64,000 nt of DNA from IMG/VR virus record IMGVR_UViG_3300042731_007310, positions 20,479-84,478 of that record; one strand, written 5' to 3'. Source of the DNA: a virus. Under the pieces are notes generated by a model. That model saw only the letters and a list, made by a program, of their open reading frames with translations, made no database searches and was not told the DNA's origin. This document shows, piece after piece, positions 1-64,000 of the stretch (position 1 is its first letter; every line of letters begins with the position of its first letter). The position numbers and the translations under genes were made by a program.

Positions 1-126
1 GGTAAGGGAAAGTCTGAAGGTTTCAAAATACAAAAAGCAGATCAACACAAGAAAAAGGTTGATAAAAATCGGAAGCGTAGAAAGATTTCTAAGGCTTCAA
101 ATAAAAAGAATAGAAAAAATAAATAA
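1..126 (+). CDS. C-terminal tail of a lysine-rich protein (5' end outside window)
   Basis: Frame 1 is open from the first base to a TAA at 124-126. The 41 visible residues are almost all Lys, Arg, Asn, Gln and Ser, with runs such as KKKVDKNRKRRK. Such tails are typical of disordered nucleic-acid-binding extensions, but the body of the protein is not visible and its function cannot be assigned. The next gene starts 24 bases downstream on the same strand. Confidence 0.55.
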   Translation, partial: GKGKSEGFKIQKADQHKKKVDKNRKRRKISKASNKKNRKNK

Positions 127-150
127 CTTACAAAGAAAGGTATCGGTGAA

Positions 151-579
151 ATGATGGATCCACGAAAGGGTAGGCATATGAAATATCTTCTTACTGGCGA
201 TCCTGATTTTTTGAATGATGTAGGGGTGGTGAGAAGTTTTCTTGAAGACTTGGTCGAAGCAATAGGTATGGAAGCTGTAGATGAACCAAAGGTGTATTGG
301 CTACCACCAATTCCAGAAAACATGTCACTAGACTGCCCTAATGACGCTGGTGGTGTGACCGGTATTGTTGTATTGAGTACGTCACACGCGTCAATTCACA
401 CCTTCCCTGAATGCCACTATGCGGTATGTGACGTTTATTCGTGTAAGGACTACGATCCGCAAATACCGCCTGATGTAATGTCAGCTCATTTCGGAATAAA
501 AACTGTTTTCGCTACAGATCTTTCATTTTCGTTGAAGTATCCATACCCACTTCCAAAACCAAATCATCGAAACGGGTAG
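151..579 (+). CDS. speD: S-adenosylmethionine decarboxylase-like protein (SpeD family, small form)
   Basis: AdoMet decarboxylase makes decarboxylated AdoMet for spermidine synthesis, using a pyruvoyl group formed by self-cleavage. Counting from ATG 151, the family signature is TSHASIHTFPE at residues 77-87 followed by CDVYSC. The putative pyruvoyl Ser78, His83 and Cys98 keep the 5- and 20-residue spacing of the bacterial small-form enzymes (Ser63, His68, Cys83 in Thermotoga). Oddity: the Glu normally before the cleavage Ser is Thr77. The length (142, or 133 residues from ATG 178) fits the small form. ATG 178, behind AAAGGG, gives a more family-like N terminus; ATG 151 has GAAAGG about 10 bases upstream, so the start is unsettled. 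No spermidine synthase is visible nearby. Confidence 0.8.
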   Translation: MMDPRKGRHMKYLLTGDPDFLNDVGVVRSFLEDLVEAIGMEAVDEPKVYWLPPIPENMSLDCPNDAGGVTGIVVLSTSHASIHTFPECHYAVCDVYSCKDYDPQIPPDVMSAHFGIKTVFATDLSFSLKYPYPLPKPNHRNG

Positions 580-598
580 GTTTCCGGTATATAGGTAC
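561..598 (+). promoter_or_regulatory. putative leaderless promoter A (AAATCATCG, 19 bases, TATATA)
   Basis: AAATCATCG occupies 561-569, inside the 3' end of the SpeD-like gene. Exactly 29 bases separate it from ATG 599. TATATA at 588-593 is in -10 position if transcription starts at the ATG. The same element and spacing occur before 2159, 2773 and 49454. Confidence 0.6.
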
Positions 599-1054
599 AT
601 GTCTATAACACTGGAAAAAGCCAAAAAACGTTTTGAATCTAAGTTACATGATAGAAGGAAGTGTAAATGTCCTTTGTGTGGTCGTACTTCGATTGTGTAT
701 CTTAGGACGGTAGATAAGACTATGGCTACAACACTTCAACTATGGGCTAAAGAATACGGTGATTCATTCGTTCATGTGAGAAAGTTCTTAGAGAGAAGGG
801 GTTTAGATTCACAAGCCCGTGGTGGTAGCTTTACAAAATTGCGCCATTGGGGATTGATAGAATCAAAGGGGCGCCAAACTGGATACTGGCGTATTACGGA
901 AAAAGGTTTTCGATATTTGAATGGAAAAAAGAAAATCCATAAAACAGCATTAGTTGCAAACCAAGATGGTAAAGTGATCGGGTATTTAGTTGAAGACGGA
1001 AAGGTCACTATACATGATGCTCTAAACACTAAATTTGATAGGAATAAGATATGA
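599..1054 (+). CDS. zinc-binding winged-helix protein, unknown function
   Basis: 151 residues. Residues 22-27 read CKCPLCG, half of a zinc knuckle. Residues of about 50-110 look like a winged helix: a helical stretch, then SFTKLRHWGLIESKG and a GYWRITEKGFRYL wing. This suggests a DNA-binding or transcription-modulating protein. ATG 599 has no convincing SD and sits 29 bases after promoter element A. The end overlaps the next ATG by 4 bases (ATGA), so the two are probably translationally coupled. It resembles small phage HTH proteins of unknown target. Confidence 0.7.
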   Translation: MSITLEKAKKRFESKLHDRRKCKCPLCGRTSIVYLRTVDKTMATTLQLWAKEYGDSFVHVRKFLERRGLDSQARGGSFTKLRHWGLIESKGRQTGYWRITEKGFRYLNGKKKIHKTALVANQDGKVIGYLVEDGKVTIHDALNTKFDRNKI

Positions 1055-1380
1055 ACGACAAAATTCTATACGCTATAAACGACAATAAAGTAACTAGGGA
1101 AAATAGAAGTGATGTAGAAGAATTTTGTAAACTCGAAAAGTTACATAAACAAGGTAAGTTGAGTGAATCAAAAAAGAAGAGACGTAGTAGAATTATGGTT
1201 CGTCTAATGAAGGGTGGTATTCTAAAACAAATGAGTCGAAAGGCCTTAGAAGAAGCCGCACAAATCATGTATGACAACTTTCCTTGGCACAAGAAGGTAA
1301 AACTAAGATTCCAATTCTTGTATAGGAAATTCAAGAATTGGTTTTCTTCAAAATTTCTCAAAAACAGAAAGGTGAAATAA
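1051..1380 (+). CDS. small basic hypothetical protein
   Basis: 109 residues, strongly basic (KKKRRSR near residue 45; C terminus FLKNRKVK) with a predicted helical middle. ATGA overlap with the gene upstream indicates coupling. The 3' end overlaps the SD of the next gene. No family recognised. Charge alone suggests nucleic-acid or ribosome contact, which is a weak inference. Confidence 0.6.
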   Translation: MNDKILYAINDNKVTRENRSDVEEFCKLEKLHKQGKLSESKKKRRSRIMVRLMKGGILKQMSRKALEEAAQIMYDNFPWHKKVKLRFQFLYRKFKNWFSSKFLKNRKVK

Positions 1381-1382
1381 TC

Positions 1383-1967
1383 ATGTCAGTAGGAGCGATT
1401 GTAACATTGGTTTTGTCCATACTCGGTTTTGTCGGAATCGCAATATGGGCTTTTACTTTAGGTAGAAAATATCGGTGGCCAAAAGGTGTACTAAGAAGTC
1501 GTAAGACAAAGGGTGGTATTGAAGTAGTAGTTATAAATGCACCAGGTTCGTCATTAGAAAAGGAGTTAGACGTAACTGATGCCTGTTGTCGTGCCGTACA
1601 AGCGTGTTTTACAGCATGGGATAGACTTCATCCGGACAATAAGGCCAAAAGTGAAATTGACGTTGTTGGTGTTTCATTTATTTCTGATATCGAAATGGAC
1701 AAGATACAAGAAAAAATGCCGTACGAACGTGTAGCAGCATATTTGTGTTTCACTTCAAGGTCGGTTGGTTCTAGCGCTCCTACTGCGGTTGTTAGAAGTA
1801 GTTTGATTTTGAATGTGGTTTCCAAAGGTGAACCGGTGATTCACGAGATGATTCACGCGCTTTTACATCGGTGTTCTAATGTTGGATTTGACTATGAACA
1901 CAAAGACGAATCGTGGATTATCGTTAGTAGAAGCGCAAGGGCAGAATATCAAAACTTGTCTTCTTAG
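1383..1967 (+). CDS. membrane-anchored HExxH metallopeptidase-like protein
   Basis: About 194 residues. ATG 1383 is chosen because AAAGG lies 10 bases upstream and the protein then begins with a clean transmembrane helix (TLVLSILGFVGIAIWAF). A soluble domain follows, ending in VIHEMIHALLHRC, an HExxH zinc motif with another His four residues on. This layout suggests a membrane-tethered zinc peptidase or an inactive relative. No family was recognised beyond the motif. A second membrane HExxH protein is at 6424. The gene ends the first accessory block, 60 bases before a strong terminator. Confidence 0.6.
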   Translation: MSVGAIVTLVLSILGFVGIAIWAFTLGRKYRWPKGVLRSRKTKGGIEVVVINAPGSSLEKELDVTDACCRAVQACFTAWDRLHPDNKAKSEIDVVGVSFISDIEMDKIQEKMPYERVAAYLCFTSRSVGSSAPTAVVRSSLILNVVSKGEPVIHEMIHALLHRCSNVGFDYEHKDESWIIVSRSARAEYQNLSS

Positions 1968-2027
1968 CCGATCTAAGGACTTCGGTTTTACCAGGTAATA
2001 AGATTTAAGTTTGTTTGGTGGTGACAT

Positions 2028-2064
2028 TATGGCCGTGATTCTGGTGGATCACGGCCATATTTTC
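2028..2064 (+). terminator. Rho-independent terminator
   Basis: Perfect 12-base-pair stem TATGGCCGTGAT (2028-2039) with ATCACGGCCATA (2048-2059), an 8-base loop, then TTTTC. It lies between the stop at 1967 and the start at 2159 and separates two small-gene blocks. Confidence 0.85.
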
Positions 2065-2120
2065 ATTCTTTTGGTGGTGTACCATTCCAAGAACAATAAT
2101 AGTTGAAGCGATATAGAAAC

Positions 2121-2158
2121 AATTCATCGTTACACTGTATCCTTGTTACGTATATTGT
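2121..2158 (+). promoter_or_regulatory. putative leaderless promoter B (AATTCATCG, 17-18 bases, TACGTA)
   Basis: AATTCATCG at 2121-2129, then 29 bases to ATG 2159. The -10-like TACGTA at 2147-2152 lies 18 bases after the TTCATC hexamer and 6 bases before the ATG. It follows directly on the terminator at 2028-2064, so this is where a new transcript is needed. No SD is present. Confidence 0.65.
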
Positions 2159-2365
2159 ATGACAAAGAAATCCGCTGACAGAATCATGTTTTGGGTGTAT
2201 ATGGCGTACATCATATTTTTCTTCTTTTGGTGCCTATTCGCTTGGGTAGGTTGTAATGGTGAAGAAGACAATTATCCATCTATGCTATGGCAAATTTTGT
2301 TCGGAATTTTTCTAGGAAGAATAAACGATAGACACTTCATTCCATGGATTAGTGGAAAGGGATAA
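2159..2365 (+). CDS. small membrane protein
   Basis: 68 residues. One strong transmembrane helix at about residues 9-31 (IMFWVYMAYIIFFFFWCLFA), and a second weaker hydrophobic stretch at about 42-52 (MLWQILFGIFLG). First gene after the terminator. No SD precedes ATG 2159, which lies 29 bases after element B, so a leaderless message is likely. The role is unknown; inner-membrane host-interaction proteins of this size are common in early phage regions. Confidence 0.6.
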   Translation: MTKKSADRIMFWVYMAYIIFFFFWCLFAWVGCNGEEDNYPSMLWQILFGIFLGRINDRHFIPWISGKG

Positions 2366-2366
2366 T

Positions 2367-2732
2367 ATGAAAAATAAAAACACTAAAGTTCAAAGTCTAT
2401 TCTCTTTGACCAAACAAGATTTGATATCGAAGATATTAGGTCTTCAAGATTCGATGACCAAATTACAAAATGAAATGTTGAAGGCACAAATAATAGCTGC
2501 TACTCGACTTGATGTAATCCGTTTACTAGGGTTTATAATGAACAGAGATCCATCACCAGATCCAACTAAGGTATCACCAGCGGTTCCGGAAGTGAAAAAA
2601 ATAATGGCTGGTGAATTGAAAGATTTAGCGATTCATCTTCGCGGTAGAGCTGATGAATTTGAAAATGTATCTAAACGTTTATTGAGTGAAATTGAAAATA
2701 AAGAAGATACTGATAAGCAAGTGAAAGAATGA
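2367..2732 (+). CDS. coiled-coil hypothetical protein
   Basis: 121 residues from ATG 2367, chosen for GGAAAGGG 6-7 bases upstream; an in-frame GTG at 2352 would overlap the previous gene. Two helical segments with heptad character (about 12-50 and 75-118) flank a Pro-rich link (DPSPDPTKVSPAVPE). Acidic C terminus. Probably a small oligomeric protein; function not recognised. It is followed by promoter element C. Confidence 0.6.
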   Translation: MKNKNTKVQSLFSLTKQDLISKILGLQDSMTKLQNEMLKAQIIAATRLDVIRLLGFIMNRDPSPDPTKVSPAVPEVKKIMAGELKDLAIHLRGRADEFENVSKRLLSEIENKEDTDKQVKE

Positions 2733-2734
2733 AA

Positions 2735-2772
2735 AATTCATCGGATATTTTCTAATAATGTAAATATATGTT
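2735..2772 (+). promoter_or_regulatory. putative leaderless promoter C (AATTCATCG, 17-18 bases, TAAATA)
   Basis: AATTCATCG at 2735-2743 starts just after the TGA at 2730-2732. Exactly 29 bases follow to GTG 2773. TAAATA at 2761-2766 is 18 bases after TTCATC and 6 bases before the GTG. No SD. Confidence 0.65.
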
Positions 2773-3288
2773 GTGGCGAGCGTAACCAAAAAACTTCGCA
2801 AGAAACAAGTAAAAAAGATCAAGCTACTAATCTTATCCGGAAAAGGCCTAAACAATGTAGCTGAACTTTACGGTGTTTCTTACATCACGATCTATAAGAT
2901 CGCGGCTGGAATAACTTGGAGAAAAGTAAAACCAACCGGGAAACTTATAGGTAAAAGAGATTATGTTTCTAAGCGTGTTTTTTCTCTGAATGATTGTCAG
3001 ATTATCGCTTTGAAGAAAATGAAAAAACGTTTTTCAAATGATGTTCTGTCAAAGCAGTATGATACTTCTGAATCTACTATTCAAAGGGCGATAGAAGACG
3101 GTAAAGCAGCGCTAGGGTTTCGATTTCATAAGATGACTCTAAATGGTGGTGTTTCAAAGGCACAACAGAAGTGTCACCTAACAGACGATGAAGTTCAATC
3201 TTTGGTAAACATAAGTGTTTCTGGTGAAGTTCCGGAATGGATACGTAGGGAGTTCAAAAAATGTCAGAAGAGAAAAAAGTTGATATGA
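2773..3288 (+). CDS. helix-turn-helix DNA-binding protein
   Basis: 171 residues, very basic. Residues of about 15-48 match a resolvase/Sigma70-region-4-like HTH: KKIKLLILSGKGLNNVAELY, then GVSYITIYKIAAG. A second similar stretch lies near 85-110 (RFSNDVLSKQYDTSESTIQRAI), so two tandem HTH units are likely. This suits a transcription regulator or a terminase small-subunit-like DNA binder. The start is GTG 2773, since the ATG at 2768 in another frame closes at once. It has no SD and lies 29 bases after element C. Confidence 0.65.
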   Translation: MASVTKKLRKKQVKKIKLLILSGKGLNNVAELYGVSYITIYKIAAGITWRKVKPTGKLIGKRDYVSKRVFSLNDCQIIALKKMKKRFSNDVLSKQYDTSESTIQRAIEDGKAALGFRFHKMTLNGGVSKAQQKCHLTDDEVQSLVNISVSGEVPEWIRREFKKCQKRKKLI

Positions 3289-3767
3289 GTTTCATAGAAG
3301 ATATAGAAAGTGAAACGAATCAAAAAGTGTTGATGGAAAATGAAATAAAGCTACAAAAAGAAAGAGTAGTTAGTTTCGAAAAACAATTGAACGAAGAAGT
3401 AGATAAAAGGATAAAGTTAGAAAAAGAAAACAAAAGACTTGAATGTGAATTAGATAAAGTAAAGGACAAACTGTATTGTCTTGCGCCACCCTTACCTACT
3501 GATTTGTGGCAAAGATCAAAAAACGTTTGGGGCGCTGCTTTGCATTCTCATCTTTACGGTGAACATCTAGATCCGGGTCCATTGTCTATAATTGAGAGAG
3601 CACTTTTTGACGCTGAAAAACGTGGTTATTCTGGAAGAAAAGATCTGGATAAGGTACATTGTAATGGTGAATGTTCTTGTTCTTCTAACAAGGAAAGTAA
3701 GGATGAAACAAAAAAGAATAGACCTTCAAAAAAGAAAACTAAAACCGTCACAAGAAAAAAGAAGTAA
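3261..3767 (+). CDS. coiled-coil protein with Cys cluster and Lys-rich tail
   Basis: 168 residues; ATG 3261 has AGGGAG 7 bases upstream and overlaps the previous gene by 28 bases. Residues of about 15-72 form an uninterrupted charged coiled coil. The middle (LPTDLWQRSKNVWGAALHSH) looks globular. A CNGECSC cluster at about 134-140 could bind metal, and the C terminus is a Lys/Arg tail. Function unknown. Its last 65 bases overlap the next gene in another frame. Confidence 0.6.
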   Translation: MSEEKKVDMSFIEDIESETNQKVLMENEIKLQKERVVSFEKQLNEEVDKRIKLEKENKRLECELDKVKDKLYCLAPPLPTDLWQRSKNVWGAALHSHLYGEHLDPGPLSIIERALFDAEKRGYSGRKDLDKVHCNGECSCSSNKESKDETKKNRPSKKKTKTVTRKKK

Positions 3768-4053
3768 TATTGGTCAAGACCAAATTGGTTATCCCATATA
3801 CAGGTGCTCTTTATGCGATGAAATGATAACACAAAATTCGGTATCACCAGTTTCGTTGTCAACACTATTTTCATTGATGAATAATCATCATTTATTTAGT
3901 ATAGGTACTCTTCAACGATTCATAATTCATGAATGTGGAAATGGATCATATGGAGTAGCAAACATAGCCGGTATAGCTTCAGAAAAAGTTTTTGTTGATT
4001 CTAAAAAAATGCCTAGTGAATTGAGAATAGAAAAACCAGTAGAGCCAAATTGA
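3703..4053 (+). CDS. small zinc-binding hypothetical protein
   Basis: 116 residues from ATG 3703, chosen for AGGA 8 bases upstream; the longer open frame from 3592 has no start signal. It overlaps the 3' end of the previous gene. A CSLCDEM motif near residue 35 and HECGN near residue 76 give a CxxC...HxC set that could bind zinc. The rest is unremarkable. The stop overlaps the next ATG (TGATG). Confidence 0.5.
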   Translation: MKQKRIDLQKRKLKPSQEKRSNIGQDQIGYPIYRCSLCDEMITQNSVSPVSLSTLFSLMNNHHLFSIGTLQRFIIHECGNGSYGVANIAGIASEKVFVDSKKMPSELRIEKPVEPN

Positions 4054-4742
4054 TGAAAAAAAAGAAGAACAAAATAGTATTGAGTTATAAAAAGAAGGTT
4101 GAACTTTCCGCTGAAATATACGGTATGATGATGGAAGGTGATAGTGATGGCGAGATTATCGAAAGCTTAGACATAACACCACAAGAATATTCGATAGCAA
4201 AAAAGTTTCTTCTCGAAAGTAAGGGGAGCGAAGAAGAACTATTGTCTAGTAAAGAACGCTTTGCTAAATACGTCATTGTTCAGGACAGAAACACAAGAGC
4301 CTTAGACGAATTGATTGTGAACCTTGATCACAAAAACCAATACAACGCGCTAGTAGGTGCTATCAGATTGAGATCTGATATTGCTGATAGAGTAATCTCT
4401 ACTGGTCAAACACTTGGAATAATATCAAAAGAACCTGAAAAAAAGATGGTTATGAATGGTGTTGTTGTTGCGGAAGTAAGTGATAAGGACCTTAGAAAAG
4501 AACTAGCAAAATCGATTGTTAGTTTTGGAAAAATGATGAAGCGATATGGTGGCGGAAAAGATATTTTGGAAATCAAAACAGGTGATCTTCATTATGGTGA
4601 AGGCGTCAAAGTTCTTCCGGAAGATTTCACATCAACGGCTGCAATGGGAGCGCCACCTATGAAGCCAAAATCAAATGACAAAAAGAATCGAGCCAAGACC
4701 GGTAAAAGAGCGGCTGGACGTAGAAGGGTAAGGGAAAAATAA
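4053..4742 (+). CDS. candidate terminase small subunit
   Basis: About 229 residues from ATG 4053 (coupled TGATG). An N-terminal HTH-like segment (GDSDGEIIESLDITPQEY) is followed by a long helical part (RNTRALDELIVNLDHKNQY...LRSDIADRVISTGQTLGII). This resembles the helical oligomerisation region of small terminase subunits in large phages. The C terminus is very basic (AGRRRVREK). The large terminase is 3.5 kb downstream, so position is supportive but not decisive. A general DNA-binding protein is the alternative. Confidence 0.4.
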   Translation: MKKKKNKIVLSYKKKVELSAEIYGMMMEGDSDGEIIESLDITPQEYSIAKKFLLESKGSEEELLSSKERFAKYVIVQDRNTRALDELIVNLDHKNQYNALVGAIRLRSDIADRVISTGQTLGIISKEPEKKMVMNGVVVAEVSDKDLRKELAKSIVSFGKMMKRYGGGKDILEIKTGDLHYGEGVKVLPEDFTSTAAMGAPPMKPKSNDKKNRAKTGKRAAGRRRVREK

Positions 4743-4743
4743 A

Positions 4744-5445
4744 ATGGCTAATGGAGTTATTATAGGCGGTAATAGTTATGAATTACTACATCCAAAAACC
4801 GGTTGTCCTATCCCTGTTTTCAATTGGAAAGATACTGGAATGGAATTCAAGATCGGTGATGGATATAATAAACGTCGTAAGGAAGACATCACACTAGGTG
4901 TTATTCACTGGACGGGTTCAGAAAATTCTGTGGAAACGATGTTCAATGTTTTGAATAAACGAAAGTTAGGCGTTGAATACTGTATAAGTCCGTATGGATC
5001 ACTTTATCAATTCTGCGATATGATTGAAGTTGATACGGCTGACGCTGGTGCGGCTAATAAAATAAGTTGGGGTGTTGAAGTGGTCAACGCTGGTATTCGT
5101 AGGGCGAATACTTTATGGCGTGAACCGCGATATCGTAAGACGAAAATGGGTCCAAGACGCGGATACGAAACGCGTATTCATGATAGAAATGTAAAGTGTT
5201 GGGATTTTTACGAAGAACAAACGATGACGTTATTAGCGTTGAATCTACTTATACACCATGTAGTACCAACGTATGGACCTAATGTTTGCGTTGCTAATGG
5301 TGAAATAAATTGGCGCGAATTCAAAGGTGCTGTAGGTCATTACCATATCACTAAGAAAAAGTTAGATCCCGGAACTGAACCAATGAAGCGACTTCATAGC
5401 TTTATGGAAAGTTCTATATTTGGTAGTGGAAGCGAATTTCGTTGA
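4744..5445 (+). CDS. N-acetylmuramoyl-L-alanine amidase (Amidase_2, T7-lysozyme-like endolysin)
   Basis: 233 residues. Amidase_2 enzymes cut the bond between N-acetylmuramic acid and L-Ala in peptidoglycan and bind one zinc. Visible ligand regions are GVIHWTG (His near residue 55) and GHYHITKKKLDPG near residues 197-209. VEYCISPYGSLYQFCD and ISWGVEVVNAG are the usual core strands. There is no signal peptide, so it would need a holin, candidates for which are at 48194. The gene is far from the lysis cluster. It starts two bases after the previous stop; GGGTAAGGG precedes the ATG. Confidence 0.85.
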   Translation: MANGVIIGGNSYELLHPKTGCPIPVFNWKDTGMEFKIGDGYNKRRKEDITLGVIHWTGSENSVETMFNVLNKRKLGVEYCISPYGSLYQFCDMIEVDTADAGAANKISWGVEVVNAGIRRANTLWREPRYRKTKMGPRRGYETRIHDRNVKCWDFYEEQTMTLLALNLLIHHVVPTYGPNVCVANGEINWREFKGAVGHYHITKKKLDPGTEPMKRLHSFMESSIFGSGSEFR

Positions 5446-5600
5446 AACAGAATCCACTGAAGCTACAAAAAAAATCTGAACCCTGCCCTATCTGTAATGG
5501 GCAGGGTAACGATAACTTATTGACCATTTGCTTGGACTGTTATGGGAGCGGAAAAAATATATTGTTTGTAGGGAATGTTGGAATAAAAAGTCACCATTAG
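5442..5600 (+). CDS. 52-residue DnaJ-type zinc-finger protein
   Basis: TTG 5442 overlaps the stop of the amidase (TTGA). The frame runs to TAG 5598-5600. It contains CPICNGQG (residues 15-22) and CLDCYGSG (30-37), two CxxCxGxG units as in the zinc-binding domain of DnaJ. No J domain or other fold is present. Such single-domain proteins may bind unfolded protein or nucleic acid; this is inference. The gene has no clear SD and relies on coupling. Its 3' half overlaps the next gene in another frame. Confidence 0.55.
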   Translation: MKQNPLKLQKKSEPCPICNGQGNDNLLTICLDCYGSGKNILFVGNVGIKSHH

Positions 5601-6412
5601 AGTTTTTTGATTCGAAACGAAACAGGTTTTTGAAGACTTGCAAACAATGTAGGGAAAAGAACAGATATCGTGAAAAAATCGATCCAAGAAATGGTCTTCC
5701 GGATCGTGGTCCTATAAGGGTAAAATTCAATCTAAATTCTAACAACACAAAAACCGGAAGTATTCCGGTTAGTATGACTTCTAGTCCTACTTGTCCATTA
5801 TCTTGTTCTTTTCGTAATGGTATTTGTTATTCAGAAGGTCACTTTGTTGGTATGCACTGGAAAAGACTAAGTAATCCTGATGGTAGTGGTGGTGTTACAT
5901 GGGATAAATTTTGTGAAATGGTTTCTAAATTACCAAAGGGTCAAGTGTGGCGACACAATGAAGCTGGTGATCTACCAGGTATAGGGGATGAAATAGACGC
6001 TGTAATGTTGAAGAAATTGATCCTTGCCAATATGGGTAAGATGGGATTTACCTATACTCACAAACCAGTGTTGGAAGATTGTGGTATATCAATATTCAAC
6101 AGAGTGTGTATTTACGAATCGAACACAAAAGGTTTTTGTATCAATTTGTCTGCTAACGATTTAGAACAAGCTGACAGATTATTGAAACTAGGGATAGGTC
6201 CGGTAGTTGTTACTTTACCGGAAGATTGTCAAAAAGAACTGAAAACACCTGGTGGAAAACGTGTTACCGTATGTCCTTCTCAATGGTCGGAAGTTACCTG
6301 TAAAGAATGTAAGATTTGCGCAAACACTAAGCGTAAGTTGATAATAGGTTTTAGGGCTCATGGTTTAGGTAAAAATAAGATTGGCTCAAATTTCCAACTA
6401 TCATTGTTTTGA
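5528..6412 (+). CDS. Cys-rich phage protein with N-terminal zinc ribbon
   Basis: Up to 294 residues; start uncertain (TTG 5528 is the only usual upstream start, with translation perhaps beginning nearer 5560). Residues 14-41 hold a four-Cys ribbon (CRECWNK...TCKQC) like those on phage endonucleases. The main domain has SMTSSPTCPLSCSFRNG and GQVWRHNEAGDLPG, then a C-terminal cluster (VTCKECKICA). I recall this as a conserved phage and bacterial protein of unknown function. The first Cys cluster superficially recalls a radical-SAM site but lacks the CxxxCxxC spacing. Confidence 0.65.
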   Translation: MLGLLWERKKYIVCRECWNKKSPLEFFDSKRNRFLKTCKQCREKNRYREKIDPRNGLPDRGPIRVKFNLNSNNTKTGSIPVSMTSSPTCPLSCSFRNGICYSEGHFVGMHWKRLSNPDGSGGVTWDKFCEMVSKLPKGQVWRHNEAGDLPGIGDEIDAVMLKKLILANMGKMGFTYTHKPVLEDCGISIFNRVCIYESNTKGFCINLSANDLEQADRLLKLGIGPVVVTLPEDCQKELKTPGGKRVTVCPSQWSEVTCKECKICANTKRKLIIGFRAHGLGKNKIGSNFQLSLF

Positions 6413-6423
6413 AGGGATATCAT

Positions 6424-6957
6424 ATGCGAACATGGCGATCTTTATTTTTATACATCACCTGTATTGGTGCTGATATTATTGGTTTTATTGGTTTACTTTT
6501 GATTTGGTCGATATGGGGTAAGAATCTTCGATTCGAAAAGAAACCAATAGCACTTGAAGGACAAAAACCTCACCCTGGTAATTGGGCTCTTACGTGTGAT
6601 GTGAAACAAAAACATCTTTCGATTTTCAAATATAGCGGTATGACGATATCGCCACACGCGATCATTTACCGTGAAGGAAAACGTCCGGATGATCTGTATG
6701 TATGGTCAAGGATTCAAGAACATGAACACTTTCATTGTGAGCAATATGAAGCCGCTTCAATAATCGGGTTCGTAATTCTGATTCTTGGTTTCGTTGGGTG
6801 GATTGAAATACTACTGTCAATTTCTATTTTTATTGTAGCTCCTTGGTTGTATATGGGAGCGGCTTACGTGACTTCTTGGATACGTGGCGAAGATCTTTAT
6901 AGGGGCGCTCATATCGAAGAAGGTGCGTACGCAATTGATGACTTTTATGACGATTGA
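6424..6957 (+). CDS. membrane HExxH protein, putative zinc metallopeptidase
   Basis: 177 residues from ATG 6424 (GAAGGG 7 bases upstream). Topology: one N-terminal transmembrane helix (residues of about 7-30), a soluble part with IQEHEHFHCEQYE (HExxH plus a following Glu, a zincin-type motif) near 99-111, then two hydrophobic helices (IIGFVILILGFVGWIEILL and beyond). The C terminus has HIEEGAYAIDDFYDD. The motif between membrane helices resembles small integral-membrane zinc peptidases. Role unknown; lysis or envelope modification are possible. Confidence 0.55.
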   Translation: MRTWRSLFLYITCIGADIIGFIGLLLIWSIWGKNLRFEKKPIALEGQKPHPGNWALTCDVKQKHLSIFKYSGMTISPHAIIYREGKRPDDLYVWSRIQEHEHFHCEQYEAASIIGFVILILGFVGWIEILLSISIFIVAPWLYMGAAYVTSWIRGEDLYRGAHIEEGAYAIDDFYDD

Positions 6958-7080
6958 TCTACTTTGTTGTATGCTGTAGTTATGATGAAAACTACAACTT
7001 CAACCCTAGCGAAAGCAGGATTACGCGTTGAAGACGGTTCGTAATCTGTCAAGGGTTGACACTACAAAGGAGAAAGTGAA
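6958..7080 (+). other. intergenic leader before first decoration-type gene
   Basis: 123 bases. It holds inverted repeats GTAGTT/AACTAC around 6976-6995 and TGTCAA-GGG-TTGACA near 7048-7062, and a strong AAGGAG SD just before 7081. A 20-codon frame at 6982-7044 has no SD and is not called. The boundary separates accessory and structural genes, so a promoter is expected, but I see no convincing -35/-10 pair. Confidence 0.35.
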
Positions 7081-7377
7081 ATGTCTTCAGGTGTACAACT
7101 AAGCAAGAATGGTGCTTTCTATGGCACTGGTGCAAACATCGATGTTAGGACCGTAGGGTTTCGACCTAGAAGGGTAGAGCTTTACAACGAAGATGGTCTA
7201 GCGAAAGCCGTATGGACGGACGATATGGCTAACGCGGCTGGATTGAAGCAAATCACCGCTGGAACGATGTCAAAGATGACAGCCGGTATTACGCCCCTTT
7301 CTGATGGCTTCAGACTAGGGACTGATGCGGATATGAACGTATCCGGTGAAAAGGTTTACTGGGTAGCTCACGAATAA
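7081..7377 (+). CDS. small structural protein, probable capsid decoration or virion protein
   Basis: 98 residues, no signal peptide, strand-rich composition (VELYNEDGLAKAVWTDDM, then a Gly/Thr/Met-rich stretch). A strong AAGGAG SD and a stable hairpin after the stop point to high expression, as for virion proteins. It lies just upstream of the packaging and head genes. No family can be named; decoration protein is inferred from size and position only. Confidence 0.5.
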   Translation: MSSGVQLSKNGAFYGTGANIDVRTVGFRPRRVELYNEDGLAKAVWTDDMANAAGLKQITAGTMSKMTAGITPLSDGFRLGTDADMNVSGEKVYWVAHE

Positions 7378-7395
7378 ACCCTTTGCCTATATACC

Positions 7396-7421
7396 GCTAG
7401 GCGCTCTTAGGGGCGCCTAGC
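7396..7421 (+). promoter_or_regulatory. intergenic RNA hairpin
   Basis: Perfect 9-base-pair stem GCTAGGCGC / GCGCCTAGC with an 8-base loop, 18 bases after a stop. No T tract follows, so it is not a standard terminator; mRNA 3'-end stabilisation or processing is more likely. Confidence 0.5.
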
Positions 7422-7453
7422 AATTCGATCCACTTCAACTAGGAGAGTTTTTC

Positions 7454-7909
7454 ATGGGCTACTTTGATCCAAGAGACGGTAGAAGAAAATCGGATCCATT
7501 GAGATCGTTAGATAGAGCACCAGCATACGCGCCAGACTGGCAACTTCACCGGGTAACGAATGCTCAAGATACGGTTTTTACAGAAAAGAAACATGGCGTA
7601 AATTGTGGTCATTATAAATCTGTAAGATTTGCTATTGTTCCATACGACAATGATCCTACAAGGGTTCCTGGTGCCACACCTGGTGGTTCGGCAAATCCAA
7701 ATGTTGAGGTTATGATTTGGTCTGAAAGTGCTGGTGAATTTCTTTCATTTCCTACCGCACTAACCGGAACTGGTGTTGGTGCTGGTGATCCGTATATGGT
7801 TGACGTTGAAAATGCAAACGGAGCAATTTTATTTGTTGCCGTAACGGCCGCACCTGGTGGTGTTGTTGCAATATCAGCACAAGGTTACGAAATCGATCAT
7901 ACGTTGTAA
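7454..7909 (+). CDS. structural protein, probable head decoration
   Basis: 151 residues. AGGAGAG SD upstream. The sequence is beta-rich with Gly/Pro loops (PGATPGGSANPNVEVMIW, GAILFVAVTAAPGGVVAISAQGY), as in jelly-roll or Ig-like decoration proteins. The stop overlaps the next ATG (TAATG). The function is inferred from position between a small virion-type gene and the terminase. Confidence 0.45.
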   Translation: MGYFDPRDGRRKSDPLRSLDRAPAYAPDWQLHRVTNAQDTVFTEKKHGVNCGHYKSVRFAIVPYDNDPTRVPGATPGGSANPNVEVMIWSESAGEFLSFPTALTGTGVGAGDPYMVDVENANGAILFVAVTAAPGGVVAISAQGYEIDHTL

Positions 7910-8178
7910 TGCCCTTCCCCAACGAGCACGCGGCTAGACAAGCCGATCCTGATAGCTTTGATACTTTCCGTAGGGGAAAGCCGAAGGGCTTTCCCCGTGG
8001 TATATCTGTTATATTTGGTATAAAGAATGGTAAATCACGTATTCGGACCATCCGTTTCGATCGTAAACTATGGACTGTTGCGCGCGCTAGAGAGTGGCTA
8101 AAAAATCATGGTTTCAAATCAACCATAGAAGCCGCTTCGAAAAAAGTAAAAAAAGGTTTTTGGAAAGGGATAATCTAG
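7909..8178 (+). CDS. small head-module protein with prohead-protease-associated motif
   Basis: 89 residues. It begins PNEHAARQADPDSFDTFRR and continues ISVIFGIKNGKSRIRTIRFD, then WTVARAREWLKNHGF. This pattern (EHAAR near the start, RF then WT-x-A-x-A-x-x-WL) recurs in short phage proteins and domains linked to prohead protease genes. Enzymatic activity is unlikely at this size. The gene contains a perfect 10-base-pair hairpin (7973-7996). Confidence 0.5.
   Translation: MPFPNEHAARQADPDSFDTFRRGKPKGFPRGISVIFGIKNGKSRIRTIRFDRKLWTVARAREWLKNHGFKSTIEAASKKVKKGFWKGII
7973..7996 (+). promoter_or_regulatory. intragenic perfect hairpin
   Basis: GGGGAAAGCC (7973-7982), loop GAAG, GGCTTTCCCC (7987-7996). 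It is encoded by the RGKPKGFPR codons. No T tract follows. It would be among the most stable RNA stems in the window. Confidence 0.45.
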
Positions 8179-8204
8179 TATCGTTATGTTCAACTTCAAA
8201 TTTA

Positions 8205-8227
8205 CAAGGGACTTCTAATGTCCCTTG
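8205..8227 (+). promoter_or_regulatory. SD-sequestering hairpin at the large terminase start
   Basis: CAAGGGAC (8205-8212) pairs perfectly with GTCCCTTG (8220-8227). The loop TTCTAAT holds the first two bases of ATG 8218. The SD AAGGGA and codons 2-3 are therefore base-paired, which should lower initiation or make it regulated. Confidence 0.55.
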
Positions 8228-9690
8228 CACTATCCATACCGACTGAAAAACAGATTCGTAAGGCCGATAGGGTCCAATTGGAAACTTACTATCGCGATAC
8301 GTATCAGACTAGGGATGGATGGATTAGAAAACAAGTTTTAGAAAACAACAGGATTGACATACTGGCTATTGAAGTTCTTGGAAAGCAAATAGAACCTTTT
8401 CATTTGTCACTTCTGAAATATCAATTTGCTCATCCAGAAAATTTACAATTGTGTTTCCGTGGCGCTGGTAAATCAACCGTTTGTACTGAAATAAAAACGA
8501 TACACTTACTTCTGAAAAATCCAAACCTAAGAATATTGATTGCTTCTAAAACTATAGCTAATGCTAAAGGATTTTTAAAAAATATAAAATCTCATTTTGA
8601 AACTAACCAAAGGTTAGAAGAGATATTTGGTCAATACTATGATCCACGTCGAGTAGGAAAATGGGATGAAGTAGAAATAGAAGTGTTGCCAAGGACAATA
8701 GTTGCCAAAGAAGCATCAGTTACTTGTGTTGGTGTTGAAGGTACTGTTGTTTCTAAACACTACGATATAATAATATCTGATGATTTGATTGATGAAGAAA
8801 ACAGTAGAAGTAAGCTTCAAAGGGACAAAACACGTACGTGGTTTTACAACACGTTGATGCCAACGTTAGAACCGCCAGATCCGGAAGTGGAACACCGTGG
8901 TGAACATCATATGTTAGGGACTCGCTATCATTATGACGATTTATATGGTCATCTAATAGATAACGAATTGAAGGAACACCACCAAATAATTCCAGCGCTT
9001 GATAATAACGGCCGTAGTCCATGGCCTAAAAAGTTTTCGCCTAAGTGGTTTGCGGAAAAACGTAAGCGTTCCGGACTAATCATCTTCAACTGTCAATATC
9101 AGTGTGACACCGAAGCGATGAAGGGCGAGATCTTCCAATATGATCAGTGTCAACAAATATCTGAAGAAGAATGGCCAGATCACAAGAATCTTCGCGTTTT
9201 TATGGGTGTTGATCTTGCTATTAGCGAAAGTGAATCAGCCGATAAATTCGCTATAGTAGTCATAGGAATAAATAGAGACAGAAGTGCTTACTACGTTCTA
9301 GATTATTATGAAAATCAATTGAGATTCAAAGAACAGACAAAAAAGATACTGGAATACTATCGAAGATGGCGACCTATTAGGTGTGCAATCGAGACAAATC
9401 AATATCAAGCCGCACAATATCAAACCTTGAAGGAAAAGAATCCAGATATTCGACTGAAGAAGGTTCAAACTGACAAAGACAAAATAACGAGAGCTTGGAA
9501 ATTGTCGTCAATTTTTGAAGACAATAGAGTGTTTTTTAGGAAGGGAATACAGGCATTATTGATAGAGCATATGGTTCTATTCCCAAACCATAGGTATAAA
9601 GATCTCTTTGATGCTTTCGATTTATCGGTACAAGCGAGTAAAATGAAACGAAAAAGGCGTAGAAGAGAAACGGAACCGGGAGTAATGTAA
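8218..9690 (+). CDS. terL: terminase large subunit
   Basis: 490 residues, the usual size. It is the packaging motor: an N-terminal ATPase that docks on the portal and a C-terminal RuvC-type nuclease that cuts concatemers. Walker A-like FRGAGKST is near residue 80, Walker B IIISDD near 185. The nuclease domain starts with FMGVDLAISESES (Asp near 331), with a late acidic site in KDLFDAFDLS. The start ATG 8218 lies in the loop of a hairpin that hides its SD. The portal gene follows one base after the stop. Confidence 0.95.
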   Translation: MSLALSIPTEKQIRKADRVQLETYYRDTYQTRDGWIRKQVLENNRIDILAIEVLGKQIEPFHLSLLKYQFAHPENLQLCFRGAGKSTVCTEIKTIHLLLKNPNLRILIASKTIANAKGFLKNIKSHFETNQRLEEIFGQYYDPRRVGKWDEVEIEVLPRTIVAKEASVTCVGVEGTVVSKHYDIIISDDLIDEENSRSKLQRDKTRTWFYNTLMPTLEPPDPEVEHRGEHHMLGTRYHYDDLYGHLIDNELKEHHQIIPALDNNGRSPWPKKFSPKWFAEKRKRSGLIIFNCQYQCDTEAMKGEIFQYDQCQQISEEEWPDHKNLRVFMGVDLAISESESADKFAIVVIGINRDRSAYYVLDYYENQLRFKEQTKKILEYYRRWRPIRCAIETNQYQAAQYQTLKEKNPDIRLKKVQTDKDKITRAWKLSSIFEDNRVFFRKGIQALLIEHMVLFPNHRYKDLFDAFDLSVQASKMKRKRRRRETEPGVM

Positions 9691-9691
9691 A

Positions 9692-11542
9692 ATGGACAAA
9701 TCAGAACAACATAAGGCTACTATTTCGTCCAATAAAGCAAACAAGAAAGCGCTTCAGAAGGTTCGCGCTTTAGTAATAGACGTAAGTAAATCTGGTGCGG
9801 CTAATGGTTTGACAAGTAGTAATGCTGAACCTGGTAGATCTGAAGCTTTACCTGAAGAACCGTTTCACGCATTAGGGCATATGGGGAAAATACTTCTTCC
9901 GCCTTTCGATATGCTTACGTTGTCAATGTTGGTTGAGAATAATAGCGAGCTAAATCAGTGTATAGAAGCGATGGAAACCAATATTGACGCAACCGGTCAT
10001 AGGTTCATTTCTAGGCTAAGAATGGATGATATAACACCTACAAGTAATGATTCGGGTGAATCACAAGGAGAGCTTACACCGGAACAAGAAAAACTTATCT
10101 TGAACGCAAAGAAAGAAAAGGTTGGTTTGATCAATTTCTTTACCTATGCGACTTCAGAAAGTTTCGTTTCTTTTCGTAGAAAGTTGAGAAAAGATATTGA
10201 GTCAACAGGAAATTGTTACTTTGAAATAATCCGGAATGACGCTGGACAGATTCAGGGTTTTACTCATTTGCCTAGCTATCAAATGAGAATAGGTAAATTA
10301 GAAGAAGAACCCGTTGAATCTGAAAGGAGTATTCTAGAACTTCAAATAGACGGATCTGTGAAAATAAAAAAGCAAAAAGTAATTCGAAGATTCAGAAACT
10401 ATGTTCAAAGTAGATCTATTCATCAGGGAAGGGCTCAATCATCCATTACTGGTCATAAGGTTGTTTGGTTCAAAGAATTTGGTGATCCAAGATTCTACAG
10501 TAAAAGAGATGGTAAAGAAAGGAAGAGAATACAAAAAGAAGATAGGGCTACTGAAGTAATGCATCTAAAAATTTATAGCCCTAGAAGTGCTTACGGATTA
10601 CCGCGATACATTGGTAATCTACTTTCAATATTTGGTGATCGTGCGGCTGAAGAAATAAATTGGATAACCTTCAAGAACAACAACATACCTAGTATGGTTA
10701 TTGCTGTATCAAATGGGCAATTGACACAAGCAAGCGTAGAAAGAATTCAATCATTTGTTGAGTCTCAAATACAAGGATCTGACAACTATTCAAAGTTTCT
10801 TTTGGTTGAAGCTGAATCGTTGGGTGAAGAAGAAGGTGAAGATGGTGGTCAGGTAAAGATAGATATAAAGCCATTGACAGATAACCAACATAATGACGCA
10901 CTATTTCAAAATTATAGTGAAAATAATCAAGATAAAATTAGGCGTGCTTTTAGACTTCCACCTATTTTCGTTGGAAAAGCAAAGGACTATACGCGCGCTA
11001 CCGCTGAATCTTCAAGACGATTAGCTGATGAACAAATATTCAAACCAGAAAGAGACGAATTCGACGAATGTATAAACAGAATGTTGTTTCCAGAAATGGG
11101 TATAATTTATCATAAGTATAGGAGTAATACGCCAAACACCACGGATAACGCTCAATTAGTGAAGATTCTTGGTGGTGCCGAAAAGACTGGTGGTATAACT
11201 CCGCGAATTGCAAGGTTCATAATCGAAGATATTTTAGGTATAGACCTTCCGGACTTTCCGGATGATTTCCCCGCTGATGTTCCATTCTCTATGACTATGG
11301 CGCAAGCCGTAAAGAACAAGGCCGATCCGACTGAACCCGGTCAACAGGTCACAGCATTGAAGACATTGAAGTCACTTGGAATAATCGACGATGACGGTGA
11401 TTTTGATTTGGCAAGTCTTGAACTTGAGGATCTGGATGAGAGTGATCCTGAAAGTGTAATGGACGTTGCTAAAAAATTGTTGTCATTGAACAGAGCGGCT
11501 GAAATTTTGTGGCGTCAAAAAGTTATGGAAGAAGTTGAATGA
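9692..11542 (+). CDS. portal protein
   Basis: 616 residues. Forms the dodecameric DNA channel at one capsid vertex. The core resembles PBSX/P2-type portals: SVENN-like helices (LSMLVENNSELNQCIEAMETNIDATG), the LKIYSPRSAYGLPRYIGNLL segment, and LPPIFVGKAKDYTRATAESS in the wing and stem. An acidic C-terminal extension (DDDGDFDLASLELEDLDESD) follows. GGAG SD. The 3' end overlaps the Mu gpF-like gene by 4 bases. Confidence 0.9.
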   Translation: MDKSEQHKATISSNKANKKALQKVRALVIDVSKSGAANGLTSSNAEPGRSEALPEEPFHALGHMGKILLPPFDMLTLSMLVENNSELNQCIEAMETNIDATGHRFISRLRMDDITPTSNDSGESQGELTPEQEKLILNAKKEKVGLINFFTYATSESFVSFRRKLRKDIESTGNCYFEIIRNDAGQIQGFTHLPSYQMRIGKLEEEPVESERSILELQIDGSVKIKKQKVIRRFRNYVQSRSIHQGRAQSSITGHKVVWFKEFGDPRFYSKRDGKERKRIQKEDRATEVMHLKIYSPRSAYGLPRYIGNLLSIFGDRAAEEINWITFKNNNIPSMVIAVSNGQLTQASVERIQSFVESQIQGSDNYSKFLLVEAESLGEEEGEDGGQVKIDIKPLTDNQHNDALFQNYSENNQDKIRRAFRLPPIFVGKAKDYTRATAESSRRLADEQIFKPERDEFDECINRMLFPEMGIIYHKYRSNTPNTTDNAQLVKILGGAEKTGGITPRIARFIIEDILGIDLPDFPDDFPADVPFSMTMAQAVKNKADPTEPGQQVTALKTLKSLGIIDDDGDFDLASLELEDLDESDPESVMDVAKKLLSLNRAAEILWRQKVMEEVE

Positions 11543-12771
11543 AAACGGTCGATTTATACCACGGACTTCATTGTGAATGTTGTTCTAGTCGTATCAATAT
11601 TCTTCATGATGTTTTAGCGTATTCTGATGAAGCCATAGCTAAGGCGTTGATGATAAGCGACGTTGCACATATGGCAAGGATTGAAGTGCGTATGCGCGAA
11701 TACCTTTTGTCAAAATGGAGATTACGCGCAGATCAAGCGGCTAAAAAGGCTGGTGGTGTATACGCGAGTACGGGATCTTTGAAAACGTCTTTCGCGGCTG
11801 TAGACAAAATAATGGATAAATGGGATGAAGAAGTAGCCGTTCGTTTTGGTAAAGATATAGGAGAAATTTACAAGTTAGCTAGAAATGCCGGTTGGAAAAA
11901 AGCAAACGGTCAAACTTCAGCTTCACTACAATATATTGTTCCTAACTTCACCGAAGAACTGGAAGAAAAGGTGAAGAAGGCAAAAAAAATAAAAAGAAGG
12001 GTTGCCGCTGTAAAACCTTCTTTCGACTTGTTTGATGAACAAGCCGTGATGCAACTACAAGACGATCAAATGTTATGGATAGGAGTTCATTACAATAAGA
12101 ATGTAAGAGACACTGTAAGGGAATCGGTAAAACCTAGTGTAGTAGAAGGGGTAAGTAGAACTGAAGCCGGAAGGCGTGTGGCTGAAGCCGTTGGAAAACA
12201 ACTGAGAAAAATAACGGTCCCTGGTGGATTCAACGGATCTGATGCAAAGTATTTTGAAGGTTTAGCCGCTAATACGGCTACCAATAGTCGCGTTCGTGGT
12301 CAATTACGAAGCTTCGTTGATGTAGGGGTTACCAGATATGAAATAATGAATCCAATGGATAACAGAACTTCACCCATTTGTGCTTATATGAATGGAAAGG
12401 TTTTTACTATTAGAGAAGGGGCCTCACTAATCGCTAAAGTTTCTGGTGCTACTAATCCAGATCAGGTAAAAGAAGCTCACCCATGGGTATCAACAACGGA
12501 AGCAAAAAGAATAGGTAGTGGTGGTGAAAGAGCCCTTGCTAAAGCTGGTTTATCACTTCCACCATATCATTTTCGTTGTAGAAGCACGGTAGACATATCT
12601 ACTGAATCTGTTTCATTTGGTTCGTTATCGAAAGCCGAAATGATAGACGTTCCTAGTCGTAAACAACCGACTAGACAAAATACTCCAAAGAATAGAAAGC
12701 CTACTTCAAAACCAAAGCAATCCAAACCTACCAAACGTCCTGCAACACTTCCGGAAATTGGTAAAGTTTGA
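11539..12771 (+). CDS. Mu gpF-like head morphogenesis protein
   Basis: 410 residues. The family acts in head assembly with the portal. The conserved C-terminal domain is clear: SRVRGQLRSFVDVGVTRYEI, then DNRTSPICAYMNGKVF, then LPPYHFRCRSTVDI, where the Cys/His set is typical. The N terminus carries HCECCSSR (residues 10-17), an unusual Cys cluster. A basic Pro/Lys tail ends the protein. The ATGA overlap with the portal indicates coupling. Confidence 0.85.
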   Translation: MKTVDLYHGLHCECCSSRINILHDVLAYSDEAIAKALMISDVAHMARIEVRMREYLLSKWRLRADQAAKKAGGVYASTGSLKTSFAAVDKIMDKWDEEVAVRFGKDIGEIYKLARNAGWKKANGQTSASLQYIVPNFTEELEEKVKKAKKIKRRVAAVKPSFDLFDEQAVMQLQDDQMLWIGVHYNKNVRDTVRESVKPSVVEGVSRTEAGRRVAEAVGKQLRKITVPGGFNGSDAKYFEGLAANTATNSRVRGQLRSFVDVGVTRYEIMNPMDNRTSPICAYMNGKVFTIREGASLIAKVSGATNPDQVKEAHPWVSTTEAKRIGSGGERALAKAGLSLPPYHFRCRSTVDISTESVSFGSLSKAEMIDVPSRKQPTRQNTPKNRKPTSKPKQSKPTKRPATLPEIGKV

Positions 12772-12803
12772 AGGTCTAGCGGATATCACGCTATCATAAA
12801 AAT
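12766..12803 (+). promoter_or_regulatory. putative leaderless promoter E (TTGAAG, 18 bases, TATCAT)
   Basis: TTGAAG at 12768-12773 and TATCAT at 12792-12797 are separated by 18 bases; ATG 12804 is 6 bases further. The geometry equals promoters A, B, C and H, but the -35 is closer to the sigma-70 consensus. The following gene has no SD. Confidence 0.45.
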
Positions 12804-13343
12804 ATGAACGATATTGCGCGCCACATTGAAGGCATAGCTGAATGTGTCAGAAAAACAACCGTTCCAGCGCTTAGAGAAGAAGCGCGAAAAGAAATGGTTG
12901 TTGATACAGAAAAAGATACGTCTACAGAAAATTCACCAGATGAACAGAAGTCCGTAAAAAAGCAGATAGAAGTTTCGATCGCTAAAGCAGACGAAGAACA
13001 ACAGACGGTTACTGGTATTGTACTTCAGCCTGAAGTGGTGGATGGTCAAGGCGATATCATGTCTGAAGAAGTTATTAGAGATAGCGCTTATGCTTTTCTG
13101 ATGAACTTCAATAAGGCAACCAAATTAGGCATTCAGCACAATAAATTCCCTGTTGGAAAACTTGCGTTGGTTGAAAGTTGGCTTTCTCCTATGGAAATGG
13201 CAATAGGTACTAAGACGGTCAAACAGGGTTCTTGGATTATGACCGTAAAAATACTGGACAAAAAACTTTGGGAGAAAGTAAAGAAGGGTGAAATAACCGG
13301 CTTTAGTATTGGTGGTAAGGCCAAGGTTGTTGCATCAACATAG
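12804..13343 (+). CDS. XkdF-like putative prohead serine protease
   Basis: 179 residues. The XkdF domain is predicted to be a serine protease that matures the prohead. The characteristic block is VTGIVLQPEVVDGQGDIMSE, QHNKFPVGKLALVESWLSP and GEITGFSIGGKAKV; the His of QHN and the Ser of GFSIGG are the likely catalytic pair. The first 55 residues are charged and disordered. There is no SD before ATG 12804; see promoter E. The scaffold gene starts 16 bases after the stop. Confidence 0.75.
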   Translation: MNDIARHIEGIAECVRKTTVPALREEARKEMVVDTEKDTSTENSPDEQKSVKKQIEVSIAKADEEQQTVTGIVLQPEVVDGQGDIMSEEVIRDSAYAFLMNFNKATKLGIQHNKFPVGKLALVESWLSPMEMAIGTKTVKQGSWIMTVKILDKKLWEKVKKGEITGFSIGGKAKVVAST

Positions 13344-13359
13344 CAAGGAAACCAAAATC

Positions 13360-14319
13360 ATGCCTAAGAAACCTACGAGAAGATTTCTAAAATTAGATAC
13401 CAATGAGGTATCGTTAGTTGATGTTCCAGCAAACGAAGTTCCGTTTCTGGTTACTAAAAATCAAGATCAAATGGAGAATGATAACATGAGTGCACAAGCC
13501 GGAAATCAAAACATCGACGGTGAAAGTGTTCAAGTGCAAGTTGACGGTTCCGAAAGTTCCGTTCAAAAGGCAATAGAACATGTTAATTCTATCGTCGAAA
13601 ATATCACGAAAGTTGTCACCGTAAAAAACCAGGGAGCGGAAGGAAACGAACAAGATAACGCTCAATCGGCCGATTCCGGTGATACCACAGATGTTAGCAA
13701 GGCTACGATCAAGTCCGTACTTTCTGCTTTAGGAATGAGCGGAGATGATATGAAAAAGGCTTGCGACAAATTGAAGGCGGCTGGATTCAATCCAAATCAG
13801 CAATTCCCTTCAGCACAACCACCTGTCAAAAAGGATGCAAAGGGTGAAGGTTCTGAAGGTGAAACGGAAACACAAAAGTCTGATACCGATTCTGTCGTAC
13901 AGGATCAACCGCTTACCATGCAATCGCTAGCTGAAGCTGTTCAAAAAGCAGCGGCTTTTACGCCTAGCAGAATAGAACAACTGAAGAATGCTCAGGAAAT
14001 CTTGAAGCTTGTTCTTGAAGCGGTTGCTCCCAATACATCACCCAAAACAAAAGTTCCGGGTGTTGAGAGTCATAGCAATCCGAGTGCCGTAAGCGATCTT
14101 TCTCAACCGACCAAGAAGCCGGTTATGAAGAATGCTGATGATAACGGAGAATTTGTTACAGCACTCAAAGCGCTAGCTGATGGCGTAAAGACCCTAACGG
14201 AACGTGTCGAGAATATCGAAAAGACTCGTAACGCTAGCAATAGCGTAGAAGATGACGGTGACACTGACACCAATACGGATACACAAAAGAGTAAAGGCCT
14301 TTGGAACGGACTTCTGTAG
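13360..14319 (+). CDS. capsid scaffold-like protein
   Basis: 319 residues from ATG 13360 (AAGGAA upstream). The N terminus TRRFLKLDTNEVSLVDVPAN is a motif seen at the end of XkdF/prohead-protease modules. The rest is an acidic, Gln/Ser/Thr-rich helical sequence with a C-terminal coiled coil (LKALADGVKTLTERVENIEK), as expected for an internal scaffold removed by the protease. Position just before the major capsid gene supports this. Confidence 0.7.
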   Translation: MPKKPTRRFLKLDTNEVSLVDVPANEVPFLVTKNQDQMENDNMSAQAGNQNIDGESVQVQVDGSESSVQKAIEHVNSIVENITKVVTVKNQGAEGNEQDNAQSADSGDTTDVSKATIKSVLSALGMSGDDMKKACDKLKAAGFNPNQQFPSAQPPVKKDAKGEGSEGETETQKSDTDSVVQDQPLTMQSLAEAVQKAAAFTPSRIEQLKNAQEILKLVLEAVAPNTSPKTKVPGVESHSNPSAVSDLSQPTKKPVMKNADDNGEFVTALKALADGVKTLTERVENIEKTRNASNSVEDDGDTDTNTDTQKSKGLWNGLL

Positions 14320-14371
14320 AGAATAACGGTCACAAGGCGCAAACAAAAGAAACTTTCAAGGAGAAACAGAA

Positions 14372-15574
14372 ATGACTATTTCAAATGAGGACATTGTCAG
14401 CAAGGCGGCAATCACCGCTGATGCAATAGCGGCAAGCGGAAAGTTGAACAATGCGCAATCAGATCGTTTCATCGATTTTGTTATTGATGAGACCGTTCTA
14501 AAGGACAACGCGCGTATCGTTCGGTTCCGAAACGAAAATCTAGAAATCGATAAAATCGGTGTTGGCCGACGTGTGGCCGTACCGAAGTCTGAAGCGGTTG
14601 ACCCACAGGTTAGACGCGGAATCACGACTTCAAAAGTTACTTTGACTCCGCACGAATTATGCGTTCCGTTCGAGATCGGTGATAGCTTCAGAGAGCTGAA
14701 TATCGAAGGTGATAGCATCGAAGAAACAATTATCCGATTGATGGCTACGCAACTTGCAAACGATCTGGAAGATCTATACATCAATGGTAACGAACTAGGT
14801 CCAGCGGTTCCACAATCCGATATTTTGGAAAATGGAAGTTCAGACGAAGTCAAAGATGCATACTTGGCACTCTGTGACGGTTGGTCTATTCTCGCTGATG
14901 GTTCGAACATCGTTGACGCGCAAGGCCAAAATATCGGTCTATCGATTTTCAGCAAAGCAATCCGAGCCATGCCGACCAAATTTAGACGGAATCGATCGGC
15001 TCTACGGTGGTTTATCAGTCCGGACCTTTGGCAGCTATACCTAGAGAAGTTGTCAACGCGCGCTACCGCGTTGGGTGATGACGCTGCTAGGGGTGGTGGT
15101 GGAATGCCTGGACCTTTCGGAATTACCGCTGTTCCAGTTCCGTTGTGGGAGTTTGAACCGCTTACGGTTGAACATGTGACCTTGACCGGAACAACCGCTG
15201 TAGCTCTAGCTAACGCCCCTGTAGTTGACGTTGTAGTTCATCCGGAAACGTTGGATAAGGTTCCTACCGTTGCTTATGTTGAAGGCGCTGGTAATGACTA
15301 TATCCTTGACGCAACCAACGGAACGATAGCTCGTGACGGTGCTAGTACAATTGGTAGTGGCGATACGGTCAAAGTAACCTACCGTTCGAATCCACAGATT
15401 CTATTGACCCATATGAATAACATGATCATTGGTATCGGACGTGATATCAGAATCGAAAAGGATCGTGATATCTATAAGGGCGTGAATCAGTATGCGATTA
15501 CCGCGAAAGTTGACGTAGAATATGAGGAACTTACGGCAATCGTGAAGGTTAGAAACATCGGAAAGGGTGTATAA
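14372..15574 (+). CDS. major capsid protein (HK97-fold candidate)
   Basis: 400 residues behind AAGGAG. The sequence has the features of HK97-fold capsid proteins: an N-terminal helical arm, an E-loop-like strand pair (VRRGITTSKVTLTPHELCVPFEIGD), a long spine helix (IEETIIRLMATQLANDLEDLYI) and late P-domain segments (RWFISPDLWQLYLEKLSTRATALGD is split by loops). Codon choice is richer in C/G-ending codons than neighbouring genes, consistent with high expression. The order protease, scaffold, capsid is canonical. Confidence 0.85.
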   Translation: MTISNEDIVSKAAITADAIAASGKLNNAQSDRFIDFVIDETVLKDNARIVRFRNENLEIDKIGVGRRVAVPKSEAVDPQVRRGITTSKVTLTPHELCVPFEIGDSFRELNIEGDSIEETIIRLMATQLANDLEDLYINGNELGPAVPQSDILENGSSDEVKDAYLALCDGWSILADGSNIVDAQGQNIGLSIFSKAIRAMPTKFRRNRSALRWFISPDLWQLYLEKLSTRATALGDDAARGGGGMPGPFGITAVPVPLWEFEPLTVEHVTLTGTTAVALANAPVVDVVVHPETLDKVPTVAYVEGAGNDYILDATNGTIARDGASTIGSGDTVKVTYRSNPQILLTHMNNMIIGIGRDIRIEKDRDIYKGVNQYAITAKVDVEYEELTAIVKVRNIGKGV

Positions 15575-15658
15575 TTACTACCCAAAAATAAGCTTGTGAT
15601 GTATTTTCACTAAGCAACAACGATCATTTTGATTGATCCAAACAAGGAGATTCAAGAA

Positions 15659-16147
15659 ATGGCAAAAGGTTTTCAAGCAAAAATACAGTTATCTAAGACA
15701 AAACGCGCCCCCGTATCCCACACGGGATTTAGGGGGCGTTTCGTCAAAAAGGGCGATAGCTTCATCACAACGGATCCCGTTGAAGTTCGGTATTATCAGT
15801 CTCAACCTGGTTTTAGCATAGCGATCTTATCGGGAAAGTTTACGGCTAAACCGGTTCAAGAAGAAGAGATTGATGAAGATATCGACGAACGGGATGACGA
15901 AGATGAAGTTGAAGAAGAAGACGAAGAACGTAACGAAGAAGTAGATGGTCTTTACGAAAAAGCAGACCTGAAAAAAATGAGTCAAAAGGATTTGAAAAAA
16001 CTCATAAAAGACGATGACGAACTTCCGTTGACGTTGAAGGATATTCCGAAGAAGGCGAGCAAAAACGAAATAATCGATTTGATTTTGGAAGCACAAAATC
16101 AATCGGACGATGACGACGAAGAAGACGACGAAGAAGACGACGAATAA
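15659..16147 (+). CDS. acidic protein with SAP/HeH-like motif
   Basis: 162 residues from ATG 15659 (AAGGAG SD). The N-terminal 60 residues form a small beta-rich domain (RGRFVKKGDSFITTDPVEVRYYQ). Residues of about 68-100 are mostly Glu/Asp. Residues of about 103-145 (LKKMSQKDLKKLIKDDDE...SKNEIIDLILEAQ) match the HeH/SAP/Rho-N helix-extension-helix pattern. A pure Asp/Glu tail from a GAC/GAA microsatellite ends it. Many phages carry such a protein after the capsid gene. Function unknown. Confidence 0.6.
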   Translation: MAKGFQAKIQLSKTKRAPVSHTGFRGRFVKKGDSFITTDPVEVRYYQSQPGFSIAILSGKFTAKPVQEEEIDEDIDERDDEDEVEEEDEERNEEVDGLYEKADLKKMSQKDLKKLIKDDDELPLTLKDIPKKASKNEIIDLILEAQNQSDDDDEEDDEEDDE

Positions 16148-16180
16148 GCCGTATCATTGTCGCTTCAGGGAGATTGAACC

Positions 16181-16561
16181 ATGTTTTTTATCAAATTCGG
16201 ACATAACGCTTCAATCCAACAGGTTGAAGGATTTCCGAAAGATTGTGAGCGTTCGTGTGAAGGCGCTCTACATGTGAGACCAGGGGCGACAAAAAATGTC
16301 ACAAAATCCGAATTGGAACGACTTCAAGAATTGAAAATTCCCCTGATGGTTATACGCGAGCCAGTAAAAGTCAAAGTGGTCGAATCAGAATCAACAGAAT
16401 TGCCCAGTGACGATGTTGAAATCATACTTTCTACGCCATACGACGAAAATTCTGATCTATCGGTCGTAGAAAACTTTGACGCCTTAGAAGGGCATTCTGT
16501 GGACTCTGAAGAAGATTCAGACCAAAAAGAGAAAAAGGGGAAAAAGCGAAAGAAGTACTAG
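16181..16561 (+). CDS. head-island hypothetical protein
   Basis: 126 residues, SD AGGGAG. The N-terminal 65 residues form a small domain (MFFIKFGHNASIQQVEGFPKD, HVRPGATKNVTKSELERL) resembling short phage proteins placed between capsid and connector genes. The C-terminal half is acidic and ends in a Lys-rich tail. A domain role in capsid surface binding is possible but unproven. Confidence 0.5.
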   Translation: MFFIKFGHNASIQQVEGFPKDCERSCEGALHVRPGATKNVTKSELERLQELKIPLMVIREPVKVKVVESESTELPSDDVEIILSTPYDENSDLSVVENFDALEGHSVDSEEDSDQKEKKGKKRKKY

Positions 16562-16591
16562 TTCCGATCGGCTCCAACCGAAAGAACTGTT

Positions 16592-17005
16592 GTGCTGAAG
16601 ATACACACATGTGACGGCCAAACACTTAGGGTTGATTTGGCTGATGAAGAACAAGCGCGCTTTTGGCTTGAACGTTTGGGTAAAGAAGAGTTTCAAGCTA
16701 CAATCAATGGTGTGTCATTGGTGGAACGACATAACGTTGGAAGGTGTTCTGAATGTGGTAGAAAATACGGTAAAGAGATCGGTGTTCAGTATTCGATTAC
16801 AAGACCGGATGATTTCCGAAAAGTGTTTTTCCATATCGAAAATATTCCAGCTAACGGAAAGATAAAGGGTGGTGAAAGGGTAACCGTGTTTTCTGATGAA
16901 ATACGCCTTGTCCTTATGGCTCATCGTTCACAACCAGCGGCTAGAATAACAGTATCAAAAACCGGAAAGCAGAAATACAATCCATTTCAGGGAGCGAAAA
17001 AATGA
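16592..17005 (+). CDS. zinc-ribbon-containing hypothetical protein
   Basis: 137 residues from GTG 16592; no SD is obvious. A CSECGRKYG motif near residue 53 gives one CxxC knuckle. The rest is beta-rich with conserved-looking HIENIPANGKIKGGERVTVF. The 3' end overlaps the next gene by 4 bases (ATGA). The position in the head island suggests a virion or assembly role; no family recognised. Confidence 0.5.
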   Translation: MLKIHTCDGQTLRVDLADEEQARFWLERLGKEEFQATINGVSLVERHNVGRCSECGRKYGKEIGVQYSITRPDDFRKVFFHIENIPANGKIKGGERVTVFSDEIRLVLMAHRSQPAARITVSKTGKQKYNPFQGAKK

Positions 17006-17790
17006 GTAATCCCATTACACAAAATATTTTTGTTCGTAAAGATATCAAATTGGCAACTGGCGAAAGTGTCAGTGACTTCACTAAAAAGTTGCGTGAAAGT
17101 TGCGTGAAATGGGCTAGACAGAAATTGGCGCTTGATGTGAAGAAGGGAGATATCTATCCGGTTGAGATTTTCAGTTCAGCCGTTGTTTTTGATGTCTATA
17201 AATACGACTCTGAACCCGGAAACAGACAACAGTATTTCGCTTGTAAATACAAGCGTCAAGATACTGGTGGGTTTGAATTTGAAAGTCTAATGGAAGTCGA
17301 AAGGGTTGTTTCATTTCAACAGAAACAAAATGCCCCTGTTATGAAGTCCAAAGGAATCGAAGTAGACGTTGAAAAGGCGCCATTGTCTACGGCTACAATC
17401 AACGATTTACCAGATGCGGCTTTCGCGATTATTCTACCTGGTGGAAAAAAAGACGCGAGCGGAAAAACTACACCACGTAATCTTCGAATGTTGCCGCATC
17501 ATACGCGCAATGTTCAGAGTGCTAGCGAAGATAGTACGATTGATATGCCACGTTTGAGGAATGCATTAGCAAGATTGAATCAAGCTAAGTTGAGTCAGGA
17601 ACAAAGAAGTAGGGCTAGTAATCATTTGGATAAACACGCTAATGCGGTTTTGGCTAGCCGTGGTGGTGATCCAGGGAAGATCGATGCTACCCGTGGAAAT
17701 CGCGCTGGTGCTAAACCAGTAAAGAAGGCACTTGACGTTTGTGATGGTTGGATAGAAACGTCAAAATCATTTTGGAATGGAGTGATCTGA
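17002..17790 (+). CDS. head-island protein with prohead-protease-associated C-terminal domain
   Basis: 262 residues. The N-terminal half is unassigned. The C-terminal half has LPDAAFAIILPGGKKDASGK, then TPRNLRMLPHHT and MPRLRNALARLNQAKLSQEQ. This Leu-Pro-Asp start, Pro-His-His and LRNALAR pattern recurs as a domain fused to, or beside, phage prohead proteases. Here it is a separate gene distant from the XkdF-like protease. Coupled to the upstream gene by ATGA. Confidence 0.55.
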   Translation: MSNPITQNIFVRKDIKLATGESVSDFTKKLRESCVKWARQKLALDVKKGDIYPVEIFSSAVVFDVYKYDSEPGNRQQYFACKYKRQDTGGFEFESLMEVERVVSFQQKQNAPVMKSKGIEVDVEKAPLSTATINDLPDAAFAIILPGGKKDASGKTTPRNLRMLPHHTRNVQSASEDSTIDMPRLRNALARLNQAKLSQEQRSRASNHLDKHANAVLASRGGDPGKIDATRGNRAGAKPVKKALDVCDGWIETSKSFWNGVI

Positions 17791-17836
17791 AAACATCTTT
17801 GGTATGGGAAACCATCACCATTTATAGTGAGGAATT

Positions 17837-19738
17837 ATGGTAGACACCATTGTCCAAAAAACAGAAAAAGATATAGTTGAAGCAAAGGCAAGAAGGGCTA
17901 ATAATTCTGATCTTTGGAATAAACTTTGGAGCGAAGAAGGGGATGATACGTGGAGAAAGGAAGCTCTTACGCGCGTGTACGCGCGAATATGCGCACTCAT
18001 AAAGAGACTTCCACCGTTATCGCCTAAAGGAAACGTAGTAGTTGATATAGGTGGTGGTCGCGGAATACTAGCGAAACAGATTGTAGATGAATGTCATTTA
18101 GTTGGTCAGAATCCTTCTGAAAACATGTATGTTGTTGATCACAGCGATTCCGCTCTAGAAGGTGTTACAGAAAAGGGTATGACTGGAATAAAGTGTGATT
18201 TGGAAGCTATCAGTGACGTTGATGATTTTCCAAGTGCAACAGTATATGTGTCTACTGAATGCTTGGAACACCTTTCTACTATCACTCGTAATAGATTACT
18301 AAAGACTATAAAAAGAAATTCTAATTATGGTGCGTTGATATCAGTACCCAACAATCGATTAGGTCCGGAAGAAGAACCACAACACACAATAAAATTCAAT
18401 GCTATGTCATTCAAAAAGACCCTTGAAAGTCATTTCGAACACGTAAGGATTGAAGTGATGGGTCCATTTTTGTTAGGCGTGTGTGGTCAATTAGCAAAGA
18501 AAGATTTCACGTTATCAGCTACGCTTCCGGTTCGAGACGAAGAACACGATTTAGAACCGACCTTAGCAAGTTTGCGCGGTATAGCCGATCAACTTGTAGT
18601 AGGTATAGATCCAAGAACTAAAGATAAAACGTGGGAGATAGCAGAGCTATATGCTGATAAAGTTTTTTACTTACGCGATCCAATGGGTCCACCAGATAAT
18701 CATAGCCTAAACGATTGTCTTGTTTGTGAAGGTGGTGAATGCAGAGAATATATGGGCGAAAATGGTGTGAATTTCTCATGGATAAGAAATCAGTGTATCG
18801 CTGAATGTGATGGTGAATGGATCTTTATGACTGAAGGTCATGAAAGATTAGTTGGTGGACAAGACGTTTTGCTTCAACTAGATAGAATAGTTCCTAAACC
18901 AGCAAGGATAGGATTAGTTCTAAGACAAGGTAACGGGCAACAATGGTCATTTCCGTGGTTGTTTCGGAATGCTAAAGATATTTTCTTTACTCGTCCGGTT
19001 CACAATACTTTGGATTATCCTGATGGAACTTACGTTGTAAAATTACCTCAAATAAAAATGCTTCATGATAGGCATGAAGAACGTGGAAAAAGTCGCGCCA
19101 AACAACGCAAGGCACAGAACAGAAACGCGCTACTAGATGACTGGCTAGCGCGCAAATCTGAAGCCAGTCTTTTCTATTTGGGTCAAGAGTGGCGTGATAT
19201 CGATCCAAATAAAGCGATAGAAAGGCTTGAACAATTTTTAGTTGTTTCAAATAATGGTGTTCAACGCTATCAGGCTAGGCTTATCTTGGCCAAAGAATAT
19301 ATGAGAAAAGGAAACGTGAAAGATGCTTTTAGAGTGCTACATGGCTGTACTTCTGATGATTGGACGCGTTGTGAACACTTTCTTTGGTTAGGTGATATTG
19401 CCTTTCTTCAAGAAGACTTTGAGAAGGCACATAGATTTTATACGTACGCTGCAACAGGCATAGGAGATCCACCTTTTACGGTGTGGTGGATCGACCTGAT
19501 ATACTATGGTCATCTTCCCGCGCAAAGGTTAGCACAAGTTTGCGCTCATATGGGTCGCATAGAAGAATCTTTGATGTGGGCTAAAAAGGTTATCGAACTT
19601 CTTCCGGGTGATTCACCTACGGAAGCTTTTACGGAAGCACAAGAAAACGTTACAATACTGGAAGAAGCATTGTCACAATGTAACGGAGAGAAAAGTCATG
19701 ACACCAAAACAACTAATCAAAGACATTCTGCAAAGTAA
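17837..19738 (+). CDS. methyltransferase / GT2-like / TPR fusion protein
   Basis: 633 residues. Residues of about 60-215 are a class I AdoMet methyltransferase: motif I VVDIGGGRGILAKQ, then VYVSTECLEHL. Residues of about 228-400 look like a family 2 glycosyltransferase (SATLPVRDEEHDLEPTLASL, LVVGIDPRTKDKTWEIAELY). Where such enzymes have an Asp-x-Asp the text reads FMTEGHER, so metal binding may be lost. Residues of about 445-615 are TPR-like helices (FLQEDFEKAHRFYTYAA). Sugar or lipid modification of virion or host surface is possible. GAGG SD. Confidence 0.7.
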   Translation: MVDTIVQKTEKDIVEAKARRANNSDLWNKLWSEEGDDTWRKEALTRVYARICALIKRLPPLSPKGNVVVDIGGGRGILAKQIVDECHLVGQNPSENMYVVDHSDSALEGVTEKGMTGIKCDLEAISDVDDFPSATVYVSTECLEHLSTITRNRLLKTIKRNSNYGALISVPNNRLGPEEEPQHTIKFNAMSFKKTLESHFEHVRIEVMGPFLLGVCGQLAKKDFTLSATLPVRDEEHDLEPTLASLRGIADQLVVGIDPRTKDKTWEIAELYADKVFYLRDPMGPPDNHSLNDCLVCEGGECREYMGENGVNFSWIRNQCIAECDGEWIFMTEGHERLVGGQDVLLQLDRIVPKPARIGLVLRQGNGQQWSFPWLFRNAKDIFFTRPVHNTLDYPDGTYVVKLPQIKMLHDRHEERGKSRAKQRKAQNRNALLDDWLARKSEASLFYLGQEWRDIDPNKAIERLEQFLVVSNNGVQRYQARLILAKEYMRKGNVKDAFRVLHGCTSDDWTRCEHFLWLGDIAFLQEDFEKAHRFYTYAATGIGDPPFTVWWIDLIYYGHLPAQRLAQVCAHMGRIEESLMWAKKVIELLPGDSPTEAFTEAQENVTILEEALSQCNGEKSHDTKTTNQRHSAK

Positions 19739-20198
19739 AAAATTTGGCGGTTTCGTCGATATCGAAGTAATCCGCGATAGTGGTGACGGACCAAAAGTTA
19801 TTCGTAGGGTAAGGACTCATAATCTGGTAGTCAATACCGGTAAACGTCAAACGTGGCGTCAAGCTTGTGGTTTGAACCCTAATGACTGGGATCAATTCCG
19901 GGTTGGAACGTGTGGTGTAGCCGCTAACAGCGCGCAAACTAACGTTGTGTCGCCCGTAACCGGAACCCTGAATACGGCTGACTCGAAAACGCTTTTGGCT
20001 GGTACAAGAACGTTTCAGTTGGTTATCAGCTATCCTTCAGGTGCGGGTTCGAAGTCCGCAACCAACATTCAAGAAGTCGTTGTGTTGAATCAAAATACTT
20101 CACCTGGTGGATCGGCTCTTATGCGCGCCATATTTACGCCAGTAAATAAAACGACTGCCGATAAGTTGAAGCTCACCTACAACGTTCGAATCGTGTAA
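19698..20198 (+). CDS. structural hypothetical protein
   Basis: 166 residues from ATG 19698 (GGAGAG SD), overlapping the 3' end of the fusion gene by 41 bases. Residues of about 20-45 (DIEVIRDSGDGPKVIRRVRTHNLVVNTGKRQ) and the Gly/Thr/Ser-rich remainder look like a beta-sandwich virion protein. The motif of a conserved Asn-Thr-Gly-Lys followed by a Trp recurs in short phage tail or head proteins. Precise role unknown. Confidence 0.5.
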   Translation: MTPKQLIKDILQSKKFGGFVDIEVIRDSGDGPKVIRRVRTHNLVVNTGKRQTWRQACGLNPNDWDQFRVGTCGVAANSAQTNVVSPVTGTLNTADSKTLLAGTRTFQLVISYPSGAGSKSATNIQEVVVLNQNTSPGGSALMRAIFTPVNKTTADKLKLTYNVRIV

Positions 20199-20200
20199 TC

Positions 20201-20545
20201 ATGGGTATTACGGATAAACCGCAAATTGTTGATTCAGTCTTGGCCACAATTGAGACTGAACCAACAGATCCAATTTTTCCTTGTCCTGAATGCGGTTCAG
20301 AAACTAAACCCTATGGTGAAGCCGAAAGAGAAAATAGCGGTCAACGAATTTGTTCTTCAACGGTATGTAGAAAAGTTCAACCCAAAATAAAAGAAACGTT
20401 GAAGCAAATAAACGGTAGGATCGTGAGGTTTCCGTGTAGGGATTGTGGTTGCGAAACTAAAGTCTATAAGGACGGAAAAGTAGACGTAGTAAAATCAAGG
20501 ATTTGTTCTAACAAGTCCTGTAAACACATTATTGAAGCGACATAG
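20201..20545 (+). CDS. double zinc-ribbon protein
   Basis: 114 residues with two repeated ribbons: CPECGSETKPYG...ICSSTVC (residues of about 28-57) and CRDCGCETKVYKDG...ICSNKSC (about 78-107). Each is a CxxC...CxxxxC unit, evidently an internal duplication. The length and lack of other domains suggest a nucleic-acid or protein adaptor. ATG 20201 has no clear SD and lies two bases after the previous stop. The stop codon falls in a hairpin stem. Confidence 0.6.
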   Translation: MGITDKPQIVDSVLATIETEPTDPIFPCPECGSETKPYGEAERENSGQRICSSTVCRKVQPKIKETLKQINGRIVRFPCRDCGCETKVYKDGKVDVVKSRICSNKSCKHIIEAT

Positions 20546-20572
20546 CCTAGATCCACGTCGGATCGGGCTATG
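20541..20572 (+). promoter_or_regulatory. interrupted RNA hairpin spanning a stop codon
   Basis: CATAGCC (20541-20547) pairs with GGCTATG (20566-20572); inside it GATCC (20550-20554) pairs with GGATC (20560-20564). It includes the TAG of the zinc-ribbon gene and has no T tract. Probably an mRNA end or spacing structure. Confidence 0.4.
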
Positions 20573-20592
20573 CCCGAAAAGGAGAGTGGATC

Positions 20593-21024
20593 ATGGCTGA
20601 ACGAAGAATAGCTAACGCTTCAGATTTCACAAGCGCAATACGCTCTAATAGCGGAGCAATATTAGGCGATCTAGCTACCAACCCCGGAAGTACGGCGGCT
20701 GAAGTCGCTTCTAGTACGTCGATAAACCAAATCATTGTCGATCAAGTCTTGGCCTTTGGCGTGAAGGCTGGTGTGATAATCGCTAGGGCAAACTTCAGCG
20801 GTATAATCCGATTTTGGCGCGCTAACGACTGGTTTGAAATGATGCTTGACCATATCAGTACGGCGCGAACGTGGCTTTCTGGTGTTGGTTCTAATGGAGC
20901 ATTAGAAGGAAATTTGGCTAGTGCGTTGGTAACCGCTGGTGTGAGTACCAACGAATCGGAAGCGCTCGCTACAGCGCTAGCGAACGTCTTGATAAATGAA
21001 GGCGCTGGTGAAACGGCTGGATGA
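20593..21024 (+). CDS. hypothetical protein with winged-helix-like middle
   Basis: 143 residues; AAGGAG SD. The residues ILGDLATNPGSTAAEVASST followed by NQIIVDQVLAFG resemble a small HTH with a linker. The C-terminal half is Ala/Gly/Asn-rich (GALEGNLASALVTAGVSTNE). No family recognised; position suggests a virion-associated protein. Confidence 0.45.
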   Translation: MAERRIANASDFTSAIRSNSGAILGDLATNPGSTAAEVASSTSINQIIVDQVLAFGVKAGVIIARANFSGIIRFWRANDWFEMMLDHISTARTWLSGVGSNGALEGNLASALVTAGVSTNESEALATALANVLINEGAGETAG

Positions 21025-21025
21025 T

Positions 21026-21736
21026 ATGACACAAGTTCTCTATCCCATTGGTGACGGAATATTTGTAGGTGATTGGAAGTCAATCGGTGGAATAGAGAAG
21101 TCTTATGTTATGAATCCATTATTAGGTGATGACGCATACGTGTACATCAAAGAAGGTATGGTTGGAAATTTCTTTGATGTACATGTAGAGTCAAAAGGAC
21201 CTATAGAATTTGGAAATTCACAACTTCATGTAAGGGCTAATCGAATTGACGGTGGAAATGAATCCCAAATTTCAGCTTCGATATGGGGTGAAAATCCGCA
21301 AAGAACAAATAGCCCTAGACTGATATCTACGATCGATCCGATATTCATAACATTTGAAGACTGGAACGATTATGTAAAGGTGATAGAAGGAAGAGATAGT
21401 GATTATATATCTAGTTATATGGGTGACCTTTGGATTAGAATTTGGATTTCTGCGATCATAAATGGTTCCGGATTTTATCCAAAGATAGGTATTTCTTCAG
21501 TTTGGATAGAAACACCGGAATCACCGAAAGTTGTTTTCAATGATCTTTCAACTAAACCAACTGAAGGTATTTTGGTTTACGTTAGAACTTACAGTGGAAG
21601 GACTGGTGTAGCGAAATACTATAAAGGTGAATGGCTAGACGAATCAGATCAACCATTTGAAAAAATGGAAAACGGAAGTGGACCTGATGGTAGATTGAAT
21701 TTTCCGATAGCTGTAAACGGATGGTCATACATGTAA
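21026..21736 (+). CDS. beta-rich structural hypothetical protein
   Basis: 236 residues from ATG 21026; the longer open frame from 20996 overlaps the previous gene without a start signal. It contains alternating strands (FFDVHVESKGPIEFGNSQLH, DLWIRIWISAIINGSGFYPK) and ends GRLNFPIAVNGWSYM, with a TKPTEGILVYVRTYSGRTG stretch. This looks like a jelly-roll or adhesin-type domain. It directly precedes the giant repeat protein, with which it may assemble. Confidence 0.45.
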   Translation: MTQVLYPIGDGIFVGDWKSIGGIEKSYVMNPLLGDDAYVYIKEGMVGNFFDVHVESKGPIEFGNSQLHVRANRIDGGNESQISASIWGENPQRTNSPRLISTIDPIFITFEDWNDYVKVIEGRDSDYISSYMGDLWIRIWISAIINGSGFYPKIGISSVWIETPESPKVVFNDLSTKPTEGILVYVRTYSGRTGVAKYYKGEWLDESDQPFEKMENGSGPDGRLNFPIAVNGWSYM

Positions 21737-21749
21737 AAGAGAAGAGATA

Positions 21750-24700
21750 ATGGCTATTCCATCTTATGAAGGTATTGCATCTAATACGGCGTTTGCTTCA
21801 TCAATCACCGTAGATATATCTGGTATAGATGGTGGGAGTCCACCTACTGTTGGTGATTTACTAATTGCTAATGTTTCTGTAGTAAATATATCAGCTCCAA
21901 CAAATGAACTTATAACCGCACCTGATGGATGGCACAAACTTGGAAAGGTACTTTTAGGTCACCGTGATGCTTTATTTTGGAAGATAAGGGAAAGCGGAGA
22001 TAGCAACAGTGTTCAATTTGGTCATGCTGGAATAGGTGTACTAAACACAATAGCATATATCCATTGTATACGTGGCGCTGATAAAGCAAGGCCAATAGTA
22101 AGGCAATCAATAAATTATGAAGATTCTGGAACCTATAATTGGGATGCAGAAACAACACCTGTAGCAGATTGTTTAGCGATAGCTTCAGTAAATTTAGCTG
22201 AAGGAAATAATACTGGTGCTAGTCCGGCTAGCGGTTGGACAGAAAGACTAGACATTGGAATTGGAATTTTGATTGATGAGCTTACTTCTTACGTTCAAAC
22301 AAGGGGATTTGCAACGCAAGGAAGTAGTACTGGAAATCCATCAACTGATATTCCGGGTATAGTTTCGTATCAATATATTGCACGTATGATATTGGTTCAA
22401 CCGCCACAAACGGCTACACCAAAAGATATTCGTGTTGCAACTGGAACATTTGCTAGTCCTACTTCAACAGGTAATCAAGATTTTACAAATCTAGGATTTG
22501 ACTGCAAAGCGTTGATAATTTACGGAATAAGGAACTCCGATCAATCAGCGGTGACGGATATAGAATACACACACGGAATAGGTGCCGACGACGGTGTGAC
22601 CAGCGCGGCACAAAGATGCTTTGGAGTTTGGCATGATTCCGGATCTGGTGCGGCTGGATATAGTAGAAATGGAGAAATAATCGCGCTCTACATCGCCGGC
22701 AACTCTACGTTGGGCAGTCCGGATTTATTGGCTACGTACAGCAGAATCACAGGCGGATTCAGATTGAATTGGACTTCCGTAATGGGAAGCGGTTATGCGT
22801 TTAGTTACATGGCTTTCGGAGGAGCCGATTTCCAAGCAGCTTGCGGAGCCGTTCAAGCCAGCGCAGGTTCAGTTAGTGGCTTGAATTTCAGACCTGAAGC
22901 TGTTCATATAATAGGTCAATGCCTTGATTCTGATTCAGATCAATTGAGGACCGTTTACGGTTTAGGAGCTTGCGGATGGTTAGATTGCCAAACCGGCGCC
23001 CAATTCTATTCTTTCATCGACACACAAGAAACCGGAAACGGGGAATTCATATTCAGGGATTCTGGATTGTACGGTCAATCGGTCGGAGGAACTCCGGGTT
23101 GGGAGATAGAATTCGCAAAAACCAATTCAGACGGTTGGAACTGGGCAGGGACCGATTCAGATTACTTCTTCTATTTGGCCATGTATTTCGGCGGAACCAC
23201 GTATTTCCCGTATCAAGTTGAGTATATTGAATCAGATGATTCCGGAACTGGTGGGGCCGATCAATATCTACCTTCATTTGCGCTAGATCAGACATATGCA
23301 ACCAAAAAATTAATTCATGCTTTAGGAAATAGGGACGGAACAGATGTGGGTTTAGAAGCTGGTGGATGTTCTGAAGGTCACGTAAAATTTTCGTATGAAG
23401 CGGTTGATCAAGATGGTATGGCAATAGCCAAAATCGGAAGTACATCAGAGAGAAGAAGGGCTACATTTCAAGCGATACTGATGCACTCTTCTGGTGATTT
23501 AGATTCGATTGGAAAATTAGGTAGATTTTATTATCCAGATTATATCGACTGGCAAGTAAATAATACCGTAGATCATTTGATAGGTTTATTTACTTTAGGA
23601 TTTATAGGTCAAGTCTATACGAGAATAATCAATGATACAATATCCGTATCAGATAATCTTGACGTTGAAATGTTTTATGGAAGGACTACTGTTTCAGACA
23701 ATGTTTCAGTAACAGATTCCATTCAACGTGTTCATGATGCTCACCGGATTATAAACGACACTATTTCAGTCACAGATCAAATTCAACGCGAACATGACGC
23801 TGTTAGAATCATCAACGATACAGTAAACGTATCAGATCAAGTATATACTAATCTAGAATATGAAAGATCAATAAACGACACTGTTTCTATTTCAGATCAG
23901 ATTCAAAGCGAACATGACGCTGTTAGAATCATCAACGATACTGTTTCTGTTTCTGATTCTTTATCCACAGAACTTTCATATGGAAGAACGCTTTCTGACA
24001 CTGTTTCGGTTACAGATTCTATTCAACGTGAACATGATGCTCACCGAATAGTAGGCGACGCTATTTCAATAACAGATCAAGCTTCTACCGAATTAGAGTA
24101 TGGAAGGGCGGTAGGCGACACTGTTTCGGTAACCGATCAAATTCAAAGGGAACATGACGCTGTAAGAACGATTGATGACACCGTTTCAGTAACCGATCAG
24201 ATTCAACGTGTTCATGATGCTCACCGGATTATAAGCGATTCGATATCTGTTACAGATCAAATTCAGCGAGCCCATGACGCAAGTAGGATAATAGACGATT
24301 CGATATCTGTTACAGATCAAATTCAGCGAGCCCATGAATCACATAGAATTATAAATGATAATATAAGTATTTCTGATTCGATAAATGTGAATACAGCTTT
24401 TTGTTTTTGTTTTAGCGATCCTATAAACGTCATCGATCAGATTTTACGTGCTCATGACGCGGTTAGAACAATAAACGATCAAATTGCCGTTATTGATTCT
24501 GTCGTTAGAAACATGTATTTTGAAAGATCTGTAAATGATACGGTAAACATAACCGATCAACTTGTAGTAGAATTCTTTATAGAGAGAACTGTTAGTGACA
24601 CCATAAGCGTATCTGATCAACTATCAAGGGATCACGATTCTTCAAGAACGTTTGATGACAACGTATCAGTAGTTGATCAAATAGCGATAGAAGTATTTAT

Positions 24701-26660
24701 AAAAAATGTCGATTCCATATCTGTCATTGATCAAGTGGTGGTCTCACTTGAATACGAAAGAAGTTTTTCAGATTCCGTTTCTGTAACTGATTCCGTAAAA
24801 GCAACATTGGAATTCGAAAGAAGTTTTTCAGATTCCGTTTCGTTATCAGATTCTTTATCTATTGAACTTGAATACGGAAGAATCATCAGTGATTCCATTT
24901 CTGTTGTTGATTCAATCCAATACGTTCATGATGCTCATAGAATAATAAGTGATACCGTTTCAACTACTGACCAAATCGTTCCGGAAGTCTTTAGGGACTA
25001 TGGTGATATGGTTGGTATTATTGATGAGTTGAAAGTATCGCTGGTATATGGTCGTATCATTTCTGATTACGTAGTAACTTATGACACGTTTAGTAGGGGA
25101 AAAGAGATCGGGTATGCAATATCCGATAGCGTAAATATCATTGATCAAATTTCTACTGAAATGAATTTTGGTAGAGTGATAAATGATTCAACAAATGTTT
25201 CAGATCAGTTGATTGCAGAGTTCATAGAAGGACAAATAAAAAGAGAGTTTTATGAAACTATAGGTGTTACAGATTCTTTGTCCATTGAAATGGAGTACGG
25301 AAGGACTGTAAGCGATTCCGTGAATGTTTTAGATCAAATACTTACTGGTTATGCGCAAGGAATAACGATAAACGATTCTGTTTCAGTTTCAGATCAACTT
25401 ATCAGATCTCAAGATGTAAATATAGAAATCAACGATTCGATAAACGTATCCGATCAAGCTTCAGCCGGAATCTTCGATTATGCATTTTTTGATTCAGTTA
25501 GTTTGTCTGATTCTTTGTCCATTGAAATGGAGTACGGAAGGTTAATAAGTGACACCGTTTCAACTGTTGACCAAATCGTATCACAAATAACTGGTGAAAT
25601 AAATATAACGATAAATGATACTATTTCGGTAGCAGATTCAATTCAAAGGGAACATGACGCTGTAAGAAACATCAGCGACAGTGTTTCTGTTTCTGACTTA
25701 TTAGGTGCGACTAGCGAGAGAGAAATATCTGATTCAATAAATGTGTCAGATCAACTGATAGCAGAAACTTCTTATAATAGATCTATTAGCGACACAATAA
25801 ATGTAACAGATTCCATTCAACGTGAACATGACGCGGTTAGATCAATCACTGATTCGATACAGGTTGATGATACGATATCTGTTTCTACTGGTGGAATTAT
25901 TCTTCTTTCTGATTCCGTAAACGTAGTAGAACAACTTTCGATCGAAATGGAATATGGAAGAACGATAAGTGAAACCATTTCTGTTACAGATCAGACTTCA
26001 GCTTTAGCAGAAAGAATTTTTGATATTGCAATTGGTGATTCGATAAACGTTTCTGAAACGTTTATCAGTGAAGTCGAATATCACAGAATTATTTCTGATT
26101 CAGTAAGTGTCACAGATCAACTTTCTGTTTTCACTCCTAGTTTTGACGTTGAAATAGATGACTCAATATCAGTAGAAGATTTGATAATCGTTTCACTCGA
26201 AAAAGCGAAAACGATTTTCGATTCTATTCAGGTTTCAGATTCAATAGAATCAGAGTTGACTTTAGGTGCTTATGTATCTGATAACGTATTTGTTACAGAT
26301 CAGATTTTAGCAGACTTGATTTTCACAACACCGGATGAACTTGAAGTGGTTGATCTGTTGTTGGTAGAAGTGAACTATTCAAGGTCAACAAATGATAGTG
26401 TAGAAATTGAAGATTCAATAATAGAAGGTGCTCAAATTTTACTTATTCATGGTATTGAAGACGGGATAAATTATGGTCCATTGAAAATTTATACCGTTTC
26501 TCCTACTGGACCTTTGAGTATTTCTGGTGGTAGAGACTGTTATCCAATTCCAACAGGATTTGTCATAATCAAGGGTGATTATGTAGAATGTAATGATAGG
26601 TTGGATTCAGGAATGATTTTCGAACAAACAATAGATGATTCTGTTCAAGTAACGGGGTGA
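21750..26660 (+). CDS. giant fibre-like protein with about 48 copies of a 20-residue repeat
   Basis: 1636 residues. Residues 1-225 and 226-490 are two beta-rich domains typical of phage fibres (second: CKALIIYGIRN ... YLAMYFGGTTYFP). From about residue 627 to 1560 the pattern [ND]D[ST][IV]SVxDQ[IL] recurs about 48 times at a 20-residue period, linked by either QREHDAVRI or ELEYGR-type segments. The C terminus is a short domain ending TIDDSVQVTG. The gene sits among head and connector genes, so a head or neck fibre is as likely as a tail fibre. Bases of about 22540-23220 have a different codon style, richer in C/G-ending codons. Confidence 0.6.
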   Translation: MAIPSYEGIASNTAFASSITVDISGIDGGSPPTVGDLLIANVSVVNISAPTNELITAPDGWHKLGKVLLGHRDALFWKIRESGDSNSVQFGHAGIGVLNTIAYIHCIRGADKARPIVRQSINYEDSGTYNWDAETTPVADCLAIASVNLAEGNNTGASPASGWTERLDIGIGILIDELTSYVQTRGFATQGSSTGNPSTDIPGIVSYQYIARMILVQPPQTATPKDIRVATGTFASPTSTGNQDFTNLGFDCKALIIYGIRNSDQSAVTDIEYTHGIGADDGVTSAAQRCFGVWHDSGSGAAGYSRNGEIIALYIAGNSTLGSPDLLATYSRITGGFRLNWTSVMGSGYAFSYMAFGGADFQAACGAVQASAGSVSGLNFRPEAVHIIGQCLDSDSDQLRTVYGLGACGWLDCQTGAQFYSFIDTQETGNGEFIFRDSGLYGQSVGGTPGWEIEFAKTNSDGWNWAGTDSDYFFYLAMYFGGTTYFPYQVEYIESDDSGTGGADQYLPSFALDQTYATKKLIHALGNRDGTDVGLEAGGCSEGHVKFSYEAVDQDGMAIAKIGSTSERRRATFQAILMHSSGDLDSIGKLGRFYYPDYIDWQVNNTVDHLIGLFTLGFIGQVYTRIINDTISVSDNLDVEMFYGRTTVSDNVSVTDSIQRVHDAHRIINDTISVTDQIQREHDAVRIINDTVNVSDQVYTNLEYERSINDTVSISDQIQSEHDAVRIINDTVSVSDSLSTELSYGRTLSDTVSVTDSIQREHDAHRIVGDAISITDQASTELEYGRAVGDTVSVTDQIQREHDAVRTIDDTVSVTDQIQRVHDAHRIISDSISVTDQIQRAHDASRIIDDSISVTDQIQRAHESHRIINDNISISDSINVNTAFCFCFSDPINVIDQILRAHDAVRTINDQIAVIDSVVRNMYFERSVNDTVNITDQLVVEFFIERTVSDTISVSDQLSRDHDSSRTFDDNVSVVDQIAIEVFIKNVDSISVIDQVVVSLEYERSFSDSVSVTDSVKATLEFERSFSDSVSLSDSLSIELEYGRIISDSISVVDSIQYVHDAHRIISDTVSTTDQIVPEVFRDYGDMVGIIDELKVSLVYGRIISDYVVTYDTFSRGKEIGYAISDSVNIIDQISTEMNFGRVINDSTNVSDQLIAEFIEGQIKREFYETIGVTDSLSIEMEYGRTVSDSVNVLDQILTGYAQGITINDSVSVSDQLIRSQDVNIEINDSINVSDQASAGIFDYAFFDSVSLSDSLSIEMEYGRLISDTVSTVDQIVSQITGEINITINDTISVADSIQREHDAVRNISDSVSVSDLLGATSEREISDSINVSDQLIAETSYNRSISDTINVTDSIQREHDAVRSITDSIQVDDTISVSTGGIILLSDSVNVVEQLSIEMEYGRTISETISVTDQTSALAERIFDIAIGDSINVSETFISEVEYHRIISDSVSVTDQLSVFTPSFDVEIDDSISVEDLIIVSLEKAKTIFDSIQVSDSIESELTLGAYVSDNVFVTDQILADLIFTTPDELEVVDLLLVEVNYSRSTNDSVEIEDSIIEGAQILLIHGIEDGINYGPLKIYTVSPTGPLSISGGRDCYPIPTGFVIIKGDYVECNDRLDSGMIFEQTIDDSVQVTG
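23630..26430 (+). repeat. 60-base-pair degenerate coding repeat array
   Basis: About 48 units encoding a 20-residue repeat, usually 60 bases each. Most have diverged, but some are recent: 42 bases at 24236-24277 recur identically at 24296-24337, and nearly identical blocks lie at 23723/24201, 24766/24826 and 25269/25510. This shows ongoing duplication inside the array. Confidence 0.85.
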
Positions 26661-26663
26661 GTT

Positions 26664-27767
26664 ATGCCAGCTTTAGTACGCGGTGAAGTCAGCAATTGTA
26701 GCAATCCAAAACTTGACGTTTTTATGAGAGATCAATACGGACAACTTATAAATGTTTCCGAATTATCTTTTCAGATTTTTGACAAGGTTACAACTCCCGG
26801 AACACCAATTCAAATTTATCCGCTTACAGGTCGTCAAAGTGTTGATTTGAATCCTTGTCCGGTTGGTGGTCGATTAGAGACTGGTAGATATGTTGCTACA
26901 TACACCATTCCATTTACGATACCTATAGGTACTCATGAAATTAGGTGGTTTACAAAATTGAGTTCAACAGATCCGGAACAAGATTTTGCAGAAGAATTTC
27001 AGGTCCTATCTGAAGCAACAATTTTACCTGGTGATTATTATGTTAGTGTATCAGAAGTAAGAGCGGCTGGATTGAATTCACAACCACCTGATGACGCTGA
27101 AATTCAAGCTTCAATTTGTTTATGGCAACAGGTTCTAGAAAGAGCAACTAGACAGTGGTTTAGGCCAATAGAGATAGAAATGTATTTGGATGGAACCGAT
27201 AGCGACGCGCTTCATTTTGCTATTCCAATAATCTCTATAGAAGAATTAAAAATCAATGACGAAGATTCTGCATTGGATACTGATCGTTATAAAGTTTATA
27301 ATAGCGTAAGGTATCCTGATGATAGAAAGAATCCAAGAATAAAATTGATAGATCAATGGGGTTACAAAAGAGATATCTATAGCTCACAAGATAGAACTAG
27401 TAGAAGTCGCTTTTTCAAGGGTCGTCAAAATCAATACGTGAAAGGTGTTTTTGGATACGTTGAAGCTGATGGTTCTACGCCATTATTGATCAAACAGGCT
27501 ATGATTAGATTGGTTGTGAAGGATCTGACAACACCACTGATAGAAGATCCTGAAAGTGATATTTCACCACCCCCGTTAGTAACCGGAAATGTTTCTGAAG
27601 AATGGACTGATGGTCACAAAATAAAGTATCAAATTAGTGGTGGTGAATTGAAGCCGCGCGCCCCTGGTTTATCTGGTTTGATTGACGATCCATTTGTTCA
27701 GAGAGTAATAACGTTATACAAGGCTCCTATAGGAATGGAAACACCCCCTAATCCAACATGGTCATAA
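26664..27767 (+). CDS. head-tail connector (adaptor) candidate with N-terminal Ig-like domain
   Basis: 367 residues. Residues of about 1-115 look like an Ig-like beta-sandwich (LDVFMRDQYGQLINVSELSF, GTHEIRWFTK). Residues of about 125-170 (YYVSVSEVRAAGLNSQPPDD, QASICLWQQVLERATRQWF) match the helical start of gp6/YqbG-type adaptor proteins that sit under the portal. The strand part IEMYLDGTDSD...ISIEELKINDE follows as in that family. Downstream genes fit stopper and completion roles. Confidence 0.6.
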   Translation: MPALVRGEVSNCSNPKLDVFMRDQYGQLINVSELSFQIFDKVTTPGTPIQIYPLTGRQSVDLNPCPVGGRLETGRYVATYTIPFTIPIGTHEIRWFTKLSSTDPEQDFAEEFQVLSEATILPGDYYVSVSEVRAAGLNSQPPDDAEIQASICLWQQVLERATRQWFRPIEIEMYLDGTDSDALHFAIPIISIEELKINDEDSALDTDRYKVYNSVRYPDDRKNPRIKLIDQWGYKRDIYSSQDRTSRSRFFKGRQNQYVKGVFGYVEADGSTPLLIKQAMIRLVVKDLTTPLIEDPESDISPPPLVTGNVSEEWTDGHKIKYQISGGELKPRAPGLSGLIDDPFVQRVITLYKAPIGMETPPNPTWS

Positions 27768-27768
27768 A

Positions 27769-28191
27769 ATGGTTTTACCTAGACTCATACATCCGATACC
27801 AACACAAATTCAACCGTTTCTTCCACAAGATACGATTCAGGACGATGGTTATAATGAGCCCGTTCAAACTGTTGAATATGGTGAAACATACACAATAAAA
27901 GGTCAATGGAAATGGTATTCTGAAAAAGAACTTAGGCAAATGAGGTCCGGAACTGAAGAAGGTTCAGACGGATATGTATTGCTTAGGATGAAAGATTTGA
28001 AAGCGTTAGGAAAAACGCTTTCACGTGGTGATAGAATTGCTGGTTATGGATCTGGAACTGGAAGAGTAGAACTTGATGTATACGTGGTAAAAATAAGGTA
28101 TGAAGGACATTATCCGGATCAAGGTGGACCTGCACTTGTGAAAGCATTTTTCTTAGATAGACAACCAGATAGACAAACACCTGGTATTTGA
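27769..28191 (+). CDS. head closure (stopper) candidate
   Basis: 140 residues, small beta-barrel composition (TVEYGETYTIKGQWKWYSE, RGDRIAGYGSGTGRVELDVY). Size and position between the adaptor and HK97 gp10-like gene match SPP1 gp16 / lambda FII-type stopper proteins, which close the portal after packaging. Sequence similarity alone is not decisive. The final base overlaps the next ATG. Confidence 0.45.
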   Translation: MVLPRLIHPIPTQIQPFLPQDTIQDDGYNEPVQTVEYGETYTIKGQWKWYSEKELRQMRSGTEEGSDGYVLLRMKDLKALGKTLSRGDRIAGYGSGTGRVELDVYVVKIRYEGHYPDQGGPALVKAFFLDRQPDRQTPGI

Positions 28192-28814
28192 TGCCTACCC
28201 AATTCAAAATAAAAGGACTAAAAAAATGGCAACAAGCTATTGATGCACGCGGTTTTGATAGGGCGTCTAGAATACATATGAGACAAGCCACAAAACTAAA
28301 TGGTTTGATGGCTACAAAATTACAAAGACAGGTTATTCAAAGCGGAAAAAGTCTAAATAGAAACGCTACTCTTACACAAGCAATAAAGGGTGATGACAAG
28401 GCTTTAGTAGATGATGCAACTTTGTTTCAAAGTATAACGCATAAAGTTATTGATGACTTCACTGTTTTTGCTGGTGTTCTTAGATCTGATCGATCGTTTG
28501 AAGTTGCATCGATGATTCATCATGGAGCTGAAGCAAGAGTCAGCAAAAAGATGCGTGGTTTATTCTATGTATTATGGAGGGCTAGCACTGGAAAAATGGA
28601 TCCAAACAGACTAACCGGAAGGGCTAAGGATCTGTATGAGAGAATGCAAACTGGTTGGCTACCACTAAGTAACGATACTGAAGTTATCGTGATTCCGCCT
28701 AGACAATGGATTATAATTGCATTTAGAAATACTCAAATGATCAAACAAGCGCGCGACAATTGGAAGATGGCCTTACAGCGTGCTTTCGCTGATAGAGCAA
28801 AGGGTGGTAAATAA
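28191..28814 (+). CDS. HK97 gp10-like neck/tail completion candidate
   Basis: 207 residues from ATG 28191 (TGATG coupling; the open frame also allows TTG 28188). An all-alpha/beta small protein with TKLQRQVIQSGKSLN, SITHKVIDDFTVFAGVLRSD, then basic PPRQWIIIAFRNTQM and ARDNWKMALQRAF. The order (strand pair, then a C-terminal helix with QRAF) is like HK97 gp10 and Mu gpG-type tail completion proteins. Supported mainly by position. Confidence 0.5.
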   Translation: MPTQFKIKGLKKWQQAIDARGFDRASRIHMRQATKLNGLMATKLQRQVIQSGKSLNRNATLTQAIKGDDKALVDDATLFQSITHKVIDDFTVFAGVLRSDRSFEVASMIHHGAEARVSKKMRGLFYVLWRASTGKMDPNRLTGRAKDLYERMQTGWLPLSNDTEVIVIPPRQWIIIAFRNTQMIKQARDNWKMALQRAFADRAKGGK

Positions 28815-30061
28815 TGCCTAGATTTAGAAAAATGATGAAAAGCTTTTTGTTCGAAGAGTCATTTAGAAGAGATATGGCCGATCTAAATTCTGGCGTAAGG
28901 CTGAATCCACAAACTAATAGATTAGAAATAATGCCTGTTAGTGGCGGTTCCTATCCAACTACCCTAGATTTATTCGCAAGAACAAGATTGACAACACCGG
29001 AAGCCCTTAGAAAATGGTCTGGATTTTTTGTCATATTGAATAATGCTAAAATTGCCGGTGACGTGGTTACTGATGTTAGGTTTAGAATTAGTGATGGGGT
29101 AAATGATTATTATTGGAATACTGGTGCTAATGACTGGGTTGTGGCCGCTCCAAACAATTGGAATACAGAACAAGAAGTAGCAGATAATATAGATAAGTGG
29201 TTGAATCAATCTATACAGGTTGTGATAAATCTGTCTACTCAAAATGAACGTGTAACGCCATACGTAAATGAAGTGAGGTTGTTATATGAAACCGATCTTG
29301 TTTTTCTTGAAGACTACGTTGTTAGATCATTCAAAGAAGATCTTTTGGACAATGTTAGGCCGATTTCTGTTATCGCGTTTAATTCAAGCGGTGAAACACA
29401 AAAAGATTTGAGTGTTATAAAAACACCGTACGATATCGTAGACGTTGACGCGGTATATAACAACACGGTTGACGAAAAACATCTTTCACCACTTTCCGGT
29501 GTATCGTTCAATCCGACTTCGAAAACTGTTTTCTTTCCAGCGCAAACGGTAGGTGACCGAATTGAAATAAGATTTATTTGGCGCCCCTACGTTGTTTTGA
29601 CGCAATCGCAAGATTATACAGAAGTCCGGAAAATTCCTGTCATAGTAATCGACGATGTTTCTATCGAAAATGAAAGTGTGATTAGAAATAGGCCGTACGT
29701 AATAAACAAAGGAACCGGTCATGGTTTTGTTTTCGAAGAAGGTTTTCAAGCCGATATAAGGACACCGTTACGTATTATCACAAGCTCTAGAAGGGATTTG
29801 GATATATTATCTGATGAGTTGAAGCGGTACTTTGCTAACACCACATTTCTTAGATCTCGTGGTCAGGATGAAAATTACACATACCGTGTTTTGGAAGTTT
29901 TCAACGATAGTTCAACACCGTCACAAAAGGAACTGTACACTGGTAGACTTACCGTTTTGATCGAAAAAGCTGTATTCTATAGTGAAGACGCTAAGCCGAT
30001 AACTGGTGTCAAGCGCTTTAGCGTGACTGGTGGAAACATTACAATAGAAGTCACGAATTAG
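28814..30061 (+). CDS. structural protein of the neck or tail terminus
   Basis: 415 residues. The N terminus MPRFRKMMKSFLFEESFRRD is helical and basic, then beta-rich with AFNSSGETQKDLSVIKTPYD and GDRIEIRFIWRPYVV. The C-terminal third (LDILSDELKRYFANTTFLRS) resembles a tail terminator-like domain. It immediately precedes the sheath gene, where terminator or tail completion proteins usually lie. Confidence 0.5.
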   Translation: MPRFRKMMKSFLFEESFRRDMADLNSGVRLNPQTNRLEIMPVSGGSYPTTLDLFARTRLTTPEALRKWSGFFVILNNAKIAGDVVTDVRFRISDGVNDYYWNTGANDWVVAAPNNWNTEQEVADNIDKWLNQSIQVVINLSTQNERVTPYVNEVRLLYETDLVFLEDYVVRSFKEDLLDNVRPISVIAFNSSGETQKDLSVIKTPYDIVDVDAVYNNTVDEKHLSPLSGVSFNPTSKTVFFPAQTVGDRIEIRFIWRPYVVLTQSQDYTEVRKIPVIVIDDVSIENESVIRNRPYVINKGTGHGFVFEEGFQADIRTPLRIITSSRRDLDILSDELKRYFANTTFLRSRGQDENYTYRVLEVFNDSSTPSQKELYTGRLTVLIEKAVFYSEDAKPITGVKRFSVTGGNITIEVTN

Positions 30062-30072
30062 GAGGTTTTCCC

Positions 30073-32397
30073 ATGACAAGAAGATTTGGACCTACGCGAG
30101 CCGCTGGCACGGTGATCGAAGAACAAGAAGGCGACAAGAGTATAAGTCCTGGTGCTTTAGGGTGGGCCGGATATGCTGGCATTATGGAAAAGGGACCTGT
30201 CGGTGAGCTTATGCTGGTTTCGTCAAAAACCGAATTGCTGGCAATGACAGGCGGTATTTTATCCGATAGTTTGTTACCCGATTGCGCGCAAGATTTTTTC
30301 AGTGTGGCTAATGGCGCTGGTGGACTTGCGCTTGTTCGTGTTACTGATGGTAACGAATTGCAATCAGAACGTACGTTATACGCGCGTATCGGAAGCCTTT
30401 TGACGCCTATGGGTACATTGAAAGCCGCAAATGGCGGAAGGTGGGGTGGTAAGAAAGATAATAGATCTTACGATCTAGATGCGGCTGGTGATCTTGCAAA
30501 CACAACGCTTCAACTTCCCGCTGCTATAGCAAGTTCTTTAGTAACCGACCAATTAAAGGGTGGCTGGATTGAATTGGACGCTGTAGCGAATACAAGATAT
30601 CCGATCATAGGAAATAGTAATACTGGATTGATAACGGTTGCAGCCGATCAAACCATGAAAGATGACTGGACGGCCGCTGCGGTTCCTACAAATCTTCGAT
30701 TCTACCTGATTTTGGAGAATGAAGGAAAATCAGTCTCTTTCAAAATTGGTGACGGTGAAGAAAATCCTGATACGGAATTCTCAATCGAATTCTTTGTTGA
30801 TGGTGCAACGGTGAAGAAGTACGGAAATCTTCATACGGATCCTAACAACGCGCGTTATTGGGTAAATGTAATCAATAACGACACTTCAAATTTTGTAGCT
30901 GAAGCCGTGGATCTTTGGACTGGTGCTCATGTGGCAAACGTAAGGCCAGCAAATTATTACGGGATAATCAAGACTGTAACGGCTACAGTTCTAACCGCTG
31001 AAATTCACGACTTTACAATCAATAGCCCTAGTGGTGGTAATCCTACGTTTGCATTAGGGACTACAACCGACGAAATGATCGAACAACAAATCACCATTAC
31101 GATGACAGCGCCTACCACTGGCGACGTAGTTTCTGACAAGTTTGGTGCATTGGGTACGGTTACGTTAGGTACTCTATTTGATCCGGTGAATGGTGCTGGT
31201 GGCGCGAACATAAACAAGTGGTGTCCACCGTTTACTGTAACGACTGGTGCCACTCCGTTAGTAGCTACTGACACGTTGGTTGTAAACTATAAGCCGTTTG
31301 TGGCTGATGAGTTGATCGGTGGTTATCTCTATCCTGACAAAGTGAATTACAAACTGGATAACTATAGGATCGTAGACAACGATCACAAATCCATCACTAT
31401 CGCAAGTGGTAATGATATGACGACGATAGCCGCTATAGCAGACGAATTCATGGTATCCGCTGCTATCGAAATGGCTTTCGGTAGAGACGGAAATGCAGAC
31501 GTTGTTGACGCGGATTATGAACTTCAAGCTTGGGATGTAGACACAAGCCCGTTCAACGATGTAGCTGGACTGAATCTAGGCCTAATCAAATTCGCTACCC
31601 CTGGTGTGAATTCAACGGCCGTTCAAAAAGCTGGTGTTGCGTACGCTGAAGCAAAGAATCATCAGTATCGATATGAAGCGGCTTCAACCGTACTAACCGA
31701 AAACAGCGCGTTGTCTCTCGTAAATGACACGCTAGGGCGTTCCGATTATGCCGTGATGGCTTGGCCGTCTTACGGATATGTTCCGGATCCTGACCCGAAT
31801 TTCGCTCGTGAAGGCCGTTTGAAGCTCATACCGATGACTGGTATGATTCATGGTCGTGAAGCTTCAATAGCCCGTAATTGGAACGGTTATCACAAGGCTG
31901 AAGCCGGTGTTGATGCAACACTACCACGTGTACTAAAACTTCCGACCTTGGATAGGCGACTGAATGAAGAACTGTTGAACCCTGCCGGAATCGCTGTTAT
32001 CAAGAAGAAGCAAGGCAATTTCGTGATATGGGGTGATCGTACTCTACATAGAGATCCGTCTTGGAAATGGAAGCACCAACGCGAACAAATGTGTTATTAC
32101 GAACAAGTTCTTCAAGAATCGTTTGATTTCATTATTTTCGCTATCAATGATGCAATAAGCGATAAACTAGCGGAAACAGCGCTAATCACTTTCTTCCTTC
32201 CGGAATTTGTGAAAAGAGCGCTACGTGGTAAAACGTTCCAAGAAGCCGCGATCATCAAAGTAGATGAAGAGTTGAACACCGATGTCACGAGAGACGCTGG
32301 TGATAAGATCGCTTCAGTAAGTTTGCGTTTAGCCGATACGGTTGAACGGTTTATAATCAAAATCGGTAAACAAGGAATTTTTGAATCAGTAGCATAA
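30073..32397 (+). CDS. contractile tail sheath protein
   Basis: 774 residues, SD GGAGG. Sheath proteins contract to drive the tube through the host envelope. The N-terminal region (ALGWAGYAGIMEKGPVGELM) and the conserved C-terminal region (GIAVIKKKQGNFVIWGDRTL, then HREQMCYYEQVLQESFDFII) are typical of the family. The inserted middle (residues of about 130-480) is larger than in T4 or P2 and likely faces outward. The tube gene is 550 bases downstream, as usual. Confidence 0.9.
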   Translation: MTRRFGPTRAAGTVIEEQEGDKSISPGALGWAGYAGIMEKGPVGELMLVSSKTELLAMTGGILSDSLLPDCAQDFFSVANGAGGLALVRVTDGNELQSERTLYARIGSLLTPMGTLKAANGGRWGGKKDNRSYDLDAAGDLANTTLQLPAAIASSLVTDQLKGGWIELDAVANTRYPIIGNSNTGLITVAADQTMKDDWTAAAVPTNLRFYLILENEGKSVSFKIGDGEENPDTEFSIEFFVDGATVKKYGNLHTDPNNARYWVNVINNDTSNFVAEAVDLWTGAHVANVRPANYYGIIKTVTATVLTAEIHDFTINSPSGGNPTFALGTTTDEMIEQQITITMTAPTTGDVVSDKFGALGTVTLGTLFDPVNGAGGANINKWCPPFTVTTGATPLVATDTLVVNYKPFVADELIGGYLYPDKVNYKLDNYRIVDNDHKSITIASGNDMTTIAAIADEFMVSAAIEMAFGRDGNADVVDADYELQAWDVDTSPFNDVAGLNLGLIKFATPGVNSTAVQKAGVAYAEAKNHQYRYEAASTVLTENSALSLVNDTLGRSDYAVMAWPSYGYVPDPDPNFAREGRLKLIPMTGMIHGREASIARNWNGYHKAEAGVDATLPRVLKLPTLDRRLNEELLNPAGIAVIKKKQGNFVIWGDRTLHRDPSWKWKHQREQMCYYEQVLQESFDFIIFAINDAISDKLAETALITFFLPEFVKRALRGKTFQEAAIIKVDEELNTDVTRDAGDKIASVSLRLADTVERFIIKIGKQGIFESVA

Positions 32398-32417
32398 GGC
32401 CAAAGTCGAAAAACGTT

Positions 32418-32435
32418 TTAGGCGCTTAGCGCTAA
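32418..32435 (+). promoter_or_regulatory. small hairpin after the sheath gene
   Basis: TTAG-G-CGC, loop TTA, GCG-CTAA (one bulged G), 21 bases after the sheath stop and just before a GGAGG SD. No T tract. It may protect or delimit mRNA between highly expressed genes. Confidence 0.3.
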
Positions 32436-32451
32436 ATTGGAGGTAAGGAAA

Positions 32452-32895
32452 ATGTCAAGAGCCACACTAAAAAGGTCGCTAGGCGAAGCTGGTGCATTTT
32501 TTGACGATTCGCACGGCGAAGATAATCTGTTAGCAGTGCTAACGTCTATGGCTAACGTAGGCGAAAGTCTAAGTGTCAAAGAAGCGAGTCCATCAACAGG
32601 GATAAAAGCTTCAATGGTGATGGATGGCGCTTCAAGGATTGGAACGCTATACACGAAAATAGGCACTACCGGAACAGCGCTTCAAACAGACGTACGCGTA
32701 CGCGTGAATGGAACCTTGATTACCGGAACGCTTTCTACTCTCAATACGGAAGCTGATGGTACTTATAAGGGTCTAGCGTACAACTACAATCTTGCGGCTG
32801 GTGATTTGGTAGAAATCGATTTTACAGCCGTTGCTACTGGTGCGGCAAACGTCGCGGCTACCCTAAGAATGAAGCCTGTAACGGTTGAGACTTGA
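32452..32895 (+). CDS. small tail-module structural protein
   Basis: 147 residues from ATG 32452 behind GGAGGTAAGG. A helical, basic N terminus (RATLKRSLGEAGAFF) is followed by a beta-rich part with Gly/Thr turns (TDVRVRVNGTLITGTLST, GDLVEIDFTAVATGAANV). It sits between sheath and tube. Could be a second tube-like or sheath-accessory protein; not recognised by family. Confidence 0.5.
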   Translation: MSRATLKRSLGEAGAFFDDSHGEDNLLAVLTSMANVGESLSVKEASPSTGIKASMVMDGASRIGTLYTKIGTTGTALQTDVRVRVNGTLITGTLSTLNTEADGTYKGLAYNYNLAAGDLVEIDFTAVATGAANVAATLRMKPVTVET

Positions 32896-32945
32896 TTTCT
32901 CAATAACGTCTAATTTCTACTTCATCCAATGCAAGGAGGATCAAA

Positions 32946-33383
32946 GTGAAAGGCGAAATTTTAGCAGACCATATGTCGGTCAATAAGTATACACTTCAAA
33001 TTGTCGGATTGATTCCGATAACAGCCGTTGAAATGTCGGGTATCGAAGATGAACTTGAAACCACAGAACTTCCGGATCGGACTGTTGCGAGTGGTGGTAA
33101 TCGAAAGGCTACGGAATTCACAATGATGGTTCCCGCCCACCATGCCGCTGAACAAGCCGCTTTAGAGTTATGGTATAGAGAGTCTCAAGATCCCGTTTCA
33201 CCAACGTACAAAAAGCCGTGTACCTTGACCTTGGAGTCAATATCTGGAAATGCAACACGCGGTTATACGCTTTCTGGCGTTTTTCCAAAAGGTAGAAATA
33301 CCCCTGATTTGGAAAAGAAAAATGAAGGCGAAATAGCCCTAATAGAATGGGTGATGTCAGTAGACGACATTATCCCAATATAA
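32946..33383 (+). CDS. tail tube protein
   Basis: 145 residues from GTG 32946, chosen for a very strong AAGGAGG SD 7 bases upstream. Tube proteins form the inner needle of contractile tails. Sequence features of the family: LPDRTVASGGNRKATEFTMM near residue 40 and the closing IALIEWVMSVDDI strand. Size (145) matches P2 FII and T4 gp19 relatives. Located after the sheath and before the chaperone. Confidence 0.75.
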   Translation: MKGEILADHMSVNKYTLQIVGLIPITAVEMSGIEDELETTELPDRTVASGGNRKATEFTMMVPAHHAAEQAALELWYRESQDPVSPTYKKPCTLTLESISGNATRGYTLSGVFPKGRNTPDLEKKNEGEIALIEWVMSVDDIIPI

Positions 33384-33388
33384 TTCTT

Positions 33389-33465
33389 GGAACCTGGTGG
33401 TTCCTAAATTGCGATACAATCGCTTTCTGAAAACCTGTTGGTTTGACCTATCAAGGCTATTAGCC
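33389..33465 (+). promoter_or_regulatory. cluster of four small hairpins between tube and chaperone
   Basis: GGAACC-TGGT-GGTTCC (33389-33404), GCGAT-ACA-ATCGC (33411-33423), AAACC-TGTT-GGTTT (33431-33444) and GGCT-ATT-AGCC (33455-33465). Four perfect stems in 77 bases, none with a T tract. Plausibly lowers or separates expression after the abundant tube mRNA. Confidence 0.4.
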
Positions 33466-33481
33466 GATTGGAGGTAACCCG

Positions 33482-34360
33482 ATGAAAAAAGTAGGTACAA
33501 AAGAGATAAAAGAAGACGATCCGAAAGTCAAAGAAACACCGGGTCGAATGACTATAACGTTAGGGGAATACCGCGATAGATTACCTGTTGGTATATTGCA
33601 AGGCGGTAAACTCTATAAAGACGTTATTTTGAAGCCATGGCGTACTAAAGACGAACGTGAATTAGGGAAGAAATTTCCTAATGACGCTGGTATGGCTGAA
33701 CATGTTTCGATAGTAGTAGCCAATATGTGTTCTAAATTAGGCCCTCATGATATGGACAGTATGAAGGACGCTGAAAAATCATTGGTTGTTTCTACTATGT
33801 ATATGGCCGATGTTTTTTATGTCTATACGTTATTGAGATTGAAATCTATGGGCAAGGATTTGAAGCTTACAATTACCTGCCCTACACCTGGTTGTGGTGT
33901 TGAATTCCCATATGTTGGAAATCTTGAAACCATAGAAGTATCGTACGTTGAAGATCTTGACGATATTTTGTGGAACTATGACCTTCACGATCCTATCGAC
34001 ATAAGAAAACAGAAAGTCGAAAAATTTAGGATGGCATATCCCAAATGGTCGGTAATGGAAGAAGGACGTGGAAACACAAACGAAGCTGAAGTGAAAGCTA
34101 TGACTCTTCTTGGTTCAATCGTTGGTCTAAACGATGTAAATGAGCCCGTATCATTGACTATGTCTGAAATTGATGAGTTATCAAAAGTTGATTTTGAATG
34201 TCTCATTCAAGGAATAAATGATCATTTTTTAGGCCCTAAAATGGGCATAGAAGGCGAGTGTACACCGGAAATTTGTACTAAGCTGAAGCGCGGTGGTCAT
34301 AAATTTATCTTTCCGATAGATTGGAGGTATAAGAATTTTTTCGGTTCTTCTTCCCGATAA
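33482..34360 (+). CDS. tail assembly chaperone / baseplate-hub-related protein (0-frame product)
   Basis: 292 residues, SD GGAGG. Contains a four-Cys-like element (TCPTPGCGVEF at about 137-147 and CTPEIC near 272) and ends KFIFPIDWRYKNFFGSSSR. This Cys set plus the terminal Phe-Pro-Ile-Asp-Trp/Phe-Phe pattern occurs in myophage proteins encoded just before the tape measure. A T TTT TTC slippery site seven codons from the stop gives a longer form (see 34342-34578). Confidence 0.7.
   Translation: MKKVGTKEIKEDDPKVKETPGRMTITLGEYRDRLPVGILQGGKLYKDVILKPWRTKDERELGKKFPNDAGMAEHVSIVVANMCSKLGPHDMDSMKDAEKSLVVSTMYMADVFYVYTLLRLKSMGKDLKLTITCPTPGCGVEFPYVGNLETIEVSYVEDLDDILWNYDLHDPIDIRKQKVEKFRMAYPKWSVMEEGRGNTNEAEVKAMTLLGSIVGLNDVNEPVSLTMSEIDELSKVDFECLIQGINDHFLGPKMGIEGECTPEICTKLKRGGHKFIFPIDWRYKNFFGSSSR
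34336..34342 (+). promoter_or_regulatory. putative -1 ribosomal frameshift site T TTT TTC
   Basis: In the 0 frame the codons are AAT TTT TTC, so the heptamer T TTT TTC fits X XXY YYZ. The 0-frame stop is 15 bases on (34358-34360). The -1 frame opens after a TAA at 34330-34332 and stays open to 34578. Lambda G/GT-type chaperones use the same principle. Confidence 0.75.
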
Positions 34361-34578
34361 CTAGTGTAGACGAGTTACGGGAAGAAACTTTTGGTCTATA
34401 TTATTTTTCTGAAGGTGGAATCAATTACGACAATATAGATAATATGGATTCAGAAGAAAGAGCGTGGCATCTAAGACGAATTTATGATCAAAAGAAAAAA
34501 GAAAGTGACGCGGTAAAAAAGGCTCAAGGAGGTACGAATAAACCGGCTGGTGGTAGAATAAGAAGAAAACGGAGATAG
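34342..34578 (+). CDS. -1 frame extension of the tail chaperone (made by frameshifting)
   Basis: 78 codons in the -1 frame after the slip site, ending at TAG 34576-34578, four bases before the tape-measure GTG. No start codon lies near its beginning, so it needs frameshifting; the fusion would be about 365 residues (33482-34578). The sequence SVDELREETFGLYYFSEGGI, then ERAWHLRRIYDQKKKE is like the second half of myophage tape-measure chaperones. The tail is Lys/Arg/Gly-rich. Confidence 0.7.
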   Translation, partial: RFFFPITSVDELREETFGLYYFSEGGINYDNIDNMDSEERAWHLRRIYDQKKKESDAVKKAQGGTNKPAGGRIRRKRR

Positions 34579-34582
34579 AAAA

Positions 34583-36964
34583 GTGGCGTTAGAAAAAGTC
34601 GGTTTAGGTGGTGTTCTTCAGTTTGATGAAAAACAAGCCGTTCGCGGTATGGGTAACGCCACACGCGCTTCAAAACTGTTTTCAAAATCATTCAATCAAA
34701 TCACGAATGTAGCTAGGGCGGTTGGTCAAGGTATGGGTCAACTAGCCGGTTCAATGCGATCATTCGGTGTTGCCGCGCTTCCGGTGTCCGCTGCTATGGG
34801 GTTTGGAACCAAGCAAGCGATAGACTTCGAAAAGCAAATGTCAGCCGTTCGTGCTATTACTGGTGCGACTTCTGAAGAAATGGCAATGCTTGAAAAAGAA
34901 GCGAAGAAACAAGGCGCTACTACGGCTTATAGCGCTACACAAGCTGGTGAAGGAATGGAATTCCTTTCACGTGCTGGTTTTTCTGTAAATGAACAAATGG
35001 CTGCAATAGGACCTTTATTGAATGCGGCTGCGGCTGATGGTATTGGGTTAGGTGAAACGGCTAATATAGTTGCTAACTCTTTACGTTCTATGAATCTTCC
35101 AGCTAGTGATGCGGCTAGGGTAGCTGATGTATTAGCGCTTACTTCAGCAAAAACAAATACGAATATCCTTCAAATGGGTGAAGCTATGCGTTATGCGGCT
35201 CCACAAGCGAAGGCTATGAATGTTGAATTTGAACAGTTATCAGCCGTATTAGGTGCGGCGGCTGACGCTGGTTTACAAGGTTCTATTGGTGGTACTTCAT
35301 TTACTCAAGCAATGGTAAAACTTTTGAAGCCAAGTGAAGAAGGAAGTAGGCTTCTACAACAATACAACGTTCAGGTTCATAAAACTGCAACTGGATACAC
35401 TGATGTAATTGATCTATTTGGACAAGTATCTAAGGGAATAAAATCAATAAGCGATCCTTTGGATCAAGCTAGAGCTGTAACAGAACTTTTCGGTGTACGT
35501 GGTCAAAAGGCAATAAATGCAGTTCTAACAGCTATAGAGTCCGGAAAGATGGAAGGTTTAGCTGAACAACTTTATAATGCTGAAGGTTCAGCTAAACGTA
35601 TGGCTGATATACGTTTAGATAATGTAGCTGGTGCTTTTACCCTTTTGAAATCGGCCGCTGAAGGTTTCGCGCTAGAGACTGCCGGATTGTTCTTAGGTCC
35701 AATGAAGGAAGGCGTTCAGGGATTCACAAATAATCTTTCAAATGTTGTTCTTGTTCTTCAGGAATTGAATAGCGAAGAAGGTCTAACAGATGAAACTTCA
35801 AAGAAAGTTGGATCAACAATTGTTGAAGTAGCAAAGGGGATAAAAGAAGGTATAGACACTGTAATAGAAGCATGGACTACATTTAGAAAATCTGTTACTG
35901 ATTTCATAGCAAAATTCACTGGAAGTCAGTCACCAGGTATGATCAAGCAATTTACAAAGATAGCTACTATTGCGCTGGTGGTAGCTGGTGCTATTGCTCC
36001 CATACTGTTAGCCGTTGGTGGTCTAGCGTTCTTTATTTCAACCGCCTTAGTTCCGGTTTTTAGTGTTATCGGATCTGTTGTTGGTGCTGTATTTGGTGGC
36101 GTTGTACTTCCTATTTTGGCGGTTTTAGCTGGTGCTTTTTTGATTATCAGAAGAGACGGTGAGAGTGTAGGGGAAACTTTCACTAGAATATGGGAAGGTA
36201 TAAAACAAGGTTTTGATTTCGTAATGGAAACCGCGATAAATCCTTTTATTGCTGGTTTTCAGTACATACCTGATGTGTTTGGTTATGTACAAGAAAAATT
36301 TTGGGAATTTGTCGATTCATTGAGGACAGATTTTTATGATGTTATAAACGCTATAACACAAGCGGCTTCCGCATTGATGCCATTTTTTGAAGTAGTTTGG
36401 ACTTTCCTAGGAAATATCGTAGGTACTGCCGTTGCTGGTATGGGGTTAGCATTCACTACGATGTTTGATATTGTAAAATGGGTAGTACGAGAATTGAAAT
36501 TCTTGGTTGTATCGCTAATAGAAAGTATAGTAAACTTAGTAAAAAATGTTTCATGGGGTATAGGTAAACTTGGAGAGTTAGCCGGTTTTGACTGGGGTAA
36601 AAAAATGGTCGAATTCGGCAAGGATAAATTTCAAGTTGAATTAGGAACAAAACAACGCGGATTACAACCACCAGAAAAGCCTTCTGAAATATCGAAAAAG
36701 ATAGGTGAAGAACAAGCTAAGGCTAAGGGTGATGAAAAAAGTGGAGATATGAAAGCGTTGGCTGATGAATTGGCTAAAGCAACAAAAGACGCACAACCTA
36801 AATGTGTTGAAGTAAATAATAAAATGTCGGTAGATGGTAAGACGCTTGCAAAATCTAGTAGTAGACATAGGATTGAACTTCAAGAACGATCTGGCTTCAA
36901 ATCTACACCTTGGCAAAGAAGATCCGCTGTAGAACATGGCGCAACACCGGTAGGGGGTGCATGA
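34583..36964 (+). CDS. tail tape measure protein
   Basis: 793 residues from GTG 34583 (GGAG 8 bases upstream). Sets tail length and is ejected with the DNA. The N-terminal region is the TP901-type tape-measure domain: QMSAVRAITGATSEEMAMLE, QGATTAYSATQAGEGMEFLS, then LLNAAAADGIGLGETANIVA. A hydrophobic block lies at about residues 455-520 (LVVAGAIAPILLAVGGLAFF and on), probably for membrane insertion. From the usual 1.5 angstrom per residue rule the tail would be about 120 nm (inference). Confidence 0.9.
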   Translation: MALEKVGLGGVLQFDEKQAVRGMGNATRASKLFSKSFNQITNVARAVGQGMGQLAGSMRSFGVAALPVSAAMGFGTKQAIDFEKQMSAVRAITGATSEEMAMLEKEAKKQGATTAYSATQAGEGMEFLSRAGFSVNEQMAAIGPLLNAAAADGIGLGETANIVANSLRSMNLPASDAARVADVLALTSAKTNTNILQMGEAMRYAAPQAKAMNVEFEQLSAVLGAAADAGLQGSIGGTSFTQAMVKLLKPSEEGSRLLQQYNVQVHKTATGYTDVIDLFGQVSKGIKSISDPLDQARAVTELFGVRGQKAINAVLTAIESGKMEGLAEQLYNAEGSAKRMADIRLDNVAGAFTLLKSAAEGFALETAGLFLGPMKEGVQGFTNNLSNVVLVLQELNSEEGLTDETSKKVGSTIVEVAKGIKEGIDTVIEAWTTFRKSVTDFIAKFTGSQSPGMIKQFTKIATIALVVAGAIAPILLAVGGLAFFISTALVPVFSVIGSVVGAVFGGVVLPILAVLAGAFLIIRRDGESVGETFTRIWEGIKQGFDFVMETAINPFIAGFQYIPDVFGYVQEKFWEFVDSLRTDFYDVINAITQAASALMPFFEVVWTFLGNIVGTAVAGMGLAFTTMFDIVKWVVRELKFLVVSLIESIVNLVKNVSWGIGKLGELAGFDWGKKMVEFGKDKFQVELGTKQRGLQPPEKPSEISKKIGEEQAKAKGDEKSGDMKALADELAKATKDAQPKCVEVNNKMSVDGKTLAKSSSRHRIELQERSGFKSTPWQRRSAVEHGATPVGGA

Positions 36965-37779
36965 TGGTATCACCGCTTTTAGAAGTCGGAGCTTCATTAG
37001 CGTCGCAACTTATTCCAAACATGAAGGTTTGGCGATTATCTAATTTAGATTCAAGTGAAGTACTTGAAGGTCAATTTGAAGCTGAAGGATTATCTGAAGA
37101 AGTAAGTACGTCATGGGCTCAATTTACGTCTTTGAATAGACAGAATCCAATACTTCAATTTGTACATGGAAACGCTGATACATTATCCTTTACTGGTAGG
37201 CTATTTAGAAACAATGCATTAGACACAAACCCAAAAGAAAAATTAGATAAGTTGAAATCGTGGGCTAGGATAGACACTAGTGTTAGAAGACCACCTATTC
37301 TACAATTTTCGGTTGGTGATGGTCATGTATCGGTCAATTGTGTAATTGTTGGATTGTCAATTAAATATTCTAGACCTGATTTTTTTGGTGGATTGAGAGA
37401 TGTTACCTTTGATGTTTCTCTTCTTCAATTTTCAACATTCAGTTTAGATGATGAAGAACAAACAGATACCAGATATGCGCGCGCTAGCGAGCGCGACTAC
37501 TATGAAATGTTAGCTTATAAAGAGTATGGAAATCCTATTTTGGGTGATATCATAAGAAAAGACCATCCCGATAAACAAAGACTTCAACCTGGTGATATAG
37601 TGAAACTTCCGTCAATAGAAGGGATACGCGAAAAAGAAGTCACTCAAACTTCAACTACTTTGAAAACAGCTTTCGGAAAAAGAGATACAGCGCAAAAACG
37701 TTTACGATTATCGTTTTTTGATAAACGATCAAAAAGTTATGTTTCTCATTTATTGCAAGCGCAAACAACCCCGGTGTAA
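36961..37779 (+). CDS. LysM-domain tail/baseplate protein
   Basis: About 272 residues from ATG 36961 (ATGA overlap with the tape measure; ATG 36964 is equally possible). The N-terminal two thirds match myophage baseplate proteins of the gpU/gp53/XkdP kind. Residues of about 195-235 form a LysM module (YYEMLAYKEYGNPILGDIIR, then RLQPGDIVKLPS). LysM may touch peptidoglycan. A very GC-rich inverted repeat, CGCGCT-AGCG-AGCGCG near 37480, lies inside the gene. Confidence 0.8.
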   Translation: MMVSPLLEVGASLASQLIPNMKVWRLSNLDSSEVLEGQFEAEGLSEEVSTSWAQFTSLNRQNPILQFVHGNADTLSFTGRLFRNNALDTNPKEKLDKLKSWARIDTSVRRPPILQFSVGDGHVSVNCVIVGLSIKYSRPDFFGGLRDVTFDVSLLQFSTFSLDDEEQTDTRYARASERDYYEMLAYKEYGNPILGDIIRKDHPDKQRLQPGDIVKLPSIEGIREKEVTQTSTTLKTAFGKRDTAQKRLRLSFFDKRSKSYVSHLLQAQTTPV

Positions 37780-37781
37780 AA

Positions 37782-39077
37782 ATGGTTATAGGAATTTCCA
37801 CGGTAGACAATCCATTTTCTAATGACGTTGGGTTCAATGCGCCTAATTTTATGTTGAAAATTCAAGGTGCAAATGTACCGATCGGAATACGTCGATTGAT
37901 CAGTAAAATAGAGTATGAATCTTCTGATGGTATGGCTGATATGATGCGGATAACCTTTGTTGATCCGGGTCTTATACCACCAAAAGGATTGAATGCTATT
38001 GGTCCTATAGGTGGATTTGGTGGTTTGGGCGGTGGAAGTGGTAGTTCTGTATCGTTGAGAGATACAAAAATAATACAACCTGGAAATGAAATAAGTTTAT
38101 GGTTAGGATATGGAACACAATTAAAACACGTTGGTAGAACTATTATTAGAAAAATAAGGCCTAGATATCCACGTGAAGAAATACCAAGTCTTGAGGTAAT
38201 AGGGTATACAAAAGATTCTGTTATGATGGATCACGCCCCTGAAAAATCGAAGAAGAAAAAGGGAAAAGGTGGAAGAATATTCAAACAAACTACGTTCGCT
38301 AATGCAGTTAGAGAAAGAGCACAAGATTATAATTTTTCATTAGATGTAGATGATACTTCTGATTCACCACACAACTTCATTCAAAAAGTTGGTTTGACAG
38401 ATTATGACTTTATAAATGGTTTAGCAAATCTAACGGGTTATTATTTTTGGGTTGATGGTGATTCAAGTGGAAAATGGACGCTTCATTTCAAAAATCCAGA
38501 AACATTATCTAGAGATGTTTTACAAGATAAAATATATACATTTATTTATGATAGAAGTGACTATAGTTCTTTACTGGAATTCGAGCCTGAATTAGCTATT
38601 CAAGGGGCAACAACCAAACTTCAAGCTAAAGTAAAGGATCCTAAAACCGGAAAGGTTTTGGATGCCGACTTTGAAGAAGAAAACGATCAATCGCCTGATA
38701 TTACCGTTGAAGCCGGAACCGATATACGGGCTTCAAGAAATGAACTCGAAGGTAATCATACTACGGCAAGCGATATAAAGATATTTATAGATGATTATAG
38801 TTTTGAAGTAAGGTCAAATAGGCGTTTTAAAACTGAAGCTGAATTGATTGCATGGGCTAAACAATGGTTTCGAAGAAACAGAGAGAACTTTGTTTTGTCC
38901 AGTGGAACCATAATAGGTGTAGAATCTGTTATGGCAAGGCAAATACATAAACTATCTGGGTTAGGCGCTGGTTTGAATGGAGAATATTTTTTTAGCAATG
39001 TAACTCATACAATGGACAAAGAAGGCGGTTATGAAATTGAGTGTAATATGAGAAAGGTGGTTCCGAGTTTAGCATGA
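37782..39077 (+). CDS. baseplate hub protein (gpD / late control / VgrG N-terminal type)
   Basis: 431 residues. The hub trimer holds the spike. Family marks: KIEYESSDGMADMMRITFVD, WLGYGTQLKHVGRTIIRKI, SLEVIGYTKDSVMMDHAP, then FANAVRERAQDYNF and DYDFINGLANLTGYYFWVDG. The late region KKFKTEAELIAWAKQWFRRN is not exact, but the WAKQWF helix fits gpD. ATGA-type overlap with the spike gene downstream. Confidence 0.85.
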   Translation: MVIGISTVDNPFSNDVGFNAPNFMLKIQGANVPIGIRRLISKIEYESSDGMADMMRITFVDPGLIPPKGLNAIGPIGGFGGLGGGSGSSVSLRDTKIIQPGNEISLWLGYGTQLKHVGRTIIRKIRPRYPREEIPSLEVIGYTKDSVMMDHAPEKSKKKKGKGGRIFKQTTFANAVRERAQDYNFSLDVDDTSDSPHNFIQKVGLTDYDFINGLANLTGYYFWVDGDSSGKWTLHFKNPETLSRDVLQDKIYTFIYDRSDYSSLLEFEPELAIQGATTKLQAKVKDPKTGKVLDADFEEENDQSPDITVEAGTDIRASRNELEGNHTTASDIKIFIDDYSFEVRSNRRFKTEAELIAWAKQWFRRNRENFVLSSGTIIGVESVMARQIHKLSGLGAGLNGEYFFSNVTHTMDKEGGYEIECNMRKVVPSLA

Positions 39078-39928
39078 TAAATACAGCTACATATTACGCT
39101 ACTGTGACATTCAATGAAGATCCTGATAAGTTAGGAAGGATCCGTGTTGCGTGTGTTGGTTTATTAGGTGATGAAGAGACAGAAATACCTATAGACATTG
39201 AGCCCGTTCATGACTGGGGGTGGTTCTACATTCCGGATATAGGTGAAATAGTCGAAATAGAAGTGACTGAAGGTTCTTCTGAAGACGAGCAACACGGACA
39301 AATGTCAATAGACAATTTAGACATAAAGTGGCGTTCAGCGCGCGCTTACGGAAATGAAGAAGGTGACACACCAACACCCATCAATGAAGATTTCACGTCA
39401 ACCAATTATGGAAAAAGACGCGGGTTCGCTACTCCTATGGGTCACGTGTTTTTGTTTGATGACAAAGAAGGTTCAGAACAAGTTTCTTTGAAGTGGCAAA
39501 ATAAGGCTGGTGAAAACTGTTTTTTCGCAATGGATAAAGATGGTTCGATAGTCATGAGTAACAAGACTGGAACCACTTTATTTTTCAATGCTAAAGACGG
39601 TCAAATGTCGATTATCGATCAACACGGAAACGTTTTTTCATCCGATAGCACTGGATTGAAATTGATTGACGCTAGCGGAAATTCTGTAGAGTTGAAGAGT
39701 GGCGCTATAATCGTGTTGGGTCAAAGTGGTGTAACCATCAGTTGTAAAGACGCTGTTATTGACGCTGGAAATGTTGAAATAACAGGTAATGTTGAAGCGG
39801 CTGTATTGGGAACTACGTTTCTTCCGCTCCTAAACGCACATGTACATCCAACTGGTGTAGGTCCGAGTGGAACGCCTACACCACCGTTTGCACCTACAAT
39901 TCTTTCAACCAAGGTAAAGGTGGGTTGA
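39074..39928 (+). CDS. baseplate central spike (gpV / gp5 type)
   Basis: 284 residues. An OB-fold domain (residues of about 6-65: VTFNEDPDKLGRIRVACVGL, WGWFYIPDIGEIVEIE) is followed by a beta-helix of short repeats (TTLFFNAKDGQMSIIDQHGN...VELKSGAIIVLGQSGVTISC). The end LLNAHVHPTGVGPSGTPTPP carries the His-x-His that binds iron at the tip in P2 gpV-type spikes. No lysozyme domain. Followed by a Pro-rich small protein. Confidence 0.9.
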   Translation: MINTATYYATVTFNEDPDKLGRIRVACVGLLGDEETEIPIDIEPVHDWGWFYIPDIGEIVEIEVTEGSSEDEQHGQMSIDNLDIKWRSARAYGNEEGDTPTPINEDFTSTNYGKRRGFATPMGHVFLFDDKEGSEQVSLKWQNKAGENCFFAMDKDGSIVMSNKTGTTLFFNAKDGQMSIIDQHGNVFSSDSTGLKLIDASGNSVELKSGAIIVLGQSGVTISCKDAVIDAGNVEITGNVEAAVLGTTFLPLLNAHVHPTGVGPSGTPTPPFAPTILSTKVKVG

Positions 39929-39929
39929 T

Positions 39930-40283
39930 ATGTCAAAATGTAACTTTCAAGCGCCACCTTCTATAAGCCTTCCAGTGCCATTTCCACCAGGTGTTCCGGT
40001 AATCCCTGCCGTTCCAGCGGTTCCGATACTTGCGAGCCTTTCAAGTGTCAATATACCCGTTCCAACGCCACCAACGCCATCACTTCCAGTGCCATTTCCA
40101 CCAGGTGTTCCGGTAATCCCCGGATTGCCTTCTACACCTACCTTATTTGTTATGCCTACAGGTGTAAATATACAGGTTGGACAACCACCTTCACTTACAT
40201 TGCCAGTTCCATTCCCACCTGGTATACCGGTGTTACCGGCTTTACCAAGTGTACCTACAACGCCACCTTGTCCATTAGATTAG
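39930..40283 (+). CDS. proline-rich triple-repeat protein, possible spike-associated
   Basis: 117 residues. Three copies of a unit SLPVPFPPGVPVIP (residues of about 12-25, 49-62, 92-105), each followed by a Pro/Val/Thr-rich linker. About one residue in three is Pro. One Cys lies near each end (C4 and C114). It sits directly between the spike and gp25 genes, where PAAR or tip proteins often occur, but no PAAR motif is present. A rigid polyproline-II-like shaft or tip is possible. Only position and composition support this. Confidence 0.5.
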   Translation: MSKCNFQAPPSISLPVPFPPGVPVIPAVPAVPILASLSSVNIPVPTPPTPSLPVPFPPGVPVIPGLPSTPTLFVMPTGVNIQVGQPPSLTLPVPFPPGIPVLPALPSVPTTPPCPLD

Positions 40284-40290
40284 GTGAATC

Positions 40291-40575
40291 ATGTCTTTGG
40301 ATAAATCAGGATTACAATCAGCTCTAGAAACAGTTTTCAGTGATGTTTCTTCGGAATCTACAGCGGCCACCAAAGCGGCTGCAATGGCAGATCTAATTGA
40401 TGCATACGTAAAAACCGCGTTGGTGAATTGTAGTATTCCAGCGGGTTCAGTTATCATTAGCGTTTCTGGTGGTAGTGGTGCCCCCGCTGTAGGTGTTCCA
40501 AATCCAACACCGATAAGTTTGACAGGTGATCCTAATGCAGCACCAGGATCGGATAATGAAGGGGGGTTATCATAA
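40291..40575 (+). CDS. small baseplate-region protein
   Basis: 94 residues; AGGTGA SD. A helical N-terminal half (LDKSGLQSALETVFSDVSSE) with Ala-rich helices (AATKAAAMADLIDAYVKTAL) and a Gly/Pro/Asn-rich C terminus. Small proteins of this type occur next to spike and gp25 genes in large myophages and are probably baseplate parts. No named family recognised. Confidence 0.5.
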   Translation: MSLDKSGLQSALETVFSDVSSESTAATKAAAMADLIDAYVKTALVNCSIPAGSVIISVSGGSGAPAVGVPNPTPISLTGDPNAAPGSDNEGGLS

Positions 40576-40985
40576 TGGCTACTGGTTTAGCTCTCCCTGT
40601 AGGTGTTGACAATCAAGGTGGCGCAAAGATTGTTAGTGGTGATGAGAACGACAGCAAAATAATTCGCTGTGCGTTAGGTGATGACGATAATGAAAACGCT
40701 TTTCAGCAAAATATAGGTTTAGGCGTTGGATCAATATTTGGAGTTTCAGACGAATTAATTAGATCGAAAATTCTAAGAAGACTAAACGAAGTATTCAGAA
40801 GGTTTCAAGCTCAAAAAAGATTCATATTGAGACCAAATACGATAAAATGGGTTAGAGATGAAAATCAAAGTCAAGAATTAACGTTAGAATTTCGCTATGT
40901 GAGCATAGAAAGCGATGAAGAAAAATTGTTTCGACAAAACTTTGATTCTTCAAGTGGATCACTAACAGGTAATACGGGTGGATAA
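40575..40985 (+). CDS. baseplate wedge protein, gp25/gpW-like
   Basis: 136 residues. The gp25 (IraD/Gp25-like) fold nucleates sheath assembly. Visible pattern: DDNENAFQQNIGLGVGSIFG, then ELIRSKILRRLNEVFRRFQA, ending in the strand QELTLEFRYVSI. The residue order (two helices, then strands) matches T4 gp25 and P2 gpW. Short Gly/Ser tail. Overlaps the preceding stop codon and precedes gpJ as usual. Confidence 0.75.
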   Translation: MATGLALPVGVDNQGGAKIVSGDENDSKIIRCALGDDDNENAFQQNIGLGVGSIFGVSDELIRSKILRRLNEVFRRFQAQKRFILRPNTIKWVRDENQSQELTLEFRYVSIESDEEKLFRQNFDSSSGSLTGNTGG

Positions 40986-40987
40986 TC

Positions 40988-43159
40988 ATGCCTTCAAGAG
41001 AAATAATAGTACCATCATTTGATTTTAGCGCTTTCTATTATCCGCAAATATTAGAAGCACTGATTATTAGAAAAAGAATCGATGTTCCGGAACTAACCGA
41101 TGAAAGTGATTTTGAACCATTTATCCAATTACTTCGATCGTTTGCGCTAGTTGGTCATCTAAATAACGTTTTATTAGATATGGTAGCGAACGAAAATACG
41201 CTTCCCACTTCTAGTCTCGTTCAGACCGTTAGAGATATGCTTAATTTGATAGACTACAAATTGGCTTCAGCTTCACCAGCTACTACGGAATTGGTATATG
41301 AACTAAGTAAAGTTTTTACTTCAAGTTTTCAGATCGTTTCTGAAAATGCACAAGCGGCAACAGAGATAGAAGGTGATAATCCTGTTATCTATTTTGAATC
41401 ACTTTTAGGAATCACAATAGATAGAACGGATCAATTTACTTCTGTTCAATCTGTTGACGGTGGAACGTTTAGCGATCACACAACGCAAGCAAATTCAGGA
41501 TCAAATTTCACACCTTGGCCTAGTCCGGTAACTGGTGATGCATTGTATTTTGGTCATTCAAGCGTAATGTGGGATAAGTTGAATATAGACGTTGTAACAG
41601 CAATGTCTAATATCGTTGGTATTTGGGAATACTACGAAAATGATCTTTATGACATTCAACCAACTTCTGTTACTGATATAGGTGGTGGTAATCTAGAATT
41701 TGATTTGACTAGTCTATTAGGCACAAGCGATAGACGTGGTACTGTTGTAAGGGTTTCATTGAATGAAACTGGCGTTTATGAAGATGTAACATCAACTTGG
41801 AGCGGTAGTAAAAACATAGCTACTACTGGATTATTAGGTCAAACAAGTCCCTCAACAGATGAAGAAGATTATACGATAGGATCTGAATGGACTGAATTTG
41901 CTTTGGAATCACAACTTAGTTTCAGTGACGGAACGGCAGATTTGATTCAGGACGGTGATGTAGAATTTGTATTACCGCAAAACGAATTGAACAACTGGCA
42001 AAAAACAGAAATAAATTCAATAGAAGCCTTTTGGATTAGGTACAGAATCATAACTGTTAGTGGTCCTTCTTCGCCTACCTTGAATAGGTGTAGAATGGAT
42101 ACCGGAAAACAGTATGCTATATCAGACGTTGTTCAAGGAAGAACGGTTAGTGATGATCCACTTGGTTCTTCAAATGGCGCGCAAAATCAATCGTTCGAAA
42201 CTACACGCGATTATTTTATAGATGGTAGCGAAACAGTAACGATAGATTCTGAAGAATGGACGCGAGTTGACAATTTTCTATCTTCAGGTCCACAAGATAA
42301 GCACTATATTTTAAAATTAGGGGATAATGATCGAGCAACTATTAGAACCGGTGATGGTGTAAATGGTAGAATACCATCAATCGGTCAAGGAAATATTTCT
42401 ATAGAGTATAGATATAATGCTGAAGAAGACGGAAACGTAGGCGCAAACACCGTAACGGTAGACAAAACAGGTTTGACGTATGTGAATTCTATATTCAATC
42501 CACGTCAAGCTGGTGGGTGGGCTCAAGCTGAAGGTGCAACCGATGAAAGCCTAGAAAGAGCAAAGCTAACAGGTCCGGCTAGTCTGAGAGTAAAAGAAGT
42601 TGCATTGAATGGTGATGACGCGATTGTTTTGACACAATCGTTTGTTGCGTCTGATGGTTCTTCGCCATTCAGTAGAGCAACATTTATAGAAGAAGGTTTT
42701 GGAGAAAAAACTTTAGAATTGATAGTGGTTGGATCTGGTGGTGTTATTCCTACCGGAAATCAACTTGAAGAATTGGCATTGTATTTCAATGGAGACAAAT
42801 TTGCTAATCCACAGATTCCAAAAAGATATGTAGCAAACAACGAAGTTGTTCCAGTTGCCTTTGAACCTAAAACGATAGATGTAACCGCTGTAGTTACCGC
42901 ACCTGAAGGCGTTACAGCACAAGCTATAATAAACGGTCTAAACCAGGTTGTTCAACCTGAAGCATTGAAGAGTGACGGTGTTACATATGAATGGAGTTTT
43001 GGTGATAGCGTTCCGGTTTCTAGGCTTATACACGAAATATTTAGTGTAGATGATAGAATAGAAGACGTTGATATATCGGTTCCGTCTTCTGATGTAGCGC
43101 TAGGAATAAGAGAGTTACCGGTATCTGGTACGTTTTCGATAACGATTCAGGAATCATAA
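40988..43159 (+). CDS. baseplate wedge protein, gpJ/gp6-like
   Basis: 723 residues, longer than P2 gpJ and similar to large-phage gpJ/gp6 homologues. Family marks: FDFSAFYYPQILEALI near the N terminus, IEYRYNAEEDGNVGANTVTV and GATDESLERAKLTGPASLRV in the core, ending in domains with IDVTAVVTAPEGVTAQAIIN. The insert of about residues 140-380 (with ISDVVQGRTVSDDP) is the extra part. Forms the wedge that surrounds the hub. Confidence 0.85.
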   Translation: MPSREIIVPSFDFSAFYYPQILEALIIRKRIDVPELTDESDFEPFIQLLRSFALVGHLNNVLLDMVANENTLPTSSLVQTVRDMLNLIDYKLASASPATTELVYELSKVFTSSFQIVSENAQAATEIEGDNPVIYFESLLGITIDRTDQFTSVQSVDGGTFSDHTTQANSGSNFTPWPSPVTGDALYFGHSSVMWDKLNIDVVTAMSNIVGIWEYYENDLYDIQPTSVTDIGGGNLEFDLTSLLGTSDRRGTVVRVSLNETGVYEDVTSTWSGSKNIATTGLLGQTSPSTDEEDYTIGSEWTEFALESQLSFSDGTADLIQDGDVEFVLPQNELNNWQKTEINSIEAFWIRYRIITVSGPSSPTLNRCRMDTGKQYAISDVVQGRTVSDDPLGSSNGAQNQSFETTRDYFIDGSETVTIDSEEWTRVDNFLSSGPQDKHYILKLGDNDRATIRTGDGVNGRIPSIGQGNISIEYRYNAEEDGNVGANTVTVDKTGLTYVNSIFNPRQAGGWAQAEGATDESLERAKLTGPASLRVKEVALNGDDAIVLTQSFVASDGSSPFSRATFIEEGFGEKTLELIVVGSGGVIPTGNQLEELALYFNGDKFANPQIPKRYVANNEVVPVAFEPKTIDVTAVVTAPEGVTAQAIINGLNQVVQPEALKSDGVTYEWSFGDSVPVSRLIHEIFSVDDRIEDVDISVPSSDVALGIRELPVSGTFSITIQES

Positions 43160-43162
43160 AAA

Positions 43163-43882
43163 ATGGCCTTATATGAAAGAACAATTGATGATAGCGTAAG
43201 CGTTTACGATGCTATTACACAAGAACGTATTATAGCTGATTCTGTATCGGTCAATGACTCTATCATTGCGCAAAAAATAGAAACTCTAGAAATATCCAAT
43301 GCTCGCGTTTTGACACCAACAAAAGTAAGAATAGATTTTTCGGCACCAGCGGTTATTAATTCAGCCTTGCAAGATCCGAATAGTTACACGTTCAATGCTG
43401 TTTCGGCTGGTGCGATTGATGTTATACCTCAATCCGTAGATTTGCCACCAGGTCAAACAAATCCTTCTTTCGTTGAAGTCAACGTCACAGAACATACTGA
43501 TGGATCAATTTATTCTGTAGAAATTTCCAGCGACATTAGGGGTGCAAACGGCGAAGTTGGTGGTGGTCCGGCTAAACAATATGCTGGTTCTGGTGAACCA
43601 CCTACAGTTATACTTGTTCTTGCAACTAACAAAAATCATGTTCAAGTATATTTTAGTGAAACTATACTAAATAATACTTCTGCTAATGACATAAACAATT
43701 ATGTTTGGGATAATGGACTTCAAACATTAGAAGTTGAAAGTGTTATTGAAAATGTAGTTACTCTGAAAACTAATAATCAAACAGAAGGCGATATCTATAA
43801 CCTTACAGTAAAAGGAATATTGTCTACGATACTATATGATTCAATTGGAACATCAGACCAAATAAGCGTGAGTTTACTATGA
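43163..43882 (+). CDS. baseplate-region protein carrying the same repeat as the giant fibre protein
   Basis: 239 residues. The N terminus has two repeat units (RTIDDSVSVYDAITQE and ADSVSVNDSIIAQK) and the C terminus one more (YDSIGTSDQISVSLL). The middle is a pair of Ig-like/Big_5-type domains (NARVLTPTKVRIDFSAPAVI, then VQVYFSETILNNTSANDINN). The repeats match those of 21750-26660, 17 kb away. Lies between gpJ and gpI; could join fibre and baseplate by repeat-repeat contacts (inference). Confidence 0.6.
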   Translation: MALYERTIDDSVSVYDAITQERIIADSVSVNDSIIAQKIETLEISNARVLTPTKVRIDFSAPAVINSALQDPNSYTFNAVSAGAIDVIPQSVDLPPGQTNPSFVEVNVTEHTDGSIYSVEISSDIRGANGEVGGGPAKQYAGSGEPPTVILVLATNKNHVQVYFSETILNNTSANDINNYVWDNGLQTLEVESVIENVVTLKTNNQTEGDIYNLTVKGILSTILYDSIGTSDQISVSLL

Positions 43883-45105
43883 CAATTCAAGATACCGCTG
43901 GAAATCTGTTTGTAACCCAAACATCACCGATGATCGGGTATATACCGTTATCTACGCTTACGGGTCAAGAATTAACGCTAAAAATCTATCCGTTTATATT
44001 AGAAGTAATAAGACAAGAAGATCAAGATAATGGCGCTCAATTTTTGGAAAGATTTTTAGAAGGTCCACAAGAAATGTGGTCTACTATAGACCAAAAGATA
44101 AAAAGCCTTCCGAATTTATGGTCTATAACAAAAGTAGAAGATAGGTTCCTTCCGTATCTAAAATGGATAGTTGGGTGGACTTCTGTACTAGATTATATAA
44201 CAGATGAATTGGATTCAGATACGCTAAGACGCTTGATAGCGGCTTCAGTTCCATTTTGGAAGGAACGTGGTACAGAAAATTCGATTATAGACATTCTTCG
44301 TCTAACAACGGCTGCAAGGCTAAGAGTATGGAATTGGTTTGATCTAAGATATATTGTTGGTGACATTGCAATGGGAGAAGAACATAAGGGGTACGATCCT
44401 TGGATGTTATCGCTTCCGGGTCCACCAAACTATGAAGAAAACAGATACAATGTAAGGATAGTTGATAACGGAAGTTTGAACAGAAAATTGGTTAGAGATT
44501 TGGTTAGACTGACAAGACCTGGAGGTGAACGCGTTACGATAAGCTATATTGGTTTTCTAGATATGTTTCTAGTTGACGACGATGATAGCCAATGGGATCA
44601 CAATGGTGTTGGAACAACAGTTGTAGAAGACGGATTGATGAAGCTTAGTAGTGGTGAAGACGCGGTTGTAAGCTTAGACGGATCCGATAATTGGTCCAAT
44701 TATGTTGTGACAACGCGTGTTAGGGGTGAATGTTTTTATCATTTCTACAGAACCGCTTCAACAGATTATTATTATATTCATTTAGATATAGCAAACAACG
44801 CGCTTCGTGTTGGTGTAAATCTAGCCGGAACACCAACAGTTTTGTCATCAATAGACATGTACACAACTTTCGGTGTATACTTAGATCCCGATTTATTTTA
44901 TTCTTTGAGAGTTGAAGCAACACCGGAAGGAAGTGCGACACGAATAAAAGTTTATTTTGATGCAAATCAAGCTTTCAGTTTGTCAGATTCAACACACGTT
45001 CAAGGGTCCGTTGGATTGTTATCGGGTTCCGGAACATTGGAAATAGATGAAGTTGAACTTTTCTTCAATCCACTAGAAACGGATGAGATAGACATCAACA
45101 GTTAG
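43879..45105 (+). CDS. tail protein I-like baseplate protein with C-terminal lectin-like domain
   Basis: 408 residues. Residues of about 20-230 match the gpI/gp7 type: EVIRQEDQDNGAQFLERFLE, LPYLKWIVGWTSVLD (preceded by RF), then AASVPFWKERGTENSIIDIL. The C-terminal 160 residues (SNYVVTTRVRGECFYHFYRT ... GLLSGSGTLEIDEVELFF) look like a concanavalin-A/LamG-type sandwich that may bind glycans. ATGA overlap upstream; the distal fibre follows. Confidence 0.75.
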   Translation: MTIQDTAGNLFVTQTSPMIGYIPLSTLTGQELTLKIYPFILEVIRQEDQDNGAQFLERFLEGPQEMWSTIDQKIKSLPNLWSITKVEDRFLPYLKWIVGWTSVLDYITDELDSDTLRRLIAASVPFWKERGTENSIIDILRLTTAARLRVWNWFDLRYIVGDIAMGEEHKGYDPWMLSLPGPPNYEENRYNVRIVDNGSLNRKLVRDLVRLTRPGGERVTISYIGFLDMFLVDDDDSQWDHNGVGTTVVEDGLMKLSSGEDAVVSLDGSDNWSNYVVTTRVRGECFYHFYRTASTDYYYIHLDIANNALRVGVNLAGTPTVLSSIDMYTTFGVYLDPDLFYSLRVEATPEGSATRIKVYFDANQAFSLSDSTHVQGSVGLLSGSGTLEIDEVELFFNPLETDEIDINS

Positions 45106-45114
45106 GAATTGGCC

Positions 45115-48100
45115 ATGACAACAGGTTCAGAATTTGTAAGTATCACAAATAAAAAACTTTTGGGTTTTCAAGACTTTGGATCTCGATTTTTTGATTACCT
45201 AAACGAAAATATCCGTGAAGCGATAGATAGGCTTTTCATTCAGGGAAGCTTCACAGAAAAGGTTCCATTATCCAGTTCCGGAACCGATCAAGTTCAAATC
45301 GATTTGAAACCTACTGAAGGTGATGGCGTTGTTCATGATGGAAATGGACACATTATCGATTTAGAACAAATCGATAGAACGGCGATTTTTGACAACTTGA
45401 CCGGAACAACCTATGAAGTTGGTGCGGCTTATCTCGGATATCCTGAAGAGATTCGAATCAATCCAAATACCGGTAAACCAGAATATGATAGGTATGTTGA
45501 CGGTGTTGGTGTTGAAGCTGAACCTGATTCAGTTACAGATAACGGATCAAACATAACTTTCAGAGTTGATTCATTGTTTGAACAAGGTGTTTCGGTGGCA
45601 GATCACACCGGAAGAATTGTAAGAGTATTCAAAAAACAATTGGCTGATGGCGCTACCAGTGCGGCTATTGCAATTGAGACCTGTACGGTGTTTTATGGTG
45701 GTGGACAAAACCAAATTACAACCACTGGATTACTAGGCCAAACAAGTGTATCAACAACCGCTTCTGACTATTATGTTCAACTAGTAGGAATTATAGTTCT
45801 AAAAAATACGGCTACAAATAGACCTACTCAATCACCGGATAGTGTTTTCTTCGCTGGAACAGTGGCCGGTAATACTGGTGCAACACCTACGGTTTTTGAT
45901 ATAACAAATCAAAATCGTATTGATGCTCAATCGGCTTCTTCTATGGCATTTACGCCTTATACTGGTGCGGCTCCTATTTCATGGGCTCTTTCTGCTACTG
46001 ATGTTCAATCGGCATTAGAAGAAATAGTTGACGATCTAACTAGTACGGCTGGTGGTGCAAATTTGATTCGTATATCTTCAGCCGCATTCACACAAAGTAA
46101 TCCTTCTTCATCTCTATCATGGGGTGGATTAGGAACAAGTGGTGATGAATTGTTTACCAAATTGACGGACGCTGATCGTCAAATAGTTCGATCTCGATTT
46201 GGAATAACTCATTCTGCTAATACCGGAACCATGCAAGCGGATATACAAGGCGTCAATGACATTATCACTTCGTGGGGTATTGAAAAACATTTTTTGAAAG
46301 GCGCTGGTGCTCTTAGTTTTACTTCGTCCAATATGGATAAGACGAAGATTCCGTCAATCGAAGGTGAAACTCCACTAAAAACAAAATTGAATGCACCTTC
46401 AGGGGTTTCAGCATTCAATTGGTATGGTGTTTTCAGAGATATGCAACTTGGAACAACATTATATTCTATATTAGGTGAGGATGGACCATTCCACGCTCAA
46501 AATTGTTTGATCGCTCCAAATGCATTTCAACATTATGGTGGTGGAAACGCTACTGGTGGTGGTGCTTTAGGCGGAAACGAAGCTAGTTCAATGAGAAGTT
46601 GCCACGTTCCTGATGTTCTTTCTGGATCTGGAACGCCGTTATCAAACGGAACATTTCAGGTGATTACTAACAATGCTGGTGTTAGCGTTGAATATTTTTC
46701 GAATTGTGTTTTTATAAACGAAACTAACGGATCGCCTGTTCTTTACACAGACGGATCACCATATCAAAATAGTTATGCTGTTTCTAGAAAAAAGGTTTTC
46801 ATAAATTGTGCGTTCATTCAAAAAGAAGGCGATCAGTATTGTCTAAATATCGACGGTGATGATATTCATTTTATTGGTTGTGTAATAGCAATTGACGCTG
46901 GTGATTCTGGAAATTATACAGAAGCAATAAGACTTACGAGTGGTAATCGAAAAGTTTCTTTCACTGATTGTTACATCTATTCCGATAGTGGAAAACTCGT
47001 TTCTTCCCCTGCTATTTCAAGCAGAACACTACAAAGAACGTTTACGCGTTGTCACTTTTCCGGTGTTGAGGCAGATAGGGATAATACCGATCAACCTTGT
47101 ATGATTGATACCGAAGGTGTTGATTACATTGATTGTAGTTTCAATTTGAATGCTACGTTTATGAGGTTCACTGGTGCAACTAATCAAACAATTCAAATAA
47201 AAGAAGGCACTCTGAGAAATTGTAAGTTTAGAAAAGCAAGTGGAACTACTGATGAAGCAACCATGCATAGCTACGAATGGATTTTGTTTCAAGACTGCAA
47301 AATTCAAAATCTCCTTGTAGATCTTAGAAATTTTGATGCAGATAGAGATCTTTCTGGTTCCGATTCATACCCTTCGTTTGTAAATTTTACAGATTGTGAA
47401 GTAAGGGGATTTGAATTTAATTGCATACCAGATTCATATATTACTACCACACCGACATGGAATTTTATCAATCTAAGGGGTAGGACTAGTATATCTGATA
47501 TGTTATTTGCTACTGATTTCGACACATCATTAGGTAGTCAAAATCCAGATGAATGTATTGTTATAACCGGTGATGATTGTAAAATAGAACATGCTAGATT
47601 TGAATTTGTAAATTCCGCTAGACCACCTGAACCTACTGCTAATGGATATATATTGGTTATAGGTGAAAGATGCGTATTAGACGATCTTTATTTATATGGC
47701 TATGGTGGTCAATGGTATTTTACTAGCACAACACCAAACTATACTAGTTATGCTCGTTGGTTTATATATCAATCTCCAAGAGCCCATAATTTACAGATTA
47801 GCAGAATTAGAAGCGCACAAGGTTCTAGTGGAATGTTCAATACTAAACTTGTACAATTCAATGGAACTACTGGAATACCTACTAATGGTGGATCAGTAAA
47901 GAATTGTGATGTTTATTTTGAGGGCGAATGTATGTTTATAGACGCTGATACATATTGTCAAGCCTTGCAAATAGTATGTAATAGGGTTTATGCTTCTACC
48001 GCAGCCGCTATGCCAAATAACCAATGGGTTGATTTGAATGCGGCTGATTATTCTATCGTTGCAGACAATATCTTTTTGAGTGAATACACAACTACACCAG

Positions 48101-48171
48101 CTATTCAAAATACTGGAACGGCGGCTATAAACCATGATAACATTTTACAGGCTAGTGTGACCCTTCCGTAA
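45115..48171 (+). CDS. tail fibre / receptor-binding protein with right-handed beta-helix
   Basis: 1018 residues from ATG 45115 (AGGA about 9 bases upstream). The N terminus (residues of about 1-60) probably attaches to the baseplate. Residues of about 440-960 show regular Cys/Asn/Asp-containing turns (HAQNCLIAPNAFQHYGGGN, FINCAFIQKEGDQYCLNIDG, VDYIDCSFNLNATF, FVNFTDCEVRGFEFN) characteristic of a parallel beta-helix fibre or tailspike. A catalytic depolymerase site could not be identified. Likely host recognition. Confidence 0.8.
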   Translation: MTTGSEFVSITNKKLLGFQDFGSRFFDYLNENIREAIDRLFIQGSFTEKVPLSSSGTDQVQIDLKPTEGDGVVHDGNGHIIDLEQIDRTAIFDNLTGTTYEVGAAYLGYPEEIRINPNTGKPEYDRYVDGVGVEAEPDSVTDNGSNITFRVDSLFEQGVSVADHTGRIVRVFKKQLADGATSAAIAIETCTVFYGGGQNQITTTGLLGQTSVSTTASDYYVQLVGIIVLKNTATNRPTQSPDSVFFAGTVAGNTGATPTVFDITNQNRIDAQSASSMAFTPYTGAAPISWALSATDVQSALEEIVDDLTSTAGGANLIRISSAAFTQSNPSSSLSWGGLGTSGDELFTKLTDADRQIVRSRFGITHSANTGTMQADIQGVNDIITSWGIEKHFLKGAGALSFTSSNMDKTKIPSIEGETPLKTKLNAPSGVSAFNWYGVFRDMQLGTTLYSILGEDGPFHAQNCLIAPNAFQHYGGGNATGGGALGGNEASSMRSCHVPDVLSGSGTPLSNGTFQVITNNAGVSVEYFSNCVFINETNGSPVLYTDGSPYQNSYAVSRKKVFINCAFIQKEGDQYCLNIDGDDIHFIGCVIAIDAGDSGNYTEAIRLTSGNRKVSFTDCYIYSDSGKLVSSPAISSRTLQRTFTRCHFSGVEADRDNTDQPCMIDTEGVDYIDCSFNLNATFMRFTGATNQTIQIKEGTLRNCKFRKASGTTDEATMHSYEWILFQDCKIQNLLVDLRNFDADRDLSGSDSYPSFVNFTDCEVRGFEFNCIPDSYITTTPTWNFINLRGRTSISDMLFATDFDTSLGSQNPDECIVITGDDCKIEHARFEFVNSARPPEPTANGYILVIGERCVLDDLYLYGYGGQWYFTSTTPNYTSYARWFIYQSPRAHNLQISRIRSAQGSSGMFNTKLVQFNGTTGIPTNGGSVKNCDVYFEGECMFIDADTYCQALQIVCNRVYASTAAAMPNNQWVDLNAADYSIVADNIFLSEYTTTPAIQNTGTAAINHDNILQASVTLP

Positions 48172-48193
48172 CCAATAAAAAGGAGATATGAAA

Positions 48194-48544
48194 ATGGAAA
48201 TGGTTCAACAATATGTATTGCCTCATTGGCCATTCCTTGTAATGGCCTTGATATTGGCAAGTGTTGGAAAAGTGATGAAGGAAAAGGTTTGGACAAAAGA
48301 GAAAGCCGCTAAAGGTAAATTCTTTTGGTGTATGCGCGCATTCCTTCCGTTACATGCCCCTATAACCGGTGTTGTGGTGGCCCTAATCGGCCACTTATTT
48401 GGAGATATGCCGGTTTCCCCTGGTGTAGAAGGACTTCCAGCTATCATGCTTTATTATGCCGGTTCCGGTTGGTTATCATCTTACATCTATTCACTTGGAA
48501 AACATTTTTTGAAATCGCGCGGAATCAAAATAAATTCAGCGTAA
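48194..48544 (+). CDS. holin candidate
   Basis: 116 residues from ATG 48194, chosen because AGGAG lies 8 bases upstream (ATG 48188 is too close). Hydrophobic helices at about residues 9-25 (WPFLVMALILASVGKVM), 52-70 (LHAPITGVVVALIGHLFG) and 81-101, with a charged C terminus. A position right after the fibre and before the spanin-like genes fits a holin that lets the amidase (4744) reach the wall. Assigned by topology and context only. Confidence 0.55.
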   Translation: MEMVQQYVLPHWPFLVMALILASVGKVMKEKVWTKEKAAKGKFFWCMRAFLPLHAPITGVVVALIGHLFGDMPVSPGVEGLPAIMLYYAGSGWLSSYIYSLGKHFLKSRGIKINSA

Positions 48545-48603
48545 ACCTTGGTGGTGTGGTATATTACTAATTGAAGTGACCGAAGGGTCGAGATTGATTG
48601 GTA

Positions 48604-48975
48604 ATGTCGATACTCCTAAAAATCGGGTCTTGGATCAAAACCGCTGCTAAGTGGATTTGGTCCAGACCTGTTGTCTTAGCGTCTATTATTGGTGCGATCG
48701 TCGGTGGATTCTTCATTTATAAGTCGAATAAGAACACAATCGACAATCTAAAAGACGCGGTTGAAGTTCATAAAGCAAAGTCGAAGATTGCGAAGAATAC
48801 AGCTAAAGTCGAATCCCTTGAAGCGCGCGCTAACGAAAAGGCACAAAAAGCCAAAGAGTTGAAGCTAGAAATAGCGGCTAGTAAAAGACGCGTTGTTGAA
48901 ATCAACGAAAAAAAGCCTGTAGAAGGGATGAACGACGATGAAGTTGCGAAACTTTTTAGCGATTCTGGTTTGTAG
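48604..48975 (+). CDS. inner-membrane spanin-like protein
   Basis: 123 residues from ATG 48604. One N-terminal transmembrane helix (WSRPVVLASIIGAIVGGFFI, residues of about 20-39) is followed by a long Lys/Glu/Ala coiled coil (residues of about 45-105), the shape of an Rz-type i-spanin. It overlaps the next gene by 38 bases in another frame, as spanin pairs often do. No clear SD. Confidence 0.55.
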   Translation: MSILLKIGSWIKTAAKWIWSRPVVLASIIGAIVGGFFIYKSNKNTIDNLKDAVEVHKAKSKIAKNTAKVESLEARANEKAQKAKELKLEIAASKRRVVEINEKKPVEGMNDDEVAKLFSDSGL

Positions 48976-49417
48976 TCTATCATTGTTTATCGTGTCAAAC
49001 TGGCCTTCTAAGGCGTTCGCTTGTGACACGATCGAGAATGCGACTTTGGAATCTAGTTGCGTTGTGATGGCAAGGGAAGGCCAAAGGGGTGTATGGTTTT
49101 CGTTTTCGGAAGCTGAACGACTTCGGAAGGCAAGTTTGATAGTTCCTGAACTTCAACTTCAGATAAAAAAGTTTGAACAATCTGAAATTGAGAAGAATTC
49201 GGAAGTATCAAATTTACGTGAAGCGTTGAAGCTACAGAAGGAATCAACAACCACTCTAGAATCTACGGTAGAGACCTATGTCAAACAGACACGTGAAGCG
49301 AAAGAAGATGCGGCTGAAGCCCGTGAAGCGCTTGACGCTTGGTATCGATCATGGTGGTTTCTAACGGGCTTAGGAGCCGTTTTAGGCACTGGCGTTACAC
49401 TTGCGATTGTACTGTAA
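48938..49417 (+). CDS. secreted coiled-coil protein with C-terminal membrane helix, spanin-like
   Basis: 159 residues. A cleavable-looking signal (LAILVCSLSLFIVSN, then AFA before Cys29), a coiled coil at about residues 75-130, and a C-terminal transmembrane helix (WWFLTGLGAVLGTGVTLAIV). Cys29 directly after AFA could be lipidated, but the box is not canonical. A lipid-anchored N terminus with a C-terminal helix would be the layout of a one-protein u-spanin. Its overlap with the upstream spanin-like gene is unusual for that type. Confidence 0.5.
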   Translation: MKLRNFLAILVCSLSLFIVSNWPSKAFACDTIENATLESSCVVMAREGQRGVWFSFSEAERLRKASLIVPELQLQIKKFEQSEIEKNSEVSNLREALKLQKESTTTLESTVETYVKQTREAKEDAAEAREALDAWYRSWWFLTGLGAVLGTGVTLAIVL

Positions 49418-49453
49418 TTCATCGACGATAAAAGATATCGGATACATCTAGTT
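49416..49453 (+). promoter_or_regulatory. putative leaderless promoter H (AATTCATCG, 18-19 bases, TACATC)
   Basis: AATTCATCG at 49416-49424 overlaps the stop of the spanin-like gene. Exactly 29 bases lie before GTG 49454. TACATC at 49443-49448 takes the -10 position. No SD precedes the helicase gene. It would start the replication operon. Confidence 0.65.
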
Positions 49454-50911
49454 GTGTCCGTAATTCTTACAATCGATAACACCTTTGTTTATATCGATGG
49501 CGCTGATTTGAAAACTACGCGCGCTATCGATAACAAGTGTTCTTACAAGATAGCTGGTTACTTCTTCAGTCCAGCTTACAAATCCCGTAGATGGGATGGA
49601 AAAGAGCACCTATTCAAATTCACCAAGACTAACGGATATCACGCCCCTGTTGGTATGCTAACCGACATTGTTGACGTGTTGAATAAGAAGAAGGTCAAGT
49701 ATTCTGTTTCCTTCAAGACAAATCTGAAACACGATAAAGTGGATCTTGAATGGAATAATGAAATACAACTAAGAGACTACCAAAATGAAGCTGTAAAGGC
49801 GATGTTTGACAAGCCCTTTCCGGGTAGGGGTGTTTTAAAGATGCCAATACGTTCCGGAAAAACAAAGACAGTAGCCAAGATAATTCAGAAGATAGGTAGG
49901 CCTTCAATATTTGTTGTTCCTTCAAAGTGGCTTCTTTACCAAACAATAAATAGCGTAAAGGAGTGCATACCTAACGTAGAAGTAGGTCAGATTGGTGATA
50001 GCGTATATGATCCAAAATTTGTGACAGTAGCTACCATTCAATCGCTTGCTAAAATGGCTCCTATTCGTGGTACAAAAAAACGAGAAAGTAGACAAGCTCA
50101 TCCAGACTACTTCGGATTGATGACACGATTTGACTTAGGTATTTTTGATGAGTGTCATCATATACGTGGACAAGGTGACTGGCATAGAGTTTTTCTTGAT
50201 CTTGAAGCGAGATTCAAAATAGGTATTTCGGCTACTGTATTTTTCGACAACACCAAAGAACAGGAAGCTGGTATTATTTGGTTACGCGGAAATTGTGGAC
50301 CTATCAAGTGTGATATTCCGACTTCGCGATTGATCAAAGAAGGGTTTCTTTTACCTCAACACGTGAAAATCTACAAAGTTGAAGAACCAAATCTTCAAAA
50401 TTCAAGATACAGTGCAACACTAAAGAAGCGTTGTATCACCGAAAACCAATATCGAAACAAGATGATTGCTTCATTGGTTGAAGAACACCTACCAATGAAG
50501 ACGATTATAATAGCTAATGAACACAATCATATAGCTCGAATTTGTAATGAGCTTTTAGAGCTTGATATCGACTTTAGAACCCTAACAGGTAGAGACAAAC
50601 AGAGTAGAAGAGATAGTGTTGTTGAAGACTTCGTTAGTGGTAGATTCAACGTTATCATCGGAAATGTCTTAGGTGAAGGTGTTGATATTCCTGAAGTTGA
50701 ATGTGTGATAAACGCTGAAGGCGGTAAAGACGAAAAGAAGACTTGGCAAAGACAAAGAAATCTAACCATCGTAGAAGGTAGTGATAAGGTCCCTGTAATG
50801 ATAGATTTCTACGATGACACATGTTCATATTTTAGAAGGCATAGTAAGGCTAGATTGAAGGTCTATAAAAGCGAACCAGAATTCAAAACGGAGATCCTTG
50901 AATGGCGATAG
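49454..50911 (+). CDS. SF2 DNA/RNA helicase, UvsW-like
   Basis: 485 residues from GTG 49454. SF2 motifs in order: Q-like LRDYQNEAV near residue 106, Walker A PIRSGKTKT near 131, DECHH near 231 (motif II), SATVF near 258 (motif III), then ALTGRDKQ-like and VLGEGVDIPEVECVI (motif V), and WQRQRN (motif VI). Resembles T4 UvsW, which unwinds R-loops and branched DNA. First gene of the replication block and preceded by promoter element H. Its end overlaps the next ATG by 10 bases. Confidence 0.8.
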   Translation: MSVILTIDNTFVYIDGADLKTTRAIDNKCSYKIAGYFFSPAYKSRRWDGKEHLFKFTKTNGYHAPVGMLTDIVDVLNKKKVKYSVSFKTNLKHDKVDLEWNNEIQLRDYQNEAVKAMFDKPFPGRGVLKMPIRSGKTKTVAKIIQKIGRPSIFVVPSKWLLYQTINSVKECIPNVEVGQIGDSVYDPKFVTVATIQSLAKMAPIRGTKKRESRQAHPDYFGLMTRFDLGIFDECHHIRGQGDWHRVFLDLEARFKIGISATVFFDNTKEQEAGIIWLRGNCGPIKCDIPTSRLIKEGFLLPQHVKIYKVEEPNLQNSRYSATLKKRCITENQYRNKMIASLVEEHLPMKTIIIANEHNHIARICNELLELDIDFRTLTGRDKQSRRDSVVEDFVSGRFNVIIGNVLGEGVDIPEVECVINAEGGKDEKKTWQRQRNLTIVEGSDKVPVMIDFYDDTCSYFRRHSKARLKVYKSEPEFKTEILEWR

Positions 50912-51516
50912 GCAAGAAAAGCAAAAAGGGCGAAAGAATCAAAGCGCTTCCGGATCGTTTTGAGAATGAAGGACCTATCGAACTTCCGGAAGCATACGAG
51001 AAATTGTCTCATGTTGCTTTTGCTGTTTGGATTCGATTATCGGTAGCTTCAAGAGAAGATCTTCACGGTGGTAGACAATACATTGCTGATATTCTTGGTT
51101 ACTCTCAACGGCGATCAAATGAAATCCTTTTAGAGTTAGAAAGAAAAGGATTCATCATATTTATGCCTGAAGGACCTTGGCAAAAAACAGCGATCGCAAT
51201 CATGAGAAAACCACTTTTGAGAAGGGGTGCAAACTTCACTAAATTTTCCGGATTTCTGTCAAAAGTCGATTTCACAATTAACAGAAGTCCGGAAAATTTC
51301 GATCTGAGAGCTAAAATTCACACTGTTATTGTTGGAACCGGTCAGTATAAATCTATACCTGAATCTAGTGATTTTTTTGATCATTCACGAACTTGCACGG
51401 ATCCGTCACACACTTGCACGAATTCGTCACACACTTGCACGAATTCGTCACACACTTGCTTAGCCAAAAAAACGAATCCTATAAATTTATGCCGTTTGAA
51501 GAAGGAAAAAAAATGA
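50902..51516 (+). CDS. replication initiator-like protein with internal iterons
   Basis: 204 residues. A winged-helix region (LHGGRQYIADILGYSQRRSN, EILLELERKGFIIFM) sits at about residues 55-95, like the DNA-binding half of lambda O-type initiators. The C-terminal part is repetitive (CTDPSHTCTNSSHTCTNSSH) because it is encoded by a 21-base-pair tandem repeat. The gene lies just upstream of the primosome genes, as O lies before P in lambda. SD GGAG; ATGA overlap downstream. Confidence 0.6.
   Translation: MAIGKKSKKGERIKALPDRFENEGPIELPEAYEKLSHVAFAVWIRLSVASREDLHGGRQYIADILGYSQRRSNEILLELERKGFIIFMPEGPWQKTAIAIMRKPLLRRGANFTKFSGFLSKVDFTINRSPENFDLRAKIHTVIVGTGQYKSIPESSDFFDHSRTCTDPSHTCTNSSHTCTNSSHTCLAKKTNPINLCRLKKEKK
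51391..51460 (+). repeat. 21-bp iteron array, candidate replication origin
   Basis: Three tandem 21-base direct repeats (51391-51411, 51412-51432, 51433-51453) plus a 7-base partial copy. The repeat frame is ACTTGCAC-core-CACAC; the centre is the palindrome ACGGATCCGT in copy 1 and ACGAATTCGT in copies 2 and 3, so the two changes are symmetric. AT-rich stretches flank it (TTTTTTGATC before; AAAAAAA and TATAAATTTA after). The layout recalls lambda ori inside gene O. Confidence 0.7.
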
Positions 51517-52415
51517 AATTGGTCGAAAAAAAGTCCGCTTCAACTAGCAGAAATTATAGGCGTAAATTTGTACAAGAAAACGGCTATCTAAAAGAATCGG
51601 ACGTCTATAGTAATATATGTAGTAATTTAAGATCTTATAAAGAACAAGATAAAATTAATAGACGAGCTTTACGTAGTAAAGCGAGTCATATTAGAAAAGT
51701 AAGAAACCAGAATAATCGTTCTCGCGGAATTGAAGTCATTGAATGGGATGATTTAGAAATCATCACCTTCAATCCAATAAATAAGAAACACAAAAAACAT
51801 CTTCAAATACTTCGTCTCAATCCCCGGAATTCTAAAAGACAAAAATTGGTGTCAAGATTAGAAACAGAATTTTGTAGATTGTATTCGAGATATAGAAGAG
51901 CGGCTGAAAGAGCACTTGATAGAACCACGGTTGTTTATGATGTACATGAGAACGAAAGAAAGTATGCTGCACTTGCCGCGATCACATGTCTTCAGAAGGG
52001 AGTAACACCTAGACAGGTTTTTGAATACTGGCACAAAAACATAAAACACTTCAAAGGTGCTAACACAATGACAATACCTTCTTTATCTTTTATATCAAGC
52101 GCTGCAAACATAGATACAGTAGCTTGTTCATTGGTTCCGGATAAGGACGATCCAAAAAAGAAACGAGTAAAAACAAAGGAACCTGAATTTAGGCCTTCGT
52201 TTGGAAATAGTTTCAGTGACACTTCCGGATTAGACATTCGTCTTAGAGAACGACTAACAAAGGCTGGTTATGATACTACAAAATATAATGACCGTTATTT
52301 GATGACAGTTCAAAAAACGGCTTTAGCTATTGCAATGGGTAGAGATATCTTTGTGCCAGAAAGCGAAATAGGTGAGATGTCTAGATGGGTAGCGGAGAAT
52401 TTATATGCGACGTGA
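51513..52415 (+). CDS. replication-module protein, DnaD/primosome-like candidate
   Basis: 300 residues from ATG 51513, chosen for AAGGA 6-7 bases upstream and ATGA overlap; the longer frame from 51393 would run through the iterons. Very basic N-terminal half. The middle (RAAERALDRTTVVYDVHENE, ALAAITCLQKGVTPRQVFEY) is helical and resembles small DnaD-like or initiator-partner domains. Lies between initiator and helicase loader. Function inferred from position. Confidence 0.5.
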   Translation: MKLVEKKSASTSRNYRRKFVQENGYLKESDVYSNICSNLRSYKEQDKINRRALRSKASHIRKVRNQNNRSRGIEVIEWDDLEIITFNPINKKHKKHLQILRLNPRNSKRQKLVSRLETEFCRLYSRYRRAAERALDRTTVVYDVHENERKYAALAAITCLQKGVTPRQVFEYWHKNIKHFKGANTMTIPSLSFISSAANIDTVACSLVPDKDDPKKKRVKTKEPEFRPSFGNSFSDTSGLDIRLRERLTKAGYDTTKYNDRYLMTVQKTALAIAMGRDIFVPESEIGEMSRWVAENLYAT

Positions 52416-53079
52416 AAATGAAGTTCATGATTTTACATCGGTTATGTACGATGAATATGGTGAAGAAGATCCAGTAGCCGAGTATCGTATAGCTTGCTAC
52501 GAAGCTTGTATTCCAAAAACGTTTTGGGATGTATCATCAAAACATGTTTCTCACAACGAAGAAGTTTTCAATAAAGTGGTTGTGTCGTATCGAAAGCATT
52601 GGAAGAAAGCGATAAGGAAGGGGTATTCTTTATTATTCGTAGGAGATAACGGAAGTGGGAAAACCATGTTTATCAGTTATCTGTTGACTCAAATGATAAA
52701 ACGTGGATTGACAGCTTACTACACTACTCTTACTCAACTTGACATAGATATCAAAATGGGTTTCAGGGATAACGATTTAGCGTTGAGACTTGAATATATG
52801 TTGGAAAGTGATTTTGTTGCTATCGACGAGATAGGGAAAGAATCTTTCAAAACAGACGGGTATCTAACCACTCGACTAGAGCACTATTTGAAAAAGCGAT
52901 ATGATGATGGTGAACCAATGTTGTTATCTTCGAATATTGATATTGAATCATTGTGTAAGATGTATGGTTCGACTATTGAATCTATGCTTGACGGAAAATA
53001 CAGAACAGTCTCATTAGAGCCCGGTGATTTTAGGAAGTCAACTAAGGCTAGGATGAAGAAGGATATGAACTACAAATGA
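52405..53079 (+). CDS. DnaC/IstB-like helicase loader ATPase
   Basis: 224 residues. AAA+ loader with Walker A LFVGDNGSGKTMF near residue 79 and Walker B VAIDEIGKE near 140 (in the DFVAIDEIG stretch), plus a sensor-like LLSSNIDIESL near 176. Loaders of this kind deliver DnaB to an opened origin. The next gene is the DnaB homologue, overlapping by 4 bases, which supports the role. Confidence 0.8.
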   Translation: MRRENEVHDFTSVMYDEYGEEDPVAEYRIACYEACIPKTFWDVSSKHVSHNEEVFNKVVVSYRKHWKKAIRKGYSLLFVGDNGSGKTMFISYLLTQMIKRGLTAYYTTLTQLDIDIKMGFRDNDLALRLEYMLESDFVAIDEIGKESFKTDGYLTTRLEHYLKKRYDDGEPMLLSSNIDIESLCKMYGSTIESMLDGKYRTVSLEPGDFRKSTKARMKKDMNYK

Positions 53080-54506
53080 AATTCGATCAAAAATATGAGG
53101 ATCAAGTTTTATCTCAGTGTTTGAGAGATGAGAATTTCTTGAAACGTGCTAGCCGTGTTTGTGAAGCTCATATTTTTTCTACCAAAGAAAGATCATGGTT
53201 GTGGAATATTATTCATGATAATTGGAAAAGTTATCGTGAAAGGACCACACCAAATATCATAAAGTCGCGAGCGAAAAATGATTTTGATAAAAAAGACAAA
53301 AGGAAGCCATATTTAGTTTTAGCCAAAAGAATAATTCAAACAAAACCGCGTAATCCGAAAACTGTTTTAGACGAGCTTGACAAGTTTGTTCGTCACGTAA
53401 ACGTTCAGATAGCAATTGAAAAAGGCGCTGAACTTCTAGAGAAGAACAAAGTAGAAGAAGCCGAAAGGGTAATAGCTAAAAGTTCAAGGTCTATTGTTAG
53501 ACAAAGAAACTATACTCACATACCTTGGATAGAAAATTTTGATTCACGTCAAGAACAAAGAAAATACGAAAGAGATCATCCTGAAGAGTACGTTACGATA
53601 CCATTTGGATTTCCTAAGATAGACAAGGTTTTATCTGGTGGTGGAAGAAAGGGTGAACTTGGACTTATTATTGGTACTACAGGAAGGGGTAAATCTGTTT
53701 TTCTGACAAACGTAGCTATGGCGTGTGTAGCGCGCGGATTCAACGCTATCTATTTTGGTTTCGAAATGCCAGCGCGCCAATTAGCAACACGTCAAGATTC
53801 AAGGTGGTCAGGTATAAAGTATAACAAGTTCAAGGCGTATGATTTTGATCCTTCAGAAATGAGATTATTAGCTAGGCGATTGAAGAAAGCAAAAAAGAAA
53901 TTCAAAAACAGACTTCATATAGTTTCTATGCCAGTTAGATCGGCGAATATGTTAGACGTAAGGAATGCAATAGATGATATAAGACAGGATTTTGGATTTG
54001 AAGCTGATGCAATATTTTTAGATTCAGCGGACCATCTTCGATCGCTTGAAGGTTATGGAAGTAATTATCGCCTTCAACAGGCTGAAGTATATTGGTCATG
54101 TAAAGAACTAGCTGAAGAAGATGGTTACTTTGTTATGTCTTCAACACAAGCCGGTAAAGAATGGGTGAAGAGAATAGCTACCGCTGAAGCTTCTTCTGAA
54201 TCTTATGACAAGAGTAGGATCGCGGATTTGGTTTTATCACTAAATGATCCGTTTGAGATGAGAAAAAAGGGTAGAAAAACAATCGTTCAAGACGATGACG
54301 ACGATGACGACGATTTTGAAAAAGACGAAGAAATAGATACGCCTACGGTGAAAGAAGGTTCTAAGTTACTAGAGCTTTACATGAGTAAGTATCGTGATGG
54401 CGATTCAAAATTCAAGGTTGACCTTGAATGTGATTTTTCAACAATCACAATGAAAGAAATTTCTAAAGACGATGACGATGACGAAGGTGATGACGATGAC
54501 GATTGA
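53076..54506 (+). CDS. dnaB: replicative DnaB-like helicase
   Basis: 476 residues. RecA-fold helicase: Walker A IIGTTGRGKSVFLTN near residue 199, then AIYFGFEMPARQLATR, and Walker B AIFLDSADHLRSLEG near 310, SSTQAGKEW near 355. The N-terminal region (DQVLSQCLRDENFLKRASRV) is the DnaB N-terminal domain. The C-terminal 60 residues carry two poly-Asp runs encoded by GAT/GAC repeats, an unusual addition. The methyltransferase gene starts inside its last 11 bases. Confidence 0.85.
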   Translation: MKFDQKYEDQVLSQCLRDENFLKRASRVCEAHIFSTKERSWLWNIIHDNWKSYRERTTPNIIKSRAKNDFDKKDKRKPYLVLAKRIIQTKPRNPKTVLDELDKFVRHVNVQIAIEKGAELLEKNKVEEAERVIAKSSRSIVRQRNYTHIPWIENFDSRQEQRKYERDHPEEYVTIPFGFPKIDKVLSGGGRKGELGLIIGTTGRGKSVFLTNVAMACVARGFNAIYFGFEMPARQLATRQDSRWSGIKYNKFKAYDFDPSEMRLLARRLKKAKKKFKNRLHIVSMPVRSANMLDVRNAIDDIRQDFGFEADAIFLDSADHLRSLEGYGSNYRLQQAEVYWSCKELAEEDGYFVMSSTQAGKEWVKRIATAEASSESYDKSRIADLVLSLNDPFEMRKKGRKTIVQDDDDDDDDFEKDEEIDTPTVKEGSKLLELYMSKYRDGDSKFKVDLECDFSTITMKEISKDDDDDEGDDDDD

Positions 54507-55278
54507 GAGAAGATGGCAAATAGCTAATCAGTGGCTTGAAGATTCAAAATCAAATTGGATGGTTTTCTTGTGTGATGCCTTTGAAGGAATGAGGTTGATT
54601 CCTTCCGGAAGTATAGATTTGATAGTTACCGATCCGGCTTATGAATCGCTCGAAAAATATCGTGACAGTAAAGCTAGAATCAAGAAGTATGAAAGAGAAA
54701 AAGCGGCTGGTAAGTTGAAGGGTACGCGTATACCACGATTACGTGACTGGTTTGAGATAATGCCTAATGATAGGTTTCCGGAATTGTTGGATCAATACTA
54801 TAGAATCATGTCTGAAAATTCGCACTGTTACATTTTCTGTGATGACGAAACTTCCGATGTGATCAAGAAGTATGTTGATGAACAAGGTAAGTTCAAATGG
54901 TGGAAGCGTATTGTTTGGGATAAGCTACACCGTGGTCAAGGTTATCACTATCCAAACCAACATGAATTTATTATCTTCTTGGAAAAGGGAAAGCGTAAAC
55001 TAAACACTTTCGATTATGCTTCAGTGATTCAGTGTAAACGTGTTTCGAAAAAGTCGTTAGGTGGAAGGGATCCGGGTCCTACTGAAAAACCGGTTAGCCT
55101 AATTGAAAAATTTGTTTTGAACAGTAGTAACCCTGGTGAAATCGTTTTCGATTCGTTTTTAGGACGTGGTCCTACCGGTGTAGCAGCGGTGAGTAATGGC
55201 CGTGAATTCCTTGGTTTTGATTTGGACAAGAAAGCTGTTAGAATATCACGTGATAGATTGAGAAATATTGAGTTATGA
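54496..55278 (+). CDS. beta-class DNA methyltransferase (N6-adenine or N4-cytosine)
   Basis: 260 residues from ATG 54496, picked for GAAGG 8 bases upstream; ATGs at 54472, 54478 and 54490 are in frame because of the GAT/GAC repeat. Motif IV is DLIVTDPAYESL near residues 42-53, with the Tyr of DPPY kept and a Pro changed to Ala. The AdoMet site FDSFLGRGPTGVAAV (FxGxG type) comes after it near 218, so the order is that of the beta class. It may protect phage DNA or mark origins. ATGA overlap with the primase. Confidence 0.75.
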   Translation: MTIERRWQIANQWLEDSKSNWMVFLCDAFEGMRLIPSGSIDLIVTDPAYESLEKYRDSKARIKKYEREKAAGKLKGTRIPRLRDWFEIMPNDRFPELLDQYYRIMSENSHCYIFCDDETSDVIKKYVDEQGKFKWWKRIVWDKLHRGQGYHYPNQHEFIIFLEKGKRKLNTFDYASVIQCKRVSKKSLGGRDPGPTEKPVSLIEKFVLNSSNPGEIVFDSFLGRGPTGVAAVSNGREFLGFDLDKKAVRISRDRLRNIEL

Positions 55279-56312
55279 GATTTGATATAGAAGAATACAT
55301 TTTATCTAATCTAGCAAGGCCAAAACCTGTTCAGTCAAAGAATGGTCAAGAGATGACAGCCGTTTGTCCATCTTGCGAAAAATATGGTGGATTTTATATA
55401 AATAAAGAAACAGGTGCTTATCTTTGTAATAAGTGTGGCTTTAGGGCTATGACGGTTGTTGGATTGGTTGCTAAAGTTGAAGATATATCTTGGTCTGAAG
55501 CGCGCGCTTACATCTTCCAAAAATCGGTGAAGTTGAGAAGGAAGTCAGATGTTTTTTCACTTATCGACAGAATAAGATCCTTACGTCCGGAAGCGGTGAA
55601 GGACGATGAAAAACGTGAAAATGTAGACGTTGATTTACCAGAATATTTCGTTCCTATTTTCGATCCAAAAAGAACACCGAATTGGAAAATACCTCATTAC
55701 TTGAAGCAACGTAAGATAAAGTCTTACACTGTGAAAGATTGGGGTTTAGGATACTGTCGGAAGGGGAAATATTCGGATAGGTTGATTATCCCGATTGAAT
55801 GCCCTAATGGAGTTTCTTGGACTGCTAGGGCTATGTCTGATGACGTGTATGGCCCGAAGTATCTAAACCCACCAGGTGCGGACCATTCTAGGCTTCTAAT
55901 CGGCTGGAATGTTTCAAGGATTACTGGCGACTTGGTTTTGGTTGAAGGTCCCTTAGACGCTGTTAGGCTGTATCAAAACGATATTTCAGCTCTAGCGTTG
56001 GGTGGTAAAGAAATTCATGACGAACAATTGGGTTTATTGATGAAGCTGAACAAATCATCAGCGATAACAATTATGCTTGATCCAACCGAAGATATAGCGC
56101 CATACGACATAGCCGCTCGTTTATCTGTACATTTTGATTACATCTATATAGCAAGATTGCCGAAAGTGAAAATTAATGGAGAAATGGTAGATCCTGGTAG
56201 CGCTCCTAAAAAAATGTCGCATAGGGCTATCGAAAACGCTGAAAGGTGGACTGGTTCGAGATCTCCAAGGTTGAAGGCGATTATTTCAAGAAGTCGTGAA
56301 AAATTGCGGTAA
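55275..56312 (+). CDS. DnaG-type primase (zinc ribbon plus TOPRIM)
   Basis: 345 residues. CPSC near 31 and CNKC near 51 form the zinc ribbon (VCPSCEKYGGFYINKETGAY). The catalytic core has YLKQRKIKSYTVKDWGLGYC, then IPIECPNGVSWTARAM. TOPRIM is DLVLVEGPLDAVRLYQND near 220 (the conserved Glu) and TIMLDPTEDIAPYD near 272 (Asp-x-Asp-like DPTED). Shorter than E. coli DnaG; the C-terminal helicase-binding domain is short. Ends the replication operon. Confidence 0.85.
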   Translation: MRFDIEEYILSNLARPKPVQSKNGQEMTAVCPSCEKYGGFYINKETGAYLCNKCGFRAMTVVGLVAKVEDISWSEARAYIFQKSVKLRRKSDVFSLIDRIRSLRPEAVKDDEKRENVDVDLPEYFVPIFDPKRTPNWKIPHYLKQRKIKSYTVKDWGLGYCRKGKYSDRLIIPIECPNGVSWTARAMSDDVYGPKYLNPPGADHSRLLIGWNVSRITGDLVLVEGPLDAVRLYQNDISALALGGKEIHDEQLGLLMKLNKSSAITIMLDPTEDIAPYDIAARLSVHFDYIYIARLPKVKINGEMVDPGSAPKKMSHRAIENAERWTGSRSPRLKAIISRSREKLR

Positions 56313-56328
56313 ATATTACCACAATACC

Positions 56329-56357
56329 TTGACTGTTGAAGCAAGTTGGTATATAAG
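56329..56357 (+). promoter_or_regulatory. sigma-70-type promoter upstream of the CobS-like gene
   Basis: TTGACT (56329-56334), 17-base spacer, TATAAG (56352-56357). Transcription would start near 56364, leaving an 80-base leader with an AAAGGAG SD before ATG 56444. Confidence 0.65.
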
Positions 56358-56369
56358 TATACTTATATA
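56350..56369 (+). promoter_or_regulatory. 20-bp perfect palindrome over the -10 box (operator candidate)
   Basis: TATATAAGTA followed at once by its reverse complement TACTTATATA; no mismatch. It covers the -10 hexamer and the predicted start site. A run of eight Ts begins 4 bases after it, so a weak terminator or attenuator is a second reading. Confidence 0.6.
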
Positions 56370-56443
56370 TTGGTTTTTTTTACTTGACCAAATTGTGTTT
56401 TTCGATAACAACTACATGATGACAAAAAAAGGAGATCGACAAA

Positions 56444-57562
56444 ATGGGGAAAGCAAAGGAGCCTACCGATCATAAGGGTAGGGAAAAGGTACAATGTCGT
56501 GAATGTGGCTTGTGGTTTCATAGGCTTGACGTTCATATTGGTTCTAAGCACGGTGGTGTAGAAGATTATAAGAAAAAACACCCTGGTGCTCCTTTACTTT
56601 CGGAAACAGCAAGAAGAAGGGTTGGAAGTCACGACGATTCAGAAGATGTTTTCAAGTTTGGTGTAGCGCGCCTAACTATGAGAGACGATCTTGACGAATA
56701 CGATGAACAATTCGTGGCTAAACATGATGAGCAATGGGAATTAGGTGTAGATGAACGTGAAGCGCTTGAAGCCCTATCGTTAGCAGTTGAAGATGACGAA
56801 AACGTTTTGATAGTTGGTCCACCAGGTATAGGTAAATCAACACTTGTAAAAGAACTATCGGCTATCTGTAATCATCCACTTCGAAGAACTTCATTCCGTG
56901 GTGATATGAGGGCTAGCGATCTCGTTGGTAAGGGAGTGCTGAAGGTCGATAACGATAGTGGTCAATCGATTACTGATTATATGGGTGGAATACTACCCGA
57001 TTCCGCTGAACGTGGTCATTGGCTGATGATAGACGAATTCGATTCAGGTCCAGCGGAAATTATGTTCATACTATTTCCAGTGTTAGAAGACGAAAGATCT
57101 TTGATGTTATTGGGTAAAGACGGTGGTGTGAATGTTTCTTTTGACGATAACTTTCGGTTTATCGCCACTGCTAACACATTAGGTTTTGGTGATGAAAGCG
57201 GATTGTATGCCGGAACCGCTCCTATCAATGAAGCGCTACTTGATCGTTTCCATACCGTGATTACAATGAACTATCCGGAAGCTAATAACGAAGTAAATCG
57301 GATAGTGAAGAAAAGTAGTATCGAAAAGGGCGACGCTGAAAAGATGGTTGCGATTGCTACTAAGGTTCGTGAAGCACAAACAAGGGATGAAACAACGGCA
57401 AGCCTTTCGCCTAGAAGGTTGATTATGTGGGCGAAAAAAGCTGTACGTATGGGAGATATAAGAAGGGCGGCGAAATATACAATTACTAATCGATTGCCTT
57501 CTGATGAAAGTGTTTTTGTTGAAGGTATTATTCAACGTTATTTCGGTGGAACCGTTACATAA
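56444..57562 (+). CDS. CobS/MoxR-like AAA+ ATPase with N-terminal zinc finger
   Basis: 372 residues. AAA+ core: Walker A IVGPPGIGKSTLVKE near 124, FRGDMRASDLVGKG, Walker B WLMIDEFDSG near 194, then RFIATANTLGFGD and the arginine-rich LSPRRLIMWAKKA. This is the MoxR/CobS branch, which remodels partner proteins with a VWA protein, encoded next door. The N-terminal 50 residues carry CRECGLWFHRLDVHIGSKHG, a C2H2-like finger as in MucR. In cobalamin biosynthesis CobS acts in cobalt chelation; in phages its target is unknown. AAAGGAG SD. Confidence 0.75.
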   Translation: MGKAKEPTDHKGREKVQCRECGLWFHRLDVHIGSKHGGVEDYKKKHPGAPLLSETARRRVGSHDDSEDVFKFGVARLTMRDDLDEYDEQFVAKHDEQWELGVDEREALEALSLAVEDDENVLIVGPPGIGKSTLVKELSAICNHPLRRTSFRGDMRASDLVGKGVLKVDNDSGQSITDYMGGILPDSAERGHWLMIDEFDSGPAEIMFILFPVLEDERSLMLLGKDGGVNVSFDDNFRFIATANTLGFGDESGLYAGTAPINEALLDRFHTVITMNYPEANNEVNRIVKKSSIEKGDAEKMVAIATKVREAQTRDETTASLSPRRLIMWAKKAVRMGDIRRAAKYTITNRLPSDESVFVEGIIQRYFGGTVT

Positions 57563-59352
57563 TGAATAAGCTTCAAAAAGGTGTATGCGAAGATTTGATA
57601 GGCCTATCAGGACCATTCACAAAAATAGCGCGTATTATGTCAGCACAATGGAGTGTTAGGATAGTTCCTTCAGGTGCGGAGTGTAAAACCGATGGCGAAA
57701 CGATTGCTATACCATTTACCGCCGATTATCTCCCACTTGAAAAAAGACAAGAGTTACACGGAATGTTAGATCATGAAGTGTGTCATGTGGCAGAAGAAAG
57801 GCGACATAAGGAAAACGGAAAAGAAACACCGGTAAAACTTCTTCAAAAAGAAAAGAATCCGGTGATTCAAATGTTGATGAATGTATTCGAAGATATTCGG
57901 ATAGAAATTCTGTATGAAGGTATTTACAAAGGTGTTGCAGAAAATTTGCGTGTAAATAATATCAGTGCGGCTAAGAAGTGGGCGGAAGAACATGAAGAAA
58001 GAATTTCTAATGATTGGTGGTCTGCTTTTGGCGCTGCTTTGATATTGCGAGCCCGTGATTTAGAATGTGAATGGACAGAAGAAGGTGATATAGGCGAGTA
58101 TCTTGATATTTGCGCTGAAGAAATAGAAGATTCAAAACACACAAGTTGGGTTGATGATTCTATAGAGCTTTCGAAAAGAGTTTTCGAAAAAGTAAAGAAA
58201 CATCATAAGAAAAAGGGTAAGAAAGCTTCCGGAAATGGAAAAGGTCTTTTTGGTAAGGGTAAAAATGGTAAGGGTGACGGAAAAGGAGAGAAAGTAGAAG
58301 GTGATTTTGGACCTGGTAAATTTGGACCTGGTACTACTGATTTTTCCGAAGTGAATAAAAAGTCAATGGCGGAATATGTTATTCATGATGCTAAAGCTAA
58401 TAATAGATATACTCCACACCCTAAAGCGGTGAAGAGAGATTATATAGAAGTTAGTAAACCTGGTGATATCGGATATTATTCAACCGCTAAAGCTGAAGTG
58501 TCATCGCAAATATCAGGTCTTAGGGGTAAGCAACGAATGTTGATTATGTCATGGTCAAGGCGTCGCGTTGTTGGTAATCTCGAAAGTGGTTTTGTTGACG
58601 ATGACGTTCTATCAGAAGTTAGGACGGGAAATAAAAGAGTCTTTTGTGATATCACTAAAAAGAAATACTTGAATACCGCGATACTAGCGCTTGTCGATTG
58701 TTCCGGATCAATGGCTGGAAATAGATATCCCGGAAGTGGCGCTTACTATGCTTTTAGAACAGCTATAGGTTTAGCTGAATCATGGGAATTGTTAGGTATA
58801 CCTCATGAATGGTTAGGTTTTAGTGCTAACGATTCTATGTCTACTGGTATCACCGAAGAAGATCTAAAAGGGCCTTATTTCTGTAGACCACCATTGAATC
58901 ATATAATATTCAAACGTTTTTCTGAATCGTTGAAATCTACAAGATCCAAGTTTACCGGAATAACTGGACGCGGAAGTAATGTTGACGGTGAATCTGTTTC
59001 ATGGGCGGCTAGACGATTAGCGGCTAGAAAAGAAGTGAGAAAGATTTTAGTCGTCATTTCTGATGGTATGCCTTCAACGTCTAATGGAACCGCTTGTGGA
59101 CCTGGTCTTTTTTGTGGAATGGCAGATCATAGTAGAATGCAAGAACACTTACGCTACGTAGTAAAGCAAATCACTTCTTCCGGAATTGAGGTTATCGGAA
59201 TTGGTGCTGGAACTGAAGGACCTAAGTATTTTTACAATAAAGATACTGGTGCCAAATTTGTTTATATAAGAGAATTAAACACTATGGCAACAGACATATA
59301 TAGGGTGATGAAACAAAAGGTCACAAAGGGGATGTCAGTATGTCGAGTATAG
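57562..59352 (+). CDS. CobT-like protein with C-terminal VWA domain
   Basis: 596 residues. The C-terminal half is a VWA domain with intact MIDAS (VDCSGSMAG near residues 377-385, TGRGSNVDG near 472, VVISDGMPS near 496). A low-complexity Lys/Gly linker (KGKNGKGDGKGEK) sits near 230-250. The N terminus has MLDHEVCHVAEERRH, an HExxH-like motif. Partner of the CobS-like ATPase (TAATG overlap). This pair occurs in many large phages, with unclear function. Confidence 0.7.
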   Translation: MNKLQKGVCEDLIGLSGPFTKIARIMSAQWSVRIVPSGAECKTDGETIAIPFTADYLPLEKRQELHGMLDHEVCHVAEERRHKENGKETPVKLLQKEKNPVIQMLMNVFEDIRIEILYEGIYKGVAENLRVNNISAAKKWAEEHEERISNDWWSAFGAALILRARDLECEWTEEGDIGEYLDICAEEIEDSKHTSWVDDSIELSKRVFEKVKKHHKKKGKKASGNGKGLFGKGKNGKGDGKGEKVEGDFGPGKFGPGTTDFSEVNKKSMAEYVIHDAKANNRYTPHPKAVKRDYIEVSKPGDIGYYSTAKAEVSSQISGLRGKQRMLIMSWSRRRVVGNLESGFVDDDVLSEVRTGNKRVFCDITKKKYLNTAILALVDCSGSMAGNRYPGSGAYYAFRTAIGLAESWELLGIPHEWLGFSANDSMSTGITEEDLKGPYFCRPPLNHIIFKRFSESLKSTRSKFTGITGRGSNVDGESVSWAARRLAARKEVRKILVVISDGMPSTSNGTACGPGLFCGMADHSRMQEHLRYVVKQITSSGIEVIGIGAGTEGPKYFYNKDTGAKFVYIRELNTMATDIYRVMKQKVTKGMSVCRV

Positions 59353-60023
59353 AGAACGATATCTATAATCAGGTTGAAAAGATGGTTTCTCCGATTATTC
59401 ATTCTAATGCAAAGAAATTTTGTAGAACTTTGTCTATGACTATCGAAGAAGCAAAGCAAGAAGCGCGTATCGCGCTAATGCTAGCATTGAGAAAATACGA
59501 TTACAATGATAGCCGTGGTGGTATCTATAACTTTGCTTCTATTTCTGTTAGAAGACATTTTTTGAAAATGGTTTCTGCTAGTCAAGCTCAAAAACGAAAA
59601 CCACATATTAGGGTAAAGGGTTGTGATAAATTAGAAATTAGTTTTTTTCATAATACTCCATTGCCACGTGATGAGTGCATTCAAAGCGACATGCCAAATC
59701 CGGAAGAACAAGGTATTATAAGTGATAGTAAAAGGGTTGCAGGGATACTTGAAGAATCATTGATGGAAGCGCTTGAAGAAAGAGAGAAAAACGTTTTTCG
59801 TTGTAAGATAAATCCACCACGTGAATTACGTATGTTGATGGTTGAAGAGTGTGAAGAAACACCTACAATACCAACGATAGGAAAACATCTTTCGTTATCA
59901 AAAAATTCTGTTGATTGGTCGATAAGAAAAATTAGAGAAACGGCAGAAACGATTATTAGAAGAAAATTCAGCTATCTATCAGATTATGATGTAGTTAAAG
60001 AGTATATGGAAAAAGACTTGTGA
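59340..60023 (+). CDS. sigma-factor-like protein
   Basis: 227 residues. Residues of about 38-80 fit sigma-70 region 2: EEAKQEARIALMLALRKYDY, then SRGGIYNFASISVRRHFLKM (compare the sigma pattern of Glu-Gly, Lys-Phe-Asp, Arg-Gly and FSTYA-x-x-x-I-R). The C-terminal part (TIGKHLSLSKNSVDWSIRKI) resembles a region-4 HTH. It could direct RNA polymerase to phage promoters such as the AAWTCATCG family. SD AAGGGG; overlaps the CobT-like gene by 13 bases. Confidence 0.65.
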   Translation: MSSIENDIYNQVEKMVSPIIHSNAKKFCRTLSMTIEEAKQEARIALMLALRKYDYNDSRGGIYNFASISVRRHFLKMVSASQAQKRKPHIRVKGCDKLEISFFHNTPLPRDECIQSDMPNPEEQGIISDSKRVAGILEESLMEALEEREKNVFRCKINPPRELRMLMVEECEETPTIPTIGKHLSLSKNSVDWSIRKIRETAETIIRRKFSYLSDYDVVKEYMEKDL

Positions 60024-60979
60024 GTGAAAAAGAATTAGATCATGGGCGTAGACTCCCTATTTGTCTTAGAAAGTATTCACGTGGTGACGTTGAATGTGAT
60101 GGAAGGCCACGTGCTAAAATCGAACGTGACCGGATACCGTGTGTTTACCGCGATAGGTGTGTAGCGCTTCAACGTTTCATAAAAATAAATGGTAAACAAC
60201 GTCGCGAATTATTGAAGTTACGTAAGGTTAGAGATGTTGACGGTAAACGTCGCGTATATGCTTTTTCAATCGAAGATAGTGAGAAATTTCAACAGAGATT
60301 AGTTCGTATAATTGATAAATATGGAATACGGAATGGTAGGATTACCATTAGTCACCCACAAGAAGAACGGCGTAAGCCGCGAAAGATGGTAGAGAGATCT
60401 GAAGAAGCAAAAGAGAAGTCAAGAAAAGCTCTCATAAAGGCCAGAAAAGAAGCTTCAAGGGTTATCAGTGAAAAAGCAGATAAAGACGTTAGGGAAACAA
60501 ATAAGCTTGTTCATTGGTTTATTTCACGGTTTGAGAAGAAGGTAGGACGTAAGGTACACGATAGTCGTGATGGTATTGACATAGGTGAGTTATTCGTTGT
60601 TGATCGTGTTGAATCAAATAGGTATGTCGTTGTTTATGCAAAGACATACAAAATAAGAGACGGAAAGGGGAAGAAAAAAACAACCATAGTCGAGACAAGA
60701 ACGCCAGTTGTTAGGATCAATCTGGCTACTCGAACGCATACTCTACAATTCAGGGTGACTATTCCGCCTAATAAACTAAAAAAGGTTTTATCAAAAAGTT
60801 CTTCTGTGAAGGTTGGTGTTATCCCCTTTAGATGGGGTAGGTTTAGAGCAAAAACATTTCCGGTTGATATTGAAGGTTGTTCAATCGTAGCTGATGGTAT
60901 TGCGAAAGCTGTTTTGAATGGAACCATAAAGCTTCCTGATATCTGTAGCATAGATGATATAGATATTGAAAATTTTTAG
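60020..60979 (+). CDS. basic hypothetical protein with N-terminal Cys motif
   Basis: 319 residues from GTG 60020 (overlaps the sigma-like gene by 4 bases). An N-terminal ribbon-like set (ICLRKYSRGDVECDG, then CVYRDRC) may bind zinc. The middle is helical and very basic (SRKALIKARKEASRVISEKA). The C-terminal half is beta-rich (THTLQFRVTIPPNKLKKVLS, KVGVIPFRWGRFRAKTF). Probably DNA- or RNA-polymerase-associated from charge and neighbours; not recognised. Confidence 0.55.
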   Translation: MSEKELDHGRRLPICLRKYSRGDVECDGRPRAKIERDRIPCVYRDRCVALQRFIKINGKQRRELLKLRKVRDVDGKRRVYAFSIEDSEKFQQRLVRIIDKYGIRNGRITISHPQEERRKPRKMVERSEEAKEKSRKALIKARKEASRVISEKADKDVRETNKLVHWFISRFEKKVGRKVHDSRDGIDIGELFVVDRVESNRYVVVYAKTYKIRDGKGKKKTTIVETRTPVVRINLATRTHTLQFRVTIPPNKLKKVLSKSSSVKVGVIPFRWGRFRAKTFPVDIEGCSIVADGIAKAVLNGTIKLPDICSIDDIDIENF

Positions 60980-60986
60980 GTGTAAT

Positions 60987-61874
60987 ATGCGCGTTGTTAT
61001 TACTGGTGCCGATATTTCTGGATTGATAGCAAATTACATAATGAAGTCTGTTGGTAATGACGTTATTGTGGTAGACAAAGAAGAACCGGGTAAAAGTATA
61101 TCTATGCCTATCTTCAAATACATTGAAGGTATTGAAGAAGTAATAGTGATGCTTGAAGATATGGATATTTTATTTGGTGATTATTCTATCAAGTGCGGAA
61201 TCTTAGTTCATGGTAAGGTTGTACCATGCAAAAACAACATTACTGAAGCTATTCATCATGCCTATTGGAATAAGACGAGGTTGACGGTTCCATACATAGA
61301 AGACATAAAGGGTATAACCGATCCTGAATTATATCCAAGGAGAAAATGTGTTACTTTCTACTGGAAAGATTTTTTGAATACACTTGTGAAGAATGCAAGA
61401 ATTCAACCCAATATGGTTGATGATTTTGATTTGCATATAGCAACAAATCCCCTTTGGACCTATCCTGAAGCTGGAAGGGTTGATGCAATGGCGGTAAAGG
61501 TGAATTTGATTCAGGTTATATCAAAAAGGGAGCGTTACATAAAATGGGATGTAGTTTATACTCCATTTACACCAGGTAATGTTATTCATAAAATCTACCA
61601 TAATAGTGAAAGTAATATCTGTGAATTCAGTGGTGAACTAGATGAAGACAGATTGTCTTCTGACTTGAATTTTTTATTTCCTGAAGGGTGGCATCAGGAC
61701 GGTGAAATAGAGACAACTCACGGTCATCTTTTACCCTTGCCTGAAGATCCCGTATGGCCTTCAAATGTTGTTCCAATTGGAAGAATTGCTAAATGGAATG
61801 AAAGGGTTACAATCATGAATGTTATTTGTGATTGTATTGATTTAGCGCGTAATGGCAAAGTTGGAAGAAATTAG
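60987..61874 (+). CDS. Rossmann-fold (FAD/NAD-binding-like) protein
   Basis: 295 residues from ATG 60987 (AGGTG SD). The N terminus RVVITGADISGLIANYIM then VIVVDKEE is a dinucleotide-binding beta-alpha-beta unit, with GxDxSG in place of GxGxxG. The rest has Trp and His conserved-looking points (TNPLWTYPEAGRVDAMAVKV) as in flavoprotein mutases or oxidoreductases, but no specific family is certain. Overlaps the next gene by 23 bases. Neighbour of the polymerase gene. Confidence 0.55.
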   Translation: MRVVITGADISGLIANYIMKSVGNDVIVVDKEEPGKSISMPIFKYIEGIEEVIVMLEDMDILFGDYSIKCGILVHGKVVPCKNNITEAIHHAYWNKTRLTVPYIEDIKGITDPELYPRRKCVTFYWKDFLNTLVKNARIQPNMVDDFDLHIATNPLWTYPEAGRVDAMAVKVNLIQVISKRERYIKWDVVYTPFTPGNVIHKIYHNSESNICEFSGELDEDRLSSDLNFLFPEGWHQDGEIETTHGHLLPLPEDPVWPSNVVPIGRIAKWNERVTIMNVICDCIDLARNGKVGRN

Positions 61875-62181
61875 GAAATGGGCTCGCGGAAAAAAGGTCA
61901 AAGGACTTCCGGAACCAATAAGAAGAAATCCGGTGAGAAAACCGGAATTAGAAAATGGTTTTGTTCCGATTTGGGTAAGTGCGAAATATTCTATAAGCTC
62001 TAATGGTGAAGATGCTTTACTTCTATTTGGAAAATTTAGGGGTAGTAGGGTTAGTGAATTAGTGAATAAGGCCAGGGGTAGGAGTTATTTGAAATGGATC
62101 ATAAAACATGAATTTCAAAATGATCTAAAAGAAGTTTGTCGATATAGATTAGAATTGAGGCAACGTGAAAAAAGACGCTGA
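61852..62181 (+). CDS. DUF3820 / exonuclease X C-terminal-like protein
   Basis: 109 residues. The C-terminal part LLFGKFRGSRVSELVNKARG, then YLKWIIKHEF is the DUF3820-like module (Phe-Gly-Lys-x-x-Gly, then YLxW), seen attached to exonucleases and as stand-alone phage proteins. The N terminus is basic. It precedes and overlaps the polymerase gene by 17 bases, suggesting a DNA-processing role. Confidence 0.65.
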   Translation: MAKLEEIRKWARGKKVKGLPEPIRRNPVRKPELENGFVPIWVSAKYSISSNGEDALLLFGKFRGSRVSELVNKARGRSYLKWIIKHEFQNDLKEVCRYRLELRQREKRR

Positions 62182-64000
62182 GAATTTTGTACATATGCAC
62201 ACGCACAGCGATTTATCACAATTGGATGGTTGTGGCAAGATTGCTGATTATGCTAAAGAAGCCGCTAAAAGGGGTAATCCGGCTTTATCCGTCACAGAAC
62301 ACGGATCTATGAGAAGTTACCTTCAACTAAAAAAGGAGTGTGAGAAGAACAATATAAAGCCCGTATACGGTGTTGAGTTTTACGTTGCTAGAAATATGAA
62401 TCGTAAGGGTATAACGAAAGAAGAAAAAGAAGAATTGACAAAAGGTGTTGGTAGATATGAACAAAGAAAGGTTATAAAGGAGTACGAAGAAAAAGAAGGT
62501 ATTCGCGATAGATGGCATACTACCGTGTGGGCTATGAATCAAGTTGGAATGAAGAATTTACAACGTCTATCATCATTGGCGTACATTGATGGATTTTATT
62601 ATAAGCCACGTGTTGATTTGAAGGCGTTTTGTAAATACAATGAAGGATTAGCCATTTCTACCGGTTGTGTTGGTGGTCCGGCTTACGATACGTATATGAG
62701 TGGTCAAAAACGTTTTTCGTTAGACTTCGTAGATACTCTTTTTGAAACTTTCGGTGATAGGTTCTTTTTAGAAATTCAACCGCACCCATTGAAGGAACAA
62801 GCTTTCGCAAATAAAATAGCTATGAAGTTGAAAGATCGCACTGGTGCCAAGCTAATAGCTGGACAAGATTCACATTATCTTCACCCTGAAGACTGGCGAT
62901 CTCATGATGTATTATTGTGTATCGGAACCAATTCGTATATGAATCAAGAAGATAGGTTTCGCTTTCCGGGTCATGACTTTTATTTCAAGACTCGTAGGGA
63001 AATGAGAAATTCGTTTCTTAGACACCATAGTTTCCTTGGAAAGAGCGCCATAAAAGAATCTCTAAATACGACTGTTGAATTGGCTGAAAGATGTAATGTA
63101 AGTGTTGAAATCGATTATTTGAAAGCACTTCTTCCTAATCCTGGTATCCCTAAGAAATATAAGGGTGACGAATTTGCTTATCTAAAAGATCTTTGTTTAG
63201 AAGGGTGGACTTGGCGATCGATTCCTTCAAGGGCTAGAGAATTTTCTAGAAAAAAGGGTATCTCTTCACGTGAAGCTATCGGAGTGTATAGCGATAGACT
63301 GAAATTGGAATTACGCGCGTTGAAGAAGCAAAGGATAATTCTGTATTTCTTGATTGTTTATGATCTGTACAAGTTTGTTAGAAGCGAAAAGATCTTTTGT
63401 GGACCTGGTAGGGGTAGCGCTGGTGGTTCTTTGATAGCCTACCTGTTGGGTATTACTTCGGTTGATCCGATAGAGTATGGATTACTGTTTGAACGTTTTA
63501 TCAATCCAGATAGAAATGATTTGCCTGATATCGATATGGACTTTGAAGACGCAAGGCGTAGAGAAGTTATTGATTATCTGATTAGAAAATATGGTCAGGA
63601 TAAGGTGTGTCAAATATCTACCGCTGGAAAATTATCTGGAAAAAGCGTTTTGAGAGACGTTTCTAGGGTTCTAAGTGTTCCGTTGCAAGAAGTTAGCGCT
63701 ATTACTCAATCTATAATAGAACGACCTGATGGTCATCCACGTCAATACAATACGATAGAAGACTCATTCAAGGAATTTGATATTTGTAGGGCATTCGATA
63801 AAAGACACCCTGATGTAAAGGGGTATGCTATGCGTCTTGAAGGTATGACTAAGACATTGGGTATTCATGCCGCTGGTGTAGTAGCTAGTCCGGTTCCTAT
63901 TGTAGATGTTACACCTATTGAAACAAGGAATCATAAGGGTGAACAATTGGTTGTTAGCGCCGTTGATATGAATGAAATATCATCAATAGGACTTGTAAAG
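62165..64000 (+). CDS. dnaE: DNA polymerase III alpha subunit-like (DnaE family), 3' end outside window
   Basis: At least 612 residues; open at the window end. GTG 62165 is chosen because GAGG lies 4 bases upstream and the protein then begins just before the PHP signature FVHMHTHSDLSQLDG. The His-rich PHP residues are kept, so intrinsic nuclease activity is possible. Polymerase motifs: CGPGRGSAGGSLIAYLLG near 412-429 and LPDIDMDFED near 453-462, holding the two catalytic Asp residues of the palm. It is a family C replicase. Many phages use family A or B instead. Confidence 0.9.
   Translation, partial: MKKDAENFVHMHTHSDLSQLDGCGKIADYAKEAAKRGNPALSVTEHGSMRSYLQLKKECEKNNIKPVYGVEFYVARNMNRKGITKEEKEELTKGVGRYEQRKVIKEYEEKEGIRDRWHTTVWAMNQVGMKNLQRLSSLAYIDGFYYKPRVDLKAFCKYNEGLAISTGCVGGPAYDTYMSGQKRFSLDFVDTLFETFGDRFFLEIQPHPLKEQAFANKIAMKLKDRTGAKLIAGQDSHYLHPEDWRSHDVLLCIGTNSYMNQEDRFRFPGHDFYFKTRREMRNSFLRHHSFLGKSAIKESLNTTVELAERCNVSVEIDYLKALLPNPGIPKKYKGDEFAYLKDLCLEGWTWRSIPSRAREFSRKKGISSREAIGVYSDRLKLELRALKKQRIILYFLIVYDLYKFVRSEKIFCGPGRGSAGGSLIAYLLGITSVDPIEYGLLFERFINPDRNDLPDIDMDFEDARRREVIDYLIRKYGQDKVCQISTAGKLSGKSVLRDVSRVLSVPLQEVSAITQSIIERPDGHPRQYNTIEDSFKEFDICRAFDKRHPDVKGYAMRLEGMTKTLGIHAAGVVASPVPIVDVTPIETRNHKGEQLVVSAVDMNEISSIGLVK

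Follow-up and report, generated by a model that had tools for sequence, protein, structure and literature searches.

Does the tandem repeat array inside the winged-helix gene of this phage mark the site at which its replication begins? The stretch of DNA analyzed here (the window) is 64,000 nucleotides in length and corresponds to positions 20479–84478 of an 84,478-base virus record. The original prediction placed an origin inside the initiator gene, in the style of ori λ, and this proposal is supported by the conserved position of the array, by the presence of equivalent iterons in relatives, and by GC skew. Considered as a whole, the observations are best explained if the array supplies the iterons of this phage's theta-type origin and is bound by the initiator encoded by the same gene, a reading to which a probability of roughly 0.84 is assigned.

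The presence of tandem 21-base repeats in the initiator-like gene was confirmed at the predicted place. Tandem Repeats Finder reports a period of 21 with 3.3 copies and 95% matches at 51391–51459. The self-match at this period is 40/42 and the runner-up period reaches 28/42, making the array unique in the 64-kb window; across 100 dinucleotide shuffles, the best self-match did not exceed 28/42. Alignment with relatives indicates that the repeat unit is the core TCACACACTTGC, which occurs four times in 21-bp steps at 51385–51459. Consequently, the repeats are real and their number, originally given as three, is four. The first core (TCACGAACTTGC, 51385–51396) had been overlooked, and it is followed on the plus strand by three copies of TCACACACTTGC at 51406–51417, 51427–51438, and 51448–51459. 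The last of these continues with TTA and is, among the four copies, the closest to the distal sites described below. The AT-rich flanks that had been described are found on the 3' side, where the 61-nt tract at 51460–51520 (plus strand) has an AT content of 0.74, falls within the top 1.7% of the window, and is a candidate unwinding element, whereas the 5' flank is only mildly AT-rich (0.66, top 18% of the window). A pattern search of IMG/VR returned no near-identical arrays, and no Rfam match was obtained at 49000–53500 or in the record stretches carrying the distal clusters of the window's own genome (G000) and of G001.

The original prediction also emphasized a palindrome within the repeat, in which paired base changes between copies appeared to preserve dyad symmetry at the expense of the encoded amino acids (Asp-Pro versus Asn-Ser). 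The copies do differ as described (GGATCC versus GAATTC), yet the palindrome lies outside the conserved site. In G000, CTTGCACG follows the core in 0/10 distal copies, with CTTGCTTA, CTTACCTG, and similar sequences found instead, and the spacers of three close relatives (L006, L008, and L024) are non-palindromic while the core TCAnnCA(G/C)TTACC is kept. Together these results rule out the palindrome as a conserved site, and it is best seen as spacer. The amino acid argument fails as well, since the frame in which ORF1 crosses the array is not the one used by the relatives. A stronger dyad is located upstream of the array (z = -5.2), with 19-bp arms that differ by one mismatch (51241–51259 and 51281–51299, plus strand) and are separated by 21 nt, the left arm beginning at the end of the winged-helix homology. 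An interrupted dyad with exactly this 21-nt gap is found in four genomes (the window, L006, L008, and L024), in all of which it is positioned where the winged-helix homology stops, near residue 119, with the repeats following some 50–90 nt further downstream.

The array sits within a gene module with the order helicase, winged helix, C-terminal domain, DnaC-like loader, DnaB, and primase, which is kept in environmental phages with records of up to 116 kb. In the window, the upstream neighbor is a UvsW-like helicase, and the downstream genes encode a loader, a DnaB-like helicase, a methyltransferase, and a primase. The predicted replication functions downstream of the initiator are borne out by matches of the plus-strand genes for the DnaC-like helicase loader (52405–53079; PHROG 50, E 5e-20; IstB-like ATPase in Pfam), the DnaB-like replicative helicase (53076–54506; PHROG 19, E 6e-53), and the DnaG-like primase (55275–56312; PHROG 47, E 4e-39). 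In L019 (5436–6478) and L010 (307–1340), helicase and loader genes are each broken by about 1 kb, possibly by introns or homing elements.

The initiator itself matched no sequence family in Pfam, PHROGs, or PDB sequences, where only weak generic HTH matches and one weak DnaD-like match were obtained, and it is encoded by none of the catalogued phages searched. A PDB fold search gave mostly generic MarR/ArsR neighbors for the winged helix, none of them strong, along with 4pql, 4pt7, and 5kbj (weak, E 0.004–0.03), which we take to be RepA_N-type structures. When the fused model (pTM 0.33) was used in the PDB fold search, the best neighbors covered the winged helix alone and the C-terminal domain was without a match; a broader scan with the fused protein gained no further genome. 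Judged by sequence, the initiator family is likely undescribed, and the comparison made below with SPP1 G38P is one of described locus design.

The initiator gene is split in the window, as it is in L011 and L012. In nine relatives the winged helix, linker, and C-terminal domain form a single polypeptide in one frame; here, ORF1 (50902–51516, plus strand) encodes the winged-helix domain (residues about 25–119) followed by an 85-residue tail across the origin, and ORF2 (51513–52415, plus strand) encodes the C-terminal domain. The 204-residue ORF that had been named as the initiator gene is thus its winged-helix part, representing the N-terminal portion and not the whole. Over the repeats it is the ORF2 frame, and not that of ORF1, that has the reading phase of the relatives, suggesting that the ORF1 tail is a derived reading; in its own frame this tail is without homologues. 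The AlphaFold model of ORF1 has pLDDT > 90 for most of residues 30–100 and < 50 over most of residues 123–189, such that the winged helix is modeled confidently and the origin-encoded tail is predicted to be disordered.

The junction of the two ORFs carries a run of eight A residues (51506–51513, plus strand) with AGGA just upstream, an ATG at 51513, and a TGA at 51514. Coupled translation of ORF1 and ORF2 is the simpler reading of this arrangement, because the AGGA lies at initiation distance from the ATG and the relatives also keep an ATG there. Alternatively, ribosomes might shift into the -1 frame on the A8 run, or the transcript might slip there, yielding both a separate winged-helix protein and a fused initiator; this possibility concerns how the split gene works and is compatible with the origin reading. 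The run is read as A AAA AAA in the ORF1 frame immediately before the TGA, ORF2 is in the -1 frame, and the relatives have the fused single-frame ORF, all of which fit such an event. Against these stand the same AGGA and conserved ATG, the failure to find a stable RNA structure downstream (z = +0.2), and the restriction of the evidence to one genome, in which an assembly error in the homopolymer is possible. Recoding at this site is considered unlikely. A simple homopolymer error further upstream was also considered and is an unlikely cause of the split, as there are stops in the ORF2 frame up to 51378.

The linker DNA of the relatives offers insight into what is retained at this locus. The three closest relatives (L006, L008, and L024) each have four repeats in the linker DNA, 20–21 bp apart, with the core TCAnnCA(G/C)TTACC, and in the same place L026 carries TCGGACTTTCCCAG four times with a 22-bp spacing. 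Sequence comparison thus indicates that the plan of the linker DNA is conserved and its sequence is not. In the three close relatives, the linker DNA belongs to the top 1–3% in A+T content. Three leucine codons of the TTA type, each 7 codons from the next, occupy matching columns within the iterons in 3/3 of these GC-rich genomes. Across the whole gene, synonymous identity among these relatives is 0.62, and it rises to 38/42 in the dyad and to 24/29 in the iterons; codons 81–90 and 291–300 are equally high, such that the conservation extends beyond the origin. Only a weak repeat pair is found in L011, and no comparable phased linker array was found in the distant module carriers G007, G009, G010, and G012/L031, which have other repeats or nothing. 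Relatives that keep the protein without repeats had been named as evidence that would count against the proposal, and these do exist in part, since the distant relatives G009, G010, and L012 have no detectable array while L006, L008, L024, and L026 keep the iterons. Three further observations concern repeats elsewhere. G008 carries the four-copy linker array at two places (34311–34390 and 75634–75713) with much the same spacers, which suggests duplication or concerted evolution. In the very distant relative L033, GTGTACCAAAAATGAGCCAC repeats (10414–10520) are located upstream of the winged-helix gene, outside any linker. The window itself also contains tandem repeats of 60 bases at 23754–24337, which may lie in coding sequence.

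The cumulative GC skew, proposed originally as a check, agrees with an origin at this locus, as the minimum of the detrended curve lies within 3 kb of it in 9/10 genomes; the exception is G004, with a minimum 10 kb away. Third-position skew was also calculated using plus-strand genes only, a choice intended to reduce effects of gene direction and amino acid content. This skew is greater downstream than upstream of the locus in 10/10 genomes, with p<0.05 in 9. The support from skew is strong but is not tenfold independent, because these genomes share ancestry and may owe part of the signal to gene content.

The core motif is not confined to the linker. The whole G000 genome contains 16 core matches versus 2.4 expected, ten of which occur in both orientations at record positions 6075–8656, outside the window and partly within >1 kb of largely noncoding DNA. 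Equivalent distal clusters, each with the motif of its own genome, are found in G001, G003, G005, and G008, and in these five genomes the linker and distal motifs change together. There are about 10–17 distal sites each in G000, G001, and G003, and many of those in G001 and G003 follow one another at 20–22 bp, with orientations such as ++-- and +--. In G002, G004, G007, G009, and G010, some of which are partial records, the search revealed no distal cluster. The simplest explanation of the shared motif, as read from the DNA, would be one trans-acting factor for both loci, and we infer the winged helix as its natural candidate. The distal cluster probably offers a further site to that protein and would either act in an oriR-like manner, as another origin or a barrier to forks, or control early genes. 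Some distal sites are directly upstream of small ORFs, and the motif may for this reason also serve transcription; a scan of the distal region for sigma-70 promoters and terminators gave no excess versus shuffles. The distal region also contains a short conserved noncoding block (G000 6936, G001 47408, G003 64224) consisting of GAGGGCTCCC followed by GGC(T/G)GACCCAACAA or a close variant, for which the searched stretches of G000 and G001 gave no match in Rfam.

If the array is an origin, the following mechanism can be proposed, in which the identity of the binding domain, the site of DNA opening, and the hand-over to the loader are inferred. The winged-helix domain, encoded just upstream, would bind the four 12-bp cores as a phased complex, with the 21-bp core spacing corresponding to two helical turns. 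The interrupted dyad may help or regulate this complex, which would then open the A+T-rich DNA on the 3' side of the array. Finally, the C-terminal domain (ORF2 here, part of the same polypeptide in most relatives) would hand over to the DnaC-like loader, which would load DnaB. Because the origin DNA encodes a flexible linker between folded domains, it would be free to change without harm to the protein.

Other explanations must be weighed against this one. The motif could be an operator through which the winged-helix protein or another regulator represses or activates early genes, the linker array serving autoregulation or titration with no origin present. In G000, distal sites do precede small ORFs, partly as converging pairs (7247/7267 before an ATG at 7308, 7790 before 7893, and 8656 before 8726), and the winged-helix fold, with its mostly MarR/ArsR neighbors in the PDB, is common among transcription regulators. 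Regulation alone is nevertheless improbable given that the skew switches at the linker array in nearly every genome, that four direct repeats are spaced by two turns, and that the array separates the DNA-binding domain from the C-terminal domain of a protein whose gene adjoins those for a loader and DnaB. It is less probable still that the distal noncoding cluster is the main origin and the linker array secondary: the skew minima are at the linker and not at the distal cluster, and five genomes (some of them partial) yielded no such cluster, although where it occurs it has more sites and spans >1 kb of largely noncoding DNA with conserved blocks. A tandem duplication that arose by chance in a rapidly evolving part of the protein, and that has no function as DNA, would suit a tail that is predicted to be disordered and has no homologues in the ORF1 frame. 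Such an accident is very hard to reconcile with relatives whose arrays differ in sequence yet share their place, with the distal cores, and with the skew switch.

An origin in the linker of an initiator gene would offer a replication-start site for large phages whose initiator has no catalogued relative, and the relatives form a natural series across which the initiator has changed in concert with its two sets of DNA sites. This co-change across genomes makes DNA recognition and the role of the second arrays testable. A wider reading, put forward tentatively and at somewhat less than even odds, is that these proteins form an undescribed initiator family of large environmental phages with an origin in its own linker and converging phased sites at a distance. 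A single protein would initiate replication at the direct repeats and, at the converging sites, control early genes or stop forks, with the motif co-evolving at both loci.

The locus can be compared with several known replicons. In phage λ (J02459), as here, four iterons lie in the initiator gene after the DNA-binding domain (39034–39118 inside 38686–39585), and the loader gene is directly downstream. The λ iterons are spaced by 20–24 bp, in contrast to the regular 21 bp found here, and no significant similarity of the initiator to λ O was detected (hhalign probability < 1%). To our knowledge, λ P is not a DnaC-like ATPase. The RepA_N plasmid initiators share a winged helix of about 120 residues, an ori-encoded linker, and a C-terminal domain with the protein described here, which has no match to the Pfam RepA_N domain. 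In pSK41 Rep, the N-terminal winged helix of about 120 residues binds four boxes inside rep, the linker (121–199) is encoded by ori, and the C-terminal domain contacts replication proteins (PMC5703833). Unlike the phage, pSK41 is a plasmid and uses the host helicase. By the tests run, the initiator is not a member of the λ O or RepA_N families. For the P1 lytic replicon repL/oriL, an origin within the initiator gene has likewise been postulated and an A+T-rich element is required; its protein is a different one, and no iteron array was noted in its description (PMC9948254).

A design with two loci has been reported for Bacillus phage SPP1, in which oriL lies within gene 38 and oriR is distant (PMC6316719, PMC3485210). 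In both phages the origin, a probable one in the present case, is in the initiator gene and is followed by genes for a loader and a DnaB-type helicase (38-39-40 in SPP1), and direct repeats accompany an A+T-rich region (PMC6316719, PMC3485210). The SPP1 initiator binds a second, distant locus; here a second array is present in five genomes and would presumably be bound in the same way. The two differ in that SPP1 relies on the host primase whereas this phage encodes its own, and in that the distal cluster here includes converging sites. Beside λ, SPP1, and the RepA_N plasmids, this locus would represent a further case of an origin placed between two domains in an initiator gene, to which the window phage adds a variant with the gene split at the origin. 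It is likely a replication origin of known design with an undescribed initiator family, of which the second array and the split gene are the variant features.
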